Origin: Chondrosia reniformis
Taxonomy: Eukaryota; Porifera; Demospongiae; Chondrillida; Chondrillidae
NCBI GenBank assembly: GCA_947172415.1
Contig: OX359196.1
Location: 746,501 to 810,500, forward strand
DNA: 64,000 bases
Direction: 5' to 3'
Shown: piece by piece, positions 1 through 64,000 of the stretch
Numbering within the stretch: position 1 is the stretch's first letter
Layout: each line of letters starts with the position of its first letter
Position numbers and translations under genes: made by a program
Notes under the pieces: model-generated
Told to the model about the DNA's origin: nothing
The model's input: the letters and a program-made list of their open reading frames with translations, nothing else
Databases searched by the model: none

Positions 1-128
1 AATGAGGTCAGCTTGCTGGTGATATTTGTATGCGTAGGATTTAAGTTGAACAATTAGGCTATCTATTGAAGTTGAAATCTTCTCACAACAGTTGTGTTAA
101 TTCCACGTACTCACTCTCTGACCTGTAG

Positions 129-3100
129 GAGGAAGATGTATTCTGTGACCAAAATCCAGGGGTAAGTGATTTGCAATTCTTCTCAGCTCCAACTAATGCC
201 CATGTGGGTGGTATGCATTAGGCAGTATCAGGTGATACCCAAACTTCACCAATTCCCACAACCTATCACTATCGTTACTACATGCGTATGCATATATTTG
301 TCTCAACAAGCCAGTTTTATATACATGCATGCATGCCCTTGATCCTAATTACCCCTAGATGTGTCTCTCTGTCCATTTACTTATGTGTACATATTGCTAC
401 CACAACATTTAGAGATAAATGTGTTTGTTTGTTTAGAAAGTTATTTAAAAGCTCAATTTGAAAATTTAAGTTTTCCTTAACCTACACAAATATATTGAAA
501 ATATATTGTTCCGAGCAAGATTAGGGGGGTGGAACATATTGGTTAATAGCATTTATAGCTATCTCTAAGACCTTATCTCTTCAAACAGGTGTACTATAGT
601 TTTGATGCTGTGGCCAAACTCAGGAAGCTGTATATGGAAGTAATGATACCGGAATCAGAGCCCATACCAGCCACAGAATCAGGAACAACTGACAAAGCCA
701 AAGAGGAGAGAGGGAAGAAGGAGAAAGGTCTCGCTCTCTCTGCCACCAGGAAAGGTGCTGTATACAAGCCTGTACTGTATAAGTACATATATGATATACG
801 TATGACACTTCAGTTTACCTACGTATATAGCATAACATACATATACGTACATTAGAGTAGGAGAAGGAGAAAAATGAATATGTTTAGCTTATATGTCTGT
901 GCATATGTATGTACCTACATTATAGACATTAGTGTACCACAGAATGTATACAAGGACATTCTGGTGTTCATTCCACTGAATCCCATAAGTGTAAAACAGC
1001 CATATATCACACTCTACCTTATCTCACTTGGGATTATGTTCCTATTCAAGAACATTAAATTTATAAAAGTGTTCCTTTCTCTAACAAGATGACCTCATGA
1101 TATCCTAACCAAATGAATTCCCTCTCTTCCTATATGCAAATGTGATCATCTGTCTTGAGAATAATCACTATTTTATAGTGAAGGATTGAGAATCATTACT
1201 ATTTTATAATAGAATAAGGATTTCTTCTAACTGCGTCGAACTTATCTTTGGAAAAGGTCATCTTTTGACTTTGGGAGCGTCTAGAGATGCAGTTTTTTTG
1301 GTTCTTCTTTCTGCCAAACATTTCGACCCTGGAGGTATTTCTTGTAGTTAGTATAGGAGGGGAACATGAAGGGAGTATTGCTGTGGCAATTGTAGCTCAG
1401 TGGTAGAGCTGTCCTGGATTCTTTTGTGTTTTTCTTCTTTATGATGTTGTTATTGTTGCATGTGGTTTGATTATTATTCAAGTATACATACATACACACA
1501 TTCATCCATACATACGTATATACATGTATGTCTAATATTTAGACTTGCGGTTGTACAGTATATTCTGCAAACATTAATGTACAGTAGCTGACATACCCTT
1601 TATAAAGCATTGCATTCAAACAAATGATGTGTTTCTGTTGCTTCATTCAGATATCCCAGAGGCTATTGAGCCTATTCCAGAAGCCCCGCCCCCACAGCAG
1701 GATGTCCCAGATTGGGACCTGTCGTTGGATACATTGCAAGAGGTACGTATATATACATTGCCATGTGCCTTAGTGGATCTTGTAAAAGTTCCAAAAAGAG
1801 AAAGAACTCTTTCATTATGAATCCACCCCCTCCACACACCTCATTTTACCATATATGGTATTTAAATTTTACTGTAGAGAGTACCAGTTTTGTGTATATA
1901 GTCTACTTAATACTTGTTTATCTTCTAGCAAATTCTCTGCTACTTCAGCTTATAAACATGTTTATTTCTCTGTGAATCTATCCTCCATGTTTACATTCCC
2001 AGTGCAAGGTTTGGACTCCTTGTTTCATAGTACTTGTCCTAAAGCCCCTGTTGACACTGTAGATACCTCAAGGTCTATTCCCCTGGGATCTCAGGAGCAT
2101 GTGTATATACAATCTGTTACATTATGAATATTTTACAGCTTAGGGTATTTCAAAAAAAACAATGTGGTTTCTTATTGGTTGCCATGGTACCCTAATATAA
2201 TCTTGTGACAATGTTGTTTCCTACTGGTTGCCATGGTACCCTAATATTACAAAAAAACAATATTGTGACATTTTTGTTTTGAATATTTTCCAGTAGTATA
2301 AACCTGGCTTTGGGTAATCCATATTTGTAGTTTCCTTTAAGTTGCCACGACAACACATGGACTACAAACATGACTACACACTTGACCTATTTCCAATATA
2401 TGAATGCGAGAATAATACTGATTCTGTGAGGAAGTTATGCTGTTGTTGATGTTGTAATTTCCTCCTGGCCTCTTTGTTTGTGCGTCTGTGGATTTCCTCT
2501 CCACCTATTGGCAAATAACTATTGACAGATATTGCCTGAACTACTGCAGTTTTTTTAATTATATAGCAGCACACCTCATCAGTCTGGGATTGTGAAAGAT
2601 GTGAATTTTGGAGATTCTGTTGCTAAGAGAGGATATCAACTAATTATCACGTTTTATTATCTAATCCTTGACATCACACTGTGAGGAACTGCAACATCTC
2701 TAATTAGAGATTGGCAGGACCTTTAAACTGCTCATTATAGGCTCAATGCTCCCCACCCATGGTCCCTGGGGTAATTTTGTGAATAATTATAATTCTTCTC
2801 ATTGAGGCTTGTGATATCAGACAAAGTACATTGAATTGTTATTCCATGACTTGTCCTTTTCACATTGATATTCAAGGTCTGGTTGATTGTGGTACATGTA
2901 GTTCAGAATATCAACTAATCACTTTTAATTGTGTAATCTTTAACTTGTGACATCACACTGTGGGTGATGTTTACAAAGTGGAAGGAATTAGTTATTATCA
3001 GGACACTTACAAGATTAAGTGTTGTGAAGCCATATCTTTATACTGGTACATACATATTTGTACATATTTGTCATGCAGAGTTTGTAGTAATGAGGTCAAT

Positions 3101-6100
3101 AACAGCACAGCACTGACCTAATTATATGGTTTTACCAAATTGCCTTTTAGCAAGATGGCATGTATTCTCCGACAGTATGAGGTCCTTTTTTGAGAATTAG
3201 ATGAATAGAGCTGCATTGAGCATATTTGTACAGAGGGGATGTTAGTGGGTTTTGGTTCATAAGTAATAATAATAACAAGATCCAATTGTTATACAAGTAT
3301 CAGACAATTGAGAACATTTGGATGATAGTGGTTAATAATAACAATACAACAGCCTACATTCTAGTGTTACCAGGAATGAGTGATACATTGATTCTCGTTT
3401 CCTTCTCTTCTTGGAATACTGTTGTTTCAGCAGGGTGCAGGGTGCAGCCAGCCTAATGATCTACCATCGAAGCCTGATTTCCTACTCTTCTAACTCATTC
3501 ACCCTAATCATTCCAGTACTGTTCTTCTTGTTTCTATGACAACTGTATGTATGTATTCCCTATTACAATTTGATATAGACAACCTGACCATCATTCCCAA
3601 TTTATTGGGGTGCATTCTGACCTTTGACCTTTATGCTTTATATATTCCATGTAATTCCTCATCCTTATAAGGTCACTCACACTTGGGATTCTCCAGAGGT
3701 CCACTGGCTAATAGGATTAGTAAGTGCCAGGCATGACTTCTAGGTAGCAGGCCAGACACTGTCTGTAGCACTTTGGGGCCAAATGTTTTGACTAGAAACC
3801 ACAGTAATGAAAAGGTTGACTTCTGCTCCAATCCATGAAAAGGTCACCTAGGATTAATTGAGATAAAAAATTTAAGGATGACTCATCCTTGAATACCTCA
3901 CAGGTGTATAATCCCAAGAGGTCACTATTCCATGTATGAAATGGTAAGTGACATTGTAGCATTTACATAGTGATTGTGCTTGTGTGTAAAAGGTAATTGA
4001 AAGTCTTTAAATACACCCATATTTTCATTTAACTGATATTGTACTAAACAATTTACAGTTGTCCTATTTTTGTTGGCATTCATTTCATCAAATGTATTAT
4101 TACCAAATAGTACAGCAGACATCCACTTTTCACTCACAGACGTACATGTTAATATTTGACTGTGATCATAACAAATAGAGACTTGTAATTTTAAATGGTA
4201 GTTTGTTGCCAAACATATAAATATGGAATTGAATATTTGCCATAACAGAGATAATAATTCTGGGAAACTGTGTTCAAACATGTGGAGTTAAGTGACTAAA
4301 TTATTCTAAACATCACCAGTGTGCTAATTTGTATGTACACTCCACACTCCACCTTGAATGATTATAAACTCATTTAGGGTTGATAATAGGGCTCTGTTGG
4401 GAAACAGTTAACTCATATTTGTACCCAATTTTGATAAATGATATTCCAATTATTGCACAATGTATTGCATCAGTATCCCTGCAAAGTAATGTGAAAGAAT
4501 TCACAGAGATTAACCTTGTACAACTTCTAATCAATTAAGGGACAACCTTTGTCTTGACCCTGCAATGTATTATAGTAACTGCTATATCCTCTCAAGTACT
4601 CTTGACTAGTTATTGCCATAGGACACTCCATGTGATAACAGACAACAGTTTGTATCATCATGTACCTTTATAAATCAACTGATAAATTCAAATCAAACTA
4701 TTTAAATGAAAATGATATTTAAACTGACTGTCTTGGACATGATTTTGGATATTAGAACTGGGGGACACATTCAAGCCATTTTCCCCCTCATTATGGGTTT
4801 AAAACATAGTTGTGCTTGAAAAGTCAATCACTTACAAAGATATTTGTAAGATATGCACCACCTATTTCAGGCCTCACCAGGTGTAATTAATAATATTCAA
4901 AACATTCTTTTATCAGCACTGATGAAGTTGGAAATGTGTCTATCTTTTAAGTATGATTGTAAGTGATTGACCTGTTCATGCTCAGGTATATCTGAGCTAC
5001 AGTAGCATATCCCCATTGGAGGAATAGTACATAATCATCCGTATCATGCACATTTCAGTATTTCCCACAGGTCCGTCTTATAATTGAAACATTTATACAT
5101 CACTAGTGAAGTGCAAAACATTACAAAAAGTATAAATTACTTTCAATTTATTCCAATCAAGTACCCATTATGTTTTTATGTTTACCATATTGTGAGAATA
5201 TTGCGTTAAGGGATATTCCATTACCTAATTAACCTACATAGACTGAGATATAAATATTGAATCTATAAACACTGGTATTATTCTATTAGGCGGAAAATTA
5301 GTGTGTAAAGAACTGCTGTACCATTGATTGGTGGTGTGCAAATATGCTTGATATACGTACGTACATTATGTGTTGTTAGATATAGGTATAGGCCTTTCAC
5401 TCTAAGGAAGATGTAGCATGTTGAAAAATGGGCACTGGGGCCCAATACTCTTCACGATAACCAACAAACACCTTTTCTTTTCAAAACACTTGAATAATCT
5501 AGCGCACCATTGTATTCACAAATTGAACATTTTGACCCAAGATTTTCACCAGCATACTAATTTATACACATATCTGAGAGTGTCATTGGATCTGGCTTGT
5601 ACATGTAAATTATATGTAGAACCATAAGGTGTTCCATGACATACATATACAGTATCACATTGTTACTCATATAGTGTTCCATGTTCTATTTGTAGCCCCC
5701 TACATGCGCCTAATCGCTTGTCCTGATCGATTGGTGCATGCAACGGGTATTGATCTAATTGTAGCATTGACGAATAGGTCTTCCTGTTATTGAAAATGCT
5801 GGATAACAAGTAGATATCTCTTAGGCACCACCTCTGCCATTCACTGCATAGTGTGAAGATCCGCATGTCCAGTGCTGGCCTGCCCACCCTGAGTGTTTGT
5901 ATGTCCATTGAACTTTGGCACTTGTAGGTATCTGCACATGACACAGGACACATGGGCCCTCATGATCAGTGACTCAGAATCCTGTAATACATGGATTCAG
6001 TTACATGTGTATAGTGTGTTACTATTTTTAGATATGACGTATATATTCATGGAGGATTGCATCATGCTGGCCTTAGACCACACAAATGGCTGTACAAATG

Positions 6101-9100
6101 GCTGTGGGGAATTTAATCATGTCTTTTGGTAAAGCCATATTTGGAGGAAGGTTTCAGCTGAATCAGCAAAGTTCATTGCAACCTGTCAAATAATAATGTC
6201 CCCTTACCTCAAATGTGCATTACTTCAGCATTGGAGTAGAACCAAGCAATCAACAAGGATCATAAAATATTCCTTGGTGGACATTGTACTGTAGTCATTC
6301 TATATTGTTACTCTTACTGACTCTTATTAATTGGCTATTGGAAATACATGGATGGATATTTAATCTTTAATGATTATTGTAGTACGTGCGTATATGTGTA
6401 CTACTTTCAACTACCAGCTGTGTATACGTGTGATTTAGGATTACAGAGTATATACGTACCTGTAATGTACTGTAATTGATAGAGGGTCCTTATTTTAATA
6501 ATTTGTTGATGAACTCTTCACTATTTTGGAACTAGAGAATGTGTTTCAGCAATGCACACTTGAATGTGTGTGTTCCTTCTATTGTATGGAAGGACATTAA
6601 ATTGAAAGTAAACAAATTGATTAATAATTACAGAACAACATTCTCAGGAACCTGATCCCAGAGAGAGTGGGGTCATATTGTTGTCCCATTAACCTCTCTA
6701 CTCCCCAAGGTTTATCTAATTAGGACTTTCTACTCCTAGCACAAGCTTCTATTTCCTTGTTAGTCTAAATAGAGAAGAGAATGAATGGTGTCCGCTTTTA
6801 GACTTTGTCGCCATCAATAAATTGGGGCGGTGCATAGGACATAGAAGCACAATGTCAAATTTGCATAAAGTGTAAATGCTACACTTTCATCTTTAACCAT
6901 AGACCATATCAGTTTCGCAATTCAATAGCAGGTCTGTTATATTTTATAGTGTCAGTTTGTGGAATGTGTCTTAATATCATATTTGAATATTGATTCACAC
7001 TCATGTTCCCTGAGAGAACCGCAATGTGTTAATGGATCCTCAACCACTTCCGCTCATTAGCTCAATGTTCTCCTCAGGAGACATGAGTGGCCAGGGTCAA
7101 TCTAGTTCCTAACGTTTCTCACTTTTCATGGCAATTACATGCCTTATTTGACTGTCATTGTTAACAAGATTAACTCATTTGCTTTTTCCATTGTGTCTAA
7201 GAAGCATTTTAATTATTTGTATGTAGCCATGCCAGACTGTTTTGTTAGCATTGTTTCTAAATTGATATCTTTTGACAGTATTTACAGAAAGCTCATTAAT
7301 ATAGAGTATTTAAGTAAAAGGTTAATGTTATGTAGCTAGACCAATTAACCTCCTTGTGAGTTAAGTATACTAATTCTAGTCTAGGGCATTCAACCTCATA
7401 CAATTGTGAATCCTAGGCTCTTATGTAGTGTATTGGGATAGTTAAGTCTTGATAAACAAAAATATTCACTGGAAGATATTACGCCAAACCAGCCAAGTGA
7501 CCGAAGTCTAATCTTAGCTGGGGGACCAAAGTCCTATTAAAAATGGCCACCAGTGATCCACAGCTCAATTAACTCCCTTTTTCATAGTTAAGTCTTGATG
7601 TTAAACTCTGATTGGTTATTTAAGGTATGCTATTGTCCCTGTTCACACTTATACAAGCAAGTCCTTGATCCCTTGTAAGAGACAAGTAACATTGGATAAT
7701 ACTATCAGCTAGTTATATAATCATGTACATACGTACATACATATCCTGACTGTGATCCAGTGTCTTGTAAGAGCCAAGTAGCATTGCATAATACTATCAG
7801 CTAGTTATATAATCACGTACATACGTACATACATATCCTGACTGTGATCCAGTGTCTTGTAAGAGCCAAGTAGCATTGCATAATACTATCAGCTAGTTAT
7901 ATAATCACGTACATACGTACATACAATCATGTACATACATACATACATAGCTAGTCTACTAGTTGCCATTGCTAAGTGGGAGTAGGCTAATGTTTACAGC
8001 TGGTCACCTCCGTCTTGTAGCGTTGGATGGACTACTCCACCCACGGGGGGTGGGTGGGTGGTGCTGACTTGGAGGAGATCCTTGTTTGACATATACAATG
8101 TTGTAGTCAACTTAGGTTGAATCCACTTTCAATATTTTTTGTTTATTTCGAATTGTAGGGGAATGTAATGAACTAATTTAAAGTCACACTTTGACATCTT
8201 ACTAAATCCATGTTGGTTCATTAGGGATTCAAATTAAGTTGACTACACTCTAGTGTGGAGAAAATATTATTCTGGGAGAAGAGAACCAAGTTTGAAAGAG
8301 TGTTTGGTGTGAACTGATATTATTTGCAAGGACTATGTACTCTGCATTAATCCCCAACTAAGATATGAATGCAATGTGTGAATGTGTACATATTAGGATG
8401 TGGTTGAGATAGTAGTCATGTTCTATCACACAACTCAGATGGAGCTGATGCAAGCTTTCAGATAATTGCTTCATCACTATTTTACTTGTGATTACTACTC
8501 CATCTAGTAGTTCAAATTTCACTGCTTCCTTTGAAATGTAATTAATAAACTTATTGAACCAGAATAGGATGTTTTGACCAAACAGCAATGCCCTTCATTA
8601 ATGAAATTCATTGTTATTTTAACAGTTTCCTCCAACCAGAAAATTGGAATTCAGGATATTGCCTAATAAAAAATATACTTGATCCATCAAATTTGGCAAT
8701 TCATACAAGTTTCTCCTTTGAAATCAGTTTGCTTATAAAAGTATAAAGTGTCATTTCTGTATGTCCTACTGTACCAATATCTACTAATGTCCATAGTACC
8801 ATTTCCTTTTTCAGCCATCCCTACTAATGTATGTTACAGTTACTGAGTTAATTTGCTCTATATGGATTACAACGTGTATTGTTCTAGTTGTTCATATTTG
8901 GAGATGTTCAAGTATTTATGATAATTCCAGATGCTCGCAAGCTGTGACTTCAGTTTTCCTACAAGGGGAGCACCTTACATAAAAGTCTACTGCAGACAAA
9001 TCTTATTTGTAGTGGCTCTGGCTACATCCTACATTTCCAGCCAGTCAAAGTATCACTGAAACTAACAAGACATATACCTTCCCAAAACCTGGATGCCATT

Positions 9101-12100
9101 CCATATATGGGCATGATATAAATGGTTGCCTCTTAGGTCACTACTTAGCTTCTTCTGTGATCTGTCTCTATGACTATTGACCATCACCTACTCAGGCACT
9201 GCTACCCTCCCAGATTTGTGGTTAAGACAATTTATCTGGCTTGCTGAACACTGGTAATGCTTCACTTCTTACCTTCCAACCACCACAGAGCCCACAAACC
9301 ACTAAATCAGCAACTAATTGGGAAGTAGTTATATTTGGGAGTGTTTAAACATGAGTCCTACTACATACTAATTTACGTACATTTCGTACATATGTACATG
9401 TATGTATGCATACAAATACCCATAAATGTCAGAATATCGTAAAATAGTAATCAAACTCTTTTTCTCCTTAACTATGAGTCAAATGTACCTTTGGTACTCA
9501 ATTATATATCTTAATAGTTAATGTAGGCATGTGTAAGGTAATCTAGACTATGTACGCATGTGTGTGTTGGAAGATTGTGATAACTGACTTGTAAGAATGT
9601 TGTACTTGATTAATTTTGAAACTGGAATATGCCTCTATATAGCACTCCCGTGTATGTACGTATGTATGTATACTTGTACAAACATTGATGATCTTGAGAA
9701 TGAAAAATGTAATACATTACAATCAAGTTACCAGCTAATTACAAGTGTAATGTTATCTTTTTTAAAACATGAATACTTGAACTTCATTACCCATATATGT
9801 GGATCATTTGTTTGATTAATTGATAAAATGGACGTAACCATCTGGTAGATGAGTAATTGGCAATATTTAGCTGAAAAGAGATTATATTGAATAGAGATGA
9901 ATGAAAATGTTATTGTGACTGGAAGTCCTTTACTGACTAAATGTATGTGTTTATGTAACTACTGACTATGAACAATAACTATCTAATGTAAAGAGCACCA
10001 TACTGCCTAGCAACAGGAGAAGAATAAATTAATAAGAGGGTTAACCCCTCCCCATTCTCTGTGTCCCACTTGTGATTTCCTTCTCACAGAATCATACCTA
10101 ATAAGGAATTAAGTGCTATCTGAATCTGTTTGTTTTTACAGTTACTGATGGACATTGAAGATGATTTGTCAAGGGAAGAGAAGCTCGGGAGAATGAATGA
10201 GATTGTTGGACTGATGTCCTTCCCACCCAGCCAGAAATTAGCCACCACGCCATATTCTGTCATGTGAGTTTTAAGGTATACAGACACACCCACTCCAGCC
10301 CACTCTATCCTATTCCCAGAAAGGCACATTGGAAAATATCAAAATGTGTTAACACCTTCTCAAAGGAATTCATTAGTACCTTCTCACTGGAGCTACACAG
10401 ACTGGCTTACCTGTGATGTTTGCTGGGTTAAGGTTTAATTGAGAGATTCTATAGGCATTCCTAACTGAGAGATGCTATAGACAATCATAACTGAGAGATG
10501 CTATAGGCAATCATAACTGAGAGATGCTATAGGCAATCATAACTGAGAGATGCTAGAGGCAATCATAACTGAGAGATGCTATAGGCAATTGTAACTATGT
10601 ACTGCACCACAATTGATAGAGTTTCACGTAGTATGCTAACCAAATTCTCATATGTTTCACTTTGAATAGCTCACACCACTCAAAGTTCAGTACCTTTTGA
10701 ATAGTTGTGTCGCGCTAATAGCAAAGTAATCGCCATGTTATGCAGAAGTCTACTGGCCGTATTCCTTTGATGTCAAGCCTCTTGTTTGGTTGATGTTACT
10801 CTTTGGTCTCCATTATATATAGTATATAGCAATAATATCTGTTATTCCTACATATACATGTTAATAGTTACCTACAAGAGTGTTAAATCCTCGTTGATAA
10901 ATCATATTCTAATTTTTATTTTGCATATTTCCTCTTTATCTACAGCCGATATTACAGTATTACTCTGAATGTTAAAATCAATTTGTCTTGTACATGTTGT
11001 TCCTTCCCTCTCTAAATTAACTTCCTTGTTGACAGTCCATTTGTTTATCTACGCTGTACATACTATACACATGAGTGTGTTTAGGTGCTATAGATCTACA
11101 GAATGCAATCCTAGACACCTAATCTCAACATGTTTGTTTGACACCTCTGAATGCTAACTTTCTCTTCTAAGATGGCATATACCTCGTTGTCACAACTAAT
11201 TGAAACCAAATTCCAATAGAAAAAAATCTATTTTTATTTCTCCCCTTCTCCTGACTGATACTATATATATCACATCCAAATTTGCTATACATACATATAA
11301 TCATATGTGAATGTGAATGTGAATGTATTCAGAGTCTAAAAATGCAGTAGTTTTCTGCAAATAGGGATGCATGAATAATACATGGTGGCCCTATGAGATC
11401 TGTCAGTTTTGTACCATATTCATTATGTATAACACTTAGAGAATTACAGCAAATCATCATTTAAAGACTCTTTTGCCAAAGTGTGAAACTTGTTCACTCC
11501 CTCTATTCAGTTACAAGTTGCTGAGTCGCATGATTGATCAAGTGGAGGTTTACAGTGCTCTGCAAAGACGTGTACTCGGGCTGCCAGTAAAGCAGTTTAC
11601 AAGTGACACGCCCCGGCCAGCCACACCCCCAGAAGAGACAGCTGTATCCGGTAAGGTGACACACTATTATCACTCACCAGTTATGGTTATGATCATATTG
11701 CAGCTACATACTTTGTGATGTTACAAGTAACAGCTGTTACCTAGGGCATGTGTATATTTGTATGTGGAATGCCTGTAAAAGGATAATATAATTTGTTCTC
11801 CTGTACCTATGACATTATTAAAGCACGGAGATTTGCAGTGTATCTATTCCTAAGGGCTTGAGAGTGTTGTCATAGGAGAATACAATGATACCATGAGAGA
11901 GATACCTAGCAACTATAATCATCTGATCTAGCAACTAAAATCATCGTCTTTAGCAGCTGTTAATTGGAGTAAATAAACCCTGCATTCATGAAGTGTGACA
12001 TAATCATCTCCTTTTGGCCACATTAATGGCATAGTATAGAATGACTTCAACAAATTTCTGAAGGGAAATTCTTTGATCAAAGCTCCCTTATGTAAACAAT

Positions 12101-15100
12101 TTGTTTAATAATGTCATCAGTTCTTTTTTGTATGGTTGACATAGAAACACAATCACTAATCATTGTTTATTGTATACTCTTTTGGTAACTGAACAAGAAT
12201 TCTTGTCAAACAGGTGAAAATAGTAGATACACAGCAAATCTATTAGCTGAGGTGAAATCATGATGATTTGTTATATTGTTCTTAACTTTATTCCTTAAGA
12301 GGTCTGCTATGCCAGATTTGATAATCTGACCATTGAGATAAGGTTTTCAACTTCAGTTCCTTCCATTGACAAGGCACAAATTGGCTTCTTCATACCAATG
12401 TTCAGTAGAGCCTGTAATTTACCTTCCATGTTAATGACCATTTCTTTAATAGTTTGTTGGCTCAGTTGTGCCTAATTTCTGGTCACCTGGTGCTGTAATA
12501 GGACTAGCTGTCATGTATACAGTTACCTTGAGTGGGAAGAGTCACATTTCGACACATGTGACCATTTAGATCACATGGACAAACAGAGGAACACACTGTA
12601 TGTGTCTGAATAACAATCCATCCTTCAAGTGGACAAATATGGTGTGCTGGCATTCCTGTCTCTAATCTTCTTGTTACAAGTCCAAGTCTTATACGTATGA
12701 TTTACATACGTAGATTCAAACTATCACTAGCCAAATGAAACAGATTTTCATCCAACGTTTCGGTAGCAATTTCAGCTACCTTCATCGGGGATTAATGACA
12801 ATTAATACGTATACGTGCATATACTGTAATTGTGCTAAGGATGACTGGAATAGAGTAATTTAGATGTACGTATGTAGTATTGTAATGTACCCACTATAGG
12901 TGTACGTATAGTACATGGGTGTGATTATGTGTCTGTAGTTCAAAGTGGAAAGAAGAAGACAAGTAAAGACCAGGGTAAAGGAAAGTTGGCAGCACCAACT
13001 GGCAAGAAGTCTTCTTCATCAAACATTAAAGAAGAGGTAAATATGGACTGATCTTTTGTGAATCCTTGCACTATGCATTCCTTCCTCTCCCAAGCCATCC
13101 ATACACAGATTTCTGTGATTATTACATTTTTGGCTTACAGATGTTAATGGGGCAAGGACTGTAAAAATTTGTGAGCAGAATATGATCGTCTAGCAGCCTA
13201 TTGCTGCTAAATTCCATAGTGACCTCAGCTCCACACTATATTGTGTGCTATTGTGTGACAGGTATTGGCTCTAAATGGCACCATCAAACCTACACCAACT
13301 ACAACTGTGGGCTTGCCTATTGGAAATTTATGCTTTCCAAGAATTCAAAGGAATGTAGGCTTTGATCAGTTGGTACCAGCAATAGGACTGCATCCAAAGT
13401 TGATATCATTAGTTTAGTTACAAGATGAATCTGATTGTTTGTTTGATGGTATTTGATCTGCAACTAAACACACTATTACTGAGCCATCCATTACCTTCTA
13501 ATGCATTAACACATGAATGTTTGGCCAGACCATATATCACCATTGTATTGGACTGTCAATAGTTCTGGTTAATTGAACAAACAATAAGAACTTGGTCAAA
13601 CCTACATTTATTTAGTTACTCCAATCATTACCATTTTACACTGTAGAAATGTTTGTGCGTACATGAAAACATGTTTTTTATTTTGCTTAAAATTAGCCTG
13701 TATCTAACCATACCAGTCCTATGTATTCCCTATGATTGGTGTGGTTAGAGTAAATCTCTTCCATTTACTGCATCTCAAACACTTTAGAAGAAGACAAAGA
13801 AAACACGTCAGAATACCACTCCTTCTCCAGGAGTGAAGGCAGAGTCACATCAGGTTAGTGCACTATCTGCATCCATTACCATACAAAAGCATGTGGTATG
13901 TACGTTTATTAGGAAATGATTGTGTATATCCATTTCAATTGTATATATACAAAAATTCATTTTTTCATGAATGCTATGGTACCTATTACAGAATTCTAAT
14001 GTTGTCATAATTTAACACCTACTAAGTGTTTCTTTGCACATATTAAGTGTATATGGATGCTGAAACTGATCCCTACTTCCATACTTCCTTAGTAAGATGC
14101 ACACAGAAGCCCTGTGTTACCATGCATAACTGGCTTACTAAGCAGAGATTGGGAACACTTAGTATGGAGCAAATACTGTGCTGAAGCCTTAGAAAGTAGT
14201 TGAAGCTGTCTACAGTCATGCTTTGCATCATCTAAATTGATGGTGCCATCCTGGTTTCCCTGTAACACCCCTCCTGATAATTTACAAAATGCAGAGAAGT
14301 GTGCTTAATTGGTCAGCGTATGAATATTATGTTAATTATCTGTTCATAAACAGTGAATAAAAGATCATTGATAGGGTCACTTGAAGGCCTTTATTCCTCG
14401 GATATTCTTAGCTATGCTTGACAGTGAATCAGTATGAACCAGTTATACAGTCCTTGACCCATCCTCTTACCAAGCACTTAATAGTGGTACAACTTACGTA
14501 GGTTAACATCATTTATTTATTCTAAGGTTGTAAGGTGAATCTAAGTGGTTGTTTGAAGGTATTTGACCTTCAACACACCTTTCCTTAGAAATTTGCTACT
14601 TTAGCATGTATTCTATCCATGAGTATGTCTGCACTCTCTTCTGCACCTGTAGTGGTTGCTATGATATATATTTATTTTATTACTTGGTTCAATGCTTGGG
14701 TTCCGTGTCTTCTATTGTCTGACTGTACCCAGCAGGCCCACGACAAAAACACCTACATACATTGCACATTGTACACATACACATGTACACGTACTTGTGT
14801 ATAGATTAAGAGGTGTTTGTTACACAGTACATGAACCTAGTTCCTCCTTCTACTAGATTTCCACTTTTATGTAACTGCTAACATGTAATCAACATACCTT
14901 TCTATTCATGCAACATCTCTTGGTTACTTGGTTATTTTCATGTTTCTACAAGTAATGGTCAATGGTCTGTTTACAAACAGTCCCTTTTGTATAGCTCTGC
15001 ATCATATTGTTTGTCAATAGTGGCGATTTAACTCGTATACTTATCGCTATCAGTGATATATGTACGTATTTCATGATAGGATGGAACACAGTATTCAATG

Positions 15101-16746
15101 GTATGAAATTATTAGTATATATGACTATGAAATGAAAAGACCTAACCCATCCATATACTATAAAACGGTAATGACAATAGCACACAAAGAACATAGTGTG
15201 TATATACAAGAAGTAGTGACTCGTAAACATTGATGTCTTGCTCCTGTTTGGTATGCAAATATGTATGTACAGTGTAGGTACATATAGTCATGATTAGAAT
15301 CTGTAATTGTCGATATCCTCTAGAACAGATACACTTACTTTTAGTATTGTAGTTTGTCTAACAGTGACAGCCTTACGTACGTAAAGTGATAGGTGGTTTG
15401 ATTTCCAAACTAGTAAGTCACTCATAATCAGTTACATTGGGAATGCTTACAAGGGCTTTATGAAGTTCAGTAATGTGACTGCTCATAGGTATACATATAC
15501 ATACATACATTGTTAGCTGTGCAATGGATGGGAAGTAGGTAGCACTATACTGGTGTTAATGGGAAACAAGTTCTAGGTGTTTGCATTGAAGCCCAATTAA
15601 TGGGTCTTGACACTTGAGATCAGGATATTCTTCATTGACAGGTCTACATTGATGATTGTTGAAGTTCCCATTCTGAAGAATTCTGACACTTAAACTTCCT
15701 TTTCTTAGTACCTCTGACAATAGAGAAGACACCTTTTAAATGTGACTCATTCCAAATTTGGTTATTGTTCAAAAGTATCATTTGTAACTGGTATGCAATC
15801 ACCACTTTGTTCAGAAGTTATAATACATTACCTATAGCCAACAAGTGTGTTCAATTATTAGGCTCAAGTTACAGCATTTAATTACTTGATTCTGTTTCCG
15901 ATTTTAAGAAAATCAACACATTAAAGTTATAGCTGTTTCTTTGATAAATTGTGTTTTATAAGTTTACTTGGAAAATATACAGTGATAGTGTTACTAAATA
16001 TAGTATCACCAAAAATTGTAATAGCAATCAAAACCACCAAAGTGTTGGTAGACATTGTGCAACCGCCCTAAAATGTTACTAAAAATAGCCCAAATGGCCA
16101 CCCATATCCTACGTATGTGTGAAATGCTTAATATATTCCTATGTAATGTGAATACACACATCTTATAAATATAATAGTTTGACACCTATATAGGAAGAAA
16201 CTGAAATAATCTTGTTAACTGTCATCACATCATGTTACAGGCCAGGAGCTCAACTTGTATCACCAAATATCACATAGCAGTGATCTTAACTTCTCTATAA
16301 TTATAACGTTATTACTTAGTTGCGTACAGTGTGGTATTACAGTATCCATCCTTTAATGGATATTCTTACGACATACATTTATTCCTTGATGCTTCACCTT
16401 TTTACTAGACATATGAAAAGTCCATTCACGACGTTAGTATGTAGTCTTATCTGGGTTATAAATAATCTAACCTTTTTTCTTACACCTACTTTAGAGTAAA
16501 AGCTTTGGATGAGGATATCATGTTAGTGTGTGTGCTATAACTATGACTTATTGAAATATTCCGTTATGTTCAATTATGTATGCTATATGTGTGCAGGATG
16601 TTGAGTACTCTGGAAAAGATGGTGCGCCTGCTGGGGATCCCGTGATTGAAGAAAAGTACAGGGAACAATTTCATGTCTCTGTTTATCAACTTTTAAGTGA
16701 TTTTGCAGTTGATTTTGAAACTTCTCTGCTTGACTTAAAAAACTAA
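129..16746 (+). CDS. C-terminal exons of an unidentified multi-exon protein (possibly MYCBPAP-like), 5' end outside the window
   Basis: Eight exons join in one frame with GT/AG borders: 129-161, 589-754, 1651-1742, 10142-10263, 11511-11650, 12939-13036, 13788-13853 and 16597-16746, ending at TAA 16744-16746. Every junction agrees in phase, for example G|AT giving Asp at 754/1651 and AT|T giving Ile at 10263/11511. The roughly 255 visible residues include an acidic/proline stretch (IPEAIEPIPEAPPPQQ), a helical block (LLMDIEDDLSREEKLGRMNE), the segment YKLLSRMIDQVEVYSALQRR followed by VLGLP, and two lysine-rich exons. The last exon is helical and ends DFETSLLDLKN. The order helix, xLGLP, Lys-rich linker, C-terminal helix recalls the end of MYCBP-associated protein (MYCBPAP), from memory only. 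The exon model is fairly secure; the name is not. Extra exons in the 8.4-kb third intron cannot be excluded, although the join TLQE/LLMDIED reads naturally. Confidence 0.6.
1211..1340. repeat. Interspersed repeat, copy 1 (partner at 34690-34842)
   Basis: The first 35 or so bases (agaataaggatttcttctaa onward) match 34690 onward in the same orientation. Bases from about 1249 to 1340 match the reverse complement of 34740-34842, including the contexts gtctagagatgc and ttctgccaaacatttcgaccctgg. The two copies are therefore rearranged relatives of one foldback-like element. No coding capacity is visible. Confidence 0.6.
1362..1475 (+). repeat. tRNA-derived SINE-like repeat, copy 1
   Basis: Contains tggcaattgtagctcagtgg, an A-box-like sequence, then a decayed B-box region and a tail with tgtggtttg. 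The whole block is collinear with 56178-56311 in a QNG1 intron. Two collinear copies in introns of unrelated genes, with a tRNA-like head, indicate a short retroposon and not a tRNA gene. Confidence 0.55.
1743..10141 (+). other. Long intron (8.4 kb) of the first gene
   Basis: Bounded by donor gtacgt at 1743 and an acceptor ending at 10141. I found no convincing exon inside on either strand. It contains a duplicated block at about 2155-2260 (repeated ggttgccatggtaccctaat), a pair of related segments at 2625-2700 and 2900-2960, the 15-bp inverted repeat gtcaatcacttacaa near 4830/4960, and the 92-bp tandem repeat near 7683-7960. Unusually long compared with the other introns here. Confidence 0.5.
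7683..7960. repeat. 92-bp tandem repeat, three copies
   Basis: The segment starting caagta(a/g)cattg at about 7683 recurs at about 7775 and 7867. Each copy ends in a tacatacgtacatac run and the cctgactgtgatccagtgtc stretch. Copies are nearly identical, so the expansion is recent. It lies in an intron. Confidence 0.85.
10438..10600. repeat. 26-bp minisatellite, about six copies
   Basis: The unit tgagagatgctataggcaat plus six more bases repeats head to tail with few mismatches, directly in the intron after the exon ending at 10263. Confidence 0.85.
12740..12800 (-). other. Hairpin-GAAAC motif, hammerhead-like (degenerate)
   Basis: Read on the minus strand: CCGATGA, an A, a perfect 6-bp stem GGTAGC/GCTACC with a 7-base loop, then GAAACG. 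This has the layout of a hammerhead ribozyme core but with C in place of U in CUGANGA and an extra A before stem II. Probably the tail of a retroelement. Catalysis is not claimed. Confidence 0.3.
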
Positions 16747-19134
16747 GTATATAGTATTTTACTTTTATGTAACTCTCTATGTGTAACAAAGTGTCATTGG
16801 CTACTTTTAACATGAAGGCATAGAGGTTAGACTGTGATATTTTACATGTTTCTAAACTGTTTTAAGGCATATACGTACTGTATATACAAATTGACATAGT
16901 AGACATTTAGTTTTTTCACATATTTGAGTTGTCATAAGCCTCATCAGCGGAATTGACTTTTCCCAGCTGCTTTTAAAACTATAATAGGATAATTTCACTT
17001 GTTAATTAATTCTAGTTGTCTTATCAATGGTTTGAAACCTATAAAGTTATAGTATGTAATATACTCTTTATATACATATACTTACAGTTTAGTGATGTAA
17101 TGTAAGATGATTGGTCGATTTCAGGAAGTCCCTATCATCAGAATTTCATGCCATAATTTAAGATGTCATGGTAAATTGCGATATCACTTCCTCGCAGTTT
17201 ATTACATGCAGGATATGAGTTACACACTATATGTAAATTTATTATTAAAATGTCACCAAGAAATGGATTAAATGTTCATGCTTAAACTGGTTTTAGTTGT
17301 AAATGTAAATGTGATCTTATATTCTGATATATTTGATAGCGGCTTGACGTGATCGAGGAAGCCATACTTTTATTCGTATTATAATGAAGTTCCTGTTTCA
17401 TGTAACAAACAATTATAAGAAATATAACATATGAAGAGCCTTCTGCTATATAGGAATTTATGGCAGAACTTGTGTTTGTATATAATCTATATATACAGTG
17501 TTGACCTTTTATTTTCATGATCAGCTTTTTAATTAATTTACAGATAGATCTATCTATACTACTTGACCTTTACAAGTATGTGGGTGCATATGTGGATATG
17601 GCTGTATTGATGTCATTAATGATGTGCTGCCATGTCTTGAATCAGTGGGAGTAGAGTTTATTATTAACAGTCGAGTCACAGCTTGCAGAGAATAGCTATT
17701 ATGTGAAGTAATTAATGCTTTATGTATAAGTACCAAATTTGGGATTTTTTGTATCTTTCTAGTACCAGGTACGTAGTGAGCCCACAAATATCCTTGAATG
17801 GAATGAATAATATGTGGTATTTACAGTCTGGGTAGACTTAATTGCTAATAACTTGCTGCACATCTATATATGACATTGGGAATGACTTTTTGGTACAGTG
17901 TTATTAATTTCGCTATATGTTATTGCTCAAAGAATTGTATCAAGTATTTATTATTAAGTATATGCATATATTACAGCTACTATGAGCCTGTGCAATATTA
18001 TAAATGACACTATGTATATATATATACCCAATTCAAAGCCTTTTTTATATCATAGTGACAGTGGTCTTTCAATCTATCAAATAGTGCTACCATATTTGGT
18101 TATTTTAACTTGTACACGTGCTTATTGATACACATGCTTCCCTTCAGTGTGAGAATGATCAAATCTATATTGAATGTATCCTTTATAGATAGGAAAGATA
18201 TACAAGACTTTGAGTTTCTCTTTGCAATCAATTGTTTCCATAAATAGTAATCTGTTGGCTATCTTAAGTAAATCATACAGTTCTGGAACTCCCCTATTTC
18301 TTCATCATTGTGTAACTAAGAATAATGAAGTTATAAAAACTAATTTAACACAGAAAACAATCAAAGCTCCAAGTTTTACACTATAATTAAGAATGCAACT
18401 GAATTATAATGGTGATCAAAGTACAGCTTATTAATTTTCTTGTTTGATGACATTGTCTAATTTATTTTTTAATGTACATATATGAACAATTTGTGCTGCA
18501 TGTTACTAAGTATAGATTAAACCAGTTACATATACAATATCTTTTATGTCTTGATCATGTGTTAGAGGTTGAAGAATGTGATTCTATTTATGAACTATGG
18601 ATTCTGGATGGTATATCCATTGACAACTGCAAACATATTAATCCCAAAACTGTAGGAAAGCAGCTTTGGAAATTTCCCTCTTTTCATTGGCATTTCCTGT
18701 GACCTTTATAAGGCTCGTTTAGTGTATATTCAACCAGTTCATAAATATACATCTTTATGAAAGATGTGTCTTTGTGAAAGTAAAAGTGAAGCCTTACAGA
18801 ACAAGCATGCATGAAATTAGAGTATAGGCATGCTTTCAATTCTAGGCTGACATATATATATATATATATATATAGGATGAAGCATAGAAACAAAACAATT
18901 TTCCAAACCCACTCAGTTATACATCAGATGCATACATATCATGCTGTTCCGATTACAGTGAATTGTATGGTACTGGAGTGGTGTACATGTTTACCAGACA
19001 ACTTGAAGGTGAATGAAGATATTATGTAGGTACTGATATACCCTAACACATATATATACTAACACCCTACTCCCTCTATACATATATAAAGTGTCATGCA
19101 TGCCAACAGTGTGTATAATGCAATTTATTTATAT
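16747..19134. other. Intergenic region between the first gene and the kinase array
   Basis: AT-rich, with short open frames only. None has splice-site context or a recognisable motif. Contains a (ta)n run near 18851-18873 and fragments of the agctttggatgaggata interspersed repeat near 16500. The 3' UTRs of the two convergent transcription units should lie here, but I cannot place the poly(A) sites. Confidence 0.4.
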
Positions 19135-19374
19135 CACTGAAGTTGTGATAATTTTGACACCACAATGTATATGGACACTTTGTATCATTTAAAATTTCAT
19201 TTTAGCATTTAATTTTGCATTGAATCATTGAATAATTTATAAAGAAGATAAAATTGTAAAATATGAGTTTGTAAGTGATCATGATTGTTGAAGAAGTGTA
19301 CATAAAAGATTTCAGTTTTGAACGGACAAACACAAAAAATAAATAATTGTTTAAAAACACAATAATAATTCAAG

Positions 19375-20481
19375 TTAGGCTATTATAGCCTCTTCTTCTG
19401 AATCAATATCAGTAAAAAGATACTCTTCACCTTCTAGAGAAAATGTTAGAGAACAAACACTTTCCTTTTCTGAAAGTTCTGAGCTGAATTTTTCTAAAGC
19501 ATGTTCACTGCATTTTCTGCCAATTTCTGGTGACTCAATCTCTCTGTTGTTGTCTGTTGCTATGCATTTCCTTGTGCGAATGATCCACCTGGTAGCATTA
19601 AAAGCTGCCCTTAATTTGCTTCTAAGCATCTCCTTCTGGTTCTCTGTAAGCACCTTTCTCCCCAATATCCAGGGATGACGAAGGGCTTGCTGACAGCTCA
19701 GTCTCTTCTCGGGGTCAGCAGTCATTAGACTCGATACAAAGTCTTTGGCCTCCTGTGAGATGTGGTCCCAGAATTGACAGTCAAATTGGTACTTGGCCTG
19801 TTTGATGCATTCGAACATCTTCTTGTTATTGTCGAAGGGAAATGGTGGATATCCAGCAAGTAGAATGTATGCAATGACGCCGAGCGACCAGCAATCTGCT
19901 TTGGAGGTGTATGGCTGCATATTCAGCTCCTCGGGTGAAGCGTATCCGCCAGTACCTGCAGGCTGGGTCATTGGACTGTCCCCAGGAACAGTAGCCGTAC
20001 CGAAATCTGTCAGGAGGACTTGACTTGTTTTCGGCTTAAACAGAATGTTTTCGGGCTTCAAGTCGCGATGGACAATTCCCCTTTTGTGCAAATAGCCGAC
20101 TGCACGAAGCAGCTGCCTCATGATGTGACGAGCCTCCTCTTCTTGAAATTCTCCTTGCTCCTCTAATCTGCTAAAGAGCTCGCCTCCTTGTACGTATTCC
20201 ATGATCAAGTACATTTGACTCTCGTTCTCAAAAGTGTCGTACAGCTTGACAATGTTATCGTGGCTCAGTCGGAAGAGAATGTCCACTTCGTCCTTTACGG
20301 AGAGTCCGGCATTTTGAAGAAATTTCTTGTCAATTATTTTCACTGCTACCGGCTTCAGTGTTTTATAATCCTGGGCTAGGTAAACCTGGGAGAAGGCTCC
20401 TTTGCCGATTAGTCTTTTCATGCCGTAGCGGGCTAGAACCTTGGGATCAAAGCGAAGACGTTTAGTTTGTCTGAAAGCCAT
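19375..20481 (-). CDS. CaMKI/PSKH-like serine/threonine kinase, copy 1 (full-length tail)
   Basis: A 368-residue single-exon reading frame. All catalytic elements are present: glycine loop GKGAFSQV (26-33), Lys48, Glu65, HRDLKPEN (138-145), DFG (159-161), activation-loop MTQPAGTGGY (171-180) and SPE (182-184). The stretch PYTSKADCWSLGVIAYILL and the HPW at 269-271 are CAMK-group features. FNATRWIIRTRK (294-305) resembles the regulatory helix of CaMKI, while RFDPKVLARY (10-19) recalls PSKH1/PSKH2. A Ca2+/calmodulin link is therefore possible but not shown. An in-frame TAA lies directly before the ATG, and a TATA box sits 62-69 bp upstream. Only this copy keeps the acidic tail YLFTDIDSEEEAIIA. 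The enzyme should be active; its substrate is unknown. Confidence 0.9.
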   Translation of the reverse strand: MAFRQTKRLRFDPKVLARYGMKRLIGKGAFSQVYLAQDYKTLKPVAVKIIDKKFLQNAGLSVKDEVDILFRLSHDNIVKLYDTFENESQMYLIMEYVQGGELFSRLEEQGEFQEEEARHIMRQLLRAVGYLHKRGIVHRDLKPENILFKPKTSQVLLTDFGTATVPGDSPMTQPAGTGGYASPEELNMQPYTSKADCWSLGVIAYILLAGYPPFPFDNNKKMFECIKQAKYQFDCQFWDHISQEAKDFVSSLMTADPEKRLSCQQALRHPWILGRKVLTENQKEMLRSKLRAAFNATRWIIRTRKCIATDNNREIESPEIGRKCSEHALEKFSSELSEKESVCSLTFSLEGEEYLFTDIDSEEEAIIA

Positions 20482-20542
20482 TTAGGAAGATTTCTCTTGT
20501 CTCTCAAATACAAGTTACTGCTCCAGCAGCGCACAGAGGTTA

Positions 20543-20550
20543 CTTTTATA
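20543..20550 (-). promoter_or_regulatory. TATA box of kinase copy 1
   Basis: TATAAAAG on the minus strand, 62 bp before the kinase ATG. The same box stands at the same distance in all five units, which supports a promoter just upstream of the ATG and an unspliced 5' end. Confidence 0.7.
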
Positions 20551-21366
20551 TCTGCTGGTGGAATGCTACATAGTTGACCTTGATATTAAATATTCACAGC
20601 GGAAAGCTGGAGTGATTAATTAATTGCATCCGGCCGCGGTGGGATGAAAATTTCCCTCGAACGAAGGGAAATTGCCGATATACTAATGAGTTTAGTTGTA
20701 TAAACAAACAGGTGTGTTTTTTAAAATAATAATATACCAGCCGTTATGACTTTTTCCCAATTGGAATTTCTTTTTAGTGACTTTTACTTGGAATTTATAG
20801 CTGCTGAAGGTTATTCCCCAGCAGCCATGAATGTCATTATAAGGGAGACTTAAAGGTTTATGCCTATATAGTCCTAATTCCCTTTTTCCATTAAATGAGA
20901 GGTATAGCAGGAGAATATCATAATTGTCCAGCTTATAGCTAAAGAGATTATAATTCACTACGTACTTAACCTGAATTCATATAACATGCAGTTTGGCACT
21001 TGGTAAATATATAGAGTGAAAATGATCTATTATGGCTACATACATTGGTAGCTTTAATTATCGATTTGATACAGTTAGCTATCCTACTTGAAGAGAATAA
21101 AATAAAGTGAGTCATTGAGACACGATCTACTATAGAGTATCCAGTTTGCAGTGCAAGCAAGCTAAGTACAGTAAGTTGCATATATCAGATTAAATTGGTA
21201 ACTGTGATACATTTACCTGTAGCTTCAGTTAAATTTTTGTGTGCTGTCACTGGTCGACCTGTTGAACCTTTCAACTATTCACACCATTTATGTATACAAT
21301 ATGTATGCCTGTAATATATATAACTATATATATTTGTATGCACTTGTAATTAATCAAATTCCTTGG

Positions 21367-21802
21367 CCATTCAACTAAGGGTGGTATTAGCAGAGGAGTT
21401 GACAGGTCAGACATATAGTGTAAGCTGGAGAGATTCTCTGCAGTGAATGCATGTATTCCAATGTTGTATCCAGGTCAATTATATAAATGTGAATGTGACA
21501 TATTAGAAGTGATTCCTATTTCAAACATGCGTAGGTATGTTACCTCCCAACTGTAGGACTGAAGAGAGTTCAGTGATGTGTGTAAAGCTCCCAGGAGCTG
21601 TGATATTTAGCTGATCGCATTCTCTGGAAGACTTATGTGACCCTATGTAAATAATAGTTATTCATCTCTTACATCAAGGTCACCTACCAATGCACAACAC
21701 CTACAAAGGAGTGTACAGCTTGACATATGTGAACCGTACTGTACCAATAGTTTTCCCTTTAGAGGACCTGTCCTGTATCCCATCAGAGTAGCTCAACAAC
21801 AT
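21367..21802 (-). pseudogene. Three-exon companion, copy 1 (last donor lost)
   Basis: Exons 21802-21705, 21623-21544 and from 21437 downward. The first has an ATG and ends at donor GTAGGT. The second begins after TTCCAG and ends at donor GTAACA. The third begins after CTGCAG. Phases agree at both joins. The peptide includes GTVRFTYVKLYTPL, ECDQLNITAPGSFTHITELS and ENLSSLHYMSDLSTPLLIPP. The donor that closes exon 3 in the other copies has changed from GT to GA here. The family is not recognised. Confidence 0.4.
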
Positions 21803-22272
21803 TCTAGGTCCTGTTTACAACTATTCATAAGACATTAAGGCTGTAGCTAGACAAACATATACATGCACTGTCTCAGTAAAAACTTGAGCAAACAATTTGT
21901 ATTAGAATACCAGCTGAAGATAAATGTACTACATAATCTCATATACTGTATAGGAATATTGGATCACATACATACATATATGTACACAGCCTACATAAGT
22001 ATATCAATCTGTCCATAGTATGCAATCTGATCTGTTTAATTTAAGTAGTGATAACTTTGACACCACAATGTACACCTATCGTTTTAACCATTTCATTTCA
22101 GCATTGAATCATTCCATGATTTATAAAGAAGATAAATTAAAATTGTAAAAATAAGTGATCATGATTGTTGAAGGAGTGTACATAAAAAGATTTCAGTTTT
22201 GAACGGACAAAACACAAAAGAAATAATTGTTTAAAAAATTACAATTCAAGTTACTAGACTGTCTGCCTCTTC

Positions 22273-23334
22273 TTACTCTTCACCTTCTAGAGAAAATGTT
22301 AGAGAACAAACACTTTCCTTTTCTGAAAGTTCTGAGCTGAACTTTTCTAAAGCATGTTCACTGCATTTTCTGCCAATTTCTGGTGACTCAATCTCTCTGT
22401 TGTTGTCTGTTGCTATGCATTTCCTTGTACGAATGATCCACCTGGTAGCATTAAAAGCTGCCCTTAATTTGCTTCTAAGCACCTCTTTCTGGTTCTCTGT
22501 AAGCACCTTTCTCTCCAATATCCAGGGATGACAAAGGGCTTGCTGACAGCTCAGTCTCTTCTCGGGGTCAGCAGTCATTAAACTCGATACAAAGTCTTTG
22601 GCCTCCTGTGAGATGTGGTCCCAGAATTGACAGTCAAATTGGTACTTGGCCTGTTTGATGCATTCGAACATCTTCTTGTTATTGTCGAAGGGAAATGGTG
22701 GATATCCAGCAAGTAGAATGTATGCAATGACGCCGAGCGACCAGCAATCTGCTTTGGAGGTGTATGGCTGCATATTCAGCTCCTCGGGTGAAGCGTATCC
22801 GCCAGTACCTGCAGGCTGGGTCATTGGACTGTCCCCAGGAACCGTAGCCGTACCGAAATCTGTCAGGAGGACTTGACTTGTTTTCGGCTTAAACAGAATG
22901 TTTTCGGGCTTCAAGTCGCGATGGACAATTCCCCTTTTGTGCAAATAGCCGACTGCACGAAGCAGCTGCCTCATGATGTGACGAGCCTCTTCTTCTTGAA
23001 ATTCTCCTTGCTCCTCTAATCTGCTAAAGAGTTCGCCTCCTTTCACGTATTCCATGATCAAGTACATTTGACTCTCGTTCTCAAAAGTGTCGTACAGCTT
23101 GACAATGTTATCGTGGCTCAGTCGGAAGAGAATGTCCACTTCGTCCTTTACGGAGAGTCCGGCATTTTGAAGAAATTTCTTGTCAATTATTTTCACTGCT
23201 ACAGGCTGCAATGTTTTATAATCCTGGGCTAGGTAAACCTGGGAGAAGGCTCCTTTGCCGATTAGTCTTTTCATGCCGTAACGGGCTAGAACCTTGGGAT
23301 CAAAGCGAAGACGTCTAGTTTGTCTGAAAGCCAT
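22273..23334 (-). CDS. CaMKI/PSKH-like kinase, copy 2
   Basis: A 353-residue copy with the same catalytic motifs at the same positions as copy 1. Differences from copy 1 include K7R, K43Q, Q98K, R268C, G274E and M285V. G274E is private to this copy and sits just after the HPW motif. The protein ends SLEGEE because a 24-nt deletion removed the acidic tail and created a TAA. It should be catalytically competent: Lys48, HRD and DFG are intact. Confidence 0.9.
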   Translation of the reverse strand: MAFRQTRRLRFDPKVLARYGMKRLIGKGAFSQVYLAQDYKTLQPVAVKIIDKKFLQNAGLSVKDEVDILFRLSHDNIVKLYDTFENESQMYLIMEYVKGGELFSRLEEQGEFQEEEARHIMRQLLRAVGYLHKRGIVHRDLKPENILFKPKTSQVLLTDFGTATVPGDSPMTQPAGTGGYASPEELNMQPYTSKADCWSLGVIAYILLAGYPPFPFDNNKKMFECIKQAKYQFDCQFWDHISQEAKDFVSSLMTADPEKRLSCQQALCHPWILERKVLTENQKEVLRSKLRAAFNATRWIIRTRKCIATDNNREIESPEIGRKCSEHALEKFSSELSEKESVCSLTFSLEGEE

Positions 23335-23395
23335 TTAGGAAGATTTCTCTTGTCTCTCAAATACAAGTTACTGCTCCAGCAGCGCACAGATGTTA

Positions 23396-23403
23396 CTTTT
23401 ATA
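23396..23403 (-). promoter_or_regulatory. TATA box of kinase copy 2
   Basis: TATAAAAG on the minus strand, 62 bp upstream of the ATG at 23334, conserved with the other units although nearby bases vary. Confidence 0.65.
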
Positions 23404-23930
23404 CCTGCTGGTGGAATGCTACATTGTTGACCTTGACATTCTTCGCAACGGAAACCGAGAGTGATTGACTCATTATATCCGGTGGTATAAAAATTGAAGG
23501 GGATTGTTGATTTACTACTGAGATTGGTTGTATGCATAAAGTATGTTATTATAATTTGTAGTTATATGTCAATTTTCCCAATTGAAAGTGACTTTTACTT
23601 GGAATTCATAGCTGTTGCTTTAATTGCTGTAGTTGTAATATTACAAGTCCTTATCTTTCCCCAGCAGCAATGAATATTATTACAATGGAGACTTAAAAGT
23701 TTATGCCTATATAGTCACAATACCCTTCTTCTGTGGGAGAGTTCCAATAATGTTTAACACTGGAACCTCTATATAGTACAACTTTGTGTGCTGTCACTGA
23801 TCTTTTGAACTCTATTTACATACAGTTTATGTCTATATACAATATGTATGGATATAGTATACGTACGTATAACTATATTTGAGCATACACTATATATGCA
23901 CTTGTAATTAATCAAATACCTTGCAATTGG

Positions 23931-24366
23931 CCATTCAACTAAGGGTGGCATTAGCAGAGGAGTTGACAGGTCAGACATATAGTGTAAGCTGGAGAGATTC
24001 TCTGCAGTGAATACATGTGTTCCAATGTTGTATCCAGGTTAAGTATATAAATGTGAATGTGACATATTAGAAGTGACTCCTATTTCAAACATGCGTAGGT
24101 ATGTTACCTCCCAACTGTAGGACTGTAGAGAGTTCAGTAATGTGTGTAAAGCTCCCGGGAGCTGTGATATTTAGCTGATTACATTCTCTGGAAGACTTAT
24201 GTGACCCTATGTAAATAATAGTCATTCATCTCTTACATCAAGGTCACCTACCAATGCACAACACCTACAAAGGAGTGTACAGCTTGACATATGTGAACCG
24301 TACTGTACCAATAGTTTGCCCTTTAGAGGACCTGCCCTGTATCCCATCAGAGTAGCTCAACAACAT
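23931..24366 (-). CDS. Three-exon companion, copy 2 (unknown protein)
   Basis: Exons 24366-24269, 24187-24108 and 24001 downward, with the borders described for copy 1. The third exon is open past the position where copies 4 and 5 stop (GAA TGG CCA here). It reaches a possible donor AG|GTATTT about 80 bases in, or reads on to a stop at 23769. Changes against copy 1 mix silent and replacement sites (D to N, S to T, K to Q), so purifying selection is not evident. Confidence 0.4.
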
Positions 24367-24863
24367 TCTAGGTCCTGTTTACAACTATTCATAAGACATT
24401 AAGGCTGTAGCTAGACAAACGTATACATGCACTGTCTCAGTTAGTAATTGTAATACTTGAGCAAACAATGTGTATTAGAATTCGAAGGCTTTCCAGAATT
24501 AACCAGCTGAAGATAAGTGTACTACATAATCTCATATTGGAATATTGGATCACATACATATATATATATGTACACAGCCTAGTACATAAGTCTATCAATC
24601 TGTCCATAGTATGCAATCTGATCTGTTTTATTTAAGTAGTGATAACTTTGACACCACAATGTACACCTATCGTTTTAACCATTTCATTTCAGCATTGAAT
24701 CATTCCATGATTTATAAAGAAGATAAATTAAAATTGTAAAAATAAGTGATCATGATTGTTGAAGGAGTGTACATAAAAAGATTTCAGTTTTGAACGGACA
24801 AAACACAAAAGAAATAATTGTTTAAAAAATTACAATTCAAGTTACTAGACTGTCTGCCTCTTC

Positions 24864-25925
24864 TTACTCTTCACCTTCTAGAGAAAATGTTAGAGAACAA
24901 ACACTTTCCTTTTCTGAAAGTTCTGAGCTGAACTTTTCTAAAGCATGTTCACTGCATTTTCTGCCAATTTCTGGTGACTCAATCTCTCTGTTGTTGTCTG
25001 TTGCTATGCATTTCCTTGTGCGAATGATCCACCTGGTAGCATTAAAAGCTGCCCTTAATTTGCTTCTAAGCACCTCTTTCTGGTTTTCTGTAAGCACCTT
25101 TCTCCCCAATATCCAGGGATGACAAAGGGCTTGCTGACAGCTCAGTCTCTTCTCGGGATCAGCAGTCATTAAACTCGATACAAAGTCTTTGGCCTCCTGT
25201 GAGATGTGGTCCCAGAATTGACAGTCAAATTGGTACTTGGCCTGTTTGATGCATTCGAACATCTTCTTGTTATTGTCGAAGGGAAATGGTGGATATCCAG
25301 CAAGTAGAATGTATGCAATGACGCCGAGCGACCAGCAATCTGCTTTGGAGGTGTATGGCTGCATATTCAGCTCCTCGGGTGAAGCGTATCCGCCAGTACC
25401 TGCAGGCTGGGTCATTGGACTGTCCCCAGGAACAGTAGCCGTACCGAAATCTGTCAGGAGGACTTGACTTGTTTTCGGCTTAAACAGAATGTTTTCGGGC
25501 TTCAAGTCGCGATGGACAATTCCCCTTTTGTGCAAATAGTCGACTGCACGAAGCAGCTGCCTCATGATGTGACGAGCCTCCTCTTCTTGAAATTCTCCTT
25601 GCTCCTCTAATCTGCTAAAGAGCTCGCCTCCTTTCACGTATTCCATGATCAAGTACATTTGACTCTCGTTCTCAAAAGTGTCGTACAGCTTGACAATGTT
25701 ATCGTGGCTCAGTCGGAAGAGAATGTCCACTTCGTCCTTTACGGAGAGTCCAGCATTTTGAAGAAATTTCTTGTCAATTATTTTCACTGCTACAGGCTGC
25801 AATGTTTTATAATCCTGGGCTAGGTAAACCTGGGAGAAGGCTCCTTTGCCGATTAGTCTTTTCATGCCGTAACGGGCTAGAACTTTGGGATCAAAGCGAA
25901 GACGTCTAGTTTGTCTGAAAGCCAT
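24864..25925 (-). CDS. CaMKI/PSKH-like kinase, copy 3
   Basis: 353 residues with intact catalytic motifs. It carries Asp at 129, where copies 1 and 2 have Gly, in the helix just before HRD. This is shared with copies 4 and 5, so copies 3-5 form the youngest group. Its protein sequence appears identical to copy 4. The truncated tail SLEGEE is shared with copies 2, 4 and 5. Confidence 0.9.
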   Translation of the reverse strand: MAFRQTRRLRFDPKVLARYGMKRLIGKGAFSQVYLAQDYKTLQPVAVKIIDKKFLQNAGLSVKDEVDILFRLSHDNIVKLYDTFENESQMYLIMEYVKGGELFSRLEEQGEFQEEEARHIMRQLLRAVDYLHKRGIVHRDLKPENILFKPKTSQVLLTDFGTATVPGDSPMTQPAGTGGYASPEELNMQPYTSKADCWSLGVIAYILLAGYPPFPFDNNKKMFECIKQAKYQFDCQFWDHISQEAKDFVSSLMTADPEKRLSCQQALCHPWILGRKVLTENQKEVLRSKLRAAFNATRWIIRTRKCIATDNNREIESPEIGRKCSEHALEKFSSELSEKESVCSLTFSLEGEE

Positions 25926-25986
25926 TTAGGAAGATTTCTCTTGTCTCTCAAATACAAGTTACTGCTCCAGCAGCGCACAGATGTTA

Positions 25987-25994
25987 CTTTTATA
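25987..25994 (-). promoter_or_regulatory. TATA box of kinase copy 3
   Basis: TATAAAAG on the minus strand, 62 bp before the ATG at 25925. Confidence 0.65.
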
Positions 25995-26514
25995 TCTGCT
26001 GGTGGAATGCTACATTGTTGACCTTGACATTCTTCGCAACGGAAACAGAGAGTGATTGACTCATTATATCCGGTAGCTTAAAAATTGAAGGGACTGCCGA
26101 TTTACTACATGAGACTGGTTGTATGCATAAAGTGTATTAAAATAATTTGTAGTTAAAATGTCAATTTTCCTAATTGAAAGTGACTTTTACTTGGAATTCA
26201 CAGCTGTTGCTTTAATTGCAGTAGTTACTACAAGTCCTTAAATAAACAATCTTTCCCCAGCAGCAATGAATATTATTACAATGGAGACTAAAGGTTTATG
26301 CCTATATAGTCACAATTCCCTTCTTCTGTGGGAGAGTTCCAATAATGTTTAACACTGGAACCTCTATATAGTACAACTTTGTGTGCTGTCACTGATCTTT
26401 TGAACTCTATTTACATACAGTTTATGTCTATATACAATATGTATGGATATAGTATACGTACGTATAACTATATTTGAGCATACACTGTATATGCACTTGT
26501 AATTAATCAAATAC

Positions 26515-26961
26515 CTTGCAATTGGCCATTCAACTAAGGGTGGCATTAGCAGAGGAGTTGACAGGTCAGACATATAGTGTAAGCTGGAGAGATTCTCTGC
26601 AGTGAATACATGTGTTCCAATGTTGTATCCAGGTCAAGTATATAAATGTGAATGTGACATATTAGAAGTGACTCCTATTTCAAACATGCGTAGGTATGTT
26701 ACCTCCCAACTGTAGGACTGTAGAGAGTTCAGTGATGTGTGTAAAGCTCCCGGGAGCTGTGATATTTAGCTGATCGCATTCTCTGGAAGACTTATGTGAC
26801 CCTATGTAAATAATAGTCATTCATCTCTTACATCAAGGTCACCTACCAATGCACAACACCTACAAAGGAGTGTACAGCTTGACATATGTGAACCGTACTG
26901 TACCAATAGTTTGCCCTTTAGAGGACCTGCCCTGTATCCCATCAGAGTAGCTCAACAACAT
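26515..26961 (-). CDS. Three-exon companion, copy 3 (unknown protein)
   Basis: Exons 26961-26864, 26782-26703 and 26596 to the possible donor after 26515. Same splice sites and phases as copy 2. The frame ending PPLVEWPIA is open through the donor AG|GTATTT. Confidence 0.4.
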
Positions 26962-27456
26962 TCTAGGTCCTGTTTACAACTATTCATAAGACATTAAGGC
27001 TGTAGCTAGACAAACATATACATGCACTGTCTCAGTTAGTAATTGTAATACTTGAGCAAACAATGTGTATTAGAATTCGAAGGCTTTCCAGAATTAACCA
27101 GCTGAAGATAAGTGTACCACATAATCTCATATTGGAATATTGGATCACATACATATATATATGTACACAGCCTAGTACATAAGTATATCAATCTGTCCAT
27201 AGTATGCAATCTGATCTGTTTTATTTAAGCAGTGATAACTTTGACACCACAATGTACACCTATCGTTTTAACCATTTCATTTCAGCATTGAATCATTCCA
27301 TGATTTATAAAGAAGATAAATTAAAATTGTAAAAATAAGTGATCATGATTGTTGAAGGAGTGTACATAAAAAGATTTCAGTTTTGAACGGACAAAACACA
27401 AAAGAAATAATTGTTTAAAAAATTACAATTCAAGTTACTAGACTGTCTGCCTCTTC

Positions 27457-28518
27457 TTACTCTTCACCTTCTAGAGAAAATGTTAGAGAACAAACACTTT
27501 CCTTTTCTGAAAGTTCTGAGCTGAACTTTTCTAAAGCATGTTCACTGCATTTTCTGCCAATTTCTGGTGACTCAATCTCTCTGTTGTTGTCTGTTGCTAT
27601 GCATTTCCTTGTACGAATGATCCACCTGGTAGCATTAAAAGCTGCCCTTAATTTGCTTCTAAGCACCTCTTTCTGGTTTTCTGTAAGCACCTTTCTCCCC
27701 AATATCCAGGGATGACAAAGGGCTTGCTGACAGCTCAGTCTCTTCTCGGGATCAGCAGTCATTAAACTCGATACAAAGTCTTTGGCTTCCTGTGAGATGT
27801 GGTCCCAGAATTGACAGTCAAATTGGTACTTGGCCTGTTTGATGCATTCGAACATCTTCTTGTTATTGTCGAAGGGAAATGGTGGATATCCAGCAAGTAG
27901 AATGTATGCAATGACGCCGAGCGACCAGCAATCTGCTTTGGAGGTGTATGGCTGCATATTCAGCTCCTCGGGTGAAGCGTATCCGCCAGTACCTGCAGGC
28001 TGGGTCATTGGACTGTCCCCAGGAACAGTAGCCGTACCGAAATCTGTCAGGAGGACTTGACTTGTTTTCGGCTTAAACAGAATGTTTTCGGGCTTCAAGT
28101 CGCGATGGACAATTCCCCTTTTGTGCAAATAGTCGACTGCACGAAGCAGCTGCCTCATGATGTGACGAGCCTCCTCTTCTTGAAATTCTCCTTGCTCCTC
28201 TAATCTGCTAAAGAGCTCGCCTCCTTTCACGTATTCCATGATCAAGTACATTTGACTCTCGTTCTCAAAAGTGTCGTACAGCTTGACAATGTTATCGTGG
28301 CTCAGTCGGAAGAGAATGTCCACTTCGTCCTTTACGGAGAGTCCAGCATTTTGAAGAAATTTCTTGTCAATTATTTTCACTGCTACAGGCTGCAATGTTT
28401 TATAATCCTGGGCTAGGTAAACCTGGGAGAAGGCTCCTTTGCCGATTAGTCTTTTCATGCCGTAGCGGGCTAGAACCTTGGGATCAAAGCGAAGACGTCT
28501 AGTTTGTCTGAAAGCCAT
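27457..28518 (-). CDS. CaMKI/PSKH-like kinase, copy 4
   Basis: 353 residues, same protein as copy 3 by eye, with only silent nucleotide differences. All catalytic residues are present and the tail is truncated at SLEGEE. Confidence 0.9.
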   Translation of the reverse strand: MAFRQTRRLRFDPKVLARYGMKRLIGKGAFSQVYLAQDYKTLQPVAVKIIDKKFLQNAGLSVKDEVDILFRLSHDNIVKLYDTFENESQMYLIMEYVKGGELFSRLEEQGEFQEEEARHIMRQLLRAVDYLHKRGIVHRDLKPENILFKPKTSQVLLTDFGTATVPGDSPMTQPAGTGGYASPEELNMQPYTSKADCWSLGVIAYILLAGYPPFPFDNNKKMFECIKQAKYQFDCQFWDHISQEAKDFVSSLMTADPEKRLSCQQALCHPWILGRKVLTENQKEVLRSKLRAAFNATRWIIRTRKCIATDNNREIESPEIGRKCSEHALEKFSSELSEKESVCSLTFSLEGEE

Positions 28519-28579
28519 TTAGGAAGATTTCTCTTGTCTCTCAAATACAAGTTACTGCTCCAGCAGAGCACAGATGTTA

Positions 28580-28587
28580 CTTTTATA
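28580..28587 (-). promoter_or_regulatory. TATA box of kinase copy 4
   Basis: TATAAAAG on the minus strand, 62 bp before the ATG at 28518. Confidence 0.65.
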
Positions 28588-29112
28588 CCTGCTGGTGGAA
28601 TGCTACATTGTTGACCTTGACATTCTTCGCAACGGAAACAGAGAGTGATTGACTCATTATATCCGGTAGCTTAAAAATTGAAGGGACTGCCGATTTACTA
28701 CATGAGACTGGTTGTATGCATAAAGTGTATTAAAATAATTTGTAGTTAAAATGTCAATTTTCCTAATTGAAAGTGACTTTTACTTGGAATTCACAGCTGT
28801 TGCTTTAATTGCAGTAGTTACTACAAGTCCTTAAATAAACAATCTTTCCCCAGCAGCAATGAATATTATTACAATGGAGACTAAAGGTTTATGCCTATAT
28901 AGTCACAATTCCCTTCTTCTGTGGGAGAGTTTCAATAATGTTTAACATTGGAACCTCTATATAGTACAACTTTGTGTGCTGTCACTGATCTTTTGAACTC
29001 TATTTACATACAGTTTATGTCTATATACAATATGTATGGATATAGTATACGTACGTATAACTATATTTGAGCATACACTGTATATGCACTTGTAACTAAT
29101 CAAATACCTTGG

Positions 29113-29548
29113 CTATTCAACTAAAGGTGGTATTAGCAGAGGAGTTGACAGGTCAGACATATAGTGTAAGCTGGAGAGATTCTCTGCAGTGAATGCATGT
29201 GATCCAATGTTGTATCCAGGTCAAGTATATCAATGCGAATGTGACATATTTGAAGTGATTCCTATTTCAAACATGCGTAGGTATGTTACCTCCCAACTGT
29301 AGGACTGTAGAGAGTTCAGTGATGTGTGTAAAGCTCCTGGGAGCTGTGATATTTAGCTGATCGCATTCTCTGGAAGACTTATGTGACCCTATGTAAATAA
29401 TAGTCATTCATCTCTTACATCAAGGTCACCTACCAATGCACAACACCTACAAAGGAGTGTACAGCTTGACATATGTGAACCGTACTGTACCAATAGTTTG
29501 CCCTTTAGAGGACCTGCCCTGTATCCCATCAGAGTAGCTCAACAACAT
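29113..29548 (-). CDS. Three-exon companion, copy 4 (82-residue frame ending in TAG)
   Basis: Exons 29548-29451, 29369-29290 and 29183-29113. In this copy and copy 5 the codon that is TGG elsewhere is TAG, so ATG to stop gives an 82-residue product ending PPLVE. It also carries a Gly to Arg change in APGSF. It is either the true end of a tiny gene or a premature stop in a decaying one. The sequence alone does not decide. Confidence 0.4.
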
Positions 29549-30045
29549 TCTAGGTCCTGTTTACAACTATTCATAAGACATTAAGGCTGTAGCTAGACAA
29601 ACATATACATGCACTGTCTCAGTTAGTAATTGTAATACTTGAGCAAACAATGTGTATTAGAATTCGAAGGCTTTCCAGAATTAACCAGCTGAAGATAAGT
29701 GTACTACATAATCTCATATTGGAATATTGGATCACATACATATATATATATATGTACACAGCCTAGTACATAAGTCTATCAATCTGTCCATAGTATGCAA
29801 TCTGATCTGTTTTATTTAAGCAGTGATAACTTTGACACCACAATGTACACCTATCATTTAACCATTTCATTTCAGCATTGAATCATTCCATGATTTATAA
29901 AGAAGATAAATTAAATTGTAAAAATAAGTGATCATGATTGTTGAAGGAGTGTACATAAAAAGATTTCAGTTTTGAACGGACAAAACACAAAAGAAATAAT
30001 TGTTTAAAAAATTACAATTCAAGTTACTAGACTGTCTGTCCCTTC

Positions 30046-31107
30046 TTACTCTTCACCTTCTAGAGAAAATGTTAGAGAACAAACACTTTCCTTTTCTGAA
30101 AGTTCTGAGCTGAATTTTTCTAAAGCATGTTCACTGCATTTTCTGCCAATTTCTGGTGACTCAATCTCTCTGTTGTTGTCTGTTGCTATGCATTTCCTTG
30201 TACGAATGATCCACCTGGTAGCATTAAAAGCTGCCCTTAATTTGCTTCTAAGCACCTCTTTCTGGTTCTCTGTAAGCACCTTTCTCCCCAATATCCAGGG
30301 ATGACAAAGGGCTTGCTGACAGCTCAGTCTCTTCTCGGGGTCAGCAGTCATTAAACTCGATACAAAGTCTTTAGCCTCCTGTGAGATGTGGTCCCAGAAT
30401 TGACAGTCAAATTGGTACTTGGCCTGTTTGATGCATTCGAACATCTTCTTGTTATTGTCGAAGGGAAATGGTGGATATCCAGCAAGTAGAATGTATGCAA
30501 TGACGCCGAGCGACCAGCAATCTGCTTTGGAGGTGTATGGCTGCATATTCAGCTCCTCGGGTGAAGCGTATCCGCCAGTACCTGCAGGCTGGGTCATTGG
30601 ACTGTCCCCAGGAACCGTAGCCGTACCGAAATCTGTCAGGAGGACTTGACTTGTTTTCGGCTTAAACAGAATGTTTTCGGGCTTCAAGTCGCGATGGACA
30701 ATTCCCCTTTTGTGCAAATAGTCGACTGCACGAAGCAGCTGCCTCATGATGTTACGAGCCTCTTCTTCTTGAAATTCTCCTTGCTCCTCTAATCTGCTAA
30801 AGAGCTCGCCTCCTTTCACGTATTCCATGATCAAGTACATTTGACTCTCGTTCTCAAAAGTGTCGTACAGCTTGACAATGTTATCGTGGCTCAGTCGGAA
30901 GAGAATGTCCACTTCGTCCTTTACGGAGAGTCCAGCATTTTGAAGAAATTTCTTGTCAATTATTTTTACTGCTACAGGCTGCAATGTTTTATAATCCTGG
31001 GCTAGGTAAACCTGGGAGAAGGCTCCTTTGCCGATTAGTCTTTTCATGCCGTAACGGGCTAGAACTTTGGGATCAAAGCGAAGACGTCTAGTTTGTCTGA
31101 AAGCCAT
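30046..31107 (-). CDS. CaMKI/PSKH-like kinase, copy 5
   Basis: 353 residues. It differs from copies 3 and 4 by H119N (EEEARN in place of EEEARH), away from the active site. All catalytic motifs are intact. It is the outermost copy on the 5' side of the array, and its upstream companion exons lie at the edge of the duplicated sequence. Confidence 0.9.
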   Translation of the reverse strand: MAFRQTRRLRFDPKVLARYGMKRLIGKGAFSQVYLAQDYKTLQPVAVKIIDKKFLQNAGLSVKDEVDILFRLSHDNIVKLYDTFENESQMYLIMEYVKGGELFSRLEEQGEFQEEEARNIMRQLLRAVDYLHKRGIVHRDLKPENILFKPKTSQVLLTDFGTATVPGDSPMTQPAGTGGYASPEELNMQPYTSKADCWSLGVIAYILLAGYPPFPFDNNKKMFECIKQAKYQFDCQFWDHISQEAKDFVSSLMTADPEKRLSCQQALCHPWILGRKVLTENQKEVLRSKLRAAFNATRWIIRTRKCIATDNNREIESPEIGRKCSEHALEKFSSELSEKESVCSLTFSLEGEE

Positions 31108-31168
31108 TTAGGAAGATTTCTCTTGTCTCTCAAATACAAGTTACTGCTCCAGCAGCGCACAGATGTTA

Positions 31169-31176
31169 CTTTTATA
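31169..31176 (-). promoter_or_regulatory. TATA box of kinase copy 5
   Basis: TATAAAAG on the minus strand, 62 bp before the ATG at 31107. Confidence 0.65.
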
Positions 31177-31701
31177 CCTGCTGGTGGAATGCTACATTGT
31201 TGACCTTGACATTCTTCGCAACGGAAACAGAGAGTGATTGACTCATTATATCCGGTAGCTTAAAAATTGAAGGGACTGCCGATTTACTACATGAGACTGG
31301 TTGTATGCATAAAGTGTATTAAAATAATTTGTAGTTAAAATGTCAATTTTCCTAATTGAAAGTGACTTTTACTTGGAATTCACAGCTGTTGCTTTAATTG
31401 CAGTAGTTACTACAAGTCCTTAAATAAACAATCTTTCCCCAGCAGCAATGAATATTATTACAATGGAGACTAAAGGTTTATGCCTATATAGTCACAATTC
31501 CCTTCTTCTGTGGGAGAGTTCCAATAATGTTTAACACTGGAACCTCTATATAGTACAACTTTGTGTGCTGTCACTGATCTTTTGAACTCTATTTACATAC
31601 AGTTTATGTCTATATACAATATGTATGGATGTAGTATACGTACGTATAACTATATTTGAGCATACACTGTATATGCACTTGTAACTAATCAAATACCTTG
31701 G

Positions 31702-32137
31702 CTATTCAACTAAAGGTGGTATTAGCAGAGGAGTTGACAGGTCAGACATATAGTGTAAGCTGGAGAGATTCTCTGCAGTGAATGCATGTGATCCAATGTT
31801 GTATCCAGGTCAAGTATATCAATGCGAATGTGACATATTTGAAGTGATTCCTATTTCAAACATGCGTAGGTATGTTACCTCCCAACTGTAGGACTGTAGA
31901 GAGTTCAGTGATGTGTGTAAAGCTCCTGGGAGCTGTGATATTTAGCTGATCGCATTCTCTGGAAGACTTATGTGACCCTATGTAAATAATAGTCATTCAT
32001 CTCTTACATCAAGGTCACCTACCAATGCACAACACCTACAAAGGAGTGTACAGCTTGACATATGTGAACCGTACTGTACCAATAGTTTGCCCTTTAGAGG
32101 ACCTGCCCTGTATCCCATCAGAGTAGCTCAACAACAT
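31702..32137 (-). CDS. Three-exon companion, copy 5 (82-residue frame ending in TAG)
   Basis: Exons 32137-32040 (98 nt), 31958-31879 (80 nt) and 31772-31702 (71 nt). They total 249 nt, 82 residues plus TAG. Donors are GTAGGT and GTAACA. Acceptors are TTCCAG and CTGCAG. The start codon lies only about 30 bp inside the right edge of the duplicated block. An in-frame TAA precedes the ATG, so either this is the start or an acceptor (AACAG) lies just before it. Confidence 0.4.
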
Positions 32138-32169
32138 TCTAGGTCCTGTTTACAACTATTCATAAGACA

Positions 32170-33929
32170 TTTAGGCTTATAGGCTGAACATATTATCATA
32201 CTGTATACATATAGATGTAACAATTGTAACACTTTGCTCAGCCATGTGCATTAGAAGGCTTTGTCCAAAATAATCATTTAAGTAAATTGGAACTGAGGAA
32301 TTCATTATTCATTTTGTGTATAGTGAGTGTTAAATAGTACAGTATATGTGGCATAGAAACCATTATAAAATAATAATACATACCTAATTATTTTTTTGTT
32401 TAATAGTGTGCAGACACATATTGTGCTGGCTATGATGCAAGGACTCATAAAATGCTTATTTTGAACCCATGACATATAAACTATATAAAAAGCAGCTTCA
32501 TTTTATTACTGTATCCTTCTTAGATTTCCTATTCATTGGAATGTAGTTACTTTCTATACACTCTAGGCAAAGGTCAAAGCTCAGGTATAGCGGAAAATAG
32601 AGGGAAACTGACCCAAGAAGAACAAGCTACATCTTCCCTGAACTCCAGTAGACCATTAAATAAGTGTTTGTGTGTGTCTGTTACCAAAATGGTTTCTGCT
32701 TTGAATCATACAAATCTGAATCTCCTGAATATTGGTTGCCCGGTAACTGATTTGTTCAAAGGAAAGCCTAGGAGTATTTTACCATATTTGGTATATACTG
32801 AAAAGAATGTCCAGATGTGTAAGGTGTAATAGTACTTTTGACCTAATCTGATCACAAAGGTCTGTTACTAGAGGAAGTCTTCAAAATGCCAAAGCAAGAT
32901 ACATATTTCCTCTTCATAAACTAGCTATACTGTTACTAGAAACTACCCTAACCCCTTTTAATTTACATCTTCTGAATTGTACTAGCTTGCCAGGACTCAT
33001 TATATTGGTATTCATTATATCTGAGACAATGTGTGACCTTATTGCTTGTACCCTCATGAAAGTGTTTAAATACTATACTTAGCTACACACACACAAACAC
33101 CATGATATATACTAATACACTAGTGGGAGAAGAAGGAAGGTTTTATGAATAGTGCACGATTGAGGGTCAATCCATAGAGGAGATAGGGAAAGTGCATGAC
33201 ATGGGTCTTGATTAAAGCAACAGAAGATGATAGATAAATAGATGATAAATAGAAGAGCTCTACTATTGACAGAAGGTTCATGATTGGAAGTGACATATCC
33301 TTTTTGATTGATTAGTATATCATGACATAATTTCATATTTGGCTTTATGTATAGTGAGTGCTAAATAGTACAATACATGTGGCATATAAACCATAATAAA
33401 CTAATAATAATAATACATACTTAATTATTTTTGTGTTCAATAGTGTGTAGACACATATATACACAGCTTGATGCAAGGACCCTTAAAATGGAAGTTAATT
33501 ACACTATGCCTGTGCAAAGGCTATCATGATAAGGCTTCAGTCTCTTTGGCTGGTCTGGTGTAATCTGATCCAGTGATTATTCACTTATATATTGCTATGA
33601 TATAATATGATAATCACTGGAATATATTATAATCAAAACTTTTGCACTAATTCCCATTTCATTGTGATTAGCAGTCCTATAGCCTACACATTCACTTGTT
33701 ATGAAACCACAAGTGTTGTATTTGAGGTGAATTAATTAATTGCAGACAGTCATCCAAATTCACCAATGAAGTTTTTTTGCAACTTTGGGTGACTGGAGAG
33801 GTTGCCATGCAAGAGCTATTATAATATGTTAATGGCTACAGGTGAATTACCTCCTCTTTTTATTGCTTTTTCCAATTTTCAAAAACAAGCTTCAACATCT
33901 TTTAATGTGTTTACTATCTGAATAGCAGG
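32170..33929. other. Intergenic region right of the kinase array
   Basis: Contains two related segments at about 32320-32430 and 33350-33450 (gtgagtg, taatacatac, ttaattatttttgtgtt). There is also an open stretch at 32567-32749 on the plus strand between an acceptor-like tctag and a donor-like cggtaact, reading NRGKLTQEEQATSSLNSSRP. It could be an exon, but I find no partner exon or family. Otherwise nothing is evident. Confidence 0.3.
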
Positions 33930-34139
33930 TCATAAGTGCATGTTTAGTTTCCCACTCAGTGGAACTAACTTTTCAATTTGCCAGGGTGAAAGGTAGAGTT
34001 CATGTAAACTGGATGCAACTTTAAACAAACTTGTGTTTATTCTGTATAAGCGTGCAATTGAACTAATCAGTACTTGACATATCGCAACTACAATCAACAA
34101 TAGCACCCATGATAACTCGTCCGAATAGGCATCAGCCAT
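33930..34139 (-). CDS. Possible short membrane protein or first exon, head-to-head with GTF3C6
   Basis: A 69-residue frame from an ATG 52 bp upstream of, and divergent from, the GTF3C6 start codon. After MADAYSDELS comes a hydrophobic run WVLLLIVVAICQVLISSI that would span a membrane, followed by a basic ARLYR. The start context (AATGG) and bidirectional placement make it plausible. There is no recognised family and no confirmed downstream exon, so it could be chance. Confidence 0.3.
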   Translation of the reverse strand: MADAYSDELSWVLLLIVVAICQVLISSIARLYRINTSLFKVASSLHELYLSPWQIEKLVPLSGKLNMHL

Positions 34140-34191
34140 TCTCTTGCGGAAGTTGGGGATGGAATACTCGTCGAAAGGATATGTGATTAAA

Positions 34192-36073
34192 ATGGCTGAC
34201 ACCGATGCGATGGACGTTGATATGTCTGTAAACGGCAATCGTAGAGATGTGTCAGAAGAAGTGTACGTGTTCGTGGAACTACCTGGTCTCTCCGACGATC
34301 AATTTAGGCGCATTTGTCAAGGAGAATGTTCAATGCTAGTACGTTTGCAGACATTTTATGCCTTTACAATACGAATGGTAACCTCATCGACATACGGATG
34401 AACAGTAGCTGTTATAGTGTTATGATTATGAAGGTCACCTGACCAGTTGTGATGAATATGATGAGGCACAATAATGTGTCATTACAGTTAAAATATTGTA
34501 TATCTAATTCTGAGAGAACAAGATTTGGTTCCTGTATGTCTTTGTATGTCTTTGAAAGAGAACATGCTGATAGATGAATATTCCTGTATGTACCTATTAA
34601 AAATCTAATACACCAGTTTCCTACATGCTATGTCTACTCTGTTGCCTAGCTACTATGTATGGCTAACACAAATACGAAGCTAGGGATATAGAATAAGGAT
34701 TTCTTCTAACTGCGTCGAACTTATCTTTGGAACTGGTCACTGAAGAAGATCCCCAGGGTTGAAACGTCTGGCAGAAAGAACAATAAAAAAACTAGGTCTC
34801 TAGATGCTCCCAAAGTTGAAAGATGACCCTTTCCAAAGACGAGGGATATACATGATATATCTAGATTATGACCTACGTAGAGAGCAAACCTTCCAGTGAG
34901 ACTTGTGTTCCTTTCTTTGCTTAGCAACTTACTCTCGCTTTGTCAGTGATCCTAGGAGTCTTTCTCTTTCCACTCCCTTGTACGTATACTAGTCTATGCT
35001 GATGTTGCTTGTACATTTCTGCAGTATGTATGCACAATGACATACTGTATATACTATATAGTGGAAAATACAGTAATACAGTGGAACGTCGATTATCCAA
35101 ACGTCAATTATCTGAATAATCAATTATCCAAATAATCGATTATCCGAACAAGTCACAAGATGCTGACTCAGCAAATAATTATTTCGAGTAATATCTGTTA
35201 TTGGTAATGTTTTGTCAAGCTTGTCACATCAATATGATTCAAGATAAACTCACAACGTTTTGTCTATCACAGGCTTCTTCAGGTGTCACAAAATAAATGT
35301 ATGATAAGTAATAAGATAATAAAGTAATAAATACTAAAACAGTCAATGTTTGACAGCTACTGAGAACAAGAAAGTGACATCAAAATTGTACACATCATCT
35401 ACTGCTATTCTCTACTGTCTCAGTGAAGGACAAATTTTAATTCCTTTCCACTCAATATTAGTCTCATGATGTTCTAGTGTCTGGTGTTGTTGTGTATGTA
35501 CTGTATAGTGTTTTTATACTTCTTATTTATATTTGCAGAAAAGACTAGATTCTCCCGATGTATTAATGCAATTGGCTAAGGACACCTTTAAAGGAAAGCT
35601 ATCAGGTTTGCACTTAATTAAATATTAATTTCTGTGTTTCCCCTGCTACGCTAAATGGTATGCAGTTTTTTCACTTGTGTGACATAAAACTTAGTAATTT
35701 GTACATTTGATTTATTAGTACCATCCAATGTACAAACCCATTCCTATTTGGAAACATTTCTTCAAAAAGTCCTGAACTCTACCATCTACGGTCTAGACAT
35801 TATTAAATTTATATATATTGTGTATAATTGTAGATATAGTAACTGTTTCTTATTTCTTTCCACTGCACTGTTGTTAACTAATAGATATATACATGAAATT
35901 TTCCTTCTAAAGAGTCCTTAGGCACCCATCTGTTCTTTTCCAATGAAGCAGAACCAAGATTTCTCTGTAAGACATCAAAGAAGTTAGATTTGCATCGAGT
36001 TATTCTAAGAAAGAAGATCCAATCCGAAGACAGTAATAAAGAAACAGATCGTAGAGAGCTTTCTAGTGACTGA
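34192..36073 (+). CDS. GTF3C6: General transcription factor IIIC subunit 6 (TFIIIC35-like)
   Basis: Three exons, 34192-34338, 35539-35605 and 35913-36073, give 124 residues with agreeing phases (0, then 1). GTF3C6 is the small subunit of TFIIIC, which binds tRNA-gene internal promoters in the nucleus for RNA polymerase III. The beta-rich TFIIIC_sub6 pattern is visible: EEVYVFVELPGL, then a Cys-containing turn, then KRLDSPDVLMQLAKDTFKGK, then LGTHLFFSNEAEPRFLCKTS with KKLDLHRVIL. These match the family pattern (V/L)VELxG, PxLQ, F.G and LGTxLIFE, ending in a KTxKKLxL strand. The human protein is longer because of an acidic tail that is absent here. I chose the start ATGGCTGACACC because the short N-terminus leads straight into the domain. 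Confident of the family. Confidence 0.85.
34690..34842. repeat. Interspersed repeat, copy 2, in GTF3C6 intron 1
   Basis: Partner of 1211-1340. Contains a hairpin-GAAAC motif at about 34738-34770 on the plus strand (CTGAAGA, A, stem GATCC/GGGTT, GAAACG) and an inverted tctttgga/tccaaaga pair at its ends. Confidence 0.55.
35074..35155. mobile_element. pogo/Tigger-like terminal sequence remnant
   Basis: The stretch acagtggaacgtcgattatc, followed by repeated attatccaaa/attatccgaac, resembles terminal inverted repeats of pogo-group DNA transposons (CAGTGGAACCTCGATTATCCG type, from memory). Only one end is visible in GTF3C6 intron 1, and no transposase is present. Confidence 0.35.
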
Positions 36074-36235
36074 ACTTTATATTGGAGATAGCACCAAAGC
36101 AATGTTTAATGCAATTAAATGTCTTCTTATAATAAGTTAACCCTTTGATAATCATCTTTTCAAATTATATATGTATACTGCTTTTAATTTTTAAATATAT
36201 TGATGAATTTCTTTCTCATATAAGGCATGAAAGGG

Positions 36236-36590
36236 GTATTGGTAGGGAGGACGGGAGGATGGGAGGGGTGCTGGTGGAGAAGATGGGAGGGGTGCTGGCG
36301 GGGAGGATGGGAGGGGTGCTGGCGGGGAGGATGGGAGGGGTGCTGGCGGGGAGGATGGGAGGGGTGCTGGCGGGGAGGATGGGAGGGGTGCTGGCGGGGA
36401 GGATGGGAGGGGTGCTGGCGGGGAGGATGGGAGGGGTGCTGGCGGGGAGGATGGGAGGGGTGCTGGCGGGGAGGATGGGAGGGGTGCTGGTGGGGAGGAT
36501 GGGAGGGGTGCTGGCGGGATGCTGGCAGGGAGGATGGGAGGGGTGCTGGCGGGGAGGATGGGAGGGGTGCTGGCGGGGAGGATGGGTCTG
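36236..36590. repeat. 24-bp G-rich minisatellite, about 14 copies
   Basis: The unit gggaggatgggaggggtgct plus ggcg repeats head to tail on the plus strand with little variation. Two plus-strand frames and one minus-strand frame stay open because the period is a multiple of three and the units lack stops. I regard these frames as non-coding. The many GGG/GGGG runs make a G-quadruplex likely. It lies about 160 bp beyond the GTF3C6 stop codon. Confidence 0.95.
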
Positions 36591-36879
36591 TCACATGGAT
36601 TATGAAGCTAATAAGTGTCAGCATTCACAGACATTTATTAAGCAATGAGATTAGAATTTTGATGTGTATTCATAGACATGTATCCTACGTTCCTCTTATA
36701 AGCTTGCTGGTGCTTAAGTCCGGTACTGGTGCTATGATATTTATTATAAATTCCAATGTTTTCAATTTTTCCAAAGTAAACTGTAAAGTAAGAGTAAACA
36801 TATAGTCTACATCCTGTAAAAAGTTTTTTTGAATTCTCTTCAATATTAATTTTACATAACACAACGAGAAAAAAGAAGA

Positions 36880-37400
36880 AAAAACGGCCCAAGTGTGTTT
36901 GGAACTCAATCGGTTCCCAGACCCTTCAACAAATATCGCGATATGCTAACGATAAGGAAAAAAGAGAAAAACGTCCATTCTCAGTGGGTTACAACAAATA
37001 TCGCGATATACTGACGATAAAAAAGAAAAAAACCAGTCACGTTAGCCAGCAGAGACTGCTGTTACCGTCGAGCACCACGAGGAGGTGTGACTTGGATTTT
37101 GCTCGACGCAGGGAGTTCACGTTACCATCCACAATGCGAGCGCCGTCCTTCCATCACTGGTCGTCTGGGGCCAGGATCGTTGGTAACGCCTAACTGGTGC
37201 AGTTTCGGCTTTGGTAGTCACAGAGTGACAGAACCGGCCTTATCCCTCCCCGGGTTCCGTTGTATCGATAAATCGATAATTGGTGAGCACATCCCCATGG
37301 CACCAACCGATACAGGGCAGCTACGGAACCTAGACACTGCCAAGCCAACGAATTAGGACTTACTTCCTAACCCGAGGCTCCACGCTGGCAGGCCTGAATG
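36880..37400. other. GC-rich block with twin 12-bp palindromes, related to element X
   Basis: Markedly richer in GC and CpG than its surroundings. atatcgcgatat, a perfect palindrome, occurs near 36931 and 36997 within a repeated context (caacaaatatcgcgatat...cgataa). From about 37155 the sequence shares ordered motifs with element X in the satellite: ccaggatcgttggtaacgc, ttggtgagcacatcc and tggcaccaaccgat. No protein family is evident. It could be an older element copy, a promoter or a structured RNA locus. Confidence 0.45.
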
Positions 37401-37614
37401 GTCATGTTAAAATGGACTATTTATATGCAACTACGTTGTGCAATGATAAAGAAAAAAAAGGAAAAAAAACTGATTACCGTTGTAATTGATCCAATTCAAG
37501 AAGCGTCCTTTTATTCTATACGCTTCTCTCTCGCATCACTCTGCCACCAGCGCGGTGGTGATGGAAGCGGAAATTTACTAGTTATAAATATATACTATAT
37601 TCAGTTCGTAAAGT

Positions 37615-38670
37615 ATGGCTGGTGCTTAACATTTTATACAATAAGAGAGTTATATAATCCTGTACTAATGCTGGTGCTTAACCATTTTAGTATACAGAAG
37701 TGGTTAAGCACCGTCAAATAAGTACATATTTAGTACACAGACTGCAACTATATAATAGTATAAATTTAAGCACCAGCTATACTTAATAAAAGTATTTGTA
37801 ACAACGCCGAGTTAGCATACTGACGCCAAGTTACTCGAGGTTTTTCATTTGTATTTTCTTTCTTTAATGGCCTGCAGCAAATCCAGAGTTGGCTTAAAGA
37901 GGAAGAACAATGGATTTCGGAAAGCGTTATGTTTGAAGGTTCGATTAATAGCCCAGGGTCTAGCTGTTCTTCAAGCGATGATTAAAGCTTTTACTTCTGT
38001 ATTTAGGCTTGTAAATGAAACGAAACCTTGAACGACGATGTAGACAGTTTTGTTTTAAACCGTTTAGGACAGAAAAGTGTCGAATTTGTGTGTAAGCCTG
38101 CTAATCTTCAGTGTCTACCATATACTGATGATCATTAATGAATACGAATAATAGCATGCAAGATAACTGATGATAAAAGTAGATAAGGTATATATTAATA
38201 GTGTATACGTATACGTAGCATAGGATGGTGCTTTGGGGTCGATTGGTAGACACCTGAATACACTTAACTGTTATATTAGTGCTTGCCGGTGCTTAGAGCA
38301 AAAAGTGACTTAAGCACCGGCAAGCTTATAAGATGGGTGTAGGACAGTTTGTAGACACCAGGATCCCCTCACCTGTCAGTTTGGGGCTTGCCGGTGCTTA
38401 GAGGAAAAAGTGACTTAAGCACCGGCAAGCTTATAAGATGGGTGTAGAACAGTTGGCAGACACCTGGACCCCTTTAACTGTCAGTCTCCTTCTTTTCCCT
38501 TTTGCCATTTGCCGAGCAAAATAAATATTAACTAAGGTGTTTTATAATGTATATATTGTTTATTATAGCTACGGCTATATGAGTAAGGAGTTTGCATGTA
38601 TACTTGTGCTTATATTTATACAGTTATATTATATTTAAATAAATGTAATATAATTCTTGACGGTGCTTAA
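37615..38670. repeat. Cluster of GGTGCTTAA-type inverted repeats and two hairpins
   Basis: The arm ggtgctta(a), or its complement, occurs near 37620, 37673, 37705, 37767, 38287, 38311, 38392, 38416 and 38658. Two sites form perfect 15-bp hairpin stems (gcttgccggtgctta/taagcaccggcaagc): 38281-38295 with 38311-38325, and 38386-38400 with 38416-38430. They lie in a roughly 105-bp tandem duplication that has a third, partial copy upstream. Confidence 0.8.
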
Positions 38671-38761
38671 CAACTTTTGTATACACTTTAATTGCTCCTA
38701 GCGACTGCATGTGATTTTCATATTTGCCCTATCTCCAATTGCAACCATACGTGTACACATT

Positions 38762-39612
38762 ATGGTGAGAGATAGGGCAAATATGAGTGAACATCAAAAT
38801 TTGTAAAACTCTTTGGATATGCTTTATGTATGTCTGTGAATGCTAACACCAAGTTTCAGCTTCACATCTTTCTAATTGACAGAGTTACAGCACTAAATGT
38901 ACATTAGATTCTGCTATACAAATTTAATGTATGGTGAGAGATAGGGCAAATATGAGTGAACATCAAAATTTGTAAAACTCTTTAGATATGCTTTAAGGAT
39001 GTCTGTGAATGCTGACAACAAGTTTCAGCTCCACATCTTTCCAATTGACAGAGTTACAGCACTAAATGTACATTAGATTCTGCTATACAAATTTAATGTA
39101 CGTATGGTGAGAGATAGGGCAAATATGAGTGAACATCAAAATTTGTAAAACTCTTTGGATATGCTTTAAGGATGTCTGTGAATGCTGATAACAAGTTTCA
39201 GCTTCACATCTTTCCAATTGACAGAGCTACAGCACTAAATGTACATTAGATTCTTGTATACAAATTTAATGTATGGTGAGAGATAGGACAAATATGAGTG
39301 AACATCAAAATTTGTAAAACTCTTTGGATATGCTTTAAGGATGTCTGTGAATGCTGACAACAAGTTTCAGCTTCACATCTTTCCAATTGACAGAGCTACA
39401 GCACTAAATGTACATTAGATTCTTGTATACAAATTTAATGTATGGTGAGAGATAGGACAAATATGAGTGAACATCAAAATTTGTAAAACTCTTTGGATAT
39501 GCTTTATGTATGTCTGTGAATGTTGACAAGAAGTTTCAGCTTCACATCTTTCCAATTGACAGAGTTATTGCACTAAATGTACATTAGATTCTTGTATAGA
39601 AATTTAATGTAC
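38762..39612. repeat. Satellite array, block 1 (about five ~169-bp monomers)
   Basis: Monomers begin atggtgagagatagggcaaa and contain gtgaacatcaaaatttgtaa, cacatctttccaattgacag and cactaaatgtacattagatt. The left edge (about 38718-38790) has an inverted copy of the monomer start (catatttgccctatctcc), which makes a foldback junction. Confidence 0.95.
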
Positions 39613-40335
39613 GGGAGTTTCGTAATAATATAAATGGCCGACCTAGAGAAGGGAATATTGAAAATACGGTACTTTTATATGTATATTTTGAATGACGAGA
39701 ACGCTTTTAAATATTTTAATACACATGGATATTCACTCTGTAATACTTGATTGTTTTGAAGTAGTATCTGTCCATATTATAATATATGGATGTCGCTAAA
39801 GTGAAAAATCGTCAATCGACTGCTAAAGAAACTCCAAAGGAAAAAAATTGGACCATACCGAACGCTACCATCCACGACGCTCAGAGGCCGGGATCGGTGG
39901 TAACGCTCTGCCGAGTTGAGCTTTGGGTGTCACTTGCGTGAGAAGAACCAGTTCTTCTCGATATGGCCGACTCATATGAATCCTAAGATATCAGATGCCA
40001 ATCCCACATTACGTGGAACCCCCCCGAAATCCGGATTATTGGTGAGCACGTCTCTATGGCACCAACCGATTAGGAGACAGCTTCAGAGTCTAAGCGCTAC
40101 CAACCTCTATGGGAACCGCAACCACCATAGAGATGTGTCCAGGTAGGCCTACTATTATAAGGTTTTATCTTCTATTTAAATAAAGTAATTGCCTATGAAA
40201 ACGCTTGTGGTTGGCGAATCTTCAATACTTTAGAATAGGGTATTTTTCGATCTGCAGTAACTCGGGTATCCTTTTTTGAAATTTTACAAAACTAGCAGGA
40301 TATACTGTATAGCTATATGTGCATACAGCCAAGAG
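39613..40335 (+). mobile_element. Element X, copy 1, inside the satellite
   Basis: A 723-bp block that interrupts the satellite after aatttaatgtac and rejoins it at gtttcagcttcatatctttc. It holds a more GC-rich core (about 39860-40140) with ccgggatcggtggtaacgc, tggtgagcacgtctc and tggcaccaaccgattagg. A 76-codon frame runs through the core but there is no recognised domain. No transposase or reverse transcriptase is present. Two further copies are almost identical, including their junctions. Confidence 0.6.
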
Positions 40336-43300
40336 GTTTCAGCTTCATATCTTTCCAATTGACGGAGTTACGGCACTAAATGTAGATTAGATTCTTGTAT
40401 ACAAATTTAAAGTATGGTGAGAGATAGGGCAAATATGAGTGAACATCAAAATTTATAAAACTCTTTGGATATGCTTTAAGGATAGCTGTGAATGCTGACA
40501 GGAAGTTTCAGCTTCACATCTTTCCAATTGACAGAGTTACAGCACTAAATGTACATTAGATTCTTGTATACAAATTTAAAGTATAGTGAGAGATAGGGCA
40601 AATATGAGTGAACATCAAAATTTGTAAAACTCTCTGGATATGTTTTATGGATGTCTGTGAATGCTGACAGCAAGTTTCAGCTTCACATCTTTCCAATTGA
40701 CAGAGTTACAGCACTAAATGTACATTAGATTCTGCTATACAAATTTAATGTATGGTGAGAGATAGGGCAAATATGAGTGAACATCAAAATTTGCAAAACT
40801 CTTTGGATATGCTTTAAGGATAGCTGTGAATGCTGACAGCAAGTTTCAGCTTCACATCTTTCCAATTGACAGAGTTATTGCACTAAATGTACATTAGATT
40901 CTTGTATACAAATTTAAAGTGTGGTGAGAGATAGGACAAATATGAGTGAACATCAAAATTTTTGGATATCTTTTATGGATGTCTGTGAATGCTGACAGGA
41001 AGTTTCAGCTTCACATCTTTCCAATTGACAGAGTTACAGCACTAAATGTACATTAGATTCTGCTATACAAATTTAATGTATGGTGAGAGATAGGGCAAAT
41101 ATGAGTGAACATCAAAATTTGTAAAACTCTTTAGATATGCTTTATGTATGTCTGTGAATGCTGACAACAAGTTTCAGCTTCACATCTTTCCAATTGACAG
41201 AGTTATTGCACTAAATGTACATTAGATTCTGCTGTACAAATTTAATGTATGGTGAGAGATAGGGCAAATATGAGTGAACATCAAAATTTGTAAAACTCTT
41301 TGGATATCTTTTATGGATGTCTGTGAATGCTGACAACAAGTTTCAGCTTCACATCTTTCCAATTGACAGAGTTATTGAACTAAATGTACAATTGATTCTT
41401 GCATACAAATTTAATGTATGGTGAGAGATAGGGCAAATATGAGTGAACATCAAAATTTGTAAAACTCTTTGGATATACTTTAAGGATGTCTGTGAATGCT
41501 GACAACAAGTTTCAGCTCCACATCTTTCCAATTGACAGAGTTACAGCACTAAATGTACATTAGATTTTTGTATACAAATTTAATGTATGGTGAGAGATAG
41601 GGCAAATATGAGTGAACATCAAAATTTGTAAAACTCTTTGGATATGCTTTATGTATGTCTGTGAATGCTGACAACAAGTTTCAGCTTCACATCTTTCCAA
41701 TTGACAGAGTTATTGAACTAAATGTACAATTGATTCTTGCATACAAATTTAATGTATGGTGAGAGATAGGGCAAATATGAGTGAACATCAAAATTTGCAA
41801 AACTCTTTGGATATGTTTTATGGATGTCTGTGAATGCTGACAGCAAGTTTCAGCTTCACATCTTTCCAATTGACAGAGTTACAGCACTAAATGTACATTA
41901 GATTCTTGTATACAAATTTAAAGTATGGTGAGAGATAGGGCAAATATGAGTGAACATCAAAATTTTTGGATATCTTTTATGGATGTCTGTGAATGCTGAC
42001 AGCAAGTTTCAGCTTCACATCTTTCCAATTGACAGAGTTACAGCACTAAATGTACATTAGATTCTGCTATACAAATTTAATGTATGGTGAGAGATAGGGC
42101 AAATATGAGTGAACATCAAAATTTGTAAAACTCTTTAGATATGCTTTATGTATGTCTGTGAATGCTGACAACAAGTTTCAACTTCACATCTTTCCAATTG
42201 ACAGAGTTACAGCACTAAATGTACATTAGATTCTGCTATACAAATTTAATGTATGGTGAGAGATAGGGCAAATATGAGTGAACATCAAAATTTGTAAAAC
42301 TCTTTGGATATGCTTTATGTATGTCTGTGAATGCTGACAACAAGTTTCAGCTTCACATCTTTCCAATTGACAGAGTTATTGAACTAAATGTGCAATTGAT
42401 TCTTGCATACAAATTTAATGTATGGTGAGAGATAGGGCAAATATGAGTGAACATCAAAATTTGTAAAACTCTTTGGATATCTTTTATGGATGTCTGTGAA
42501 TGCTGACAGCAAGTTTCAGCTTCACATCTTTCCAATTGACAGAGTTACAGCACTAAATGTACATTAGATTCTTTTATACAAATTTAATGTATGGTGAGAG
42601 ATAGGGCAAATATGAGTGAACATCAAAATTTGTAAAACTCTTTGGATATCTTTTATGGATGTCTGTGAATGCTGACAGCAAGTTTCAGCTTCACATCTTT
42701 CCAATTGACAGAGTTACAGCACTAAATGTACATTAGATTCTTTTATACAAATTTAAAGTATGGTGAGAGATAGGGCAAATATGAGTGAACATCAAAATTT
42801 GTAAAACTCTTTGGATATGCTTTAAGGATAGCTGTGAATGCTGACAGGAAGTTTCAGCTTCTCATCTTTCCAATTGACAGAGTTACAGCACTAAATGTAC
42901 ATTAGATTCTTGTATACAAATTTAATGTACGTATGGTGAGAGATAGGGCAAATATGAGTGAACATCAAAATTTGCAAAACTATTTGGATATGTTTTATGG
43001 ATGTCTGTGAATGCTGACAGCAAGTTTCAGCTTCACATCTTTCCAATTGACAGAGTTACAGCACTAAATGTACATTAGATTCTTGCATACAAATTTAATG
43101 TATGGTGAGAGATAGGGCAAATATGAGTGAACATCAAAATTTGTAAAACTCTTTGGATATGCTTTATGTATGTCTGTGAATGCTGACAACAAGTTTCAGC
43201 TTCACATCTTTCCAATTGACAGAGTTATTGAACTAAATGTACAATTGATTCTTGCATACAAATTTAATGTATGGTGAGAGATAGAGCAAATATGAGTGAA

Positions 43301-46300
43301 CATCAAAATTTGTAAAACTCTTTGGATATCTTTTATGGATGTCTGTGAATGCTGACAGCAAGTTTCAGCTTCACATCTTTCCAATTGACAGAGTTACAGC
43401 ACTAAATGTACATTAGATTCTGCTATACAAATTTAATGTATGGTGAGAGATAGGGCAAATATGAGTGAACATCAAAATTTGTAAAACTCTTTACATATGC
43501 TTTATGTATGTCTGTGAATGCTGACAACAAGTTTCAGCTTCACATCTTTCCAATTGACAGAGTTATTGAACTAAATGTACAATTGATTCTTGCATACAAA
43601 TTTAATGTACGTATGGTGAGAGATAGGGCAAATATGAGTGAACATCAAAATTTGTAAAACTCTTTGGATATGCTTTAAGGATGTCTGTGAATGCTGACAA
43701 CAAGTTTCAGCTTCACATCTTTCCAATTGACAGAGCTACAGCACTAAATGTACATTAGATTCTTGTATACAAATTTAATGTATGGTGAGAGATAGGACAA
43801 ATATGAGTGGACATCAAAATTTGTAAAACTCTTTGGATATCTTTTATGGGTGTCTGTGAATGCTGACAGCAAGTTTCAGCTTCACATCTTTCCAATTGAC
43901 AGAGTTATTGCACTAAATGTACATTAGATTCTTGTATACAAATTTAATGTATGGTGAGAGATAGGGCAAATATGAGTGAACATCAAAATTTGTAAAACTC
44001 TTTGGATATCTTTTATGGATGTCTGTGAATGCTGACAGCAAGTTTCAGCTTCACATCTTTCCAATTGACAGAGTTACAGCACTAAATGTACATTAGATTC
44101 TTGTAAACAAATTTAATGTATGGTGAGAGATAGGGCAAATATGAGTGAACATCAAAATTTGTAAAACTCTTTGGATATGCTTTATGTATGTCTGTGAATG
44201 CTGACAACAAGTTTCAGCTTCACATCTTTCCAATTGACAGAGCTACAGCACTAAATGTACATTAGATTCTTGTATACAAATTTAATGTATGGTGAGAGAT
44301 AGGGCAAATATGAGTGAACATCAAAATTTGTAAAACTCTTTGGATATGCTTTATGTATGTCTGTGAATGCTGACAACAAGTTTCAGCTTCACATCTTTCC
44401 AATTGACAGAGTTATTTAACTAAATGTACAATTTATTCTTGTATTCAAATTTAATGTATGGTGAGATATAGGGCAAATATGAGTGAACATCAAAATTTGT
44501 AAAACTCTTTGGATATCTTTTATGGATGTCTGTGAATGCTGACAGCAAGTTTCAGCTTCACATCTTTCCAATTGACAGAGTTACAGCACTAAATGTACAT
44601 TAGATTCTTGTATACAAATTTAATGTATTGTGAGATATAGGGCAAATATGAGTGAACATCAAAATTTGCAAAACTCTTTGGATATGCTTTAAGGATAGCT
44701 GTGAATGCTGACAACAAGTTTCAACTTCACATCTTTCCAATTGACAGAGTTATTGCACAAAATGGACAATAGATTCTTGTATACAAATTTAAAGTATGGT
44801 GAGAGATAGGGCAAATATGAGTGAACATCAAAATTTGTAAAACTCTTCGGATATCTTTTATGGATGTCTGTGAATGCTGACACCAAGTTTCAGCTTCACA
44901 TCTTTCCAATTGACAGAGTTACAGCACTAAATGTACATTAGATTCTGCTACGTATGCAAATTTAATGTATGGTGAGAGATAGGGCAAATATGAGTGAACA
45001 TCAAAATTTGTAAAACTCTTTAGATATGCTTTATGTATGTCTGTGAATGCTGACAACAAGTTTCAGCTTCACATCTTTCCAATTGACAGAGTTACAGCAC
45101 TAAATGTACATTAGATTCTGCTATGCAAATTTAATGTATGGTGAGAGATAGGGCAAATACGAGTGAATATCAAAATTTTTAAAACTCTTTGGATATCTAT
45201 TATGGATGTCTGTGAATGCTGACAACAAGTTTCAGCTTCACATCTTTCCAATTGACAGAGTTACAGCACTAAATGTACATTAGATTCTGCTATACAAATT
45301 TAATGTATGGTGAGAGATAGGGCAAATATGAGTGAACATCAAAATTTGTAAAACTCTTTGGATATGCTTTAAGGATGTCTGTGAATGCTGATAACAAGTT
45401 TCAGCTTCACATCTTTCCAATTGACAGAGCTACAGCACTAAATGTACATTAGATTCTTGTATACAAATTTAATGTATGGTGAGAGATAGGACAAATATGA
45501 GTGAACATCAAAATTTGTAAAACTCTTTGGATATGCTTTTTGTATGTCTGTGAATGTTGACAAGAAGTTTCAGCTTCACATCTTTCCAATTGACAGAGTT
45601 ATTGCACTAAATGTACATTAGATTCTGCTATACAAATTTAATGTATGGTGAGATATAGGGCAAATATGAGTGAACATCAAAATTTGCAAAACTCTTTGGA
45701 TATGCTTTAAGGATAGCTGTGAATGCTGACAGCAAGTTTCAGCTTCACATCTTTCCAATTGACAGAATTACAGCACTAAATGTACATTAGATTCTGCTAT
45801 ACAAATTTAATGTATGGTGAGAGATAGGGCAAATATGAGTGAACATCAAAATTTGTAAAACTCTTTGGATATGCTTTATGTATGTCTGTGAATGCTGACA
45901 ACAAGTTTCAGCTTCACATCTTTCCAATTGACAGAGTTATTTAACTAAATGTACAATTTATTCTTGTATTCAAATTTAATGTATGGTGAGATATAGGGCA
46001 AATATGAGTGAACATCAAAATTTGTAAAACTCTTTGGATATCTTTTATGGATGTCTGTGAATGCTGACAGCAAGTTTCAGCTTCACATCTTTCCAATTGA
46101 CAGAGTTACAGCACTAAATGTACATTAGATTCTTGTATACAAATTTAATGTATTGTGAGATATAGGGCAAATATGAGTGAACATCAAAATTTGCAAAACT
46201 CTTTGGATATGCTTTAAGGATAGCTGTGAATGCTGACAACAAGTTTCAACTTCACATCTTTCCAATTGACAGAGTTATTGCACAAAATGGACAATAGATT

Positions 46301-48849
46301 CTTGTATACAAATTTAAAGTATGGTGAGAGATAGGGCAAATATGAGTGAACATCAAAATTTGTAAAACTCTTCGGATATCTTTTATGGATGTCTGTGAAT
46401 GCTGACACCAAGTTTCAGCTTCACATCTTTCCAATTGACAGAGTTACAGCACTAAATGTACATTAGATTCTGCTACGTATGCAAATTTAATGTATGGTGA
46501 GAGATAGGGCAAATATGAGTGAACATCAAAATTTGTAAAACTCTTTGGATATGCTTTATGTATGTCTGTGAATGCTGACAACAAGTTTCAGCTTCATATC
46601 TTTCCAATTGACAGAGTTACAGCACTAAATGTACATTAGATTCTGCTATGCAAATTTAATGTATGGTGAGAGATAGGGCAAATACGAGTGAATATCAAAA
46701 TTTTTAAAACTCTTTGGATATCTATTATGGATGTCTGTGAATGCTGACAACAAGTTTCAGCTTCACATCTTTCCAATTGACAGAGTTACAGCACTAAATG
46801 TACATTAGATTCTGCTATACAAATTTAATGTATGGTGAGAGATAGGGCAAATATGAGTGAACATCAAAATTTGTAAAACTCTTTGGATATGCTTTAAGGA
46901 TGTCTGTGAATGCTGATAACAAGTTTCAGCTTCACATCTTTCCAATTGACAGAGCTACAGCACTAAATGTACATTAGATTCTTGTATACAAATTTAATGT
47001 ATGGTGAGAGATAGGACAAATATGAGTGAACATCAAAATTTGTAAAACTCTTTGGATATGCTTTTTGTATGTCTGTGAATGTTGACAAGAAGTTTCAGCT
47101 TCACATCTTTCCAATTGACAGAGTTATTGCACTAAATGTACATTAGATTCTGCTATACAAATTTAATGTATGGTGAGATATAGGGCAAATATGAGTGAAC
47201 ATCAAAATTTGCAAAACTCTTTGGATATGCTTTAAGGATAGCTGTGAATGCTGACAGCAAGTTTCAGCTTCACATCTTTCCAATTGACAGAGTTATTGCA
47301 CTAAATGTACATTAGATTCTTGTAAACAAATTTAAAGTATGGTGAGAGATAGGGCAAATATGAGTGAACATCAAAATTTTTGGATATCTTTTATGGATGT
47401 CTGTGAATGCTGACAGGAAGTTTCAGCTTCACATCTTTCCAATTGACAGAGTTACAGCACTAAATGTACATTAGATTCTGCTATACAAATTTAATGTATG
47501 GTGAGAGATAGGGCAAATATGAGTGAACATCAAAATTTGTAAAACTCTTTGGATATGCTTTAAGGATGTCTGTGAATGCTGATAACAAGTTTCAGCTTCA
47601 CATCTTTCCAATTGACAGAGCTACAGCACTAAATGTACATTAGATTCTTGTATACAAATTTAATGTATGGTGAGAGATAGGACAAATATGAGTGAACATC
47701 AAAATTTGTAAAACTCTTTGGATATGCTTTTTGAATGTCTGTGAATGTTGACAAGAAGTTTCAGCTTCACATCTTTCCAATTGACAGAGTTATTGCACTA
47801 AATGTACATTAGATTCTGCTATACAAATTTAATGTATGGTGAGATATAGGGCAAATATGAGTGAACATCAAAATTTGCAAAACTCTTTGGATATGCTTTA
47901 AGGATAGCTGTGAATGCTGACAGCAAGTTTCAGCTTCACATCTTTCCAATTGACAGAGTTATTGCACTAAATGTACATTAGATTCTTGTATACAAATTTA
48001 AAGTATGGTGAGAGATAGGGCAAATATGAGTGAACATCAAAATTTTTGGATATCTTTTATGGATGTCTGTGAATGCTGACAGGAAGTTTCAGCTTCACAT
48101 CTTTCCAATTGACAGAGTTACAGCACTAAATGTACATTAGATTCTGCTATACAAATTTAATGTATGGTGAGAGATAGGGCAAATATGAGTGAACATCAAA
48201 ATTTGTAAAACTCTTTAGATATGCTTTATGTATGTCTGTGAATGCTGACAACAAGTTTCAGCTTCACATCTTTCCAATTGACAGAGTTATTGAACTAAAT
48301 GTGCAATTGATTCTTGCATACAAATTTAATGTATGGTGAGAGATAGGGCAAATATGAGTGAACATCAAAATTTGTAAAACTCTTTGGATATCTTTTATGG
48401 ATGTCTGTGAATGCTGACAGCAAGTTTCAGCTTCACATCTTTCCAATTGACAGAGTTACAGCACTAAATGTACATTAGATTCTTTTATACAAATTTAATG
48501 TACGTATGGTGAGAGATACGTAGGGCAAATATGAGTGAACATCAAAATTTGTAAAACTCTTTGGATATGCTTTAAGGATGTCTGTGAATGCTGACAACAA
48601 GTTTCAGCTTCACATCTTTCCAATTGACAGAGCTACAGCACTAAATGTACATTAGATTCTTGTATACAAATTTAATGTATGGTGAGAGATAGGACAAATA
48701 TGAGTGAACATCAAAATTTGTAAAACTCTTTGGATATGCTTTATGTATGTCTGTGAATGTTGACAAGAAGTTTCAGCTTCACATCTTTCCAATTGACAGA
48801 GTTATTGCACTAAATGTACATTAGATTCTTGTATAGAAATTTAATGTAC
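40336..48849. repeat. Satellite array, block 2 (about 50 ~169-bp monomers, with higher-order repeat)
   Basis: Same monomer as block 1. Common variants are an 11-bp deletion (catcaaaatttttggatatc), atggtgagatatagg, and acgtatggtg junctions. A multi-monomer segment beginning near 44459 is repeated at +1525 bp (nine monomers); for example, tgctttttgtatgtctgtga occurs near 45535 and again near 47060. Part of it recurs once more near 47726. Repeated 60-codon minus-strand frames (MERCEAETCCQHSQ...) simply reflect monomer pairs. Confidence 0.95.
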
Positions 48850-49571
48850 GGGAGTTTCGTAATAATATAAATGGCCGACCTAGGAAGGGAATATTGAAAA
48901 TACGGTACTTTTATATGTATATTTTGAATGACGAGAACGCTTTTAAATATTTTAATACACATGGATATTCACTCTGTAATACTTGATTGTTTTGAAGTAG
49001 TATCTGTCCATATTATAATATATGGATGTCGCTAAAGTGAAAAATCGTCAATCGACTGCTAAAGAAACTCCAAAGGAAAAAAATTGGACCATACCGAACG
49101 CTACCATCCACGACGCTCAGAGGCCGGGATCGGTGGTAACGCTCTGCCGAGTTGAGCTTTGGGTGTCACTTGCGTGAGAAGAACCAGTTCTTCTCGATAT
49201 GGCCGACTCATATGAATCCTAAGATATCAGATGCCAATCCCACATTACGTGGAACCCCCCCGAAATCCGGATTATTGGTGAGCACGTCTCTATGGCACCA
49301 ACCGATTAGGAGACAGCTTCAGAGTCTAAGCGCTACCAACCTCTATGGGAACCGCAACCACCATAGAGATGTGTCCAGGTAGGCCTACTATTATAAGGTT
49401 TTATCTTCTATTTAAATAAAGTAATTGCCTATGAAAACGCTTGTGGTTGGCGAATCTTCAATACTTTAGAATAGGGTATTTTTCGATCTGCAGTAACTCG
49501 GGTATCCTTTTTTGAAATTTTACAAAACTAGCAGGATATACTGTATAGCTATATGTGCATACAGCCAAGAG
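48850..49571 (+). mobile_element. Element X, copy 2, inside the satellite
   Basis: Near-identical to copy 1, with the same junctions and the same flanking monomer variants (ttgacaagaag and cttgtatagaa on the left). It therefore spread as part of a larger satellite segment and not by fresh insertion. It lacks one 'ga' of gacctagagaagg in copy 1. Confidence 0.6.
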
Positions 49572-52190
49572 GTTTCAGCTTCATATCTTTCCAATTGACG
49601 GAGTTACGGCACTAAATGTAGATTAGATTCTTGTATACAAATTTAAAGTATGGTGAGAGATAGGGCAAATATGAGTGAACATCAAAATTTATAAAACTCT
49701 TTGGATATGCTTTAAGGATAGCTGTGAATGCTGACAGGAAGTTTCAGCTTCACATCTTTCCAATTGACAGAGTTACAGCACTAAATGTACATTAGATTCT
49801 TGTATACAAATTTAAAGTATAGTGAGAGATAGGGCAAATATGAGTGAACATCAAAATTTGTAAAACTCTCTGGATATGTTTTATGGATGTCTGTGAATGC
49901 TGACAACAAGTTTCAGCTTCACATCTTTCCAATTGACAGAGTTACAGCACTAAATGTACATTAGATTCTGCTATACAAATTTAATGTACGTATGGTGAGA
50001 GATAGGGCAAATATGAGTGAACATCAAAATTTGTAAAACTCTTTAGATATGCTTTATGTATGTCTGTGAATGCTGACAACAAGTTTCAGCTTCACATCTT
50101 TCCAATTGACAGAGTTACAGCACTAAATGTACATTAGATTCTGCTATACAAATTTAATGTATGGTGAGAGATAGGGCAAATATGAGTGAACATCAAAATT
50201 TGTAAAACTCTTTGGATATCTTTTATGGATGTCTGTGAATGCTGACAACAAGTTTCAGCTTCACATCTTTCCAATTGACAGAGTTACAGCACTAAATGTA
50301 CATTAGATTCTGCTATGCAAATTTAATGTATGGTGAGAGATAGGGCAAATATGAGTGAACATCAAAATTTGTAAAACTCTTTGGATATCTTTTATGGATG
50401 TCTGTGAATGCTGACAGGAAGTTTCAGCTTCACATCTTTCCAATTGACAGAGTTACAGCACTAAATGTACATTAGATTCTTGTAAACAAATTTAATGTAT
50501 GGTGAGAGATAGGGCAAATATGAATGAACATCAAAATTTGTAAAACTCTTTGGATATACTTTATGTATGTCTGTGAATGCTGACAACAAGTTTCAGCTTC
50601 ACATCTTTCCAATTGACAGAGTTATTGAACTAAATGTACAATTGATTCTTGTATACAAATTTAATGTATGGTGAGAGATAGGGCAAACATGAGTGAACAT
50701 CAAAATTTGTAAAACTCTTTGGATATCTTTTATGGATGTCTGTGAATGCTGACAGCAAGTTTCAGCTTCGCATCTTTCCAATTGACAGAGTTACAGCACT
50801 AAATGTACATTAGATTCTGCTATACAAATTTAATGTATGGTGAGAGATAGGGCAAATATGAATGAACATCAAAATTTGTAAAACTCTTTGGATATACTTT
50901 ATGTATGTCTGTGAATGCTGACAACAAGTTTCAGCTTCACATCTTTCCAATTGACAGAGTTATTGAACTAAATGTACAATTGATTCTTGTATACAAATTT
51001 AATGTATGGTGAGAGATAGGGCAAATATGAGTGAACATCAAAATTTGTAAAACTCTTTGGATATCTTTTATGGGTGTCTGTGAATGCTGACAACAAGTTT
51101 CAGCTTCACATCTTTCCAATTGACAGAGTTACAGCACTAAATGTACATTAGATTCTGCTATACAAATTTAATGTATGGTGAGAGATAGGACAAATATGAG
51201 TGAACATCAAAATTTGTAAAACTCTTTGGATATGCTTTATGTATGTCTGTGAATGTTGACAAGAAGTTTCAGCTTCACATCTTTCCAATTGACAGAGTTA
51301 TTGCACTAAATGTACATTAGATTCTTGTATACAAATTTAATGTATGGTGAGAGATAGGGCAAATATGAGTGAACATCAAAATTTGTAAAACTCTTTGGAT
51401 ATCTTTTATGGATGTCTGTGAATGCTGACAGCAAGTTTCAGCTTCACATCTTTCCAATTGACAGAGTTACAGCACTAAATGTACATTAGATTCTTGTAAA
51501 CAAATTTAATGTATGGTGAGAGATAGGGCAAATATGAATGAACATCAAAATTTGTAAAACTCTTTGGATATGCTTTAAGGATGTCTGTGAATGCTGACAA
51601 CAAGTTTCAGCTTCACATCTTTCCAATTGACAGAGCTACAGCACTAAATGTACATTAGATTCTGCTATACAAATTTAATGTATGGTGAGAGATAGGACAA
51701 ATATGAGTGAACATCAAAATTTGTAAAACTCTTTGGATATGCTTTATGTATGTCTGTGAATGTTGACAAGAAGTTTCAGCTTCACATCTTTCCAATTGAC
51801 AGAGTTACAGCACTAAATGTACATTAGATTCTGCTATACAAATTTAATGTATGGTGAGAGATAGGGCAAATATGAGTGAACATCAAAATTTGTAAAACTC
51901 TTTGGATATGCTTTAAGGATGTCTGTGAATGCTGACAACAAGTTTCAGCTTCACATCTTTCCAATTGACAGAGCTACAGCACTAAATGTACATTAGATTC
52001 TGCTATACAAATTTAATGTATGGTGAGAGATAGGACAAATATGAGTGAACATCAAAATTTGTAAAACTCTTTGGATATGCTTTATGTATGTCTGTGAATG
52101 TTGACAAGAAGTTTCAGCTTCACATCTTTCCAATTGACAGAGTTATTGCACTAAATGTACATTAGATTCTTGTATAGAAATTTAATGTAC
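49572..52190. repeat. Satellite array, block 3 (about 15 monomers)
   Basis: Same monomer family. The first monomers after element X repeat those after copy 1 almost base for base, which shows segmental duplication within the array. Confidence 0.95.
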
Positions 52191-52912
52191 GGGAGTTTCG
52201 TAATAATATAAATGGCCGACCTAGGAAGGGAATATTGAAAATACGGTACTTTTATATGTATATTTTGAATGACGAGAACGCTTTTAAATATTTTAATACA
52301 CATGGATATTCACTCTGTAATACTTGATTGTTTTGAAGTAGTATCTGTCCATATTATAATATATGGATGTCGCTAAAGTGAAAAATCGTCAATCGACTGC
52401 TAAAGAAACTCCAAAGGAAAAAAATTGGACCATACCGAACGCTACCATCCACGACGCTCAGAGGCCGGGATCGGTGGTAACGCTCTGCCGAGTTGAGCTT
52501 TGGGTGTCACTTGCGTGAGAAGAACCAGTTCTTCTCGATATGGCCGACTCATATGAATCCTAAGATATCAGATGCCAATCCCACATTACGTGGAACCCCC
52601 CCGAAATCCGGATTATTGGTGAGCACGTCTCTATGGCACCAACCGATTAGGAGACAGCTTCAGAGTCTAAGCGCTACCAACCTCTATGGGAACCGCAACC
52701 ACCATAGAGATGTGTCCAGGTAGGCCTACTATTATAAGGTTTTATCTTCTATTTAAATAAAGTAATTGCCTATGAAAACGCTTGTGGTTGGCGAATCTTC
52801 AATACTTTAGAATAGGGTATTTTTCGATCTGCAGTAACTCGGGTATCCTTTTTTGAAATTTTACAAAACTAGCAGGATATACTGTATAGCTATATGTGCA
52901 TACAGCCAAGAG
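52191..52912 (+). mobile_element. Element X, copy 3, inside the satellite
   Basis: Same 722-bp element and junctions as copy 2, differing at very few positions (ggttccagc at the right junction). Confidence 0.6.
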
Positions 52913-53339
52913 GTTCCAGCTTCATATCTTTCCAATTGACGGAGTTACGGCACTAAATGTAGATTAGATTCTTGTATACAAATTTAAAGTATGGTGAGAG
53001 ATAGGGCAAATATGAGTGAACATCAAAATTTATAAAACTCTTTGGATATGCTTTAAGGATAGCTGTGAATGCTGACAGGAAGTTTCAGCTTCACATCTTT
53101 CCAATTGACAGAGTTACAGCACTAAATGTACATTAGATTCTGCTATACAAATTTAATGTATGGTGAGAGATAGGGCAAATATGAGTGAACATCAAAATTT
53201 GTAAAACTCTTTGGATATGCTTTAAGGATGTCTGTAAATGCTGACAACAAGTTTCAGCTTCACATCTTTCCAATTGACAGAGTTACAGCACTAAATGTAC
53301 ATTAGATTCTTGTATACAAATTTAAAGTATGGTGAGATA
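52913..53339. repeat. Satellite array, block 4 (last monomers)
   Basis: Two to three monomers, then the array breaks off inside atggtgagata at about 53340. Confidence 0.9.
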
Positions 53340-53344
53340 TACGT

Positions 53345-54350
53345 ATGTGTACACATTAACTTTGTATACCTAATAATTGTGTAATATTAAAAATGGCTGA
53401 CCATGAGAAAGTAAATCACAATTATAGTACTATGTATATATATGTGATAAACTAGAACACTTTCAAAGATTTGTTACACACATGGATGCACTGTGTAGCA
53501 CTTGATTGTTGGTAAAGTAGTATCTATTCATATATACTATATGGACAGCTTCAAAGTCTAAGCACTATCAACCACCATGGGAACTGCTACCACCATAGAG
53601 ATGTGTCCAGGTAGGCCTAGTTTATAAGGTTTTGCGCTTTTATTTAAACAACAAAATTTCAAAAGAAAATGGTTGTGGTTGGTGCTTTTCCATATTTAGG
53701 AATAGGGTATTTTCGAGAAAAATGTAGTGATATTTAAATTTAATTCAAGTTAATTACAGATCAGGGCATCATTTCAAGCAATTTTGCACATATATATATG
53801 TAGTACGTATTTGTGGTGCATCCCAAACCTGGGAAAAATGGATAAAATCCTGTATGTGTCTTCATAGGCCGAGGAGAGCAGCTTTTCTGGTCCCATTTTG
53901 GCAAGGGATGTTTCGATATCAACGTTTAATACTATAACCGGCTACACTCAATTTCAAGTGCCGTAAAACAATAATGGCTACATATTTCTTTAAAGATATA
54001 TATCTTCTGATAGCTGTGTTTGGACTGTCTCTATGTGTTTGTTTCTAGTTGCCCCATGCATATATATCAAAACACTTTTAACTTCAGATGTTCTGATAAT
54101 TTTCATCATAGTATCGCACAATATAAACACTACACCATTAAAGTCGTGTACTAAATATTTAATGTACCTTTAGTGCTGTAACTCTGTCAAATGGACGTAT
54201 ATATATGGCAAGATATAGGTGACATGAAAAGTTGCCAATCAATAGCTAACAAACCTCAAAGGAAAAATGTGCCATATTGCAGATTGCCATGCATCCAAAA
54301 TCATTATGGTAATGTTCAATATGGCTCAGAGGCCAGGATTGTTGGTATAC
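53345..54350. repeat. Diverged, rearranged element X fragments at the right edge of the satellite
   Basis: 53380-53545 matches the first part of element X with many changes (aaaatggctgaccatgagaa, cttgattgttggtaaagtag). 53545-53720 matches its end (cagcttcaaagtctaagcac, ccaccatagagatgtgtcca). 54200-54345 matches the middle (cctcaaaggaaaaatgtgcc, ctcagaggccaggattgttgg). The parts are out of order, so this is an older copy broken by rearrangement. It gives an outgroup for the copies in the satellite. Confidence 0.6.
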
Positions 54351-54411
54351 AAATTTAAATCAAAGTGAAGTTAGTTGGTTTGTATTTACTGATTATCTAG
54401 CATGTTTTTTG

Positions 54412-57321
54412 TTAATAGTAGATGGTCCGTGTGTGATGAATGGGAAGATGGTCCATCTCCTCTGCATGACTTTTAGCAAATTTCCATAGATAGTAGTCAA
54501 TTTCCACAGACTTTGGACAAGGAACACCTTTCAGACTATCATCTCCTGAAACCAGTTGACTAAGCTCTTGACGGATCAACTGGAGATTGAAAGAGTTTGG
54601 ATGCATAAAATAGGGAACATAAATCAGATAGTGCGAGTATGTTCGAAAGACTATACATTAAACTAACGTTAGCAACTGCTATAAGGTTGTCAAATATTTC
54701 CTGATTTGCAGCTCAAAAACTTATCAGGAAACAAGAGAGCCTAGCCTAGTAGTACGATTGGTACAATATCCCACATCCCACTGACCTCTCTTTAGTGTTT
54801 CCAAAATGTCACTTGAATACTTTAATACATTAGCCCTAGCTTTAGCTAACCTCAACTTATAAGGAAACAAGAGAGCCTAATTAAGGTATAAAATACAGCT
54901 AAGCTAACCTCAACAGCCCAAATTGAGGATGCTCTTATTTCAACCTCATAATCACTGCCAGCAGAGAGTACCTCCCCTACAGGAACAGAATCGCAATATT
55001 GGCCTTCAACTACTACTGTACAATGCTGTTGCCAAATAAGGTATTGAAGCGACAGGATGAGAATTGGTGATGGGTATTCCAAGAAGATGGAAAGTATTAG
55101 AAAGGTTAAGATATGAATGTGTTTTATTATTGTACCCAAGTTTGTATGTAAGAACAAAGTGTATACAGAATAGGAATTTAGTTATAGAGTCCATTTTGGA
55201 CACATATATAAGTGGAGGAGGTTGTATGTGTAGTAATTGATACCAATAATAATTCTTTGTAAATCCACTGACCTCTCTTTAGTTTTTCCAAAAGGTCACT
55301 TGAATACTTTAATACATTAAAGTATTGCAATGACTATATGGAAGATACAGCATGATTGTCACATGATAGTCACACGATTGACCATTAAATCACATATACT
55401 ATATAGTCTATTACCTGAGGCACCCGATAATCAGCAAACATGGTCAACTTTTCAAGTCCTTTGAGATCTCCGAAGCTTTTACCTTGAAACATAAACCACA
55501 AATCTGAAACAAAGATCTGTGCTCTCTTTAGCATGGAGATCGTTCGGCCCTTGTACATTATAACATCTCTGTAGCTCGGAAAACTATCTGCCACAATCTC
55601 AACTAGGCGCCAGGCTTCGTTATTAGCACTGCTAACAAGTTTCTCCAAAGAACCTCCAAATTTCTAAATAATCAAATATAGTCACATTGCATTGTAGCAT
55701 TTTTTTTCATTTTATTTTGCAACAGAAAATACTACATCTACAGTAGCTGCAGCTTTTCATGCAGGTCCTGATTTACTAATACAACATAAAACATGCACAC
55801 ATGGTGGGACAAATTGGGTTATTAGAAAGTTATTGTCAAGTTATAACAGTTAGATGAATGAGGAAAATTCAAATTCATTAATACGAAAATTCATACACTT
55901 GTTTAAGAAAGGTAAAATTCAATCCAAAAACTGCAACTATTATGAAATGGTGACTAGCTCTACATTGCCAAGACTTAATCACGATTAACAACGCACTTCC
56001 TTCAGAACAGAGCAAGCTTCACTGATGTTCATCCACCTTTCCTTTAGCAAAGGAATAGTACCCTCTGTGTCTGACCTGAGTATATGGCAGAGCTTCTCCT
56101 CCGAAATGGCATCATAAAACAATGACTGACACACTGGTACACCATCCTTTAATAATTAAGAGATGAGATACATATAAGAAACATGAAGGAGCAATCACTG
56201 TGGCAATTGTAGCTCAGTAGCAGCTGTCCTGGGTTCAATTCCCAGCAATTGCTTCTTTCATGTTTTTCCTCTTCATAATAATTGAGGATGATGATAGTTA
56301 TTTGTGGTTTGTTTATCACTTCGCTTAGTCATGTAAGACTTACATGCATATATCTTCTTAATAATATTTTAGAATCAGTACATGCAATTAAATTACCACA
56401 CTGATCAATCTTACATTGTATGCTCTTCTGATAGCTGCAGCCAATCCTCTATATCCAGTATGCAGTCTTCCGTTGAGGCATACCCCAAACATGGGATCAC
56501 CAGGGTCGGCCCAAAAACAGAAATTTAGTGTGTCCAAAAGAAATACCCTAGGGGAATAATTAGACATTGGAAATACCCTAGGGGAATAATTAGACATAAG
56601 GAATACCCTAGGGGAATAATTGGACACAAGAAATACCCTAGGGGAATAATTGGACATTGGAAATACCCTAGGGGAATAATTAGACACAAGGAATACCCTA
56701 GGGGAATAATTAGAAATTGGAAATACCCTAGGGGAATAATTAGACACAAGGAATACCCTAGGGGAATAATTAGAAATTGGAAATACCCTAGGGGAACAAT
56801 TAGACATTGGAAATACCCTAGGGGAACAATTAGACATTGGAAATACCCGAGAGGAATTGTAATAATATTATTGCTACTTGGATGTGATATGATGTGATAT
56901 GTATCCTAAAAACAGTTGAAAAAATAATGTCCTCAAGGCAGAGCTTTCCCAACCCCATTCACAACCCACCAGTGCAGTTTTTCCGTGTCACTGAGACCTT
57001 CTGGAAGGTACTCATCTTTGCTTTTTTCATTTTGAAGTGTTCCTTGTTCTCTTAGAACACCAAACAGCTGCAGTATACACAAAAGACATGAATATGGGAG
57101 GTATATATAATTGAGCATCAATAATACATGAATATGGGAGGTATATATAATTGAGCATATCCTTTGTTCTGTTCATTGTCAATGTGAAATATTAAAAGTA
57201 AAAAGGCACACAATACGTTTCATACATGTCGAGCGGCTTCCAGACTTCCTTGCGCGTTACAAGTTACATGTACCGCCGTGGATACTACAAACTGAGCACT
57301 TTCCAATGGATGATCAAACAT
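54412..57321 (-). CDS. QNG1: Queuosine 5'-phosphate N-glycosylase/hydrolase (queuosine salvage protein)
   Basis: Seven exons on the minus strand: 57321-57226, 57067-56970, 56547-56415, 56146-55997, 55663-55415, 55025-54909 and 54579-54412. Together they are 1011 nt, 336 residues, close to the 341 of human QNG1. Every junction agrees in phase. QNG1 (DUF2419) releases queuine from queuosine 5'-phosphate for reuse in tRNA. Visible family motifs, in order, are LESAQFV, HWVFLLDTLNFCFW, GYRGLAAAIRRA, HILRSDT, SFPSYRDV, KRAQIFVSDLW, MFADYRVPQ, YEVEIRASSIWAVE, IDYYLWKFAK and the end IHHTRTIYY. Exon 6 lacks a few residues found in human, so its acceptor (CAACAG) is the least certain border. Exon 3 takes its acceptor from inside a 30-bp minisatellite. 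The gene is divergent from SIN1. Confidence 0.9.
56178..56311 (+). repeat. tRNA-derived SINE-like repeat, copy 2, in QNG1 intron 3
   Basis: The core at 56202-56252 folds as a tRNA without an anticodon arm. It has a 7-bp acceptor stem (gcaattg/caattgc), an A-box-like tagctcagta, a perfect 5-bp T stem (ctggg/cccag) around a 7-base loop, and B box ggttcaattcc. It is followed by a T-rich tail shared with the copy at 1362-1475. Confidence 0.6.
56541..56850. repeat. 30-bp minisatellite spanning the QNG1 exon-3 acceptor, about ten copies
   Basis: The unit aaataccctaggggaataat plus ten more bases repeats from 56541. On the minus strand each unit reads TTCCCCTAG|GGTATTT. The copy nearest the exon supplies the acceptor and first codons (V-F) of QNG1 exon 3. 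The period is a multiple of three and the frame has no stop through all copies. Confidence 0.9.
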
Positions 57322-57440
57322 GCCAAAAGCGAATAGGTGAAGATCTATGCAAAGGTTGTAATACAAGATGGCCGACTTTTAGCAAATGTAATTACTTAGC
57401 TATAAAGACTACCCAATCTTCACATCGATCGTTAGAACGG
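57322..57440. promoter_or_regulatory. Bidirectional promoter region of QNG1 and MAPKAP1
   Basis: Only 119 bp separate the two divergent start codons. There is no obvious TATA box, and the flanks (57225-57560) carry more CpG (cgatcg, gcgcg, gccgccg-like) than the surroundings. A shared core promoter is the simplest reading. Transcription start sites may lie inside the other gene's first exon. Confidence 0.6.
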
Positions 57441-60400
57441 ATGGCTTTGCACGACAACAAAGATATTCTACTGTCCCACTTGCGACACGTATTCGTCACC
57501 AATGATGATTCTGGTGAGTGTTAGTCAGTGGCCGGAAGTTGTCGATCGAGGTCCGAATGTATGTGTATGTAGTATGTTGATGTCTTAAATTCATTTTAGG
57601 AGTCTCCGAGATGGTAATGCTGCAGGAAGACCTGGATACGGAATTGTCGATCGATAAATCCTTTCAGAAGAGAGGACAATTGCGGTTGCACAGCTCGAGA
57701 TCGTGAGTGCTGTACTGTATAGTCTAATCATTGAGCTACATCTAATTCTTATAGTCCATTCATTAACGTTTCATATGATTTGAAATATTTTCCTCTTTTT
57801 GTGAATTTGTACTATAATATGTTTAATGTAATATCCAAGACTAATCGCTTGACTTGCAAAAATGCAACTCGGTGGATTTTAGTATAATATTCTAAAGGTT
57901 TTGGAATAAGTAAAGCACCACTTTTCTAAAGACATGGGTTGACAAACAAATTCTCATTCGTATGACATACATATACTCTACAGGACATATGTACGCGTCA
58001 CATATTGCTGATGAAGACCTATGGGTTGAAACGTTCTATTATCAATAATTTATATTGCTGTTGCTCAATAATACCTCTGGATTTCATCGTGATCGCAACA
58101 AACAATCCTTATCACTTCGTATCACATAGTTATACCAGTTGAATCATATATGTATCATATACGTATTGCATACATACGTGTCACATATATACTTATGCTA
58201 TAGGTATCACATAAGTATGACAGATGTTATGATTCTAAGGAATATGCTTAGCATGAACTATTTCCCCAGACCTATTAAAGCCTATTACATTGGGAATCCC
58301 GTAGAGTATGTTTGGAGTTACAAAGATAATACTTTATATTATAGCAATCCAGAAAAGAAATCTTTATTTGCAAAGTCATTTGATATACATGGAGCTTCTA
58401 TAGCAACAGCTGCTGTTGGACGAAGAGAAGATAGAAATGTGTTTGATATGAATGAAATCAGAATGTAAGTGACTCCGGTTGCATAAGTAATCTAACACAT
58501 CATTTTTCAATAGATCTGTAGGGAACTATACCTAGTTAGAGCCTTGGATACAAGGGGTTCTCTTCTTCTCTTCTTCTCCACTGGAGCATCAATTAAGTCT
58601 GTTAATTTGCTCCCTTTTAGGAAAGTGAAAAGTGAAAAGTGTAAAGTCATTCACTGGAAGGAGGGAAACACATTAGGTGGGTGTGTCACTAATGGGATGT
58701 GCCTTATGGAGGGTGTGTCACTAATGGGATGTACCTTATGGAGGGTGTGTCACTAATGGGAAGTGCCTTATGGTGGGTGTGTCACTAATGGGATGTACCT
58801 TATGGTGGGTGTGTCACTAATGGGATGTGCCTTATGGAGGGTGTGTCACTAATGGGAAGTGCCTTATGGTGGGTGTGTCACTAATGGGATGTACCTTATG
58901 GTGGGTGTGTCACTAATGGGATGTGCCTTATGGAGGGTGTGTCACTAATGGGATGTGCCTTATGGTGGGTGTGTCACTAATGGGATGTACCTTATGGAGG
59001 GTGTGTCACTAATGGGATGTGCCTTATGGAGGGTGTGTCACTAATGGGATGTACCTTATGGTGGGTGTGTCACTAATGGGATGTACCTTATGGTGGGTGT
59101 GTCACTAATGGGATGTGCCTTATGGAGGGTGTGTCACTAATGGGATGTGCCTTCCTTATAGGTGGGTGTGTCATTAGGTACCTAACCAAGGTGTGCATAT
59201 ATGTCCTGTTATGTATATTACAAGTGAATGAATTGCTGTAGTGTCTTGCACTGTATATGATTACATTGATTTGGCAAAAGTAAGTGTATTTTGATGATAA
59301 AGATTATAGAAAACTCAGCTCTCAAATAAGAATAATGAATAAGAACAATAGACAGTTATTGTTGGTGATGTTACTTATTAATATGTTACTCATTATTAAT
59401 ATGGAATAGAGGATGCGATGAGTACATTTTCACTCAAAACTGTACGAATGTAGGGTGTGAGTTAATAGTTATTCTGGGCGGGGTCAATGGGTAAGGCGGA
59501 CACCTTGTGGTATCGAATGCTGTCAGTGTCACATGCGTCAGGCGCTGCTTCAGTGACCATTGGTACATAATTCTTTTTCTTGCGAGTGCACCTCCTTATG
59601 GTGAAGAGGATTACAATGAATATCATGAACACTGCAGTGGCAATGCCAGCTCCAATTATTCCAGCAACAGGAGGTGATATGGGCATTGAATGACCATTAT
59701 CTGACCCTCCTAGTGAACCATTTTTAGCAACTTTCTGGCCGTACACCTCACCTGCTACTTCAGAGTAGTTTACGTTTGAAGGTGAAATGACCTTCCAATG
59801 ATCATCCTCGAGATCTTCTTTAGAGTTGTACTTGTTTATCCAAATGGAACCATCATTTGCCAAAAGAAAATAATCTTGAGATTTGTTCAATATACTCTCA
59901 GGAATATCCATGAATGGAGGCCGCCTGACCTTCTGATTCTGGAATGCTGATAATGTGCCTGCCTTTAAGCAATAGTTAACCTCACAATCGTTAGCAATCA
60001 TGCCCAAATGCTGAGCATAACCTTTAGGACAGTCCTTTGGAGCAGGTTTAGTTTTGGAGGCAAGTGGATTTCCGTGTTTACAGCTATGAAACCCAGCAAA
60101 TGGCAATGAGGCGGACATTCCCAACTCTACATCGCTAGTCATGCACACATAACCTTTGGCAGTGAATCGTACTCTTTGGTATTCTTTGGGGCAGGAGAGG
60201 CTCCCTGTGAATGGGTTTGGCCTCTCGTCAGAGAATACACCGCCAAAAAGAAAATTCTGACTCCCAGATGCGTCAGAGTAGCACCAAAATGTTTCATAAC
60301 TTATTGAGTACTTTATGAAGTTTGGTTGGCAGAACTGTCCAGTGACACATCTCCCCCATCCAAGGAAGCCACATGAAGAGTGTTGGTCCCAACATCGCGG

Positions 60401-63400
60401 CTCGTTCACTGTGAAAAACCTGCTCCCCTGTAGCAACCGAACGGAGTGGTATCCAGATGGGCATGAATATGCTCCTGTTGCTAAATTCTTTTGCTCCATG
60501 TTAAACTTTTCACATATTGAGATTTTGTCACTTTTGCATGTTTGATAAACACCTCCAAATTTAAACATTTTCCCTGTAGCAGCACAGGAATGGTCATCTA
60601 TATTTGCCTGTGGGTTGTAGTTATCAGATGTTGGGTTGGTACAGCCCTTGTACGTGTTAACCTTGTAGTATTTGTCTGCAGCTGTGATTATCAATTGAGC
60701 CACTTGGAGGATAATGTCGGGAGGGATTTCTGGAATAACATACGGAGACACTAGAGTTTGCAGTGGATCTCCATCTCTGTCTATAGAAACCATTTCCTTC
60801 TCAATTCCAGACTCCCATTCAAAAATGGAAGTGTTAGTAGTAAACAGTGGGCCACCATGTGTATCAAGACTTGATGATGTGATGGAATTTAAATATTGGG
60901 AATGTAGTTGTCTATCATGGTTATTTGCAAAGCCGAAACCTGCCTGGACCTTCTTCTTAAAGTCAATCTGAGCTCCTGATTCCAAATTTCGCCTGCTTCC
61001 CTCAGAAAGTTCGTCAGTTTCCATTTGAAGGAAGTCTGTTTTGGTCAAGAGTCCTCCCACAGTTGTGGTATGTATATAGTGTGTCCCATAGTCCTTTATT
61101 ATCAGCTGGGAGAGGTATTTTGCCAATTGTGTATTATTGGTTTGAAGAGAGGCAGCAATTTGGAAAATCCTATTTTTAAATTGCGGATGCAGATTTGAAC
61201 TTGGTTGTGCCTTGAGGACATAACGTGGATGATCAAGTTGTATTCGAGAGGCTCTTCCTCGCTTTTCACGAAATGTACTACTGAACCGCTCATATTCCAA
61301 AGAAAATTTCCCACTTATGATGGAATACACTCCAAGATTAGCATTTACTGAATAGGATGTTGAACTAGTAAAATTTAGCTTTCTGGTAAACAATCTAGTC
61401 GAAATGTCCTGGTTACTCTGTCGGAGTGGAATGGCATCAACATTGTTGGGCACCAGAAACTTGCCATCTGAAGTTACCTTGCACCTGGAGTAGTTGTAAG
61501 CCAGGACTAGACTCTGGTCCAGGTTTCTCAAGTTATCCCACCCTTTTCCTGGCAGAGTATCAAATGGAGCAGCTACAATGGAACTATTTGTAATCATGCA
61601 GTTTCTAGGATCACCGTTGGGGAACTCATAAGTTGATCCGGTAGCACTTAAAAAGAGAAGAAAAATCACCAATTTCCCCATACTGCTTTCAAGTACAGAA
61701 GATTATCTTCTCTAATAAGTCTATTAGCCAATTTTGTTTTTATACCACTTTAAGATGGTCATGTACGTATTACCTTTTTTGGTCACAAGGGATTTTTTTA
61801 TTTGTTCTGGAGAATATTTTGCACATATATAATACTGTTTTATTTTGAAAGGCAAAAGTGTACATTTAGCAGGTATTCAGGTATTTAGAAATACCTGAAT
61901 AGAAGATATTAAAACTGGAATATGTTACTCTGTATACAATTATTATTATTACACATAAGTATATAAACTGCCCATTTTTGTCTATTCTTATAACTTGAGT
62001 GTACCAGCAATAGAGCTTTGGATAAAGATATTATGTTCATATCTTCTCCAATATGCCATATATATATATTGGCATTAATTAGATAGCTGTGTATAATACC
62101 AAGGGATGGCTGTATACAGTATTATGTATATAATTGCAGATTTGGTATTATGTTAGTTTTTTTTAACTAAATCCTAAAGAATACATAGAAACATTTTTAT
62201 CAAGTCTTTTAGATGATGGAATGTACTGTAATTGTTTCTCTCTTCTTCACTACTTGATCCATTCATTGTTTGTTGAACATACTGTATATATATTTATGCA
62301 CAGCTTATATTTATTTGACTATACAACTGCTTAAAAGGATTATAGACCACAGCTCTACCAAAGATTTCTGTTGCAAAGGAGATAAGGAACTGATTATTTT
62401 GTTCTGTTTTTTTGTCATACCTAATATATATTTTCATAAAAGCATTCTTTCTTTTTGTGTGGTACTTTGCCAGTTATAGCAATTTGTAAATTGCAAATTG
62501 CTTGACTGACTGTACAACTGTACTGTACAACATAGTTCTATACTGGAAACTGGAGATTTTCATTTTGTTGCTTGCTAGACTAAATCCTTGTTCTGTTAGT
62601 CTGTATTAGTCACAATCTACATATCTTGTGTAGATAAATCTCTCTTTGAACAAAAGGAGATTGTACCACGAGACAAGTCCATTCCTGCGACCTCAAAACT
62701 GTCTACTCTACTATCAGAATTCTATCAGCAAGGCGCTAATCCTTATTTGGAATACAGCAAATTTGATGGAGAGGTACACACTGCATTCCCCAGTACTGCA
62801 TCGCACCTTCTAAAATGAACTGAATTCCTCATTTTATGATAACCTTCCGTGTTTGGTCTCAGAGCCACGAAGCAGTCAGTTTTACAAACACTTTCAAGAT
62901 GTTTCTATCAATGACTGATGTAAGATAAATTTTCTACAATTATGTGGTTGTCATGAGATATGTGAGTGGCTTATTTGTGTCAATATTTTAGGATCTTACT
63001 CCCATCAAAGTCATAATTTTGAGTAAGTGATTTTGAGATACATAGGTTGTCATGGTAACATACATAGAATAATTACTTGATAATTGTAATATTTAACAAG
63101 TGCTGTATTAAACAGATAAGAAGTGTCTTGTTGATTTTCTACAAAATTTTACAAGAATCGTACAGTACAGAAGCACCTATTGTAGATTAAATTGTCTATA
63201 TGTTATGTAGAATTGCTACCTAACATATAGCATTATACTACCTAATTAGGAACCCTACATACATAAAGTAGTTATTATATGTGGAAACTGGGAATTATGT
63301 GCTTTGTGTATATGAGATTGCTGGATTGATTTGAGGGTACAAAATGTTGCTGTAGGTGATGCTACTGTTGAACAGCTCGTAGGATTGACCTTTTACAAGT

Positions 63401-64000
63401 ACCTTCAAAAAGGAAAGTCGACAATTGAGATTGTAAGTGCTGCTATTCAGCTCCATTACAATAACGCATATAGACGATTAAATTTACAATTTCAACTCAT
63501 TTGGGAATATGCATTGATCCATTCACTTGTTGTATTCTAGCATATTCTTAGCTATTCACATAACAATTTTATGTGTATAAAAGGACTGGTTTGAACGCAA
63601 TAACAAAATGGGTAGTCCTATTACCTTTTGGACATGATGTAGCTTTCCCATAAGTACGTACGTAATTTAACATTTTCTTACATGCTACATCTACTTTAGA
63701 GTAAAAGGCCTATAGGGAACTAAACCTAGTGAGAGCTTTGGATGAGGATACAAGAGTTTTCTCCTTCTACTTCTCTTCTTCTCCCCTGGGCCAGATAGCT
63801 GTTTCTGGGAATTTCACCCTTCATCAGTGACCCCGAGAATCTTTGTCTTCTTCTTGATCTTTACGTGTGAGTCCTTGGCTCATGTACTGCACGTATTGTG
63901 TTAATATGATCTTGTTAGATTGAACCTGATAACCTATGTAATATCATCTTTATAATTCTCTACAGAAGTCTGTGAGAGACTATTGCATTAGAATAGCAGA
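57441..64000 (+). CDS. MAPKAP1: SIN1/MAPKAP1, mTORC2 subunit (N-terminal part through CRIM domain; 3' end outside the window)
   Basis: Nine exons: 57441-57513, 57600-57702, 58270-58464, 58621-58676, 62634-62773, 62863-62919, 62992-63022 (31 nt), 63356-63432 and 63966 to the window end. All phases agree, giving about 255 residues. SIN1 is the mTORC2 subunit that presents substrates such as AKT. The start MALHDNKDILLSHLRHVFVT followed by NDDSG parallels the vertebrate N-terminus. KVKSEKCKVIHWKE and KSLFEQKE match the conserved helical segment. NPYLEYSKFDGE opens the CRIM domain, which continues with VEQLVGLTFYKYLQKGK and SVRDYCIRIA. Intron 4 (58677-62633) holds a minisatellite at its donor and a complete antisense MPEG1-like gene. 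The Ras-binding and PH domains would lie beyond 64000. Confidence 0.9.
57990..58050 (+). other. Hairpin-GAAAC motif, hammerhead-like, in SIN1 intron 2
   Basis: CTGATGA, an A, a 4-bp stem GACC/GGTT around TATG, then GAAACG. The flanks atattg and caataat could pair as an outer stem. It contains the CUGANGA and GAAA parts of the hammerhead core but has an unpaired A between A9 and stem II. Confidence 0.35.
58500..58600. repeat. Interspersed repeat just upstream of SIN1 exon 4 (partner at 63690-63840)
   Basis: tagggaactatacctagtta with gagccttggatacaag and a cttcttctc-rich run match 63711 onward. A shorter piece (agagtaaaagctttggatga) occurs near 16494. The pyrimidine-rich run of this repeat precedes the exon-4 acceptor and may serve as its polypyrimidine tract. 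Confidence 0.5.
58677..59165. repeat. 32-bp minisatellite starting at the SIN1 exon-4 donor, about 15 copies
   Basis: The unit gtgggtgtgtcactaatggg plus twelve bases repeats from the first base of intron 4. The first unit supplies the donor (TTAG|GTGGGT). About half of the later units keep ATGGTGGGT, a donor-like sequence. The others read ATGGAGGGT. Confidence 0.9.
59462..61681 (-). CDS. MPEG1: Macrophage-expressed gene 1/perforin-2-like MACPF protein, nested in SIN1 intron 4
   Basis: A 739-residue, intronless frame. In order: a signal peptide (MGKLVIFLLFLSATGS); a MACPF domain with the signature YGTHYIHTTTVGG at 198-210; a Cys-rich middle part beginning near GCTNPTSDNYNP (346-357), corresponding to the MPEG1-specific region; one transmembrane helix at about 673-695 (IIGAGIATAVFMIFIVILFT); and a basic cytosolic tail RRCTRKKK. 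MPEG1 proteins are pore-forming immune effectors that act on bacteria in phagosomes or at the surface. Length, order and the lack of introns fit the family. The GCTNPTSDNYNP(x)ANIDDHSC segment is a short repeat-like Cys motif that I do not associate with vertebrate MPEG1. Transcription is opposite to the host gene. No break is seen. Confidence 0.92.
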   Translation of the reverse strand: MGKLVIFLLFLSATGSTYEFPNGDPRNCMITNSSIVAAPFDTLPGKGWDNLRNLDQSLVLAYNYSRCKVTSDGKFLVPNNVDAIPLRQSNQDISTRLFTRKLNFTSSTSYSVNANLGVYSIISGKFSLEYERFSSTFREKRGRASRIQLDHPRYVLKAQPSSNLHPQFKNRIFQIAASLQTNNTQLAKYLSQLIIKDYGTHYIHTTTVGGLLTKTDFLQMETDELSEGSRRNLESGAQIDFKKKVQAGFGFANNHDRQLHSQYLNSITSSSLDTHGGPLFTTNTSIFEWESGIEKEMVSIDRDGDPLQTLVSPYVIPEIPPDIILQVAQLIITAADKYYKVNTYKGCTNPTSDNYNPQANIDDHSCAATGKMFKFGGVYQTCKSDKISICEKFNMEQKNLATGAYSCPSGYHSVRLLQGSRFFTVNEPRCWDQHSSCGFLGWGRCVTGQFCQPNFIKYSISYETFWCYSDASGSQNFLFGGVFSDERPNPFTGSLSCPKEYQRVRFTAKGYVCMTSDVELGMSASLPFAGFHSCKHGNPLASKTKPAPKDCPKGYAQHLGMIANDCEVNYCLKAGTLSAFQNQKVRRPPFMDIPESILNKSQDYFLLANDGSIWINKYNSKEDLEDDHWKVISPSNVNYSEVAGEVYGQKVAKNGSLGGSDNGHSMPISPPVAGIIGAGIATAVFMIFIVILFTIRRCTRKKKNYVPMVTEAAPDACDTDSIRYHKVSALPIDPAQNNY
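61739..61744 (-). promoter_or_regulatory. TATA box of the MPEG1-like gene
   Basis: TATAAA on the minus strand, 57 bp before the ATG, within ggtataaaaac. Fits an independent promoter inside the SIN1 intron. Confidence 0.5.
61745..62633. other. Remainder of SIN1 intron 4 upstream of MPEG1
   Basis: AT-rich, with a short imperfect inverted repeat near 61874-61900 (caggtatttagaaatacctg) and (ta)n runs near 62058. A fragment of the agagctttggat repeat occurs near 62012. No coding evidence. Confidence 0.4.
63690..63840. repeat. Interspersed repeat with hairpin-GAAAC motif in SIN1 intron 8
   Basis: Partner of 58500-58600. On the minus strand, 63827 downward reads CTGATGA, A, GGG...CCC hairpin, A, GAAAC. 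It also carries the pyrimidine run ttctccttctacttctcttc. Confidence 0.5.

Follow-up and report, generated by a model that had tools for sequence, protein, structure and literature searches.

A 30-bp minisatellite at the intron 2/exon 3 border of the sponge QNG1 gene repeats the splice acceptor ten times in one open frame

The gene for the queuosine-salvage enzyme QNG1 of the sponge Chondrosia reniformis carries, at the border of its second intron and third exon, a minisatellite in which the splice acceptor is repeated with every unit and the reading frame is kept throughout. The question raised by this locus is which of the acceptors serves the gene, and whether the kept frame means anything for the protein. 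The preferred reading, to which we give a probability of about 0.76, is that the 3' splice site at the end of QNG1 intron 2 gave rise to the minisatellite, which is of the type known as mirage in amphioxus, that ordinary QNG1 is made mostly through the last acceptor and that the array is mainly intron.

The window is the whole stretch of DNA analysed, 64,000 nucleotides (C8:746501-810500) of a genome of 117,379,552 bases in 15 contigs. The genome analysed matches the primary assembly (GCA_947172415.1), for which Ensembl and BRAKER3 annotations exist, and the alternate haplotype is deposited as GCA_947172445.1. The C. reniformis assembly odChoReni1.1 is described as 14 chromosomes and a 17.45-kb mitochondrial genome, and the RNA-seq run ERR10177766 is listed under the same specimen identifier (PMC12181767). 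Other elements of the window are a 746-aa open frame with a MACPF domain (E 5.6e-19) at 59462-61702 on the minus strand, which adjoins QNG1; five near-identical tandem protein kinase genes at 19375-31107 (minus), all of them uninterrupted open frames of 353-368 aa; an HDV-like ribozyme (RF02682) at 37035-37107 (minus), scoring 47 bits for a gathering threshold of 44; and several blocks of a 169-bp satellite at 38761-53341, with about 50 and 15 copies in the largest two.

The gene model (Table 1) comprises eight exons with GT...AG introns and, spliced at the last AG of the array, gives an intact protein of 340 residues. Seven open stretches were compared with Pfam, one of which belonged to the adjoining MACPF gene; Q_salvage (PF10343) was identified in five QNG1 stretches, above the cut-off in four and below it in exon 7, and the open stretch of exon 2 gave no match. 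The spliced protein aligns over query residues 4-340 (E 1.7e-78) with the solved QNG1 chain 7ugk, which we take to be the human protein, and the Pfam stretches and this alignment together show conservation of QNG1/Q_salvage over the full length. Pfam, the eight-exon model and the 7ugk alignment thus agree with the preliminary description, which had named the gene as QNG1. Searched against the genome, the protein gave eight scored matches, every one of them within its own locus. No second copy was found in the genome at the sensitivity of this protein search, and for that reason this locus presumably makes the working enzyme. Within the gene, a 55-nt piece of exon 6 and its donor (55265-55319) is copied after exon 7, at 54778-54832 in intron 7, with 96% identity.

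Table 1. Features of the QNG1 locus (window positions) and of two donor arrays elsewhere in the genome (positions in the sampled piece); a slash marks an exon-intron border.
Feature	Position	Strand	Basis or remark
QNG1 exon 1, start codon	57226..57321	-	gene model, protein alignment
QNG1 exon 2, donor CTG/GTGGGT	56970..57067	-	gene model, protein alignment; no Pfam match
QNG1 intron 2	56548..56969	-	422 nt via last AG, 152 nt via first AG
30-bp minisatellite	56540..56857	-	ten complete units 56847-56548, a degenerate first unit lacking AG, and the first 8 nt of exon 3
Nine further in-frame acceptors	56578..56819	-	each CCCCTAG; AG ends 56818, 56788, 56758, 56728, 56698, 56668, 56638, 56608, 56578
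Last AG of the ladder, probably the authentic acceptor of intron 2	56548..56549	-	HW-VFLLDTLNF join, ungapped against solved QNG1 7ugk
QNG1 exon 3, 133 nt, VFLLDTLNFCFW...AYN	56415..56547	-	Pfam, gene model, alignment
QNG1 exon 4	55997..56146	-	Pfam, gene model, alignment
QNG1 exon 5	55415..55663	-	Pfam, gene model, alignment
QNG1 exon 6	55273..55333	-	gene model, alignment
QNG1 exon 7	54909..54976	-	Pfam below family cut-off, gene model, alignment
QNG1 exon 8 and stop	54412..54579	-	Pfam, gene model, alignment
BUD13 donor array, 24-bp	L005:3915-4086 (C1, about 503915-504086)		repeats exon donor GG/GTGRGT, starts 2 nt inside exon
Integrin-beta-like donor array, 43-bp	L026:6089-6373 (C6, about 506089-506373)		repeats donor AAGG/GTAAGC, seven copies

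The array itself was scored by TRF as 10.6 copies at 88% matches, and its end reaches 8 nt into exon 3, which starts at 56547. A minisatellite covering the exon 3 acceptor and repeating it about ten times had been claimed before, and both the array and the ten AGs were confirmed; the interval 56415-56850 then assigned to it is array plus exon 3, the array alone being 56540-56857 with the 8-nt exon overlap. CCCCTAG ends all ten complete units and GGTATT follows in each of them. Seven bases past the AG the units differ, three of the ten reading GGTATTC and the rest having T, and of the unit start GGTATTT given in the preliminary description the first six bases hold throughout and the final T does not. 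The upstream-most partial unit (to 56848) is degenerate, reading TCTCG with no AG, and the ladder therefore consists of nine extra acceptors and the real one. A 22-base core of the array occurs 10 times in the window at up to one mismatch and was absent from all 100 of 100 window shuffles. Among nine units compared, seven positions are variable (7, 9, 10, 11, 13, 16 and 21) and the acceptor core is invariant; the tenth (56847) has the same sequence as the unit beside it. Ahead of the acceptor stands CTAAT in eight units and CCAAT in two, and by the animal consensus CTAAT is branch-point-like and may act as a branch point. The frame is kept and open from all ten AGs (56818, 56788 and so on to 56548), in agreement with the earlier statement that all units share one stop-free frame, and splicing to the first AG would lengthen the protein by 90 residues. 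Five more AGs lie between the exon 2 donor and the array, with their ends at 56944, 56932, 56906, 56877 and 56874, and each of them leads to a stop.

The last AG is probably the authentic acceptor and normally the sole one used. The evidence is the alignment of the 340-aa protein with 7ugk, which is gapless at the exon 2/3 junction (LHW-VFLLDTLNF in the sponge and VNW-VFVTDTLNF in 7ugk); this ungapped junction points to the last AG, and it upholds the earlier claim that the last unit is the real exon border. The exon 2 donor (56970/56969) and the HW-VFLLDTLNF join had also been placed correctly, as judged by the gene model. The gene would then still yield the ordinary protein, mostly by the last acceptor, and the array would be mainly intron because that acceptor is mostly used. 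Occasional choice of an upstream acceptor would add 10 to 90 residues and leave the frame intact, since the unit is 30 bp long and stop-free in that frame; such leaky use is possible and would produce length variants.

Several points stand against the last AG. The core is identical in all ten acceptors, so the local sequence offers no reason to favour the last one, and under the first-AG scanning rule simple scanning would favour an acceptor further upstream. In addition, 422 nt makes intron 2 the longest of the seven introns (the others measure 81-333 nt), whereas the 152 nt obtained with the first AG is ordinary. Further points are that extra residues at the junction might be tolerated, as set out below, and that in amphioxus the copied signals are regarded as potential cryptic sites (PMC3087553). 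A structure of the intron RNA that would hide the upstream AGs was considered and rejected (z -1.12, with 13 of 100 shuffles folding as well).

First-AG preference and the intron length speak for a constitutive coding repeat, in which the first array AG (56818) would be the normal acceptor, the intron would measure 152 nt, within the range of the gene's other introns, and the protein would carry 90 extra residues of the VFxxSNYSPR type, all nine extra units being open in frame. Its mass, reckoned from residue numbers, would be about 48 kDa against 38 kDa for the protein spliced at the last AG. However, 7ugk, which alone among the solved sequences can be aligned over its length to either side of the junction, has no insertion there, the unit carries the intron-end signals CCCCTAG and CTAAT, and the amino-acid changes between units look unconstrained. 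We consider such a constitutive repeat very unlikely.

Genuine alternative splicing would mean that several acceptors are in measurable use and that QNG1 is longer by multiples of ten residues, over a range varying with the repeat number between individuals. The ten same-core in-frame acceptors, the stop-free array and the stops at all five AGs upstream of it agree with this idea, and so does the position of the junction. Four of the five solved sequences, presumably none of them human, align only from query residue 64 on, and the exon junction lies at residues 65/66; the block common to these four thus begins two residues ahead of the junction, which is as far as the alignment bears on the core strand placed after it by the preliminary description, and an insertion at the edge of this shared core might be tolerated. 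Among the intron changes caused by human internal tandem repeats, 66% are reported to have a repeat-retaining transcript as well (PMC2812944). On the other side, the openness of the array is at the level of chance, the units show no protein constraint (two silent and three amino-acid-changing codons), and the amphioxus precedents are described as regularly spliced (PMC3087553, PMC3902484). Measurable use of several acceptors is judged unlikely, and the last acceptor is retained as the one that would mostly serve the gene.

The preliminary description had held a ladder of acceptors that keeps the frame to be unusual, and this claim fell. Random 30-mers of the array's composition are open in a fixed frame in 65% of cases and in some frame in 97%, and the shuffled array consensus is open in a fixed frame in 59%. 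For comparison with real repeats, the window and a first genome sample were taken together (239,224 bases; 54 of 62 arrays kept, the eight dropped being 13-bp satellite and telomere). The period is divisible by three in 14 of the 54 arrays, and of the 28 strands of these arrays 22 have an open frame. On 12 of 108 array-strands, 60% or more of the units have an acceptor-like AG in phase; five of the 108, belonging to four arrays that include that of QNG1, combine such a ladder with an open frame. Five codons vary among the nine units, two of them silently only and three with a change of amino acid; with three of five variable codons changing the residue, no protein constraint on the array is visible. 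The open frame of the QNG1 array is chance expectation, and the keeping of the frame was rejected as a sign of selection on account of the chance-level openness and the unconstrained amino-acid changes.

The origin of the array appears to be local. A genome search with the array DNA, in which simple repeats and very common words are passed over, returned the array alone, which indicates that it probably grew in place and is the local origin, with no dispersed repeat, that belongs to a mirage. The first 6-10 bases of exon 3 are common to the exon and each of the ten units (the best unit shares 12 of the first 14), and these leading bases encode V-F, residues conserved with 7ugk. For this reason the exon probably existed before the copies, and the seeding would have run from the exon to the array. 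The simplest history, judged from the sequence, would be a tandem duplication across the intron-exon border followed by spread. About 18-20 nt of the intron end and about 10-13 nt of the exon start at the 3' splice site of intron 2 would have been tandemly duplicated, and slippage or unequal exchange would then have raised the number of copies of this segment to ten. A 22-base pattern of exon 3, searched for another individual, gave 0 matches in the genome collection and 0 in the viral-contig collection; records very close to the genome of the window were possibly excluded from both.

The array would have a quite different origin if it were noise of the assembly, or a repeat unrelated to the splice site that lies there by chance. 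Minisatellites are dense in this genome (66 arrays kept in 225 kb), and repeat copy numbers in general can be misassembled. The unit nevertheless continues in register into conserved exon codons, and the assembly is a PacBio long-read assembly with a primary consensus quality of 69.8 (PMC12181767), so that noise or coincidence is the least probable of the explanations weighed here and only barely credible. Seeding by the QNG1 splice site is kept as the preferred reading.

Border arrays are not confined to QNG1. In 23 pieces of the genome at preset positions (225,224 bases; the piece L004 is a chromosome end) at least two more were recognised, at donors of a BUD13 gene and of an integrin-beta-like gene, and this number is a lower bound because the array flanks were inspected visually and only a few were compared with Pfam. 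In the BUD13 case the Bud13 profile matches on both sides of the intron, with positions 1-39 ahead of it (21.8 bits for a cut-off of 27, hence below) and with positions 43-101 behind it (42.7 bits). The second exon is also matched by a solved BUD13 homolog (E 5.1e-12), and reading through the exon end meets a TGA immediately. In the integrin case seven copies of the exon end AAGG/GTAAGCCCC follow one another from 6373 to 6109, with GT in four and AT in three. The array marked by TRF covers only 6089-6324 and starts 46 nt inside the intron, so that the copy adjoining the exon, a degenerate one, falls outside it; this one more copy extends the repeat to the exon end and, when counted, the repeat begins 4 nt inside the exon. 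Solved integrin beta-1 chains align over the junction and are gapless there (best E 5.6e-4), and for an exon further upstream the match to Integrin_beta, at 24.1 bits, narrowly misses the cut-off of 24.8 bits. Two other stretches compared with Pfam, one of them the array-bordering exon, gave no Pfam match and the joined piece gave no significant one. Another putative donor of the integrin-beta-like gene is closely followed, at L026:6560-6602, by a 10-bp repeat whose units contain GTATGT.

The BUD13 and integrin arrays resemble that of QNG1 in that the copies start inside the exon, by 2 nt and 4 nt, and repeat the splice site. They differ from it in repeating the 5' splice site, with the TGA past the BUD13 exon and the AT in three of seven integrin copies, and they show that keeping the frame is not necessary for border arrays to exist.

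Such arrays are also not in excess. Under random placement 3.7-5.9 of 132 array edges would fall in the 13-21 nt zone at splice sites, for a splice-site density of one per about 470 bp, calculated from published gene and exon numbers and ignoring that first and last exons have a single site. The edges are those of 66 arrays, after removal of the 13-bp satellite, the telomere, all arrays of L009 and the arrays with a period below 30 of L016, L020 and L021. The recognised cases are not above this expectation, and an enrichment of array edges at splice sites was rejected; of the two recognised arrays only that of BUD13 has its TRF edge inside the zone.

The three cases of this genome, one acceptor and two donors, suggest that border repeats are a normal by-product of many minisatellites and many exons and not a speciality of amphioxus. 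Extrapolation of two arrays in 225 kb gives about 1,000 per genome, with a 95% range of about 130-3,800. A bolder proposal, that the unstable ten-acceptor ladder tunes the length of the queuosine-salvage enzyme in ten-residue steps and that border-copying minisatellites number hundreds or thousands genome-wide, is unlikely as a whole. If true, the sponge would be a second animal lineage, far from amphioxus, in which minisatellites routinely copy splice sites. The QNG1 ladder is a natural assay of spliceosome choice among ten same-core acceptors at a spacing of 30 nt, and the array extends border-copying repeats from amphioxus to a sponge; a limited search of the open-licence literature, with few sponge-specific terms, found no report of such repeats in sponges.

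Among known systems, NAGNAG tandem acceptors provide alternative acceptors in frame (PMC3250501), as the QNG1 ladder does. The ladder differs in its spacing of 30 nt against three, in having ten sites against two and in its origin by repeat expansion, and with its AGs 30 nt apart it does not belong to that class. Human variable internal tandem repeats at exon-intron borders are closer in form, being minisatellites with units that average about 30 bp, and can create new introns; unlike the QNG1 array they lie in recent segmental duplications and come with transcript evidence (PMC2812944).

The closest likeness is to the mirages of amphioxus, minisatellite-like duplications of intron-exon borders described in Adh3, BflGb6 and BflGb9 (PMC3087553), with TnC and PGBD5 as further examples of 60 and 108 bp (PMC3902484). 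The authors link these repeats to a model of intron gain and point out that the copied signals could act as cryptic splice sites, while the Adh3 data and RT-PCR of the globins suggest that splicing is undisturbed (PMC3087553). The TnC mirage is reported to leave splicing undisturbed, and the same is suggested for PGBD5 (PMC3902484). As in amphioxus, the QNG1 unit spans the border and holds intron and exon sequence of it, and splice signals are repeated in many units there and as an AG in all ten complete units here. The unit of 30 bp is within the range of Adh3, whose units measure 10-72 bp (PMC3087553, PMC3902484). The globin BflGb6 is similar also in the side that is copied, since its 3' border, intron end and exon start, is duplicated, in 6 and 3 copies in two haplotypes (PMC3087553). 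The sponge array differs in its host and in the AG and frame kept in every complete unit; it has the structural features of the mirage kind.
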